In this document: one piece after another, positions 1-30,478 of the stretch | How the letters are laid out: each line of letters opens with the position of its first letter | Numbering within the stretch: position 1 is the first letter of the stretch | DNA from: a virus | Direction: 5' to 3' (one strand) | Virus record (IMG/VR): IMGVR_UViG_3300019886_000018 | Span: 1 to 30,478 of that record | DNA length: 30,478 nt | Made by a program: the position numbers and the translations under genes | The notes under the pieces: generated by a model | Databases searched by the model: none | What the model was told of the DNA's origin: nothing | What the model saw: only the letters and a program-made list of their open reading frames with translations

Positions 1-6
1 GGGGTT

Positions 7-288
7 ATGATGGCTGTTGTTTCTATATTTGATTGGGCGCTGGGCCCAACAAAATTCTATTTCCAACCACTAATTCTATCGTTTGGGGTGTTTGTTTTAT
101 TTTTCGATTACGCGCTTAACTTATTACGCGGTTTGAATTGGTGGTATGTGGATGAAGGGCTTGACGGTAAGCAATCCTTGACAGATAGGATATATACCAT
201 GCTCCCATGGTATGGTATATTGTTCCTGAAATTCTGGATTTTCCTGCTTGGGTTCTCTGTATATTTTTTTATGAGTTATGTAGTATAG
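7..288 (+). CDS. Small membrane protein
   Basis: This 93-residue protein has two strongly hydrophobic segments, at about residues 21-42 and 66-92, separated by a polar stretch, so it should span the membrane twice. It has no signal-peptidase site and no recognisable enzymatic motif. Two membrane spans and small size would fit a holin, but no endolysin lies next to it and I do not recognise the family. It starts at the window edge with a purine-rich GGGG just upstream and ends 20 nt before a terminator-like hairpin, so it looks like the last gene of a plus-strand operon. If the molecule is circular, that operon is the tail operon ending at 30470. Confidence 0.6.
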   Translation: MMAVVSIFDWALGPTKFYFQPLILSFGVFVLFFDYALNLLRGLNWWYVDEGLDGKQSLTDRIYTMLPWYGILFLKFWIFLLGFSVYFFMSYVV

Positions 289-305
289 GCAGGATTATTG
301 ATTTA

Positions 306-330
306 AAGGCCACTGGAGGCTTTATTTTTT
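306..330 (+). terminator. Rho-independent terminator-like hairpin
   Basis: The sequence AAGGCC, a six-base loop (ACTGGA), then GGCTTT forms a 6-bp stem with one G-T wobble, followed by ATTTTTT. It lies about 20 nt after the stop of the small membrane protein gene and in the convergent gap before the minus-strand operon end at 396. The T-run follows the hairpin on the plus strand, so it should stop plus-strand transcription. The stem is short, hence moderate confidence. Nothing else is evident in 289-395. Confidence 0.45.
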
Positions 331-395
331 CCGGCTTACTCTACACCATCAAATAGCCGATCGTTCAACCACGGAGCCGTATTAAGGCCCTTAGC

Positions 396-806
396 CTAAA
401 TCCCATGCTTAGCCACAACGGCAATAATCCCAATAGCAGCTAACGCCAGCCCAATATCTTTCAGAATCCCGTTAAAATTCAGACGCCTAACTTTTTTCTC
501 CAGTATTTTGATTTCACCCTGATAATCAACCTGCTTGCCCAGCCATTGCGTTTTGATGTTTTGGAACTCTCCGGTCTGGTCATGGAGTTGAACGATTATG
601 CCGGCTTGGTCCGCAATCTTGTTTTGGAGATCCGCCATTAATTGCTGTTGAATACTGAATAATGAATCACAGCGGTCGCCGGCAATGAGGTCATGGACGA
701 TTGCCTCTTTTTGCCACCGTGGATATAGAATCGGGAAATCTTGCCCAAATGAAGCGGTCGTAATGAGACACAGTAACATTAACGTAACGATGCTGTAGGG
801 TTTCAT
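396..806 (-). CDS. Coiled-coil membrane protein, possible outer spanin partner
   Basis: The protein has 136 residues: an N-terminal signal-like hydrophobic segment ending in an ASFGQ site (signal peptidase I type; no proper lipobox), a long polar, Gln-rich helical region at about 40-105 that looks coiled coil, and a C-terminal hydrophobic helix at about 113-133. Its first 116 nt overlap, in another frame, the end of the upstream gene at 691-1089, which has an N-terminal membrane anchor and a coiled coil. Such a nested arrangement resembles Rz/Rz1 spanins that fuse the inner and outer membranes in host lysis. The missing lipobox and the C-terminal hydrophobic helix are not classical Rz1 traits, so the role is an inference. 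Confidence 0.6.
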   Translation of the reverse strand: MKPYSIVTLMLLCLITTASFGQDFPILYPRWQKEAIVHDLIAGDRCDSLFSIQQQLMADLQNKIADQAGIIVQLHDQTGEFQNIKTQWLGKQVDYQGEIKILEKKVRRLNFNGILKDIGLALAAIGIIAVVAKHGI

Positions 807-1089
807 AATAGGTAATGGTTTGTTTTGATTTTAGTTCGCGCTTAGCCATAAGTGCATCGGTAACGGCAATATTGGCTTGGAGCATTTTTATCGTGTCGTT
901 TTTCTTCTCAATGATTAGTTCCGATTTCTTGATTCTATTATCCCGGTTGGCTATATCCCGGTTAAGGCTATCCATCATAACATTGTCTATTGCCGATATT
1001 TTGCCTTGGTGGTGGCCAATGAAGTAGACCGCGATAAACAGGATAACGATAATAGCGGCTAAGATCAGGTATTTAAGGTATGGTTTCAT
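691..1089 (-). CDS. N-terminally anchored coiled-coil protein, possible inner spanin (Rz-like)
   Basis: The 132-residue product begins with a short basic stretch and a membrane helix (about residues 7-25), followed by a charged helical region at about 35-100 (DSLNRDIANRDNRIKKSEL and onward) with heptad-like spacing, as in inner-membrane spanins (Rz). It begins with MKPY, as does the downstream gene, whose start lies inside this gene: the two overlap by 116 nt in different frames. Gene order (anchored coiled-coil protein first, signal-bearing partner nested in its 3' end) matches Rz then Rz1. No sequence family was recognised, so the lysis role rests on topology and overlap only. Confidence 0.6.
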   Translation of the reverse strand: MKPYLKYLILAAIIVILFIAVYFIGHHQGKISAIDNVMMDSLNRDIANRDNRIKKSELIIEKKNDTIKMLQANIAVTDALMAKRELKSKQTITYYETLQHRYVNVTVSHYDRFIWARFPDSISTVAKRGNRP

Positions 1090-1093
1090 AACG

Positions 1094-1447
1094 TTAATTT
1101 ACGGTTTTTCTTTCATTTTTTCCTACGCTCTTGTCAGGGGAACGGCGACTAATCGTGAACATGGACAGGGCGCGTTGAAAATGTTCTTCCATCGCTAACC
1201 AGGGGCGGCCCCCGTTAAGTTCTGTCATTATTTCCTTTAGCATCTCCTCCTGACTCTCCCTTGTCTCTTCCCCCAAGGGGGCACGATTCGGTTCCGAGGT
1301 TAATTCGAGAATCATTTCAGTACAACCCTTTAAGGCATCAATAATATTATTCCATGCAGGTATTTCGGCGATACGTTCGACACCGGCTAGTCCTCCTTTG
1401 AGTTGTAAAGCGGCTTCCCTAATTTCTTTTTTTCTTTCTTCGGTCAT
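1094..1447 (-). CDS. Hypothetical protein, helical
   Basis: This 117-residue acidic, mainly helical protein has no signal peptide or membrane segment and I do not recognise it. It is co-directional with its neighbours, starting 3 nt from the stop of the gene upstream and ending 4 nt before the start of the Rz-like gene. Its Glu/Lys-rich ends (MTEERKKEIREAALQLKGG at the start) suggest a soluble protein. It is kept as a real gene because it fills the gap exactly and begins with ATG. Confidence 0.55.
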   Translation of the reverse strand: MTEERKKEIREAALQLKGGLAGVERIAEIPAWNNIIDALKGCTEMILELTSEPNRAPLGEETRESQEEMLKEIMTELNGGRPWLAMEEHFQRALSMFTISRRSPDKSVGKNERKTVN

Positions 1448-1450
1448 GGT

Positions 1451-1867
1451 TCAAGATATTTTATTGGTTTCTTTTTTGAAAGCGCATAGGACGGCAACCT
1501 TGCAAAATTTTGAAATATCCGTTCCTATTGGAATCCTGCCAGTTACTATATCAGATTGACTAACTAATGGCTCATACCATTCCTTTATGGTAACTCCTTC
1601 GACGAAAAACGTTTGCCCTTCAACGGGTTCAAATTGATGGTAGTCTGGGCCTTTGTTGGGTTGTAATTCACAAATAGCAATTCTAATAGCTTCCTGGTCC
1701 GCGAACTTGACCGCACCTGCTAGGGCGAATTGGAGAGCACATTCGTAATCTTTTAAAGCCTGCTGATATGCATCTTCTTCATAATCATAACGGAGTTCTC
1801 CTGGTTTATTAGGCCATCCTTTCTCATTAAACCAAAACTCGCCGGAGTGGAATAAAATGTTTTTCAT
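1451..1867 (-). CDS. Hypothetical protein
   Basis: The product has 138 residues, is soluble by appearance, and is not recognised. The N-terminal half is rich in aromatic and acidic residues (GELRYDYEEDAYQQALKDYE); the middle contains a beta-looking segment (GQTFFVEGVTIKEWYEPL). It has four scattered Cys residues but no CxxC pair. It lies in the chain of small minus-strand genes with 8 nt to the upstream neighbour and 3 nt to the downstream one, so it is almost certainly cotranscribed with them. Confidence 0.6.
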   Translation of the reverse strand: MKNILFHSGEFWFNEKGWPNKPGELRYDYEEDAYQQALKDYECALQFALAGAVKFADQEAIRIAICELQPNKGPDYHQFEPVEGQTFFVEGVTIKEWYEPLVSQSDIVTGRIPIGTDISKFCKVAVLCAFKKETNKIS

Positions 1868-1875
1868 AAGCCTTA

Positions 1876-2115
1876 TTAAAGTTTAAACTCTCCGTTGGTT
1901 AAGTAACCATGCCAACCACAACCACCAAGTGCGGGATCGTGGTGAATGGATGGTGTCACACTCTCTGTTTGAATATCTACTTTCCATTTACCCTTTGGCC
2001 CACTTTTCTTACCACAGCCGGGGCAACACATTAAAATCCCTATATTTTCATCCATGACATAATAATCACCGGGTAAAAGAACTAAGTCTGGGTCGTCAAC
2101 TCTATTTGCTTTCAT
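1876..2115 (-). CDS. DUF6527-like small zinc-binding protein
   Basis: The 79-residue protein shows the order LPGDYYVMDE, CCPGCGKKSG, SVTPSIHHDPALGGCGWHGYLTNGEF: a CPxCG-type pair at about 31-35, then a serine-proline-serine segment followed by C-G-W-H and a G-E at the end. From memory this pattern matches DUF6527-type phage proteins of unknown function, in which the Cys/His residues probably bind zinc. The start is preceded by the leader ACAGACACC, which recurs before the gene at 4140. The function is unknown; the family call is from pattern memory only. Confidence 0.6.
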   Translation of the reverse strand: MKANRVDDPDLVLLPGDYYVMDENIGILMCCPGCGKKSGPKGKWKVDIQTESVTPSIHHDPALGGCGWHGYLTNGEFKL

Positions 2116-2134
2116 GGTGTCTGTGCGCTAGGCT

Positions 2135-2419
2135 TTAAGAGTTTTGAAGGCGGTCGATTTCAGCGGCAATAAGGGCACCGGCAATAATCAGGCGTTCATG
2201 GTAACCCTTTGAGCACATTTTATTCCAAAGGTTTTCATCCCATTCATCGGGGCATCTGTCGAAAGCATCACCCTCGAAAATATCTGGGGCTACAAGCCAC
2301 GATGCGGCAAGGGCTAACTGAAATTTTCCATTGTGGGCAAGGTCTTTTCCTATGGTTCGCCCATGCTTATCAATCTGTTCTGCGCGTTCAATCGCAATAC
2401 GTTCTATTCCTGTTTTCAT
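2135..2419 (-). CDS. Conserved phage protein (ERxxQI...ALIAAEIDRL family)
   Basis: The 94-residue protein starts with ERIAIERAEQIDKHGRTI and ends with ERLIIAGALIAAEIDRLQ, with LALAASWLVAPD in between. This order is that of a very common small phage family (ERxRQxxxEGWTxEHDD ... ALIxAEIERL), sometimes described as MazG-like or NTPase-related but not biochemically established. The protein is predicted to be all helical. It lies in the small-gene chain, 19 nt after the preceding start and 12 nt before the following stop. Function is not assigned. Confidence 0.65.
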   Translation of the reverse strand: MKTGIERIAIERAEQIDKHGRTIGKDLAHNGKFQLALAASWLVAPDIFEGDAFDRCPDEWDENLWNKMCSKGYHERLIIAGALIAAEIDRLQNS

Positions 2420-2431
2420 ATTCTATTCCGT

Positions 2432-2674
2432 TTAGTGTCCTTGATTAGGGGGTGAAGGGAGGGGCATCCAGTGGGTAACTTCGCTATCATCCAATGAAGT
2501 AGAACCGCCTACATCGTAATAAATAAAATGCCAATTAGAGCCAAATACCGGGTTGTCTCTCCATAGCGTACCAACGGAAGTAAATTTTAGTCTTTGATGA
2601 TTCTTCCAACGAATCAATACTTCTTTACCCTGCCTTGGCAATTTCTTTTTTATGCTTATCCATCCGTCTTTCAT
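2432..2674 (-). CDS. DUF551-like protein
   Basis: From the ATG at 2674 the product has 80 residues: MKDGWISIKKKLPRQGKEVLI at the N terminus and VTHWMPLPSPP at the C terminus. The pattern W-I-S-V/I-x-x-x-L-P ... V-T-H-W-M-P-L-P-x-P-P is the hallmark of DUF551, found widely in phages and prophages, function unknown. The frame is open further upstream, but this start makes a 4-nt ATGA overlap with the stop of the preceding gene and coincides with the beginning of the conserved domain, so I chose it over the longer form beginning at 2731. Confidence 0.75.
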   Translation of the reverse strand: MKDGWISIKKKLPRQGKEVLIRWKNHQRLKFTSVGTLWRDNPVFGSNWHFIYYDVGGSTSLDDSEVTHWMPLPSPPNQGH

Positions 2675-2877
2675 ACCCTTTGATTTTTGTCCAGTGCTGA
2701 GCCTTCCGCATCCTTTTTTCCCCGCTCCCATTCTTTTGTGTTTTCAGTGCTGGAGAAAATATTGAAAGCGCAGTTCGTTAAATTCGATCCATTCAATCCG
2801 CAATCGTAACCCATTTTGTAGGCGTATTCCTTGTCTTTCTTTTCAGGAATGAATCTTTTGATTTGTTCGATGTTCAT
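2671..2877 (-). CDS. RMF/CrpP-like small protein
   Basis: The 68-residue protein has the layout YAYKMGYDCGLNGSN..NCAF......EWERGKKDAE. This A-Y-x-x-G-x-x-x-G-x-x-G, C-x-F, W-x-x-G-x-x-x-A order is that of ribosome modulation factor and of the CrpP-type relatives that are common in plasmids and phages. RMF dimerises 70S ribosomes; whether this phage member touches ribosomes is unknown. It overlaps both neighbours by ATGA junctions (2874-2877 and 2671-2674). The family assignment is by pattern memory, and the protein could simply share a short helical fold. Confidence 0.55.
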   Translation of the reverse strand: MNIEQIKRFIPEKKDKEYAYKMGYDCGLNGSNLTNCAFNIFSSTENTKEWERGKKDAEGSALDKNQRV

Positions 2878-3335
2878 GGTTTTATCTCGGGTTTAATTTT
2901 GCGATAAGCTGCGAGGGCTTCCATAGTTCTTTTAATCCCATCATCGGGCCTCCAAAAAGAATCCTTAGTTGGCAGGGATTGGAATAATGAGTAATCATCA
3001 TTTTGAAAAGTCCTGTCCCAATAATCTAACGCCTTAACAACTAGGTCCGCTACCTCTCTCAATTCCCTAAGTTCAGAATCGCGGGAGGCTAGTAAGGCTT
3101 TCAATTGTTTGAATAGTTCCCGCTCAGCAATTTCCTCCACGTTTTTCAACCAGACTATTTCCTTTTTGTATTGCTCAATATCGTTTTGGTATTTTTCGGC
3201 CTGGACTGTGGCTCCTTCATGATAACCCGCAAGCAAGGCGGGAATGAATATTGGATCAAGTATTATTTCACTATCTAAAAGCCATTGGTTGGCGTTTTCT
3301 TCAATCTGCTTCATCTCGTTCTCACTTAGGGGCAT
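2874..3335 (-). CDS. Hypothetical coiled-coil protein
   Basis: The 153-residue protein has a long predicted coiled coil, about residues 40-105 (EKYQNDIEQYKKEIVWLKN and onward), with charged heptads. Its C-terminal part (DDGIKRTMEALAAYRKI) resembles the end of many phage early proteins of unknown function. There is no signal sequence. The start overlaps the stop of the upstream gene by 10 nt and the stop overlaps the next start by 4 nt (ATGA). I do not recognise a function. Confidence 0.6.
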   Translation of the reverse strand: MPLSENEMKQIEENANQWLLDSEIILDPIFIPALLAGYHEGATVQAEKYQNDIEQYKKEIVWLKNVEEIAERELFKQLKALLASRDSELRELREVADLVVKALDYWDRTFQNDDYSLFQSLPTKDSFWRPDDGIKRTMEALAAYRKIKPEIKP

Positions 3336-3562
3336 GGAGGAAGGGGGTTAATGATACTTTTTACTTCCTCAACCTTTGAAACGGGGACACGCATCGTCTT
3401 TGTCGGCTCTCCCTTCGGGCGGCCTGATCCTTTGCGCTTACCGCCGTGACGGAATTTGATTTCGTGAATATCGTTAGCGATTGATTTAAAGAATTCTTTT
3501 TCCTTTACGGTTTTGCCGCCGATCTTGAATTTTAAATCATTTGTTGTTAATTTCTTTTTCAT
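3326..3562 (-). CDS. Small basic protein with GGKRxGSGRP motif
   Basis: From the ATG at 3562 the product has 78 residues and carries HGGKRKGSGRPKGEPTKTMR followed by VPVSKVEEVKSII. The G-G-x-R-x-G-S/A-G-R-P-x-x-x-x-T-x-x-x-R-V-P signature is frequent in small phage proteins and looks like a basic, AT-hook-like nucleic-acid contact followed by a ribbon-helix-helix-like segment. DNA binding is an inference. A longer start at 3583 exists; 3562 was chosen because it gives the ATGA overlap with the upstream stop, as at neighbouring junctions. Confidence 0.55.
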   Translation of the reverse strand: MKKKLTTNDLKFKIGGKTVKEKEFFKSIANDIHEIKFRHGGKRKGSGRPKGEPTKTMRVPVSKVEEVKSIINPLPPCP

Positions 3563-3741
3563 TTGGGTGATATGGTTGACCATGCGAAGGCCCCACTAAC
3601 TCTAGCACCTCGGCTTTCCACGTGGTTTAATTTTATGGCCTGGTTTTCGGCATCGGTCTTGGAAAATGATTTTATGTCGTGATAGATATAAAAATTACCG
3701 GCGTTCATTTCAACACGTACTGTCCATAGTTTCTTTTTCAT
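3559..3741 (-). CDS. Small hypothetical protein
   Basis: The protein has 60 residues (MKKKLWTVRVEMNAGNFYIY at the start) and looks like a short beta-rich domain followed by a helix (FSKTDAENQAIKLN). This arrangement, a strand pair and then a helix with AENQA, is common in small phage accessory proteins that modify nothing recognisable. It has ATGA overlaps at both ends, which supports expression. Function unknown. Confidence 0.5.
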   Translation of the reverse strand: MKKKLWTVRVEMNAGNFYIYHDIKSFSKTDAENQAIKLNHVESRGARVSGAFAWSTISPK

Positions 3742-3941
3742 GGTTCGATTAATTCAGCCCCTTCGTGGTAGGCTTGTTTTTTTTCTTTCAAAATGAAAGC
3801 GCAAATTTCACTTACACACAAATCAAAAGTTTCTCTTTTCATTTCGTTAGCATAATCGTCGCCTAGCATTGCATGGGATAATATTGCCCGAACGTGACAG
3901 TTTAAGATATTTTCCTGATCTATTTTTATTTCCTTATTCAT
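3738..3941 (-). CDS. Small hypothetical protein
   Basis: From the ATG at 3941 the product has 67 residues (MNKEIKIDQENILNCHVRAI at the start), mainly helical and acidic. The frame is open upstream to 4049, but that part lies wholly inside the gene at 3943-4140; the internal ATG falls 1 nt after that gene's stop and is the natural start. The stop overlaps the next start as ATGA. The sequence is not recognised. Confidence 0.5.
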   Translation of the reverse strand: MNKEIKIDQENILNCHVRAILSHAMLGDDYANEMKRETFDLCVSEICAFILKEKKQAYHEGAELIEP

Positions 3942-3942
3942 A

Positions 3943-4140
3943 TTACCAAGGTTTTTGTGTTTCAACTTTAGCGCGAATTTCTTTGATTTGACTATTGACA
4001 CTAGCCGGAACCAGATAACCTGCCTTTCCATGATCCACAATAGAACCATTTTTGTATCCGATGCCGTTAGCCCTAATAAGCTTGCTAATTTGGATTTCTG
4101 CGACTCTCTTTGCTTCGAAGTATTTTGCTACTGTTTTCAT
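3943..4140 (-). CDS. Small hypothetical protein
   Basis: The 65-residue, basic protein begins MKTVAKYFEAKRVAEIQISK and ends in a helical stretch (NSQIKEIRAKVE). I do not recognise it. It is the first gene after a 181-nt gap on the minus strand and has a candidate Bacteroidota promoter 23-52 nt upstream, so it may open a sub-operon running to 396. Its start is preceded by ACAGACACC, also found before the gene that starts at 2115. Confidence 0.5.
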   Translation of the reverse strand: MKTVAKYFEAKRVAEIQISKLIRANGIGYKNGSIVDHGKAGYLVPASVNSQIKEIRAKVETQKPW

Positions 4141-4162
4141 GGTGTCTGTTTGTTTCGTTATG

Positions 4163-4192
4163 TAAATCTACACCCTATTTTGATATTTGCAA
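4163..4192 (-). promoter_or_regulatory. Candidate Bacteroidota-type promoter
   Basis: On the minus strand, TTG (4192-4190) is followed after 19 nt by TAGATTTA (4170-4163), one base from the Bacteroidota -7 consensus TAnnTTTG, with the usual spacing to a -33 TTG. Transcription would begin about 17 nt before the start at 4140. The rest of the 4141-4321 gap is A/T rich with no further feature seen. Confidence 0.4.
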
Positions 4193-4321
4193 CACAATTC
4201 AAAGGAAAAAATTAATTTATTTTTTGTCCCTTTTTACGGTCAGAAATGCTCTTTTTTTGGGCCGATTTAGCGCCCTTTTCATCGTATCTTCATTTTATAG
4301 TGTTCGATAGGGGTCAGGTGG

Positions 4322-4510
4322 CTAGAATTTATCCGTTATTTCTTTTGCCGCTTCGTCAACGTCCTTTGCTGCTGATTTAAGCAGTTTCTTTGTTGCGTCA
4401 GGCTCTTCTCCGGTGACAACGTTTACGACGTCCTTCACTATTGCAATAGGAGTTAGCGCGGTCTTAACTGTTGCGCTTGCGAGGTCTGAAATTAAATCAA
4501 GTAGTCCCAT
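4322..4510 (-). CDS. Small amphipathic phage protein
   Basis: The 62-residue protein begins MGLLDLISDLASATVKTALT and continues with a second helix (PIAIVKDVVNVV) and an acidic, Ala/Lys-rich tail (KSAAKDVDEAAKEIT). It resembles a family of small phage proteins with the pattern M-G-L-L-D-x-x-x-x-x-x-x-A-T-V-K-x-A-L-T-P-I-A-V-V-K-D-V, function unknown. The amphipathic helices could lie on a membrane. Its leader is one of the four copies of the junction repeat (4517-4545). Confidence 0.55.
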   Translation of the reverse strand: MGLLDLISDLASATVKTALTPIAIVKDVVNVVTGEEPDATKKLLKSAAKDVDEAAKEITDKF

Positions 4511-4516
4511 AGTTTA

Positions 4517-4545
4517 TTTATTTTATTGATTCAATCGCCTTTAAA
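4517..4545 (-). repeat. Junction repeat A, copy 1
   Basis: A 29-nt segment is identical to 5477-5505. On the minus strand it contains GGCGATTGAATCAATAAA. It forms the last codons of the upstream methyltransferase gene (ending SLKAIESIK, stop) and the A-rich leader, 6 nt before the start at 4510. Confidence 0.85.
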
Positions 4546-5012
4546 GAATTAAACGTTTCAACTGAGTTAATTTCAATTGTCTGTTTCTCAGGATCCAAAA
4601 TGAAACACGCTACGTGCCTTCCTGTTCCGGGGCCTTCGCTTCCATCTTCCGTTGCGTGCCATTTAATATCTTTAAGGTTTCTGATCTCAGCACCCGCCTC
4701 AATCATCATGTGTACCCATTTGTCGATAGGATAAACCATAACAACTTTCTTTCCCTTCTGAAATTCCTTGATTGCTTTGCGTACCCATGCGGTTTGGCCC
4801 TTCTTAGTACCGTTGTGCATGATTGCTCCGAAAGGAGGATTGACGTAATTTGATTTTCCCCACTCCTGAGTAAGTCCGTCGAAATTGTCCGGCTTAGGAT
4901 ATGGACATGGATCAAAGTCAAAATTAAATTCCAATTGCAGTTCAGCCATCAACTTTGGCGGAGTAAGCCAATAATGTTTTCCGTCCTTTGCGTTGCCGTT
5001 AATGAAACTCAT
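4518..5012 (-). CDS. Phage N6-adenine DNA methyltransferase (Dam type)
   Basis: The 164-residue protein shows YWLTPPKLMAELQLEFNFDFDPCPYP (residues 14-39, written here as two overlapping motifs: W-x-T-P-P and F-D-x-D-P-C-P) and the catalytic YVNPPFG at 56-62, followed by W-V-R-K-A and VVMVYPIDKW. This order is typical of the phage DNA N-6-adenine methyltransferases (Pfam Dam family), which transfer a methyl group from SAM to adenine in DNA. Length is normal for the family. No restriction partner is nearby, so self-protection against host restriction is the likely role. The C-terminal SLKAIESIK is encoded by the junction repeat. Confidence 0.85.
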   Translation of the reverse strand: MSFINGNAKDGKHYWLTPPKLMAELQLEFNFDFDPCPYPKPDNFDGLTQEWGKSNYVNPPFGAIMHNGTKKGQTAWVRKAIKEFQKGKKVVMVYPIDKWVHMMIEAGAEIRNLKDIKWHATEDGSEGPGTGRHVACFILDPEKQTIEINSVETFNSLKAIESIK

Positions 5013-5019
5013 CAGTTCG

Positions 5020-5043
5020 TTTTATTTAATATTTTCAATCGCC
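5020..5043 (-). repeat. Junction repeat A, copy 2 (diverged)
   Basis: On the minus strand it reads GGCGATTGAAAATATTAAAT and ends 8 nt before the methyltransferase start at 5012. It matches the core of copies 1 and 3 (GGCGATTGAA..AT..AAATAAA). In the frame of the upstream gene it encodes AIENIK followed by TAA, but that gene's TGA at 5063-5061 lies before it. Confidence 0.65.
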
Positions 5044-5060
5044 GGAATCCAGTTCAATGT

Positions 5061-5471
5061 TCAAGAGGGGGTCAGGGGGGCTACAAATTCCAAAGTCTCG
5101 CTCTTTTCCATGATAGCTTTCACTTCATCAAGGCCGATATTTTCGATAAGCTCGTCAGGGAAATCTACCTCGAAGGAAAATTCAGGGAGTAGTAGGCGTT
5201 CTTCTGGCTTATCCCGTAAGGCATCGAAGGCTGAAACTATCCCGTTAACAAAATCAGGCATTCCTGAAAATCTACCTATGTAAAGTCCAGTAACTTGGTC
5301 AATACCAAGCCACGAAATCCCCGTGTTTGTTATATATGCTTTTGGTGCCACCTTTCTCACGGCTAAAGCTATCGCACAAGAGGTGGGGACACTGGAGTCA
5401 TATCTCTTTTGCGTGCCACACATCATCGCCTTACGGTAAATCTCCTTCGTTACGTGTATTTTGATTTTCAT
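5061..5471 (-). CDS. Hypothetical protein with in-frame continuation past TGA
   Basis: The 136-residue soluble protein begins MKIKIHVTKEIYRKAMMCGT and shows alternating strands and helices; I do not recognise a family. The reading frame stops at TGA (5063-5061) after VAPLTPS, but continues in frame as TLNWIPAIENIK to a TAA at 5024-5022. The AIENIK ending is the same peptide that ends three neighbouring genes, so the TGA may be a late nonsense change or a readthrough site. A candidate junction repeat (5477-5505) precedes the start. Confidence 0.6.
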   Translation of the reverse strand: MKIKIHVTKEIYRKAMMCGTQKRYDSSVPTSCAIALAVRKVAPKAYITNTGISWLGIDQVTGLYIGRFSGMPDFVNGIVSAFDALRDKPEERLLLPEFSFEVDFPDELIENIGLDEVKAIMEKSETLEFVAPLTPS

Positions 5472-5476
5472 ACTCT

Positions 5477-5505
5477 TTTATTTTATTGATTCAATCGCCT
5501 TTAAA
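5477..5505 (-). repeat. Junction repeat A, copy 3
   Basis: It is identical over 29 nt to 4517-4545. On the minus strand it encodes the SLKAIESIK end of the ASCH-like protein and its stop, and it lies 5 nt before the start of the gene at 5471. Confidence 0.85.
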
Positions 5506-5993
5506 CTGTAATCTATTTCTGCGTTCCAACAAATGATTTGACCTCTAAACTCTCGGGGAAACCAAGATTCAAAATCGTCAAGGTTATCAAAGCCATCATT
5601 CATAGCTATCTCACGGAGTTGTTCAATTTTAATTGGATGGCCGCTCAACAGGAAGTCTCCGGCTAACGGCTCAATATCAAAATCCCAAACTTTCTTTACC
5701 TGTAAATCCGGGCCGATAGTAATTTGCTTTGAGTTGTATGGACGACCCGACCATATGCGGGGAGAAAACCAGTCGTTTACTTTGAAGCGATGGCCTGCTC
5801 GGATCGTGTGATATTTAGGGATGCCGTTGTAATACTCATGCCAATCCCAATCAATAAAATGTTCAGGGATTTTAAATTCACCAAACATGGTTTCAGCTAG
5901 ACCGGCAAAAACTTTCTCCACGAACCAAGTCGGCTCGCCTTTACGTGTGTGATTTCCTATGAATGTTCTTGAAAATGTTATTACCTTGCTCAT
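5478..5993 (-). CDS. ASCH-like (PUA-fold) domain protein
   Basis: The 171-residue protein carries KYHTIRAGHRFKVNDWFSPR (about 60-79), then IWSGRPYNSKQI, and finally MNDGFDNLDDFESWF and GQIICW. This order, K-x-H-T-I-R, W-S-G-R-P-Y, I-A-x-x-D-G-F-x-x-x-x-x-F-x-x-W-F, G-x-I-x-x-W, matches the ASCH-like proteins common in phages of Bacteroidota and Proteobacteria. ASCH domains have a PUA-like fold and are thought to bind RNA or modified nucleotides; the substrate here is unknown. Its last residues, SLKAIESIK, come from the junction repeat, and its start overlaps the upstream stop as ATGA. Confidence 0.75.
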   Translation of the reverse strand: MSKVITFSRTFIGNHTRKGEPTWFVEKVFAGLAETMFGEFKIPEHFIDWDWHEYYNGIPKYHTIRAGHRFKVNDWFSPRIWSGRPYNSKQITIGPDLQVKKVWDFDIEPLAGDFLLSGHPIKIEQLREIAMNDGFDNLDDFESWFPREFRGQIICWNAEIDYSLKAIESIK

Positions 5994-6181
5994 CTTACAA
6001 TATTTTCAATTGCTTCAATCATTTTCTCGTTTCCCTTTCTGTCCAGGTAGTCGTAGAATCCGTAAATACCTCCTGAAATCAGAAGTGCTAAAAGTAAGAC
6101 CATCGGGATAGCCATAAACAGAAAGTCTGCTATCGGGTGGAAGTCTTTGTCGTCCTGGTAGGAGAAGGGGTCGGGTTTCAT
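5990..6181 (-). CDS. Small single-span membrane protein
   Basis: The 63-residue protein has a polar N terminus (MKPDPFSYQDDKDFHPIADF), one hydrophobic helix at about 22-43 and a charged tail ending MIEAIENIVR. It should be an inner-membrane protein with one span. The start and stop both make ATGA overlaps with neighbours. The C-terminal AIENIV resembles the AIESIK ending of the next three genes. The frame 6015-6206 on the same strand is a shadow. Confidence 0.55.
   Translation of the reverse strand: MKPDPFSYQDDKDFHPIADFLFMAIPMVLLLALLISGGIYGFYDYLDRKGNEKMIEAIENIVR
5995..6014 (-). repeat. Junction repeat A, copy 4 (short)
   Basis: The minus strand reads AGCAATTGAAAATATTGTAA here, sharing ATTGAAAATATT with copy 2, and lies directly before the start at 5993. 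It encodes AIENIV at the end of the membrane protein gene. Confidence 0.5.
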
Positions 6182-6432
6182 AAGTTTTCAAGTTTGCGTT
6201 TGACACCCCAAATTTTCATTCCCTCTACATTCAAAAGGAAATCTATCTCTCGGATTTTGTCGATGTCATCCTGCATGAAGATACGATGTCCATGCCTTCT
6301 TCGGAAGTGTAAACAGAATTCTTTTTCATAGAATCTGATTGCCGAATGAGCAAGGTTAAACATCTTAGAAGTTTCCTCCATCGTCCAATAAATTTTCTTT
6401 ATCGGTTCGTCTTTGTAGGTTATTCCATTCAT
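6178..6432 (-). CDS. MerR-type helix-turn-helix regulator
   Basis: The 84-residue protein has the MerR layout: IYWTMEETSKMFNLAHSAIR (helix-turn-helix, about 14-33), FYEKEF, then a wing with RRHGHRIFMQDDIDKIREI and LNVEGMKIWGVKRKL. It is short, being only the winged DNA-binding domain without an effector domain, as in many Bacteroidota MerR-like proteins. It probably controls phage or host promoters; the target is not visible. ATGA overlaps join it to both neighbours. Confidence 0.8.
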   Translation of the reverse strand: MNGITYKDEPIKKIYWTMEETSKMFNLAHSAIRFYEKEFCLHFRRRHGHRIFMQDDIDKIREIDFLLNVEGMKIWGVKRKLENL

Positions 6433-6824
6433 ATCATTAGTCCTTTCTCGCGCCTTTCGGTCGCGCTTAGTTTATCGTGTAATATTCGATGGCAGTTGAA
6501 ACATACAGCCATAAAGGTATCAGCAGCGTTTAGCTTGGTTCCCCTCCCGCCTAAGTGATGGCATTGGGTTGCTATCTTGGTGCATCCCGGAAGATTGGCA
6601 AAGCAGTAAGGGTGAGTACTTAAATACTCTTTCCGCAGTTGCTTATAAGTTTTCAGCTTGCCTTTCATTTTCTCTGAAACCTTCGCTATCGTCTTCCGCT
6701 TCTTACCGGCGTTCTTAAGTTCGTCCCGGTCGGATTTCCTTATCGCGTGAAGATGGGAGGCGCAAAAGTCTACCTGTTCATTCATGGTGTAGGCTTCACA
6801 TTCAGAGAACTTGCAGATTTTCAT
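6429..6824 (-). CDS. HNH-type nuclease / zinc-binding protein
   Basis: The 131-residue protein has an N-terminal Cys pair (C4, C9) and C21, a basic middle, then a C-terminal HNH-like zinc module: C74, C81, H89-H90 (CHHLGGRGTKL), C108 and C111-H112 (CFNCHRILH). H-H, G-R, C-x-x-C-H is the pattern of HNH/ββα-metal nucleases found in phage DNA metabolism genes, such as DUF968-like or NinG-like proteins. Nuclease activity is inferred. The start at 6824 keeps the N-terminal Cys residues; a shorter form would begin at 6785. Confidence 0.65.
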   Translation of the reverse strand: MKICKFSECEAYTMNEQVDFCASHLHAIRKSDRDELKNAGKKRKTIAKVSEKMKGKLKTYKQLRKEYLSTHPYCFANLPGCTKIATQCHHLGGRGTKLNAADTFMAVCFNCHRILHDKLSATERREKGLMI

Positions 6825-6829
6825 CCTTG

Positions 6830-7486
6830 CTATTGTTTAGGGGAAGACTCTCCAAATAGTTCGTTGTATTGTTTCCTCGCTTCGGCTTCCGATGTGGCGG
6901 GGATTGTTACGATGTTGATTTGCCCGGCACCGTTACACCCTGAGCAAGCTTCGCTGTCTGGCGGATCCCCGCCGCTCGTGAATCCGCCTTCACCATTACA
7001 TACTTTGCAAATCTCCCCTACTTCCCAGTTCTTCACCACTCCAACGCTAAGAGCCTTATCCTGTCCCATTGATTCGCGAAGTCTCGAGCCGCTACCCTTC
7101 CCGGCTTGTGAAAAGTTATCCTGCATTTGAGTTAGTGATTCCCGCCATTTGTTCAGATAGTAGTCTCTTTGCTCCCCTTCAAGTATCGGGCCTTTGGGCG
7201 TTAAATCTTCTTCGCTTATCCTGGTAGCGTTCCAGTACAAGGGGGAAATTTTATACATCCACTTCCAGACATTGCGGAGGGTTAGCCCGTCCTTTGCGTC
7301 CAAGTCCTCGATGAGTTGCTTTTCAATTTCTGCTTGCTGGCGCGGTTCAGGAATATAGGAAAACTTCTTGGTGATTTTCTCCAGTTCGGAGAGTAAGATT
7401 TCAACGTCCTCTTTTGAAAGGTAGTCCACTTGGCGGATACCGATAAGGTGGAGTTTGGATAGTTGCTGGCGGAGGAAGTCTTTCAT
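6830..7486 (-). CDS. Protein with DnaJ-like zinc ribbon
   Basis: The 218-residue protein is helical in its first 140 residues and then carries CKVCNGEGGFTSGG (about 159-172) and CSGCNGAG (about 181-188), two CxxCxGxG modules as in the DnaJ zinc finger. In phages such a C-terminal module occurs in proteins of the replication region. The position between a replication-initiation-like gene and an HNH gene fits a replication helper, but there is no further evidence. The first half (LTLRNVWKWMYKISPLYWN) is not recognised. Confidence 0.6.
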   Translation of the reverse strand: MKDFLRQQLSKLHLIGIRQVDYLSKEDVEILLSELEKITKKFSYIPEPRQQAEIEKQLIEDLDAKDGLTLRNVWKWMYKISPLYWNATRISEEDLTPKGPILEGEQRDYYLNKWRESLTQMQDNFSQAGKGSGSRLRESMGQDKALSVGVVKNWEVGEICKVCNGEGGFTSGGDPPDSEACSGCNGAGQINIVTIPATSEAEARKQYNELFGESSPKQ

Positions 7487-7541
7487 AACCCTAATTTATT
7501 TTTCCTGTCTTGTGCTTTCTTCTCTCCCATTGAAACCGTTG

Positions 7542-8156
7542 TCATAGTCCTTTGGCTTTTCGTTCTAGTGCTTTCTTATCTCCTAGTGATATTTTAGTCT
7601 CACCATTCACTTGCCCATTCGCTTTAAATCCGTTGAGCGTAACCCTGAACTTTTGTTGTGTTTTCATCTCCCAATCGTTCCTCGTTGCCACCGAGAGAAA
7701 CTGGTTTAATTCCTCTTGGGTTATCTTTCGGCCCTTCATTTGTTCCCAGTATTGATCATTTTCCTCAACAATCAACTTTCCCCAGTCACTCCATTCTTTA
7801 TCCCAATTTATAGTTTCAGTTTCATTTTTAGTTTCCATATGTGGAACATATGATGAAGAAGTCTTTTTGTCTGATGTTCTATTTTTTGACCTAGATTCAC
7901 TAAACTTCTGCCGTCTAATAGTCTCAACCTCAAGCCGTTCATTAAAAAAATTTCCTTGTGGGTCTTTTTTGAATTTGGCCATCACTTCTTTATCATGTGA
8001 CTTACATATGATTAACACTTGTTTGTCTGTTAGGTGTCCGTGTTGGTGTTGTGCCATCAGTAACCTCATATATTTGCCCACCTGTTCATCACTGAAAAAC
8101 TGGGTTCCGGTATTAAAATCTCCCGGGTAGAAAAGAAAAGCCGGGTCTTTAGCCAT
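7542..8156 (-). CDS. DUF1376-like replication initiation protein
   Basis: From the ATG at 8156 the product has 204 residues and begins AKDPAFLFYPGDFNTGTQFF, then SDEQVGKYMRLLMAQHQHGH, an N-terminal winged-helix type domain seen in DUF1376 and related phage replisome organiser proteins (F-x-F-Y-P-x-D-F, G-x-Y-x-R-L-L). A central NETETINWDKEWSDW leads to a C-terminal region ending RKAKGL. Proteins of this type bind origin DNA or load the helicase. The longer frame to 8216 starts with GTG inside the upstream HNH gene; 8156 is preferred because it coincides with the conserved N terminus. Confidence 0.7.
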   Translation of the reverse strand: MAKDPAFLFYPGDFNTGTQFFSDEQVGKYMRLLMAQHQHGHLTDKQVLIICKSHDKEVMAKFKKDPQGNFFNERLEVETIRRQKFSESRSKNRTSDKKTSSSYVPHMETKNETETINWDKEWSDWGKLIVEENDQYWEQMKGRKITQEELNQFLSVATRNDWEMKTQQKFRVTLNGFKANGQVNGETKISLGDKKALERKAKGL

Positions 8157-8682
8157 TGATATACTTCGGCTTATTTTCGTGGTAGAATGGATAGACCTCA
8201 TCAAACTCATCCACACTTTCAGTCATTGAAACCTCGGGCGCAATAAAATCATTATTGTACCTAACTTTATGTTTATCTAGAATCTCTTTAAATTTGATTG
8301 TGTGTTTACCCCTTAGAAACTGAAAAAATAGCGCTATCTCCAATAGTCTTTTTGGTGGTATATTTAAGTCCAAAAATGCCTGCTGCCAGTTAATTGAATG
8401 ACATGATTCATGACACTGATGACATAATGTAATCAGTGCGGCATCAGGATATTCCCAGGGCATCGCATCTTTGATATAGTAAAGATGATGTATATGCAGA
8501 GTCTTTTCTTTTGAAAGGCATTCCCTACACCTCCACCCATCAGCCTCAAGTATTTCCAATCTCTTTTTTTGCCATCTCGGGTCTTTTAGTAAGTCAGAAT
8601 AATTTTTTTTTAATTCCTTGATCGGCGTTGGGGTCGCTGACTTAAAAATTGCTTGTAGGTTTACTGTAGATTTTTTTCTCAT
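8149..8682 (-). CDS. HNH endonuclease
   Basis: The product from ATG 8682 has 177 residues. The motif is complete: YSDLLKDPRWQKKRLEILE at 28-46, C52 and C55 (CRECLSKEKTLHIHHLYYIK), H65-H66, and C87-x-x-C90-H91 (LCHQCHESCH). This is the classical phage HNH nuclease. It may help in packaging, recombination or homing. The C-terminal third, with acidic ends, is not recognised. The frame stays open upstream to about 8815 without ATG (a TTG at 8709 is possible), giving a coding-looking extension. Confidence 0.8.
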   Translation of the reverse strand: MRKKSTVNLQAIFKSATPTPIKELKKNYSDLLKDPRWQKKRLEILEADGWRCRECLSKEKTLHIHHLYYIKDAMPWEYPDAALITLCHQCHESCHSINWQQAFLDLNIPPKRLLEIALFFQFLRGKHTIKFKEILDKHKVRYNNDFIAPEVSMTESVDEFDEVYPFYHENKPKYING

Positions 8683-8817
8683 AAAGCCAAAAGTATCCCG
8701 GCCAGCCAAAAGCTGAAGGCGCGAACCAATGTCAGACCGGAAGATCCGATATGCTTTTAGTGACCGGGAATGTTTTTGAGTTTTTCCATTGATTCGCGAA
8801 ACGAAGTAACGTTTTTA

Positions 8818-8834
8818 TTTTCATTCCACCAAAG
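8818..8834 (-). repeat. Junction repeat B, copy 1
   Basis: The plus strand reads TTTTCATTCCACCAAAG, identical over 17 nt to 9040-9056. On the minus strand it encodes the end of the Cys-rich protein (LVE, TGA). Confidence 0.75.
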
Positions 8835-9027
8835 CTTTTTCGAATTTGTCACAGAAATAATCAATGCCAACCACCGGCTGATCTATCTTCCCGCCCGGCT
8901 GCATACACAGACCACTGGTCAAACTTTCACTCTCATCCTCAAAAACTTCAGCAAAAGGACAATACGATTTACAGGTCATACAATTATTTCCACCCTTAAT
9001 TGCTGCCTTTAAAATTATGTCAGCCAT
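8821..9027 (-). CDS. Small cysteine-rich protein
   Basis: The 68-residue product has cysteines in the order NNCMTCKSYCPFAEVFED, GLCMQPGG and DYFCDKFEK, that is C-x-x-C-x-x-x-C followed by two more Cys. Such spacing could hold a zinc ion or an Fe-S cluster. The D-Y-F-C-D-K-F-E ending is common in short uncharacterised phage proteins. No function can be given. The stop lies inside junction repeat B. Confidence 0.55.
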   Translation of the reverse strand: MADIILKAAIKGGNNCMTCKSYCPFAEVFEDESESLTSGLCMQPGGKIDQPVVGIDYFCDKFEKALVE

Positions 9028-9039
9028 TTAGTTATGGGG

Positions 9040-9056
9040 TTTTCATTCCACCAAAG
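9040..9056 (-). repeat. Junction repeat B, copy 2
   Basis: This is the 17-nt repeat of 8818-8834, lying between the stop of the gene at 9067 and the start at 9027. In the frame of the upstream gene, past its TAA, it again encodes LVE and TGA. Confidence 0.75.
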
Positions 9057-9066
9057 GGAAAGCGCA

Positions 9067-9279
9067 TTATTTTTTCCATTGCCAACGATCCCCATTCCAT
9101 TCCACCGTATTCCCCATTTCCTGGTTAACGAAATTTATCAGCATTTTCATTTGATCTCCCCCAACATCTCCCTGCTGCTGGCACACTTTCCGGTACTGAT
9201 CAATAATGAATTTCTTTGGAGTCTTCATTAAGGCCGCCTCCCATTCAGGGCCAAAGGGTACATAATCATCGTTTTTCAT
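9067..9279 (-). CDS. Small hypothetical protein
   Basis: The 70-residue protein has the layout MKNDDYVPFGPEWEAALMKT, KKFIIDQYRKVCQQQ and NTVEWNGDRWQWKK. The order F-G-x-E-W-E, L-M-x-x-x-K, I-x-x-Y-R is seen in small early phage proteins of unknown function. It is soluble. It sits in the small-gene chain, 37 nt from the gene upstream, with a CGCTTTCCCTTT segment in its leader that recurs before the next gene. Confidence 0.5.
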   Translation of the reverse strand: MKNDDYVPFGPEWEAALMKTPKKFIIDQYRKVCQQQGDVGGDQMKMLINFVNQEMGNTVEWNGDRWQWKK

Positions 9280-9316
9280 TTTAATTATAAGTTAAAGGGA
9301 AAGCGAAAAAGTTTCA

Positions 9317-9499
9317 TCAATCCTGGGTTTCGCTAAATTCTGTTAAAACTCTTATCGAAATCATTTCCTTTATCCTGCGGTCAATTTCGATCATCAAGGG
9401 CCGGTTCTCCTCCGTTACCAGCTCAAGCAGGATGCCCTGTATGTCGATCTGACATTGTCTATACCCTAGTTCCATTGTCATTAAATGTCGTTCTTTCAT
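9317..9499 (-). CDS. Small hypothetical protein
   Basis: From the ATG at 9499 the product has 60 residues (MKERHLMTMELGYRQCQIDI at the start), one long amphipathic helix pattern ending RVLTEFSETQD. The frame is open upstream through the 12-nt repeat array to 9727, where it encodes a Pro-Gln-Gly repeat, but that region overlaps the upstream gene and has no sensible start. Not recognised. Confidence 0.5.
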   Translation of the reverse strand: MKERHLMTMELGYRQCQIDIQGILLELVTEENRPLMIEIDRRIKEMISIRVLTEFSETQD

Positions 9500-9560
9500 A
9501 TTGATTGGGGGGTTATACCGTTTCCCGGAGTAGTCTGAGCAGCGCATCGCGCTGCGAAAT

Positions 9561-10079
9561 TCATGCGGCGTCCCCTGCGGCGGCCCCTGCGGCGTCCCCT
9601 GCGGCGGCCCCTGCGGCGTCCCCTGCGGCGTCCCCTGCGGCGGCCCCTGCGGCGTCGGTCGGCCCGAGCTCCAGCTGATGAAGCTCAGCAACACGTTTGA
9701 TCGCAACCGCACCACGTTCATCAGCAAACCGCAGAACTCCCTGGAGCGGATCCACCAGGAGCCAGATCATAAACTTGTGATACACCGGGGTCAGGTCCGC
9801 ACCGACGTTTATAGCAGAAAGGAATTGTTCCGGGAAGTTCTTGGCCTCGCCATTGGGCAAACCTTCAAAAATTGAATCCTCCAGATACGCAAGCCACCGG
9901 GGGATGCCGAGCAATTTTTCATACTTGTCGTGATCACTGCTGTGGATCGTACATCCAACAGCGCAGCCCTTACCGTCCTCCCAATACTGGCCCTTGATGA
10001 TTTCGTCGGCGCTCGCGTGAGCACGTACGCGTGACAGATATTTCTCTTTGACTTTGGTGTCGTTCAAAAATGCTTTCAT
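9561..10079 (-). CDS. Phage protein with C-terminal Ala/Gly/Asp repeat
   Basis: The 172-residue protein has a conserved body: MKAFLNDTKVKEKYLSRVRA, then GQYWEDGKGCAVGCTIHS, GIPRWLAYLED, FEGLPNGEAKNFPEQFL and HKFMIWLLVD. I recognise this as a family of phage and prophage proteins in Bacteroidota in which the C terminus becomes a low-complexity Ala repeat before a final helix. Here the repeat is GDAA/GAAA from a 12-nt unit, and it ends at a TGA (9563-9561). The frame continues past the TGA for 15 codons as a helix of the kind that ends the family. Function unknown. Confidence 0.7.
   Translation of the reverse strand: MKAFLNDTKVKEKYLSRVRAHASADEIIKGQYWEDGKGCAVGCTIHSSDHDKYEKLLGIPRWLAYLEDSIFEGLPNGEAKNFPEQFLSAINVGADLTPVYHKFMIWLLVDPLQGVLRFADERGAVAIKRVAELHQLELGPTDAAGAAAGDAAGDAAGAAAGDAAGAAAGDAA
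9565..9660 (-). repeat. 12-nt tandem repeat (eight units)
   Basis: Eight units of 12 nt lie head to tail. On the plus strand they are GCGGCGTCCCCT and GCGGCGGCCCCT in mixed order, and the last unit, at 9649-9660, ends differently (GGTC). On the minus strand they encode GDAA and GAAA in the repeat protein. The array is much richer in G+C than the flanking sequence. Confidence 0.9.
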
Positions 10080-10084
10080 GATTT

Positions 10085-10354
10085 TTATTTTTTTAAACTA
10101 TCTTCATATTTCCAATATTCCCTTACTCTCCGCTTGAATTCCTTTGTTTCAGTGTAGCTCTGCGGAATAAAATAACTCGCCACATGCTTACCATTAGGCA
10201 GCGTGATCATTTCTGACTTTACGTTATAGCCATCCCTGCAAAGCTCCCCGCAACGTTGACTCAAGGCATATATCCCGAACAATTTCAGCGCCTTCAAGAC
10301 GGTGAGCCGCCTGCCGGATTTCAGGTATTTGAGGATACGTTCTTTTTGGGTCAT
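10085..10354 (-). CDS. Winged helix-turn-helix protein (HTH_39-like)
   Basis: The 89-residue protein carries MTQKERILKYLKSGRRLTVL, LKLFGIYALSQRCGELCRDG, then YNVKSEMITLPNGKHVASY. The order K-x-x-I-L-x-x-L-K-x-G, L-T-x-x-x-A-L-x-x-F-G-I-x-x-L-x-x-R, L-R/C-x-x-G-Y-x-V, followed by a wing matches the HTH_39 (winged helix) family common in phages. It is probably a DNA-binding accessory protein. It lies 2 nt after the YqaJ-like gene. Confidence 0.7.
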   Translation of the reverse strand: MTQKERILKYLKSGRRLTVLKALKLFGIYALSQRCGELCRDGYNVKSEMITLPNGKHVASYFIPQSYTETKEFKRRVREYWKYEDSLKK

Positions 10355-10356
10355 AA

Positions 10357-11118
10357 TTAATCAAGTAATTTGATGAGCTCTAATTTACTTTTCACCGCAC
10401 CCGCCAATTTCACATTAATCAAATCAAAGTCGTCTTTGATGTCCTGATTATCGGAGCTCAATTCAATGATATTGCTTTTCCTCATTCGTTTGCCTTCGGG
10501 TAGTGACGCACTCCATGAAGCGAAATACCACGTTTTACGGTTCAGGAAAAGTAAGAGGGTAATGCATTGCCAATAATATTCCGGAAACATTCGTTTCAAA
10601 TCATAATGGTCGGTCAGCATTTCGTAGTCGATTTGTTTTTCAAATACAGGACACTTCACTTCCAGACCAGCGTCATTACCTATCAACCTGTCCGGGCTAC
10701 CCCCCGCATGATCGGTGTAGACATGAAAGCCGGAAGGAACACAGACAAGCCCGGTCAGACGTTCAAATTCCTCCACAGCGTCCGGTTCATGTTCCTTGCC
10801 ATACCCAAGGGCATACGCATATTGTTGTGGTTTTGGTTTACCTGCGCGAGCCTCGAAAACTTTCTGCTTGATGTATGTTTCGGCAGTTTCGCTGATCTTT
10901 GAATGGTCGGCTATTTTACTTGTCTTACTACCCTTGCCTGTCTTTGGCCGGGCCTTCAATTCGGTGTCGGTCATTTCACGGTAAGCCGTTCCCATGAGTT
11001 TATGCCATTCAGAAGATGTGAATCGCCCAACCCTGATTTGTTCCCACGCTTCGCTTCCCTGGTCCAGATAGTTCAGTGATTCGGTTTGATCGGTTATTTC
11101 GTCAAAAAAATCTTTCAT
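10357..11118 (-). CDS. YqaJ-type viral recombinase (exonuclease)
   Basis: The 253-residue protein shows GSEAWEQIRVGRFTSSEW (21-38), LGYGKEHEPDAVEEFERLTG (104-123) and GGSPDRLIGNDAGLEVKCP (139-157), the motif set of the PD-(D/E)XK nuclease family YqaJ, with D143, E153 and K155 as the likely metal-binding and catalytic residues. It degrades one strand of double-stranded DNA, preparing ends for annealing. It overlaps the ERF-type annealing protein gene by ATGA (11115-11118), so the two are the exonuclease/annealase pair of a phage recombination system. Confidence 0.85.
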   Translation of the reverse strand: MKDFFDEITDQTESLNYLDQGSEAWEQIRVGRFTSSEWHKLMGTAYREMTDTELKARPKTGKGSKTSKIADHSKISETAETYIKQKVFEARAGKPKPQQYAYALGYGKEHEPDAVEEFERLTGLVCVPSGFHVYTDHAGGSPDRLIGNDAGLEVKCPVFEKQIDYEMLTDHYDLKRMFPEYYWQCITLLLFLNRKTWYFASWSASLPEGKRMRKSNIIELSSDNQDIKDDFDLINVKLAGAVKSKLELIKLLD

Positions 11119-11822
11119 TTGGCAGGATTTTGAAGGTTGAAAAGAATTTCCCTGGCTTTGGTGGTCGCTGTCAGGTAAGCTTTTCCGCTCACCGTCTTCC
11201 AGTTGTCGGGGTGCATCTTGGTTAATTTTGAATCAAGCTGAATAACTTGGTTGTATACCTCCATGTATTCCTTATGAAGTTTGTCCAGATCAACCTCCGG
11301 AAGCCGTCCGTCAATGTCAGAATCCGCCGTGGACAGGCCCAACGCTCCGACCAGGGTGTAACGCTTCAAATATTCGATTGCTGAACCCCGGCCTTGGATT
11401 GGGTTCTTAGACCCACTCAAATCAGGGTTGGCCATCATTGATGTTGATTCCGTGTGCCCCTGAACATGGGAAACCAAGCACGTAACCTTTATTTCCTTCT
11501 CAGTATCGGTGATCTCCCAACGGTAGGAAAGGCCGTGAGCCTTCAAAAGCGGTCCTATTTGGCGGGTAATGTCGGCTAGGGGGGCGTACTTGTAGGTGGT
11601 TTGGTTGAAGGCGACAAGTTTTGTTTTCCTCAAGTCCGGGCATTCACATTGAAAATTGGTGAATGCCTCAAAGAAAGCTTTCCGGGCAACGTTTGCCTCC
11701 CATCGGTCTTGCAGGTCCATGAGTTTTGAAAGGGATTCAACGTCTAATCCTTTCTCTATTCCTTGCTGAATAAGTCCGCGCGGTGTCGGATCTTGCGTGA
11801 TTATTGTGGGTGTGTTTTCCAT
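11115..11822 (-). CDS. ERF-family single-strand annealing protein
   Basis: The 235-residue protein has the ERF order: FQCECPDLRKTK, TYKYAPLADITRQIGPLLKA (77-96) followed by HGLSY, TCLVSHVQGHTES (114-126) and NPIQGRGSAIEYLKRYTLVG (140-159), ending SDIDG. This is the single-strand annealing protein that promotes strand pairing for phage recombination and repair. Length is normal. The final portion, residues 173-235, is helical and variable as in the family. It is the partner of the YqaJ-type nuclease just downstream. Confidence 0.85.
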   Translation of the reverse strand: MENTPTIITQDPTPRGLIQQGIEKGLDVESLSKLMDLQDRWEANVARKAFFEAFTNFQCECPDLRKTKLVAFNQTTYKYAPLADITRQIGPLLKAHGLSYRWEITDTEKEIKVTCLVSHVQGHTESTSMMANPDLSGSKNPIQGRGSAIEYLKRYTLVGALGLSTADSDIDGRLPEVDLDKLHKEYMEVYNQVIQLDSKLTKMHPDNWKTVSGKAYLTATTKAREILFNLQNPAK

Positions 11823-11830
11823 ATCGTTCT

Positions 11831-12085
11831 TTATCTTATTTTTGCTAAAAGTTTCTGAAAATCTTGTTGATATTGCATCAACTCCACTCGGTCAACCGGA
11901 GTATCGGCTACAAACTCCTGCGCAAGTTTAATCAAGTCTTCAAGGATAAGGATTCTCTTTTCTCCGATGATGGCTAATCCCCTAAGGGTTACCTCGGCCT
12001 CCCTTAAAACCCCCTGATCGACATTGAGGACTAGCTTTTGAAGGCGCTTTACTTCTGAGGCTTGGACGGTGAAACTATGGTTCAT
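11831..12085 (-). CDS. Hypothetical helical protein
   Basis: The 84-residue protein is helical (MNHSFTVQASEVKRLQKLVL; ILEDLIKLAQEFVADTPVDR) and soluble. I do not recognise a family. It is translated between the zinc-binding small gene and the annealing protein gene, with an ATGA overlap to the former (12082-12085) and 8 nt to the latter, so it belongs to the same recombination operon. Confidence 0.55.
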   Translation of the reverse strand: MNHSFTVQASEVKRLQKLVLNVDQGVLREAEVTLRGLAIIGEKRILILEDLIKLAQEFVADTPVDRVELMQYQQDFQKLLAKIR

Positions 12086-12279
12086 ACAAACAACGGGTTT
12101 TCGGTTTCATCTTCAAGTTTCAAATCTTCTTTACGCCTCTCATAGCAGAGATCACATATGTATTCATAGTCGAATTCCTCGCGCTCGTCATGACAAGTTA
12201 CCTTGGCAGAGCAATCAACACATTCACGAAGTTGAGTAAATCGGGGGGCGTTTCCATCAGGAGAATTCCAGAAGCTCAT
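12082..12279 (-). CDS. Small zinc-finger-like protein, first gene of minus operon
   Basis: The 65-residue protein contains CVDCSAKVTCHDEREEF and YICDLCYERRKED, two CxxC pairs separated by 17 residues, consistent with a single zinc finger. The first part (MSFWNSPDGNAPRFTQLREC) is not recognised. This is the first gene of the minus-strand operon; a promoter candidate lies 64-94 nt upstream. A role in regulation or as a cofactor protein is possible but not shown. Confidence 0.55.
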   Translation of the reverse strand: MSFWNSPDGNAPRFTQLRECVDCSAKVTCHDEREEFDYEYICDLCYERRKEDLKLEDETENPLFV

Positions 12280-12342
12280 AAAGTTAGGGGTTAAGGTTTT
12301 AAATCCGGTTTCTCCCGGCTATCGGGCCGTCCGTTAACAACA

Positions 12343-12373
12343 CATAGGTACGGCATAATTTTATTACCTCCAA
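12343..12373 (-). promoter_or_regulatory. Candidate promoter of the minus-strand operon
   Basis: On the minus strand TTG (12373-12371), a 20-nt spacer, and TACCTATG (12350-12343), which differs by one base from TAnnTTTG. Transcription would start about 57-60 nt before the first minus-strand gene (start 12279). It faces a plus-strand candidate on the same DNA. Confidence 0.4.
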
Positions 12374-12390
12374 GCCTTTTGCTAATTTTG
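12361..12390 (+). promoter_or_regulatory. Candidate promoter of the plus-strand operon
   Basis: A perfect TAnnTTTG match, TAATTTTG (12383-12390), lies 33 nt before the start at 12423, with TTA (12361-12363) at the -33 position after a 19-nt spacer. The expected start of transcription is close to 12397. The site interleaves with the opposite-facing candidate at 12343-12373. Confidence 0.45.
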
Positions 12391-12422
12391 TTATGAATAT
12401 TTTTATGCTTATGTTTACGGGC

Positions 12423-12605
12423 ATGGCAGGCAGAAAACCGATATACGATACCGAAAACCTTGAAATTGGGCAAAAATTAAGGCTTTCAGATGGGGTTAAG
12501 TTATTCCGGTATCAATACATTCGCACCTTCAATAAGAGGGCAAGAGATAAAAAATTCAAATTAACGACGGTGGGAAAAAAACTTTTTGTTGAACGAATTG
12601 CATAA
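12423..12605 (+). CDS. Small conserved phage protein (MAGRKPIY family)
   Basis: From ATG 12423 the product has 60 residues: MAGRKPIYDTENLEIGQKLR, then FRYQYIRTFNKRARDKKFKL and a C-terminal VERIA. The order K-P-I-Y-x-T-E-N-L-x-x-G, F-x-Y-Q-x-I-x-x-F-N-K, V-x-R is a family of small basic proteins I associate with Bacteroidota phages; function unknown, possibly nucleic acid binding. The frame extends upstream to 12393, but this ATG begins at the conserved motif and fits the promoter. Confidence 0.65.
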   Translation: MAGRKPIYDTENLEIGQKLRLSDGVKLFRYQYIRTFNKRARDKKFKLTTVGKKLFVERIA

Positions 12606-12814
12606 TGGCTAGCGAAATGATCATTCAAATTATCGGGGCTGGAAAAATAAAAGTTTCCGGTGAAAATAATCATTTGTGCGGTGGTAAGAACGGATTCGGG
12701 TTTCAAATTGACTGGCACAAACACGGAACGTATTTCGTTGGTGGTATTTTGTCTAATGAAGATGCCGTCCGGTTGGCTGAACATATACTGGATGTTACAA
12801 AACACCGGAAATAA
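12605..12814 (+). CDS. Small hypothetical protein
   Basis: The 69-residue product reads MASEMIIQIIGAGKIKVSGE at the start and ends EDAVRLAEHILDVTKHRK. It looks like a small alpha/beta domain with a glycine-rich loop (NHLCGGKNGFGF). The start overlaps the previous stop by 1 nt (TAATG), showing coupling to the gene before it. I do not recognise the family. Confidence 0.5.
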   Translation: MASEMIIQIIGAGKIKVSGENNHLCGGKNGFGFQIDWHKHGTYFVGGILSNEDAVRLAEHILDVTKHRK

Positions 12815-12819
12815 TAAAA

Positions 12820-13002
12820 ATGGACTCCCTCACCTCAACCGGCTCCCCTCTTTTAACCTTGAAGGTGGAGAAGCCTAAGCGAATCAAACCCCGTAAGGCT
12901 ATCCGCTCTTTTGCGGTTCGTTTGGGGAAGTGGCAGGTCATCCTGCAAATTTGGAAATATCGCCCAGTGAAGAACCAGGATTGGAGGAATGAACCGCATT
13001 AG
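12820..13002 (+). CDS. Small basic hypothetical protein
   Basis: The 60-residue protein is rich in Lys, Arg and Pro (VEKPKRIKPRKAIRSFAVRL) and lies 5 nt after its neighbour in the same operon. It has no recognised motif. Net charge suggests nucleic acid contact, which is an inference only. It is accepted because the spacing is tight and the next gene begins 125 nt later. Confidence 0.45.
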   Translation: MDSLTSTGSPLLTLKVEKPKRIKPRKAIRSFAVRLGKWQVILQIWKYRPVKNQDWRNEPH

Positions 13003-13022
13003 GAACTTTCAAACTAAGATTG

Positions 13023-13030
13023 TAGTTTTG
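13023..13030 (+). promoter_or_regulatory. Candidate -7 box upstream of terminase genes
   Basis: TAGTTTTG matches TAnnTTTG perfectly about 98 nt before the small terminase start. No TTG lies at the usual distance upstream, so this is weak by itself. It lies in the only long untranslated stretch (13003-13127) before the terminase genes. Confidence 0.25.
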
Positions 13031-13095
13031 AATATGAATCCGCAAACAATCGCGCTAAAAATGTCACGCCTACTGTAAGGGGGCAAGATTTAAAG

Positions 13096-13120
13096 GGAAC
13101 CCGGCTATTAACCAGGTTCC
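13096..13120 (+). other. Stem-loop directly before the small terminase gene
   Basis: GGAACC (13096-13101) pairs perfectly with GGTTCC (13115-13120); inside, GG pairs with CC around one C/A mismatch, leaving a 7-nt loop (CTATTAA). The hairpin ends 7 nt before the ATG at 13128. No T-run follows, so it is not a normal terminator; it could control translation or RNA processing. Confidence 0.45.
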
Positions 13121-13127
13121 TGCGTTT

Positions 13128-13592
13128 ATGGCCGGAGGAAGACCAAGCAAGTACAAACCTGAATTTGCCAAGCAAGCCTTTAAGTTGGCTTTACTCAGCG
13201 CAAAGGACACTGAATTAGCCGCTTTTTTTGAAATAGACGTTGCAACCGTTAACAGGTGGAAGCACGATTACCCCGAGTTTTGCGAGTCCCTAAAGGCCGG
13301 AAAAGTTGAAGCGGACACCAAGGTATCGAACAACCTCTATAAACGGGCCAATGGATTCCATTACAATGAGGTCACCCATGAACACATAACCATTAAGGGT
13401 GCTGGAGGAGTCCCAACACCGGCCATTCTAACTAAGACCGTCAGAAAACTTGTGGTCCCCGATACCACCGCTCAAATATTCTGGCTCAAAAACCGGCAAT
13501 CGGACAAATGGCGTGACCGTCAGGAATTGGGCGTAACTTTAGCCGAAGACCAGGTATTTGAAATTGCCGGTCAGAAAATTAAGTTTGGCTGA
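13128..13592 (+). CDS. Terminase small subunit
   Basis: The 154-residue protein starts MAGGRPSKYKPEFAKQAFKL, continues with an HTH-like stretch (TELAAFFEIDVATVNRWKHD) and PEFCESLKAGKVEADTKV, and ends VPDTTAQIFWLKNRQSDKWR followed by a short tail. This is the order of phage small terminase (DNA packaging) proteins with an N-terminal helix-turn-helix that recognises the packaging site. It overlaps the large subunit gene. The PDxxAQIFWLKNRxxxxWRD motif near the C terminus is characteristic of this group. Confidence 0.8.
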   Translation: MAGGRPSKYKPEFAKQAFKLALLSAKDTELAAFFEIDVATVNRWKHDYPEFCESLKAGKVEADTKVSNNLYKRANGFHYNEVTHEHITIKGAGGVPTPAILTKTVRKLVVPDTTAQIFWLKNRQSDKWRDRQELGVTLAEDQVFEIAGQKIKFG

Positions 13593-14880
13593 AAAGACCT
13601 TATTCAAACCCTATCCTAAACAGGAGGAATTCGTAGCCGCCGTTCTTTCCGGCAAGTATTCCCTATTGACCTATGGCGGCGCAATGGGCGGGGGGAAGTC
13701 TTACGTTTGCCTGGCAATAGCGATAATGCTTTGCAAGTTCTACCCAAAGTCAAAATGGTGCGTTGTCCGGGAGTCGCTTCCAACGCTAAAGAAAACCACC
13801 CTTGCGACTTTCTTCAAGATTGCCCCGACAAACTTCATCCGGTCCTACAATCAGCAGGATCAGCTAATCACCTTCAAAAACGGATCTCAACTTCTTTTCA
13901 TGGCCGAGGACTTCGCCCACGATAAAGAGTTTGACCGATTCAAAGGCCTCGAGGTAAACGGCTTTATCCTGGAACAGATCGAGGAACTCCAGGAGGCGCT
14001 TTTGGACGTTTGCTTTATCCGCTCTGGCCGCCACCGAATAGACCCCATGCCAAAGCCGGTGATAATCGCCAACCTGAATCCTACTTTACGCTGGCCCCGC
14101 AAACGAATCTACGACAAGGCGGTAAACAAAACCTTACCCGAGGATTGGTATTACCTCCCGGCCAAGATCAGCGACAACCCTGCGCTGTTTGAGGATTCCA
14201 ACTACATGAAGCAATTAAAGAACCTGGACGACCTTACCAGGGCCAGGTTAATTGACGGTGATTGGAATGCATTCGGGATTGATAAACCTTACCTTTATGC
14301 TTTCAATCAGGGTAAACACGTTATCCAGACTTATACGGTTAACCCTCATTTGCCCTTGCTTTGCAGCTTCGATTTTAATAAGGATCCCATGACTTGCCTG
14401 GTATCGCAGAAACCTAGCGTAAAAGAAACGGTGGTTTTTGACGAGATAATGATTCCGAATGGATCAAGCGAGGAAGTTTGTGAGTACATTATCGCCCGTT
14501 ATCCTCACTTCAAATTCAAAATAGAGGTTACTGGAGACGCTACTGGCCAAAATAGAACTTCAATGATCCGGGGTAATGTGAATCACTACAAGATTATTAA
14601 ACAGATGCTTGAACTCACCGACCGGCAGTTACTTGTCCCTAAAGTCAACACCTCCCACATCAATAGCCGGGTGCTCTGTAACTCAATCCTTCAAAACGCG
14701 GTTGTAAAAATCACCAAGAATTGTGAGGCAACTATTACAGATTGTATTTATGCCGCAGTCGATGATGAGGGCGAATTGGTTAAAACGGTAGCAGAAGGCC
14801 GACATTTTTTCGACGGGTTTAGATATCTTCTCGAAGCGTCTTACCCCAATTTCCTCACCAAACCCCACATTTACCAATAG
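13558..14880 (+). CDS. Terminase large subunit
   Basis: The 440-residue protein is the packaging ATPase and nuclease. It carries the Walker A GGAMGGGKSY (about 40-49), Walker B VNGFILEQIEEL (about 130-142) and IANLNPTLRW, then the RNase H-like nuclease acidic residues in SFDFNKDP (about 270), EVTGDATGQNRTS (about 323) and FFDGFRYLLEA (about 417). No ATG lies near the start: the frame opens with TTG at 13558, and TTG codons at 13564 and 13585 are alternatives; the last overlaps the small subunit by only 8 nt. The length is normal for a Terminase_3/6-type protein. Confidence 0.9.
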   Translation: MKLPVRKLSLAEKTLFKPYPKQEEFVAAVLSGKYSLLTYGGAMGGGKSYVCLAIAIMLCKFYPKSKWCVVRESLPTLKKTTLATFFKIAPTNFIRSYNQQDQLITFKNGSQLLFMAEDFAHDKEFDRFKGLEVNGFILEQIEELQEALLDVCFIRSGRHRIDPMPKPVIIANLNPTLRWPRKRIYDKAVNKTLPEDWYYLPAKISDNPALFEDSNYMKQLKNLDDLTRARLIDGDWNAFGIDKPYLYAFNQGKHVIQTYTVNPHLPLLCSFDFNKDPMTCLVSQKPSVKETVVFDEIMIPNGSSEEVCEYIIARYPHFKFKIEVTGDATGQNRTSMIRGNVNHYKIIKQMLELTDRQLLVPKVNTSHINSRVLCNSILQNAVVKITKNCEATITDCIYAAVDDEGELVKTVAEGRHFFDGFRYLLEASYPNFLTKPHIYQ

Positions 14881-14911
14881 GAAAATCGGATAACGTTCGT
14901 ATATTGCGCCC

Positions 14912-15076
14912 GTGGAAGAGATTGGAAAAACAAGAAGATTCGGCAGAACTCATGCATTTAAAATTGCCCAGCTCAGGGAGACCTGGATTAACAATATTGT
15001 CCGGATAAATGGAGTGTCCAGAGAGGAAGCTGAGAAAATGTATTTGAAAATTGACCCACATAGGGACGTTAAATGA
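14912..15076 (+). CDS. Small hypothetical protein (GTG start)
   Basis: A 54-codon frame starts with GTG at 14912 (MEEIGKTRRFGRTHAFKIAQ, residues 1-20 with GTG read as Met) and ends with TGA at 15074-15076, where it overlaps the ATG of the next gene. It is basic and helical (QLRETWINNIVRINGVSREE). No family was recognised. It is accepted because it fills the gap after the large terminase gene and makes the same ATGA junction seen elsewhere in the window. Confidence 0.5.
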   Translation: MEEIGKTRRFGRTHAFKIAQLRETWINNIVRINGVSREEAEKMYLKIDPHRDVK

Positions 15077-15234
15077 CTAAACTAATCTCCTACGGAACGC
15101 GTCTTGAAAAATCTTCTTTGAAGATCGCCAAGGTTCAGGCTAAATTTGAAAAGCGGTCGGTGAATAGTTTGATTCAGATTGCCATTGATCGGTACTTGGA
15201 CGAAACCAGGGCGCAACGAATTGAGAACAATTAA
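15073..15234 (+). CDS. Ribbon-helix-helix protein
   Basis: The 53-residue protein has a short strand (LISYGTRLEKSSLKIAKVQA) then two helices with the RHH spacing (KRSVNSLIQIAIDRYLDE), as in Arc/MetJ/CopG-type DNA-binding proteins. It could repress a phage promoter as a dimer, or be a small tail-less partner of an unseen toxin, but no toxin gene adjoins it. Start ATG overlaps the preceding TGA as ATGA, and the following gene begins with TTG inside its last codons. Confidence 0.65.
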   Translation: MTKLISYGTRLEKSSLKIAKVQAKFEKRSVNSLIQIAIDRYLDETRAQRIENN

Positions 15235-15736
15235 TATCATCGGATGCGGTCCTTCCGCTGAACTTTGGGACGGCAAAGGGGAAAGTTTAGGGGTAAACGA
15301 TTGTGAGAAGACAGGAAAGAAGGTAGACAAACTTTTAGTTGTGGACTTCCCGCTTAAATTCTCCAAGGAACGATTCGACGTAATTCAAAACAGCAGCGCA
15401 GACTTTTACACGCAACTGATGGCCTGGAATAAATACAAGTCTCACCGTTTTAACCTTATTCATTTCAACCGTTGGCGGGGAAGGCTGGAGACTGGAAAGG
15501 TTGCTTGCTCTTTAACGTCTCCGTTCGTTGCGATCTCACTCGCTTGGTCTTGGGGTTATCAGGAAATAATCCTCTGGGGGGTTGACATGAATAATAGACG
15601 AGAATATCACGACGAGGAAGTTTCAAACATTAAAAGTCTGTGCGCTTGCCTTTGGAAGGATGGGGTTAAAGTTTGGTTGGGAACCGAAGGGAGCGCACTT
15701 AGTTTTCTGAATTTAAAGGATTGGGTGATAAAATGA
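15221..15736 (+). CDS. DUF115/GT42-like Rossmann protein
   Basis: The product from TTG 15221 has 171 residues. It opens RTINIIGCGPSAELWDGKGE and ends a conserved block with TSPFVAISLAWSWGYQEIIL followed by WGVDM. The order G-C/N-G-P-S ... G-V-N-D ... T-S-x-x-x-A-x-x-L-A-x-x-x-G-Y-x-E-I-x-L-x-G-V-D is that of DUF115-like and GT42 sialyltransferase-like proteins, which bind a nucleotide-sugar or related nucleotide. It opens the glycan-modification block. A longer frame starts at 15179 (TTG); the chosen start overlaps the RHH gene by 14 nt. The substrate is unknown. Confidence 0.6.
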   Translation: MRTINIIGCGPSAELWDGKGESLGVNDCEKTGKKVDKLLVVDFPLKFSKERFDVIQNSSADFYTQLMAWNKYKSHRFNLIHFNRWRGRLETGKVACSLTSPFVAISLAWSWGYQEIILWGVDMNNRREYHDEEVSNIKSLCACLWKDGVKVWLGTEGSALSFLNLKDWVIK

Positions 15737-16374
15737 GCTTTTGCGCAGTGGTCCCTGATAGAGGTGACCGTAAAGAGTTAATGTCCTTCTGCCGTCACCA
15801 ACTTGAACGAATGACCGTGAAGCCTGACAAGGTTTATTTTGTTGACCATCCCCCGGAGAACGGGACGACAGATTTAACGGGCAGAATCAGGACCGGGATA
15901 AGCAGGGCGCAAGCTGATGGGATTGAAAGAGTTTTTATCATTGAGTCAGACGACGCGTATCCTAAAGATTACTTCGAGCAAATGTTAAAAGGCTGGCCAC
16001 AAGGAGTAAAGATCATCGGGGCAAAGGCTACGCTGAACTATAACCTTCGTTACAATGCGTACCAAAAAGATGAGCATCCCGACCGCTCAAGCCTTCATCA
16101 CACGGCCTTTGACCTTTCGGCGCTGGATAGATTCAGTTGGCCACAGAACGACTACATCTTCCTGGATAAAAAGATTTGGACCTACGTAAACCGGCAGCAC
16201 ATTCAAGCGGATCTAATCGCTCAACCGTTGGTCGTGAGCATGAAACACGGAATAGGGAAGACAGGGGGCCGTGGTCACCACATGAATTACCAAAGGAAAG
16301 ACCCCGACCGGAGTTACTTGAAGTCGATTGTCGATAGTGAAGCTTTTGTGTTTTATCAAAGTTTGAAGGTATGA
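15733..16374 (+). CDS. GT-A-type glycosyltransferase
   Basis: The 213-residue product begins MSFCAVVPDRGDRKELMSFC, with VVPDRGDR in place of the classic V-x-T-x-x-R-x N-terminal strand of GT-A enzymes, and has ERVFIIESDDAYPKDYFEQM at about 65-84 whose E-S-D-D (71-74) fits the DxD metal site. It would transfer a sugar from a nucleotide-sugar to a glycan or protein. ATGA overlaps join it to the genes before and after. It belongs to a run of similar genes whose acceptor is not known. Confidence 0.7.
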   Translation: MSFCAVVPDRGDRKELMSFCRHQLERMTVKPDKVYFVDHPPENGTTDLTGRIRTGISRAQADGIERVFIIESDDAYPKDYFEQMLKGWPQGVKIIGAKATLNYNLRYNAYQKDEHPDRSSLHHTAFDLSALDRFSWPQNDYIFLDKKIWTYVNRQHIQADLIAQPLVVSMKHGIGKTGGRGHHMNYQRKDPDRSYLKSIVDSEAFVFYQSLKV

Positions 16375-17093
16375 GTCTCATTTCTTTGCTCCATCCATCT
16401 AGAAGTCGTATTGACCGCTCTTTTCAAACGACTGAAAAATGGGTAGCTAAGTCTCGCGCCCATCTTGGAATTGAAGTTATCATTTCGTTGGATGAAGATG
16501 ACCCCCAACTAGAAACATATAAAGAGGTTTACACTGGCTACGAACAAGTGATTGTCAACCCCAACCGTTCCGCTGTCGATGCTATCAACGCCGCCGCTAA
16601 AGTTGCTACGGGTGACATAATGATCGTCCTTTCAGATGACACCGATTGCCCTGATAATTGGGCCGAGCTTATTGAGAATGAAGTCAGGGGAAAGAAGGAC
16701 TTTGTTTTGAGGGTGGAGGATGGAATACAAAGTTGGCTCGTGACAATGCCATGTTTCGACCGGGCCTATTACAATCGGTTTGAATATGTCTATTGCCCTG
16801 ATTACCGGCACATGTTTTCAGATACGGATTTTACGCACGTTGCTTTCGGCCTTGACCGAGTTATCAAATCAAATCTTCTTTTCCCGCATCTTCATTATTC
16901 GGTGAAGAAGCTAGGCATAAAGCCAGACGAAATTAACCACCGCGCGGACCAGACGACAACGGAGGGAAGAAACCTTTACTTGGAAAGATTTAAGAGAGGA
17001 TTTGACATGCCAGGATTCGACGTTTGGAGCTTCGAGGATTTGGATCACGAAAAATGGCTCAAGGCTCACGGATTTAAACGGCCATACAGATGA
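16371..17093 (+). CDS. Family-2-type glycosyltransferase
   Basis: The 240-residue protein has SLLHPSRSRIDRSFQTTEKW (residues 4-23), GIEVIISLDEDDP, NPNRSAVDAINAAAKVATGD (63-82) and MIVLSDDTDCPDNW (84-97). The D-x-x-D-P, N-A-A-A-K/x-x-A-T-G-D and S-D-D-T-x-x-P motifs are those of GT2-like GT-A enzymes, with DDT (89-91) as the metal site. The sugar and acceptor are unknown. It overlaps its neighbours by ATGA on both sides. Confidence 0.75.
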   Translation: MSLISLLHPSRSRIDRSFQTTEKWVAKSRAHLGIEVIISLDEDDPQLETYKEVYTGYEQVIVNPNRSAVDAINAAAKVATGDIMIVLSDDTDCPDNWAELIENEVRGKKDFVLRVEDGIQSWLVTMPCFDRAYYNRFEYVYCPDYRHMFSDTDFTHVAFGLDRVIKSNLLFPHLHYSVKKLGIKPDEINHRADQTTTEGRNLYLERFKRGFDMPGFDVWSFEDLDHEKWLKAHGFKRPYR

Positions 17094-17674
17094 AGTTAAG
17101 TTTACTGATCTGCACCCTCCCCCAAAGGCGCGACTTCTTTCAGTCTCTCATGCGAGAACTGCGCAGGCAACTACAAACCTTGAACGCATGGAGCGAAGTA
17201 GAGATTCTTTCCGATGATGGTCAGGCAATTTCAATAGGAGAAAAGCGGAATTATCTTTTAAGTATCGCCGATGGTGACTACCTTGCATTCATTGACGACG
17301 ATGACCGCGTTTGCCCGAATTACATCAAACTTTTACTTGAAGGAATTGCAACCAATCCAGACGCTTGCTCCCTTCACGGCATAATAACAGATGACGGAAA
17401 AAACCCAAGACACTTTTATCATTCCTTAAAATTCACTTCATGGTATGAGGAAAATTCGGTATATTACAGATACCCTAACCACCTGTCAACCATTAAGTCA
17501 TCTATCGCTAAACGATTCAAATTTCCTAAAATAAATACCGGTGAGGACCACGATTGGAGTACTCAAATTTTTAAATCAGGATTGATAAAAAGTGAATATT
17601 GGATTGACGAAATAATTTATTACTATGACCATAGAAGCGTTAAATCAGAGATGGGCCAAAATCCCAGGCATTAA
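17090..17674 (+). CDS. Family-2-type glycosyltransferase
   Basis: The 194-residue protein is a clear GT2 domain: MKLSLLICTLPQRRDFFQSL at the start, SIGEKRNYLLSIADGDYLAF (48-67), FIDDDDRVCPNYIKLLLEG (67-85) and NTGEDHDWSTQI (149-160), the last being the E-D catalytic-loop type motif. The overlap with the preceding gene is 4 nt. The 3' end is overlapped for 50 nt by a NUMOD4-like mini-gene in another frame. Confidence 0.8.
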   Translation: MKLSLLICTLPQRRDFFQSLMRELRRQLQTLNAWSEVEILSDDGQAISIGEKRNYLLSIADGDYLAFIDDDDRVCPNYIKLLLEGIATNPDACSLHGIITDDGKNPRHFYHSLKFTSWYEENSVYYRYPNHLSTIKSSIAKRFKFPKINTGEDHDWSTQIFKSGLIKSEYWIDEIIYYYDHRSVKSEMGQNPRH

Positions 17675-17747
17675 CTATGAGGCGTGTGAGTCGGGTATTA
17701 TACGTCACTCTAAAAGTGGTAAAATTAAAAACGTATATGATCGTTAG
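17625..17747 (+). CDS. NUMOD4-like mini-protein
   Basis: A 40-codon frame begins at ATG 17625 inside the end of the glycosyltransferase gene and stops with TAG at 17745-17747. It reads RWAKIPGINYEACESGIIRH and then SKSGKIKNVYDR. W-x-x-I-P-G-x-x-Y-E-x-S/C-x-x-G-x-I-R is the NUMOD4 signature that normally begins HNH homing endonucleases. Here only this module is present, with no HNH domain following; the next gene starts 3 nt after the stop, in the same frame. It is either a stand-alone motif protein or the remnant of a homing endonuclease. It is the only gene in the 17675-17750 gap. Confidence 0.5.
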   Translation: MTIEALNQRWAKIPGINYEACESGIIRHSKSGKIKNVYDR

Positions 17748-17750
17748 GTT

Positions 17751-18614
17751 ATGAAAGGCTGTCTGTCTTATTCGCTTTTTGGCTACGATGCCAATCAAAA
17801 GTCAGGATTCGACTTTCCTTCTTTTGTTCGCGGGTTAATGGTGAACGTCCGGTTCAATCGCTTGCTTTATCCTGGGTGGGTGAACGTCATTCACATGGAC
17901 AAGGAAAGTTATTCCTCCAAATACCAACCCCTTTTTGATTGGCTGATTGACCGTGGATTTATTGACGTTGTTATTTGCCCCTCAAATGAAGCGTTGTGTA
18001 AGGCAATGCTCTGGCGGATGAAACCTATTTTTGAAACCACCAAAACAGGGGATTTGAAATACACGCACACTCTTTGCCGGGATCTTGATTCGATTTGCAC
18101 CTATCGGGAAGTTCAGGCGGTTACCATTTGGCTACAAGAACAAAAGGTAATCCACTGTATCACCGATTCTGTTTCCCACAATATCCCAATGATGGGCGGC
18201 ATGATCGGCATTTGGGCAAATACATTCGCTGACAGGGTGAAGGCCAGAACGTGGGACGAACTGATGAACAAATCAGACGGTATAAATTATACAGTCAAGG
18301 GAGCCGATCAGACCTTCCTTAATAAATACGTTTACCCGCCTTGCGCCGATTCAGCTACCGAGCATTTTGTTTTAGGGATGGTCCACAACCTACCAGAGGA
18401 AAACGGAAGGCATTACTCCATTGAGGATATTCAATTGCCGATAAACGTGAGGTATAAAGCCAGTAACGACTGCGCGGGACATTGCGGGGCGGCCGGTTAC
18501 TACGACATGCCGACAATGAACTTTCTAAAAAACATCGACCCTCATTCAAAAGAATATTGGGAAATCGAGGATCAATTTAAAGGGCTTTTCCCATGGGCGT
18601 ATGACAGATACTAA
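17751..18614 (+). CDS. GT-A-type glycosyltransferase-like protein
   Basis: The 287-residue product has KSGFDFPSFVRGLMVNVRFN (17-36), YTHTLCRDLDSICTYREVQA (104-123) with a D-L-D metal motif at 111-113, and SVSHNIPMMGGMIGIW (140-155). R-x-x-D-L-D-S-x-x-x-x-R-E ... H-x-x-D-x-x-x-H-x-x-x-x-x-G-G-M-x-G is the pattern of a sugar-transferase-like group common in Bacteroidota. It lies in the same block as GT2 genes and overlaps the next gene by 14 nt. Substrate unknown. Confidence 0.65.
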   Translation: MKGCLSYSLFGYDANQKSGFDFPSFVRGLMVNVRFNRLLYPGWVNVIHMDKESYSSKYQPLFDWLIDRGFIDVVICPSNEALCKAMLWRMKPIFETTKTGDLKYTHTLCRDLDSICTYREVQAVTIWLQEQKVIHCITDSVSHNIPMMGGMIGIWANTFADRVKARTWDELMNKSDGINYTVKGADQTFLNKYVYPPCADSATEHFVLGMVHNLPEENGRHYSIEDIQLPINVRYKASNDCAGHCGAAGYYDMPTMNFLKNIDPHSKEYWEIEDQFKGLFPWAYDRY

Positions 18615-19275
18615 ACTAGCCTTTTGCACCTGTGCCGTTTGGAGTAAGAACTACGGCAACGCCTATTTGGATCAGCAGCAGACCCTCATCGACTCCATCC
18701 GGCGAATTTACTGGAACCAAGAACAAGCTGAAATATTTGCTTGGCGGGATGAATATCCTCCTGGTTCCCGTGATTGGCTTACTTCCTCATATGGTTTCAA
18801 GCCTTGGGCCGTCCAGTATGCTTTAAATCAGGGTTACAAAAAGGTAGTCTACATGGATACGGCTATGATTCTAAAGGAAAAATTACCGATCAGTCAATAT
18901 GACCATCTTTCCGAAACTTACGGGGTGTTGGCCGCGAAGGATGACAGCAGTTTGACTAAGGTCACATGGGGTCTGGCTTGTGAATACTTTGGAGTATCAC
19001 GTGAATGGCTCGGCGGGAAGAACTTGGTCGGCGGGTCGTTCTATTATTTCAACTTTGAGAATGATAAATGCCGGACTATCTTTCAAGCGTGGAAGGAAGC
19101 AGAAATGGCTGGTATGTTTGGATCGCAGGAGGGCGAGAGCGCTGGTATTCAAAACGGACATAGATGTGATGAGACGATAATGGCGATCCTTCTTTATTTC
19201 TATGGCATTGGTCCATGTAGCTATGACCAAGTAGGTTATCAGGGCGAAACAATGGTTAAGAAACATTTCCGATGA
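18601..19275 (+). CDS. GT8-like glycosyltransferase
   Basis: The 224-residue product contains RDWLTSSYGFKPWAVQYALN (57-76), YKKVVYMDTAMILKEKLPIS (79-98) and GGKNLVGGSFYYFNFEN. The Y-G-F-K-P-W-A-x-x-x-A-L, V-x-Y-M-D-T, G-x-x-x-x-x-F-N pattern resembles enzymes of family GT8/glycogenin-like GT-A fold, where M-D-T stands for the D-x-D site. The second half, GESAGIQNGHRCDETIMAIL, fits the C-terminal D-x-x-x-x-x-x of that fold. No acceptor can be named. Confidence 0.6.
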   Translation: MTDTKLAFCTCAVWSKNYGNAYLDQQQTLIDSIRRIYWNQEQAEIFAWRDEYPPGSRDWLTSSYGFKPWAVQYALNQGYKKVVYMDTAMILKEKLPISQYDHLSETYGVLAAKDDSSLTKVTWGLACEYFGVSREWLGGKNLVGGSFYYFNFENDKCRTIFQAWKEAEMAGMFGSQEGESAGIQNGHRCDETIMAILLYFYGIGPCSYDQVGYQGETMVKKHFR

Positions 19276-19475
19276 AAAAGATATTGACTCCATTAATTAT
19301 TTTATTATGTCTTAATGCCTGTTCTCCGAAAGTATATACTAATTCCTTAATTGATCAGCGAAAAAAACATACGCAGAAAATAACCTCAAAAGATATTACT
19401 AATGGTAGGATCTTTATATTTACCTGTATTGGTCTTGGTTTTTGGATTGGTGCAAACGTTGCTAAAAATGATTGA
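19272..19475 (+). CDS. Small lipoprotein with membrane segment
   Basis: The 67-residue protein has a lipoprotein signal with lipobox LNAC (IILLCLNACSPK, about 9-20) and a second hydrophobic segment at about 47-63 (IFIFTCIGLGFWIGANV). It could be anchored in the outer membrane by lipid and in another membrane by the C-terminal helix. The start overlaps the preceding stop by 4 nt and the stop overlaps the methyltransferase start by 8 nt. It is the only secreted protein in the glycan block. Confidence 0.6.
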   Translation: MKKILTPLIILLCLNACSPKVYTNSLIDQRKKHTQKITSKDITNGRIFIFTCIGLGFWIGANVAKND

Positions 19476-20028
19476 GGTTATACATGAGCATTCGGTAGAT
19501 ATATCGCTATTGCCGGCAAAGGCGATTATCCTTGATCTCGGTTGTCGTGGATTCGCCTTTACTAATCACTTCCGCGAATTAGGCCACACTGTTCACGCCG
19601 TTGACATTGACGATTTACAGCATGGAGACTACGACCAATGCGCGATAACGAACTATACCGGCGAATGTGGCATTTGGAGAAACAACGATCCACAGGCAAC
19701 AAAAATAGACCCACTGAATATTAATCTTGAATCGGCTCGGTGCTATACCTTGGAGGATTACATGACTTTAAAGAAAGTTGAGTTTTGGGACTTGGTGAAA
19801 ATGGACGTTGAGGGTGCGGAATTTGAGATTATCATGGATATGAAAATGGCACCCGCTAAAATGATCAGCCTTGAATGCCATATGCACTGCGGACAAACTA
19901 TGGAGGAATGCCAACTCATGTTTATGAGGTTAGCTTTTATTGGCTATCAATGCGTGTCAGGTGAAGAATTAAGTGAGGCGCACGGAGCTGGGCGAAATTT
20001 TTGGAATATGTTATGGATACTAAAATGA
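19468..20028 (+). CDS. FkbM-like SAM methyltransferase
   Basis: From ATG 19468 the product has 186 residues with AIILDLGCRGFAFTNHFREL (19-38) as the SAM-binding loop, HAVDIDDL (43-50), and WDLVKMDVEGAEFEII (107-122), the D-V-E-G-A-E motif of FkbM-type O-methyltransferases. It probably methylates a sugar or glycan made by the surrounding transferases. The frame is open upstream to 19402, but that part overlaps the lipoprotein gene and is hydrophobic in another frame; 19468 is the first ATG after it. Confidence 0.75.
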   Translation: MIEVIHEHSVDISLLPAKAIILDLGCRGFAFTNHFRELGHTVHAVDIDDLQHGDYDQCAITNYTGECGIWRNNDPQATKIDPLNINLESARCYTLEDYMTLKKVEFWDLVKMDVEGAEFEIIMDMKMAPAKMISLECHMHCGQTMEECQLMFMRLAFIGYQCVSGEELSEAHGAGRNFWNMLWILK

Positions 20029-20105
20029 CGAACGGCCAGAATGCTTGAACATGGTTTACGATGCTTGTAAGACTATCCGGGAGGACTACGAAAGACTAAA
20101 GCGGA

Positions 20106-20630
20106 ATGATTGAACTAAAGCCTGATAATGGGTGGATTGCGGAAGATGTCGCCGGGAAGCGTTATCCCTGGTTTACCGCTGGAGCGTTGGAATATTTAAA
20201 TCAAATAGACTATACCAATAAACAAATTTATGAATTTGGTTGTGGGTATTCTACGCTATGGTTCCGTTCACGTGGGGCGGTTGTCCATGGGGTAGACTCA
20301 ACACGTGAGTGGGCGGACTTTGCAGGGGTTCAGTACCTGCCAGAAAAAGAACAATACCTTAACCCTAAATCATTGCTTTATTGGTTGGGGCGACCAACTC
20401 AGTATGACATAGCGGTAGTTGATGGTGAATGGAGGGATGAGTGTGCGTCCCTATGTATCCAAACTATTAAGCCGGGAGGATTGGTTATTATTGATAATTG
20501 GATGCAACCGAGCGTCCCGCCTAATGAATGGTTCAGAACTTTAGATTTACTTGCGGCCAAGAGACTCCCGCACACAGTTTACCGGCAAGAGGGGCATCCG
20601 GATTGGTCAACGCTCATAATCCAATGCTAG
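20106..20630 (+). CDS. SAM-dependent methyltransferase (class I)
   Basis: The 174-residue protein contains YEFGCGYSTLWFRSRGAVVH (42-61) as SAM motif I, VDSTREWADF as motif II, YDIAVVDGEWRDEC (100-113) and KPGGLVIIDNWM (122-133). This is a class I (Rossmann-fold) methyltransferase; D105 and the D-N pair are typical of glycan or small-molecule methyltransferases. The gene starts after a 77-nt gap; its neighbour downstream overlaps it by 7 nt. Confidence 0.75.
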   Translation: MIELKPDNGWIAEDVAGKRYPWFTAGALEYLNQIDYTNKQIYEFGCGYSTLWFRSRGAVVHGVDSTREWADFAGVQYLPEKEQYLNPKSLLYWLGRPTQYDIAVVDGEWRDECASLCIQTIKPGGLVIIDNWMQPSVPPNEWFRTLDLLAAKRLPHTVYRQEGHPDWSTLIIQC

Positions 20631-21163
20631 AACAATATCGACGATACTTCCAGCTCTTCCGCGACAATGCGCCGCATCATATGATTATCTGGGGAGGGTA
20701 TCAACGCGGAGAACCTACCGGAATGGCTTCGAGTCTTGAATCTATCCTTGAGTTTGCCAAACTTGTGAAAGACCCTGACGCTGTTATCCTCAACGCAGGC
20801 GCTGGGGCATCTTCTTTTATCCTGCGGCAAATGTTCAAGAATGTAATTTGCACCGATCCTGATTTGAAATATCTTATGGTCGTTAAGGATATTTGCGCAA
20901 AGGCCGGACTGAATACCAACAACTTTATGACGGGGATTTCAGATTGTGATTACTGTTACTACGATTACGGCAACATTGAACGCATCCCAATGATGCCTAG
21001 ATTCATTGACGCTACCAAACACGCTCTTTACGTTGACGATTGCGACACCCGGGCAGAGTGCAAGCAAATGAGGGATTACGTTTACAGTCTTGGATTGAAC
21101 GTGAAAGATTGTGAAGCGGCGAAAGATGAGTATGGAAGGTGGGGAGTAATAATTCAGAAATGA
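20624..21163 (+). CDS. Rossmann-fold methyltransferase-like protein
   Basis: From ATG 20624 the product has 179 residues. PDAVILNAGAGASSFILRQM (51-70) resembles SAM motif I (x-x-x-L-x-x-G-A-G-x-S), and VICTDPDLKYLMVVKDICA (74-92) fits motif II, then CDYCYYDYGNIERI and YVDDCDT. The motif is less canonical than in the two neighbours, so a degenerate or differently used SAM-binding fold is possible. The longer frame to 20528 overlaps the upstream gene; the chosen start overlaps it by 7 nt. The substrate is unknown. Confidence 0.6.
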   Translation: MLEQYRRYFQLFRDNAPHHMIIWGGYQRGEPTGMASSLESILEFAKLVKDPDAVILNAGAGASSFILRQMFKNVICTDPDLKYLMVVKDICAKAGLNTNNFMTGISDCDYCYYDYGNIERIPMMPRFIDATKHALYVDDCDTRAECKQMRDYVYSLGLNVKDCEAAKDEYGRWGVIIQK

Positions 21164-21990
21164 AAAGAAACGTCATTCTATCGGTCAACGAAGATCCTCA
21201 ATACCTATTTTACGTGCCCATAGCCTTATGGTCTTGGCGAAAGATTGGCTGGAACCCTGTTCTGTTTTTTCATGATGGTGGAGCGGTCCTAACTAAGCCA
21301 TTATTTGAATTAGTGCTTAACAGCACGGAAGTCCAAAGGCTAAAACCGATTAAGGGCTATCGTTCAGATACCATCGCACAAATCTCAAGGCTATACGGGG
21401 CACTGTGCGTTGAACCTGGTGAAATAGTCATGACTGCCGACTTGGATTTGATACCCCTAGGTGATTGGTGGTCACCCGACCCATCAAAAATTACAATCTA
21501 TAATCATGACCTTACCGGATACTCTGATTATGCAATCTGCTATTTAGCCGCCACCCGCGAAAGGTGGATTGAAATAATGGGCATTACCGGAGATTATAAC
21601 GCAATGATAGCCCGTGATTTGAAACAAATACCAAATGCCCACGAATCGGTGGAATGGGAGAAACGATGGACGGTCGATCAAGCTTACATTACCGAAAGAA
21701 TCAAGGCGGTACAATTTCAAAAGGAGTTTATCCCCGCCGGACGACTACCAAGCGGATTAGCTAAGGGCCGAGTGGACCGTGGGGGATGGACCCTTAACCA
21801 TGAAACATTCCGGGACGCTCACCTCCATCGGGATCTGTATAAACGATTCCAGAACCCAAGCGATGAACGATATGCATTATTCCAAAAGAAGTGGGAGGAA
21901 CACATGACTTTGCTTCATACCGTTTGGCCCAACGAGAATTGGGATTGGTTTGTGACCTACACGAAAGAATTTTCAAAACTCGCCCAATGA
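21160..21990 (+). CDS. GT-A-type glycosyltransferase-like protein
   Basis: From ATG 21160 the product has 276 residues: MKRNVILSVNEDPQYLFYVP (1-20), WNPVLFFHDGG (31-41), and PGEIVMTADLDLIPLGDWW (86-104). A-D-L-D-L-I-P (93-99) is the metal-binding D-x-D site of GT-A enzymes. The later VDQAYITERIK and GGWTLNHETFRDAHLHRDL (about 205-223) show acidic and His-rich conserved positions. It overlaps the neighbours by ATGA at both ends. Confidence 0.65.
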   Translation: MKRNVILSVNEDPQYLFYVPIALWSWRKIGWNPVLFFHDGGAVLTKPLFELVLNSTEVQRLKPIKGYRSDTIAQISRLYGALCVEPGEIVMTADLDLIPLGDWWSPDPSKITIYNHDLTGYSDYAICYLAATRERWIEIMGITGDYNAMIARDLKQIPNAHESVEWEKRWTVDQAYITERIKAVQFQKEFIPAGRLPSGLAKGRVDRGGWTLNHETFRDAHLHRDLYKRFQNPSDERYALFQKKWEEHMTLLHTVWPNENWDWFVTYTKEFSKLAQ

Positions 21991-22667
21991 TCTTCGCCCT
22001 GAACATCTGCGGAAACCGTGACCGGGAACTATCCGAACTCATGGAGACTACTTTGCGAAAGCATTGCCCGGATTTGGGAGAGTTTGAACGCAGGAACTTC
22101 GACGCTTTAGGTTGGGGTAACGGTTCAGGTTGGGACCCATCAATAATGAAGGTCAACGCAATCAAGTCCATGCTTCGGTTCGGCTTGCGTGACGATGACT
22201 TTATCCTTTGCGTGGATTCGGACGTAGTGTTTTGCACTCCAGAAGTCTTTACTTTCGTCAAGCCTGAATATGGGATAATCGGGATAAAGAACGCGACCGA
22301 CTTTCCCGCTTTGATCGGACCATTAAAGCATATGAGCGGATGCCTTATTTTCCTGCGTGGGGATATTGCAAAGCAGATTGGAAATCTGACTAACGATCAG
22401 CTAAACGAAGTGCGCCGACAATTCAAAAGCGTGGCCCTTACCGAGAACGAGGATATTTTAGTCTCCTATCTTGCCCAAATGCTCGGGGCTGAACACTGCG
22501 CTTTGCCAGGCTACCTTCACGATGGCGATTTTGAAAAGGATATTGTGATCGGGGAACTACGATCGTTCTATCACTTGAATTACCACCCAGATACTTTTCT
22601 CGGTGTGCCTGTTGATGGAAAAGAAGAGTTTGCTAAGGTTCTGGCTGGACTCGGGTATAAACTTTAA
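21987..22667 (+). CDS. GT-A-type glycosyltransferase-like protein
   Basis: From ATG 21987 the product has 226 residues: MIFALNICGNRDRELSELME (1-20), LRDDDFILCVDSDVVFCTPE (67-86) with D-S-D at 77-79, IGIKNATDFPALIG, and CLIFLRGDIAKQIGNL. The VDSDVVF-C-T-P stretch is the D-x-D motif, and H-M-S-G-C-L-I-F matches a following block of the same fold. The long frame beginning at 21891 (GTG) overlaps the upstream gene; this start makes an ATGA junction. Confidence 0.65.
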   Translation: MIFALNICGNRDRELSELMETTLRKHCPDLGEFERRNFDALGWGNGSGWDPSIMKVNAIKSMLRFGLRDDDFILCVDSDVVFCTPEVFTFVKPEYGIIGIKNATDFPALIGPLKHMSGCLIFLRGDIAKQIGNLTNDQLNEVRRQFKSVALTENEDILVSYLAQMLGAEHCALPGYLHDGDFEKDIVIGELRSFYHLNYHPDTFLGVPVDGKEEFAKVLAGLGYKL

Positions 22668-22670
22668 ACG

Positions 22671-23405
22671 ATGCGCCTAGTAGCAATTTATAACGCGTGG
22701 AGTGAAATGCCAGAATTATTGGCCAAGTCAATCCTAAACATCAAACCGGTAGTTGACGGCATTATCGTGGTGTATTCTGATTTTAGCTACATTGGAAACT
22801 TCAAAGAGTTTCCATTGAATGAATTGCCACAGGATGGCGTGCGTTACGTCCGCGCCGATCCTTCACACAACGAAACAAGCAAACGGAATTTAGGACTTGA
22901 TGAAGCCAGGAGATTCAAATACACGGACTTCATTAACCTTGACTGTGACGAATTTTATCGTCAAGAGGACGTTATCCGCGACCGGGCTTACCTTGAATCG
23001 AATCCTTCCGTTAAAGGGCTTGTATGCCGGTTGAAAGTCCTATTTGCCAAACCTACGTTAACCTGTGACGACCATACGCTTGTACCTTATATTCACAAGC
23101 TGACGAGCCGAACCAAAGCCGGGAACTTCCGGAACTATCCTTTTGCCTACGATGACGATGGGGGTGCACACATTGACCCCACCCGCCGATTGAACTACGA
23201 GGACGGTATCCAGATGAGCGATACAATCATGTATCACGCTTCCTGGATCAGGAAAGACTTTGAATTGAAGATAGCCAACAGCCCGGCGGTGAGAAACTTG
23301 AGAAAATCCACTATCTTAGAGGACTTAAAAAACGCTTGTCCGGGGTATTATTGCAAGTTCTACCGGAAGACGCTACATGAATGTGAAAACATTTTTAACC
23401 TATGA
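22671..23405 (+). CDS. Family-2-type glycosyltransferase
   Basis: The 244-residue protein has the motifs MRLVAIYNAWSEMPELLAKS (1-20), VRYVRADPSHNETSKRNLGL (57-76), and FINLDCDEFYRQEDVIRDR (87-105). N-E-T-x-K/R-R-N and the D-C-D-E metal site (91-94) fit GT2-like enzymes that act with a nucleotide-sugar. It starts 3 nt after the preceding gene and overlaps the following membrane protein gene by ATGA. Confidence 0.7.
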   Translation: MRLVAIYNAWSEMPELLAKSILNIKPVVDGIIVVYSDFSYIGNFKEFPLNELPQDGVRYVRADPSHNETSKRNLGLDEARRFKYTDFINLDCDEFYRQEDVIRDRAYLESNPSVKGLVCRLKVLFAKPTLTCDDHTLVPYIHKLTSRTKAGNFRNYPFAYDDDGGAHIDPTRRLNYEDGIQMSDTIMYHASWIRKDFELKIANSPAVRNLRKSTILEDLKNACPGYYCKFYRKTLHECENIFNL

Positions 23406-23722
23406 TTGACGAACTAATCCAAATCCTGTTATTCGTTGCATGGCTCCCGGTAGGGGTAGGATGGATATGGGGCTTTCATTGTCTGTTTTCGGAAGGATAC
23501 ATTTTTGAAGAGTTAGGTAAATGGTTAAACGATAAATTACCTGATTGGATTTGCGACCCACTTTTTGCCTGTCAAATGTGTATGGCGTCAGTGCATGGGT
23601 CGCTTATCTTCTTCCTGTTCATTCGTTACCACATCCAATGGTGGCCGCTGTTCTGCGTGTCTCTTTGTGGCCTGAATTTCATTATCAACAAACTAACCGA
23701 CAAGCATGTTAAGCTGGATTAA
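23402..23722 (+). CDS. Small membrane protein with CxxC, DUF1360-like
   Basis: The 106-residue product has hydrophobic stretches at about 5-25 and 66-95, and between them WICDPLFACQMCMASVHGS, with a C-x-x-C pair. The C-x-x-C-x-x-S-x-H-G feature next to a membrane helix resembles the DUF1360 phage/prophage membrane proteins, function unknown. The protein ends with a charged tail. Starts and stops overlap both neighbours, so it is transcribed with the tail genes. Confidence 0.55.
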   Translation: MIDELIQILLFVAWLPVGVGWIWGFHCLFSEGYIFEELGKWLNDKLPDWICDPLFACQMCMASVHGSLIFFLFIRYHIQWWPLFCVSLCGLNFIINKLTDKHVKLD

Positions 23723-24323
23723 AAGCCTTTTCTCAAAGAAAGTAAAGCCAGTCACAAACTGCCTTTCGCCCAAGTACATCGGTAAAACCGAACCCGCTAC
23801 AATCGAACTTGAGGACGGGAAGGTACTTAACTTCAAGGTAGGAGGCAAACAGTTCTACCGGATGAAGCGTGAAGTGGAAATGCCTTACGGTCGGTATAAG
23901 TTTGTCGCCGCGTTCCTGTATGAGGTTGAGTTGCGCATGACCAGCAAAACCTTGAAAGAATACCTTTCCAAACTAAAAGACATCATCACCGGGACCAAGG
24001 GAACGGTGGATTTGAGTAATGCATATAAAGTAATTTGGGCGATGGAATCCCGCCTTGAACTTAACTTCGAACCCGAAACAGCCCGTAACCTGGCCTCAGT
24101 TGTGTTCTTTGACGATACCGAGGACATGGAGGATTTTGATCAGGAATATGGAAAAAAGAAACTCGAACTATGGGATAAACACAAATTCAGTGCTTTTTTT
24201 TTAACCAAGCCAATGGACGAATTGCTGGGTGTGAGGGGTATCTCGGAGGATATTTTAAAGACCTATATCAAGGAGGCTCAAGAAATAACGGAATACTGGA
24301 ACTCCGTCCTGCTCAAGCAATGA
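23706..24323 (+). CDS. Putative tail assembly chaperone
   Basis: The 205-residue soluble, mostly helical protein lies just before the tape measure gene, the position held by tail assembly chaperones (lambda G). It starts MLSWIKSLFSKKVKPVTNCL and contains a beta part (PATIELEDGKVLNFKVGGKQF) and a long helical part. A -1 slippery site, T TTT TTA at 24197-24203, lies 40 codons before its stop, and the -1 frame is open into the next small ORF at 24320. The chaperone role is inferred from position and this signal, not from sequence recognition. Confidence 0.5.
   Translation: MLSWIKSLFSKKVKPVTNCLSPKYIGKTEPATIELEDGKVLNFKVGGKQFYRMKREVEMPYGRYKFVAAFLYEVELRMTSKTLKEYLSKLKDIITGTKGTVDLSNAYKVIWAMESRLELNFEPETARNLASVVFFDDTEDMEDFDQEYGKKKLELWDKHKFSAFFLTKPMDELLGVRGISEDILKTYIKEAQEITEYWNSVLLKQ
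24197..24203 (+). other. Predicted -1 frameshift site (T TTT TTA)
   Basis: Codons of the preceding gene read GCT TTT TTT TTA ACC (24192-24206), so the zero frame contains T TTT TTA, a classical slippery heptamer, inside a nine-T run (24194-24202). The -1 frame is free of stops from here to the TGA at 24464-24466. A slip would give a product joining residues 1-166 of the gene, with TTT codons, to the -1 frame. Confidence 0.5.
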
Positions 24324-24466
24324 AATCCGACTTCCGGGAACTCCAGGAAATGCAAATCAAGAAAATTGCTAACTTTGAACCAGATAAAGAACCAATATTC
24401 AATGCTCTGTCAATCTTTAGTTTTCTTTTTCACATTCGTGCATTACAGAATGAAAACAAGGAGTGA
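24320..24466 (+). CDS. Small ORF, probable -1 frameshift extension
   Basis: A 48-codon frame begins with ATG 24320, overlapping the chaperone stop as ATGA, and encodes MKSDFRELQEMQIKKIANFE, PDKEPIFNALSIFSFLFHIR, ALQNENKE. It lies in the -1 frame of the preceding gene. It may be made alone or, like lambda T, only as the C-terminal part of a frameshifted protein. It ends 30 nt before the tape measure gene, where a purine-rich GGGAGGA lies. Confidence 0.5.
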   Translation: MKSDFRELQEMQIKKIANFEPDKEPIFNALSIFSFLFHIRALQNENKE

Positions 24467-24496
24467 GTGGGATGGGAGGAAACTTAATCCATTCCG

Positions 24497-27037
24497 ATGC
24501 CCGATCGTCAACAGAATATAAACATCAAGTTCAATACAAATTCCGTTGATCTTGAAAAAGCCGCACAATTATTGAATAAAGCGAAAGCTGCTAATGATGC
24601 GCTCAATCAATCAATCAACAAGACAGGTACTCAAGGGACGCAGGACGTAAAAAGATTTTCATCTACCATTGAGGGATTAAGACTCCAGATGGCCCAACTC
24701 AAAGGACAGATAGATCTCACCAGTCAATCCGATAAGGTCAGGCTAGAGCAGCTTCGTGGGCAATATGCCGCCATGTCCACCCAATTAAAACAGTATCAGG
24801 GTGAACTTTCCAAGACAACAGCCGGTCAAAAGTCTTTAGTCGATGGATTGGGGGGATTATATTCAATGGTAAGGATTGCTCTTACCGCTGGTCTGATAGC
24901 GGAGACTACCCGAGCCGTAATAGAAATGGCAAAATTGAAGGGAACGGTTGACGGAGTAACCCGGGCCTTTAATACCCTTCCGAATGCGACTTTATTAATG
25001 GCCGACCTTAAAGCCAAAACGCATGGCACACTTGATGAACTAACCTTAATGCAAAAAGCAGTTCAGGCTAAGAACTTTAAGATACCGCTCGAACAACTTG
25101 GAACCCTTTTAGAGTTTGCCGCTATCAAAGCCCAACAAACCGGACTGGATATTAATTATCTGGTAAACTCTTTGATAACGGGATTAGGCCGTAACTCTAT
25201 CCGGTTATTGGATAATCTTCAAATATCAGTTACGGAGCTCAGGTCCAAAACAAAAGAATTAGGATCTACACAAGCAGCAGTATTTTTCCTTGTAAATAAA
25301 CAGATGCAGGAAATGGGCGGCTTTATTGAAACTGATGCCGTCAAAGTGGATCAGTTGTCTGCCTCTTGGAAGAATTTTAAAATCAATCTAGCAGAACGAC
25401 TTGAAACAGGGGGAATAATAGGATTTTTCGATAAGGTTGTAACCGGATTGGGATTATTACTTGGTGGGAGTGTAAGATTCGAGACAGCTCAGAAAAATGC
25501 AATTAAGGCTGTAACGGAATTCAAAAAAGCCAATGATCTTTTACTTGATTCAGATAAAAAAATTCAGGCCGTAGAACTGGAATTAGATAAGCTAAGTAGG
25601 AGAAGATTAGAAGATGGTGGTAAATTGAAAGAACTACAAGTTACAATTGACAAGGGTAGTTCATTTCTTGGCGGAAAGGATGAAAATAAACAAATTCAAC
25701 TTGCCAAAGATCAGGCTGACGCGATCAGTAAAAGGAATGATGTAACGGCGGCATCCATAATTTTACTTGAAGCCTATGAAAAATCACTTAGGATAAAGGC
25801 CAAGACTGATGATGATGAACTTGGCATAATAGAACAATATAATGAGAAGGTAAAAAAGGCAAATGAGGAAATCGAACAGTCTACCGATGTAACAGGTAAA
25901 TTTCAAAGGGAGAAAATAAAAGAACGTGAAGAGTTTGAGCGTATTATTGCAGTCTATAGTCTTTCCTCCGCTGAGTTGGACAAGTATGTCGAGTCAATGG
26001 ATAAAGGAAAGGTATCCTCTAAATCACTCCGGGAAGAAATAGCTAAACAGATTGACGCGATTAATGAATCGTTAGCCAAGACTTTAAAACCTCCAACAAA
26101 AGGCGGTGGTCCTGCCGGTGGGTTTATCGGGCCACTTGGACCTGCAGATACTACCAAAGAGGGCGCAAACTCGTCTACCGCCATGCTGAATACATGGTAC
26201 AACAACTATGCGACCTTTTGGGATAAGCTCAAGCTCGGCTTTGATGATCTGAATAGTCATATTCGAAAAGGCACAGTCGCAACGGTGGAAGAGCAGCAAC
26301 GAGCAATGGAGCAAGCTGTAAAGCATCTTGTAAACGCCGTTAAGCAATCCGTTGGAGAATTGGCGGCAAACAGTCTGCAAGCAGAGGTTAAATCTTACGA
26401 TGAAAGGATTGCAGCGAGTGAGGCATATTATAACAGGCAAGTTGGCTTGCTTGGAGATAATCAGAAGGCTAAACAGATTCTTGAAATAAAACACAATCAG
26501 GAATTAAGTAAACTCGAACGAGAAAGAAGTGAAGCGGCAAGACGTGCCGCGTTGATAACTATTACAATAAACACAGCAATAGCAGTTATCAAGGCTTTGG
26601 CTACAGCAGTGACTATCTATGACGGTATTGTCGAGGCGGCTGGGGCGGCAGTAATCGGGGCTGCTCAATATGCAATAGCTTCCTCTGCTCATTACGCTGA
26701 AGGGGTGATTGACCTGAAAGGTCCAGGCACAGAGACAAGCGATTCTATTCCAGCCAGGTTGTCTAAAGGCGAATCGGTAATGACCGCTCAGGAGACACGC
26801 GAAAACATGGGCATCCTAAAAGCAATCAGGGCCAAAAAAATCAATGACAATATTATCTCTGAAATCTTTGCTAAGAGCGGAGGGGCACAAGCTGGATACG
26901 ACTTTACCCGTTTGGAAAAAGCCATTGAGAGAATCCCTAAACCCTCAGACCTAATAAAAATGGGTTCCATGACCTACGAAGCCAAAGAGAAAGCGAAGGG
27001 CCACCGGCAACTGATCCGCAATAAATATTTAGGATAA
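24497..27037 (+). CDS. Tail length tape measure protein
   Basis: The 846-residue protein has a coiled-coil, polar N-terminal region (NSVDLEKAAQLLNKAKAAND), a hydrophobic segment at about 113-141 (SLVDGLGGLYSMVRIALTAG), further helices with GTLLEFAAIKAQQTGLDINY, a Gly/Pro linker at about 534-548 and a second hydrophobic region at about 680-735, then EGVIDLKGPGTETSDSIPAR with LSKGESVMTAQE. The ending D-S-I-P-A-R-L-S-x-G-E-x-V-M-T is typical of tape measure proteins. Its length would specify a tail of roughly 120-130 nm by the usual rule of about 0.15 nm per residue. Confidence 0.85.
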   Translation: MPDRQQNINIKFNTNSVDLEKAAQLLNKAKAANDALNQSINKTGTQGTQDVKRFSSTIEGLRLQMAQLKGQIDLTSQSDKVRLEQLRGQYAAMSTQLKQYQGELSKTTAGQKSLVDGLGGLYSMVRIALTAGLIAETTRAVIEMAKLKGTVDGVTRAFNTLPNATLLMADLKAKTHGTLDELTLMQKAVQAKNFKIPLEQLGTLLEFAAIKAQQTGLDINYLVNSLITGLGRNSIRLLDNLQISVTELRSKTKELGSTQAAVFFLVNKQMQEMGGFIETDAVKVDQLSASWKNFKINLAERLETGGIIGFFDKVVTGLGLLLGGSVRFETAQKNAIKAVTEFKKANDLLLDSDKKIQAVELELDKLSRRRLEDGGKLKELQVTIDKGSSFLGGKDENKQIQLAKDQADAISKRNDVTAASIILLEAYEKSLRIKAKTDDDELGIIEQYNEKVKKANEEIEQSTDVTGKFQREKIKEREEFERIIAVYSLSSAELDKYVESMDKGKVSSKSLREEIAKQIDAINESLAKTLKPPTKGGGPAGGFIGPLGPADTTKEGANSSTAMLNTWYNNYATFWDKLKLGFDDLNSHIRKGTVATVEEQQRAMEQAVKHLVNAVKQSVGELAANSLQAEVKSYDERIAASEAYYNRQVGLLGDNQKAKQILEIKHNQELSKLERERSEAARRAALITITINTAIAVIKALATAVTIYDGIVEAAGAAVIGAAQYAIASSAHYAEGVIDLKGPGTETSDSIPARLSKGESVMTAQETRENMGILKAIRAKKINDNIISEIFAKSGGAQAGYDFTRLEKAIERIPKPSDLIKMGSMTYEAKEKAKGHRQLIRNKYLG

Positions 27038-29196
27038 TGCAGTTCAGATTTACCTTAAACAATACTATCGCCGGTTCTCATTCTATTGATGAACCTGACG
27101 GATGGAAAAATATCAAAATAAAACTTGAGCGCCATCCAGAGTATCAGTCTCTAATCGAGGTCATTGATACGCCTTTTTTCTTTTACAATGTTGGACAAGG
27201 AAAAGACGGTGGTCGGGAGTATCTCTATGCCATCGAACAGGCACAAGGGATAAATGCTACGGTTACTTTGCTTGTTGAACTTACCGAAGATGGAACAACC
27301 TGGGACCGGGTATTTTTTGGTAACCTTGATCTATCCACGCTTACAGATGTAATGAAGGGCGGGAAGTTCTATAAATTCCAATGCAACATTATACAAAGCG
27401 ATCTTTGGTCTATGTTTCAGAATCGCAAATCGACAAGCGTAAACCTGAATGCAACTACCGATCTAGACGGAAATGCCGCCGTAACAACCGACAAAATCAA
27501 TCTAGAGTTACTCAGCCAGGTTATACGGCAAAGTTTTACGGCTTCTGAAAATATTACAGTGGTTGGCTTTACTATCCCAGATAATTCAAATCTACAGTTT
27601 GCATGGGATAACATTGTTTTGGATGAGATACTCAATCGGTTTACTATTCCTATTTCGGACACATCAGATCCGGCTCCTAGCTTTAATTTTCAATATGCCG
27701 GAACATATAGATTCCAGATTGTAATGACGGCATTGAAAGAATTTGATCCGTTTGGCGTAGACGGGATGACTAACCTTTCAACGGATGGTCTGTTATTTAA
27801 AATAAGGCATACGAGTAATAGTGTAGTCACTGATTACACAGCCACAAGAACAGACCACGCAAACGCATCGGCCACGGCTGGATATAGTAAATTCACTATT
27901 GACGTAACAATAACCGCAAAGGCTAACGATGATTTAGCGTTCTTTTTTCAAACCACAACAACGCCATTTGACCCATCAGATATTACCCCGACCGGAAGGG
28001 TGTTGATCATTCTTGGAGACAACAACCCAGCCTCTGGTGATGCCAGGATAAGAGATATTCATGACACATCAACAATTATTGTCACTAGTAATAATATATA
28101 CCCACAGACCCAAACTGATGCAATTCTAATTCACGATGCGGCTAATGCGATAGTGAACAGAATCACCGGAACAGAAATTTACTCTGAATATTTAGGTGGA
28201 CTTTTTCAAGGGTATGTAGCCAATGGATGCGCCGCATTTTATGCCCTTATGCTGGGGCTTCATGTAAGGGGTTACACCTTTATCGAAAAGTTATTCGCTA
28301 TGAATTTTGATGATTTTTGGAGTGGGGCAAATCCTATTCTGAATCTTGGTTTAGGGGTTGAGGAATTCGCTGGAGTCGAACGAATACGAATTGAAAAGAA
28401 AGATCATTTTTTTAACGATACCCCTAGCGTTTATTTTGACAATGTTGAGGGGATTGAAAGAAGCTATGATCAAGATAAAATAATAAAATCGGTTAAAAAT
28501 GGTTATTCTGAATGGTCGGCAGAATCTGGATCTGGTATTGATGATGCTCAAACAGTTCATTCGAGAGCAACGATTTACAAGACTTCCGGGCAGGATATAC
28601 CACTACTATCTACCTTTTTTGCCGCCGGGCTTGGCATAGAACAAACCCGAAGGAACAGGGCTGAAAAGGGGAAAGACTGGAAATTAGATAACAACGTAAT
28701 GATAATTGCCGTTGATAAAAGCGTAACCAGTTCACCGGATTACTTCATCACGGAAGTAGGAAGCCCGTTTTCATTAATATTTGGTATGCTCAATGGGAGT
28801 TCAAGGTACAATATCAGAATAACACCTTACCGCAACTTTGTCAGATGGCTTAACTTTTTATCAGCAGGCTTCCAAAAATACCTTACTTCTTTCTTTAGAT
28901 TCACTACCGGGGAAGGGAACTATATCACAACAATAGCGGCTAATTCGGACACTTGCGATACAGGGACGTGGTCAGAAAATCAGGATATTGCCCCGGTAGC
29001 CACCCCTAACACGCTTCATGAAATGAGGCTACTTCCGAAGGCAGATTTAACATGGACAAACTATAAAACAATCAGGGCAAACCGCGATAAGTGCATAGCC
29101 GTAAAGGAAGATGCGTCATATACAAAGGTTCACATAAAACTCCTGGAATACGAAATCGCGGCGGCGAAAGCTGACGTTAAAGGTTGGATTAAATGA
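27037..29196 (+). CDS. Distal tail / baseplate-like protein
   Basis: The 719-residue product begins MQFRFTLNNTIAGSHSIDEP followed by DGWKNIKIKLERHPEYQSLI. The D-E-P-x-G-W-x-x-I-K-x-x-L-x-R-x-x-x-Y open motif, then many beta-strand-like repeats and a C-terminal half with FNDTPSVYFDNVEG, is what I see in large tail-tip proteins of Bacteroidota phages encoded just after the tape measure. The start overlaps the tape measure stop by 1 nt (TAATG). It is probably a structural tail protein; its exact role is not known. Confidence 0.65.
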   Translation: MQFRFTLNNTIAGSHSIDEPDGWKNIKIKLERHPEYQSLIEVIDTPFFFYNVGQGKDGGREYLYAIEQAQGINATVTLLVELTEDGTTWDRVFFGNLDLSTLTDVMKGGKFYKFQCNIIQSDLWSMFQNRKSTSVNLNATTDLDGNAAVTTDKINLELLSQVIRQSFTASENITVVGFTIPDNSNLQFAWDNIVLDEILNRFTIPISDTSDPAPSFNFQYAGTYRFQIVMTALKEFDPFGVDGMTNLSTDGLLFKIRHTSNSVVTDYTATRTDHANASATAGYSKFTIDVTITAKANDDLAFFFQTTTTPFDPSDITPTGRVLIILGDNNPASGDARIRDIHDTSTIIVTSNNIYPQTQTDAILIHDAANAIVNRITGTEIYSEYLGGLFQGYVANGCAAFYALMLGLHVRGYTFIEKLFAMNFDDFWSGANPILNLGLGVEEFAGVERIRIEKKDHFFNDTPSVYFDNVEGIERSYDQDKIIKSVKNGYSEWSAESGSGIDDAQTVHSRATIYKTSGQDIPLLSTFFAAGLGIEQTRRNRAEKGKDWKLDNNVMIIAVDKSVTSSPDYFITEVGSPFSLIFGMLNGSSRYNIRITPYRNFVRWLNFLSAGFQKYLTSFFRFTTGEGNYITTIAANSDTCDTGTWSENQDIAPVATPNTLHEMRLLPKADLTWTNYKTIRANRDKCIAVKEDASYTKVHIKLLEYEIAAAKADVKGWIK

Positions 29197-30470
29197 AAAA
29201 TGTTATATTTGTCGTATGGTCACTACTTTTGACGTGGGAATTAACTTCTTGTCGCGACAAAGTGATCATATCCCCCGCTAACCCGGTTCAGTTCTGGCTA
29301 TCGGGTCAATCCACCTACAACGAGACAGCGGTATGTTCTATTGAGCCTGTGTTTTGGTGTCAACCGTGGAACTGTGAGGACTCAATTCACATTCAGTTTA
29401 CCGACTCCACTTATTTTGATCCAACCGACGAGGTTATACTAAAAATATGTTCAGAGGACATATTACTTGCTTCTCTTGCAATGACAAGGATAGGGACCGT
29501 CGGAAGTGATGGCGTTTATGATGTTGAATTTGACTTATCAGATTATGACACTTGCAATAAAAACATAAATCTTTTTGTCGTTAATGCCACACACTATGTC
29601 GCCACCGAGCTACTTACAAATCCTGACTTTACGAGCGACTTATCCAATTGGTACCAATCAGGGAGCGGTGAAGTTTGGGCGCAGTCAAGCGGTCAGGCTC
29701 AGTCAACAATAAACGGCTCCGATTTATTAACAAAACGTCTAATTAATGCCGATATAGTCCCAGCCGGAGAATATCGGGTTATCAGTGAAATAAGACTACT
29801 TGGCTTCATAAGCATCCCCATGCAGGTAAATGTAGAATTTTTTACCGGCGAAGGAATAGTGTATACCAAAGAATTCACCGTAACGGACTATCTGACCGAA
29901 AACATAGAATTTTTATTTACCGCTGCCGCTGCCGTTAGTTTAGGTGTGAGGGTGTACAGGTTTCAAACAGGCATTGGAATTCCAGACATTGGCGTTCAGC
30001 TTAACTATGTGAGGCTTTACAATAACATATTTGTATTGAAGTCTGATTGTCAATATGTGTCTGATTGTAATGATTGCACTGAATTAATAACATTTTCGAA
30101 TTCAAACTCTTTTGCCGGCATTGACTATACAGACGTCTCACCAAGCCGCGAATTTACTCTACGCATTCCGGCTGTCTTTTTTGAAGAGGAATTTCCAGAC
30201 GAGTATGAATCCATAGATCTTTCAAACTCCGAGATAGTCCAACTTTCAAGCGAGGTAAAACATAAGAAACTTTTAGATGTTGGGTGGATGCCATTTTATA
30301 TGATTCAGAAATTACAACTTGTCTTGGCGCATGATAATGTAATCATTCAGGAAAAGAATTGGATAAAAGGTGATGGGATGACTAAGATTCAGGGAAATAA
30401 GAGGTATCCATTAAGGCGAACAAGTTTTCTTTTAACCGACAAGGATTTTATAAAACGAAACGTACTTTGA
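29193..30470 (+). CDS. Putative tail or adhesin protein with lipoprotein-like signal
   Basis: The 425-residue product starts with a short positive end, a hydrophobic stretch and a lipobox LTSC (about 17-20), then RDKVIISPANPVQFW. Later ELLTNPDFTSDLSNWYQSGS (about 138-157) looks like the start of a beta-sandwich carbohydrate-binding module, and the C terminus (QGNKRYPLRRTSFLLTDKDF) resembles receptor-binding or tip proteins. The ATGA junction with the upstream tail gene supports this start; a GTG at 29262 would yield a version beginning at IISPANPVQFW without the signal. A lipoprotein at this location is unexpected. Confidence 0.6.
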   Translation: MKNVIFVVWSLLLTWELTSCRDKVIISPANPVQFWLSGQSTYNETAVCSIEPVFWCQPWNCEDSIHIQFTDSTYFDPTDEVILKICSEDILLASLAMTRIGTVGSDGVYDVEFDLSDYDTCNKNINLFVVNATHYVATELLTNPDFTSDLSNWYQSGSGEVWAQSSGQAQSTINGSDLLTKRLINADIVPAGEYRVISEIRLLGFISIPMQVNVEFFTGEGIVYTKEFTVTDYLTENIEFLFTAAAAVSLGVRVYRFQTGIGIPDIGVQLNYVRLYNNIFVLKSDCQYVSDCNDCTELITFSNSNSFAGIDYTDVSPSREFTLRIPAVFFEEEFPDEYESIDLSNSEIVQLSSEVKHKKLLDVGWMPFYMIQKLQLVLAHDNVIIQEKNWIKGDGMTKIQGNKRYPLRRTSFLLTDKDFIKRNVL

Positions 30471-30478
30471 TTATAGAA

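Follow-up and report, generated by a model that had tools for sequence, protein, structure and literature searches.

A conserved, predicted -1 frame switch at a T-run in a tail chaperone-like gene family of phages

The window analysed here, the whole of a 30,478-base virus record of IMG/VR, carries a run of nine T's inside a short gene just 5' of a tape-measure gene. The locus raises the question whether this run serves a programmed change of reading frame of the kind known from the lambda G/GT tail chaperone pair, and whether the ribosome or the RNA polymerase would be the slipping agent.

The locus and its homologues

The zero-frame ORF of 205 residues ends with the TGA at 24321-24323, 173 nt 5' of an ORF of 846 residues that matches PHROG tail length tape measure models (E 1.5e-8 and 7.2e-8) and, in tblastn, the annotated tape measures of Porphyromonas phages. 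An overlapping ORF pair is found immediately 5' of the tape measure both in the window and in homologue loci. Beside the 205-aa ORF, no gene could be recognised as that of a major tail protein. The features of the region are collected in Table 1.

Table 1. Features of the frame-switch region in the window (all on the + strand)
Feature	Position	Strand	Remarks
Zero-frame ORF, tail assembly chaperone-like (G-like)	24323 (end), 23706 (start)	+	205 aa; 51 sequences aligned
Nine-T run, slip site	24194..24202	+	8-10 T in 99/109 homologues, T6C in the other 10
Heptamer T TTT TTT	24194..24200	+	In-frame; position common to the whole family (one clade T TTT TTC)
Heptamer T TTT TTA	24197..24203	+	In-frame; that of the sequence-only reading; as such in 12/109
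-1-frame extension, C-terminal (T-like) domain	24200..24466	+	88 codons + TGA; end of the predicted 253-aa fusion
ATGA overlap with a candidate -1-frame start	24320..24323	+	Start would be coupled to the zero-frame stop; not conserved
Tape-measure protein gene	24497..27037	+	846 aa; PHROG matches

An earlier sequence-only reading had proposed a -1 ribosomal frameshift on T TTT TTA. This heptamer does lie in the proper zero frame (GCT TTT TTT TTA ACC, 24192-24206), and a second in-phase heptamer, T TTT TTT, overlaps it; shifted by -1, both yield the identical product SAFFF/NQ.... In the -1 frame, the open stretch begins ahead of the T-run and extends to the TGA at 24464-24466, 88 codons from 24200 as had been claimed, and the small -1-frame ORF with its ATG is present, overlapping the zero-frame stop. 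The window by itself is only suggestive, since its -1 frame stays open in about 3% of synonymous-codon reshuffles (for a zero-frame tail of 40 codons).

Homologues have been collected in several ways. A direct scan returned a single relative, 97% identical in amino acids and located on a separate IMG/VR contig, which has the same nine T's and the same frames as the window; the direct scan with the 719-aa downstream protein found no relatives. A terminase search led to 16 loci, and 12 of their records hold a chaperone-like gene with 28-97% identity. An alignment of nine proteins (A1) retrieved 265 relatives from viral contigs, of which 80 were kept, and further alignments added more. Removal of duplicates left 109 distinct sites for comparison (at least 109 distinct sequences), most of them less than 50% identical in protein. 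The A1 search of genomes gave five relatives, all in assemblies assigned to Bacteroidota, and among 395 genomes of this phylum the one match was a Proteiniphilum prophage already in the set. The family apparently derives from phages of Bacteroidota, judging from the genome assignments of these relatives.

Conservation of the slip site and of the -1 frame

Apart from that of one prophage, all complete genes of the family carry an in-phase T TTT TTT or T TTT TTC, placed on one and the same pair of Phe codons. All of the 109 homologues have a -1 frame that continues beyond the zero-frame stop and none has a +1 frame that does, so that the direction of the transition is -1 throughout, one in-frame T10 prophage standing besides. 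None of the 109 has a -1 stop before the position equivalent to 24320, the observation that the sequence-only reading had named as one that would speak against it. The script that located the sites demanded a slip site at or after the opening of the -1 frame; this condition does not explain the uniform result, because it was failed only by the Proteiniphilum prophage, which accounts for three loci of one genome, and by three genes truncated at the end of a contig.

The zero-frame tail that follows the slip site comprises 38-78 codons in the 109 homologues, and the -1-coded extension, 86-113 aa in length, aligns across the family. Open -1 frames in 55 of 55 genes have a nominal chance under codon reshuffling of about -119 in log10, a figure that ignores kinship. 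Both the third-base T before the two phenylalanines and the TTT TTT itself are fixed (nominal log10 about -19 and -27). Background use of TTT is 56%, and the invariant F of the YFD motif in the same genes is encoded by TTT in 35 cases and by TTC in 20. Mean BLOSUM scores within the overlap are 0.80 for the zero frame, 0.70 for the -1 frame and 0.08 for the +1 frame. The -1 frame thus remains open across the zero-frame stop and encodes a conserved domain. AlphaFold models of the -1-coded parts alone are mostly helical with a mean pLDDT of 81, which suggests that the extensions form a conserved helical domain; the zero-frame protein of 205 aa is modelled with a pLDDT of 89 and a pTM of 0.79.

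The comparison also refines the slip site. T TTT TTA has the right phase and would give the same fusion, but the heptamer conserved in the family is T TTT TTT, one codon upstream, with T TTT TTC as its variant; the open -1 frame expected in homologues is kept, whereas T TTT TTA as such varies. After T TTT TTT most members continue with TTG; the next codon is TTA in 12 of the 109 and TAC, TCN, TTY, CAA, CGA, AAA, ATG or CAT in the remaining ones, and because of this variation T TTT TTA is to be regarded as a local feature of the window.

The signal is considered real because at least 109 distinct relatives have retained this switch. Conservation of the slip site, of an open -1 frame and of the domain encoded in it strongly supports a programmed -1 transition just 5' of the tape measure, and some programmed frame transition is almost certainly used in the window.

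A sequencing error in the T-run had been named beforehand as an event that would undo the proposal. It would mean, as would decay of the gene, that the two frames are really one; homopolymer runs are indeed error-prone and the Proteiniphilum assembly does read through. However, identical frames occur in 109 distinct sequences, mostly below 50% identity and each with its zero-frame tail of 38-78 codons. An error in the run is very unlikely because the 97% relative shares the nine T's and the frames and the distant homologues agree, and we give this explanation hardly any credence. Nearly as improbable is that no fusion is made and that ribosomes re-initiate at the ATG of the ATGA overlap to translate the downstream ORF on its own. 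The window has this ATGA overlap, and some start codon is present near the zero-frame stop in 31 of the 109 homologues, but 78 of the 109 have none within about 13 nt of that stop, and only 29 of the 109 have, anywhere in the extension, an ATG with 30 codons left to read. Separate translation also leaves unexplained why the -1 frame is open and conserved in every member for 38-78 codons upstream of the ATG point, and a natural single-ORF fusion exists in the Proteiniphilum prophage. Re-initiation may add a product in the window; it cannot explain the conserved overlap.

The Proteiniphilum sp. X52 prophage (L127, 2917-3660) has, as assembled, a run of ten T's, and its fusion is a single zero-frame ORF of 250 aa whose end matches the -1-coded ends of the relatives. 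The long form is therefore a sensible protein. With ten T's making the fusion the zero-frame product, the short form would need slippage or be lost. In another member, L072 (IMGVR_UViG_3300033148_004524, 2867-4495), the -1 extension has no stop before a tape-measure-like sequence, and a frameshift would therefore give a fusion of chaperone and tape measure reaching the contig end; this arrangement could be real or an indel error.

Ribosomal or transcriptional slippage

The reading we prefer is a lambda G/GT-type chaperone pair in which the -1 slippage, in the window as well, is probably carried out by the ribosome. We infer from the conserved sequences that slippage occurs, that its rate is such as to give a minority product, and that the ribosome slips. 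Most of the expression would then yield the short protein of 205 aa, and a minority would shift by -1 at T TTT TTT or at the overlapping T TTT TTA, leaving the zero frame after residue 165 and adding 88 codons to give the 253-aa fusion, the ribosome being most likely the slipping agent. If the lambda proteins are taken as the model, binding of the tape-measure protein would fall to the N-terminal part common to both forms, and recruitment of tail-tube subunits to the helical domain encoded in the -1 frame.

The same product with the same role would arise if the RNA polymerase added one U on the nine-T run in some transcripts, which standard translation would convert into the fusion; the dnaX gene of Thermus thermophilus is the precedent. 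The caveat of the sequence-only reading that the nine-T run could favour this route is justified. Exactly nine T's are found in 85 of the 109 members, the window among them, and eight to ten in 99, only the T6C clade (10 members) having fewer than eight; in 503 kb of the loci, T runs of nine or more number 67 at the site and one elsewhere. Nine A's or T's suffice for efficient slippage of the bacterial RNA polymerase in vivo (PMC5009743), and slippage of 15-25% is reported at A9 (PMC4256274). A leucine after TTT TTT is always encoded by TTR (40 of 40 representatives against a background of 43%; 78 leucines in the unique set), although this bias could also stem from the -1-coded phenylalanine. 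In members that continue with ATG or CAT, a TTT precedes the site and the run is kept at nine, and the T10 prophage carries the fusion in the zero frame. As a group the T9 members have no detected stimulator: against dinucleotide shuffles, windows of 60 nt and 100 nt gave no downstream structure common to them (mean z about -0.2 to -0.3), and the window has neither an evident downstream structure nor a Shine-Dalgarno-like element.

Against the polymerase stand the direction, the phase and one clade. Direction is a criterion for the type of slippage, since families with transcriptional slippage tend to mix directions (PMC3711429), and here all members shift by -1. The ribosomal model requires a fixed phase, T TTT TTY, as is seen here. 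The T6C clade, which cannot plausibly slip transcriptionally, is the only one to depart from the run, and it does so at the last, degenerate base of the heptamer (Z in X XXY YYZ, giving T TTT TTC). A 10-bp stem with one compensatory change starts 3 nt downstream in this clade, whose structure z-scores average -1.8; this evidence is suggestive only, as a single evolutionary event among close relatives lies behind it. On the fixed direction and the T6C clade with its stem, ribosomal slippage is favoured over transcriptional slippage. It is not proven, because 85 of the 109 members have nine T's and no stimulator was detected for them as a group, and transcriptional slippage is accordingly kept as a serious, though less likely, explanation.

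The switch may also have been kept while its driver changed across the family. The polymerase would then act in most members, the window included, and the ribosome in the T8 lineages by way of a Shine-Dalgarno-like element and in the T6C clade by way of the downstream stem; we regard this proposal as rather unlikely. If true, it would to our knowledge be the first tail chaperone with transcriptional slippage, and it would give a use to the anti-Shine-Dalgarno sequence of Bacteroidia, which is sequestered at initiation (PMC9976891).

Shine-Dalgarno-like stimulators of -1 frameshifting lie 9-14 nt upstream of the slip site (PMC5009743). A strong element of this type is present about 7-13 nt upstream in 11 of the 12 T8 members, with a strength of -9.7 against -4.5 kcal/mol (Mann-Whitney p 1.7e-5, representatives). 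The T8 runs have only 4-5 independent origins, and when the synonymous codons of the eleven T8 genes are reshuffled, 8-46% of trials give an equally strong element; the contrast is therefore a lead only. As a compensator for the shorter run the element was not accepted, since kinship and amino-acid content explain much of it. The sequence AAGGAGG is found 13 nt upstream of the eight-T run throughout one clade (L048, L050-L054), which is noteworthy because Shine-Dalgarno sequences reportedly go unrecognised by Bacteroidia ribosomes, their anti-Shine-Dalgarno being sequestered at initiation (PMC9976891).

Relation to known systems and neighbouring genes

Neither the short protein nor the extension is matched by any model of Pfam, PHROG or NCBIfam, and a tblastn search of 50,697 phage records with the zero-frame protein and a homologous fusion gave no matches. 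A fold search of BFVD has annotated tail assembly chaperones among its weak matches (E 0.08-0.65), and that of the PDB gave Z values of 6 at most. The PDB match of the extension profile to k-cTRP5 (E 1.9e-4) was disbelieved, no stretch passing the threshold alone. As there is no family model, phage match or conclusive fold match, the G/GT-type assignment rests on position, architecture and the recoding signal; tail chaperone function is accordingly suggested by position and architecture, and with the conserved recoding the earlier interpretation as a lambda-like pair largely holds. The family, well conserved and unannotated, joins the likely phage tail chaperones. The open-licence literature gave no description of the protein family or of a tail chaperone switch on a T-run.

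The slip site of lambda is GGGAAAG, and the present family differs from lambda gpG/gpGT in having a T homopolymer instead. The frameshift of tail chaperones is conserved among dsDNA phages (Xu, Hendrix and Duda 2004, as cited in PMC5009743); compared with lambda gpG/gpGT and these chaperones, the slip site and direction are fixed in the present family, which matches no family model. The cluster of HK97-like tail chaperone genes of GeneTack, in which two tested genes gave 6-7% (PMC3711429), is similar in comprising phage tail chaperone genes with a predicted frame transition, whereas the present transition is predicted from sequence and no family model links the two. Another parallel is offered by dnaX, studied in E. 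coli and in Thermus thermophilus (Larsen et al. 2000, as cited in PMC3711429; also described in PMC5009743): in these homologous genes, slippage at a homopolymer may be due either to the ribosome, with the help of stimulators, or to the polymerase on nine T's. The gene and the outcome are different here, and the split in mechanism is hypothetical.

Automated annotation of this locus would cut the protein short and add a small ORF that is spurious. Since natural members differ in run length (T6C, T8, T9, T10) but share one fixed switch, the family lends itself to distinguishing ribosomal from transcriptional slippage, and likewise to testing whether internal Shine-Dalgarno pairing works in Bacteroidota, where it is reportedly unused at initiation.

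Some further features of the neighbourhood were observed. A small membrane-like protein with a conserved F-x-C-x-x-C-M motif is encoded at 23402-23722, just 5' of the chaperone; the window copy has no family match, and counterparts occur 5' of the chaperone in nearly all relatives inspected. A block of glycosyltransferase-like and FkbM methyltransferase genes (15179-23405; Pfam matches Glycos_transf_2 and Methyltransf_21) lies between the terminase and the tail module, where head genes might be expected, and similar-looking genes are seen at the same place in locus L013 and 5' of the chaperone in L058. From about 23946 to 24560, that is from inside the chaperone gene into the start of the tape-measure gene, the DNA is nearly identical to that of L002 (IMGVR_UViG_3300019996_000010) with diverged flanks, which looks like a recombination block. 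A second nine-T run of the window, at 8603-8611, lies within a minus-strand ORF (8149-8709) and is read there as nine A's.
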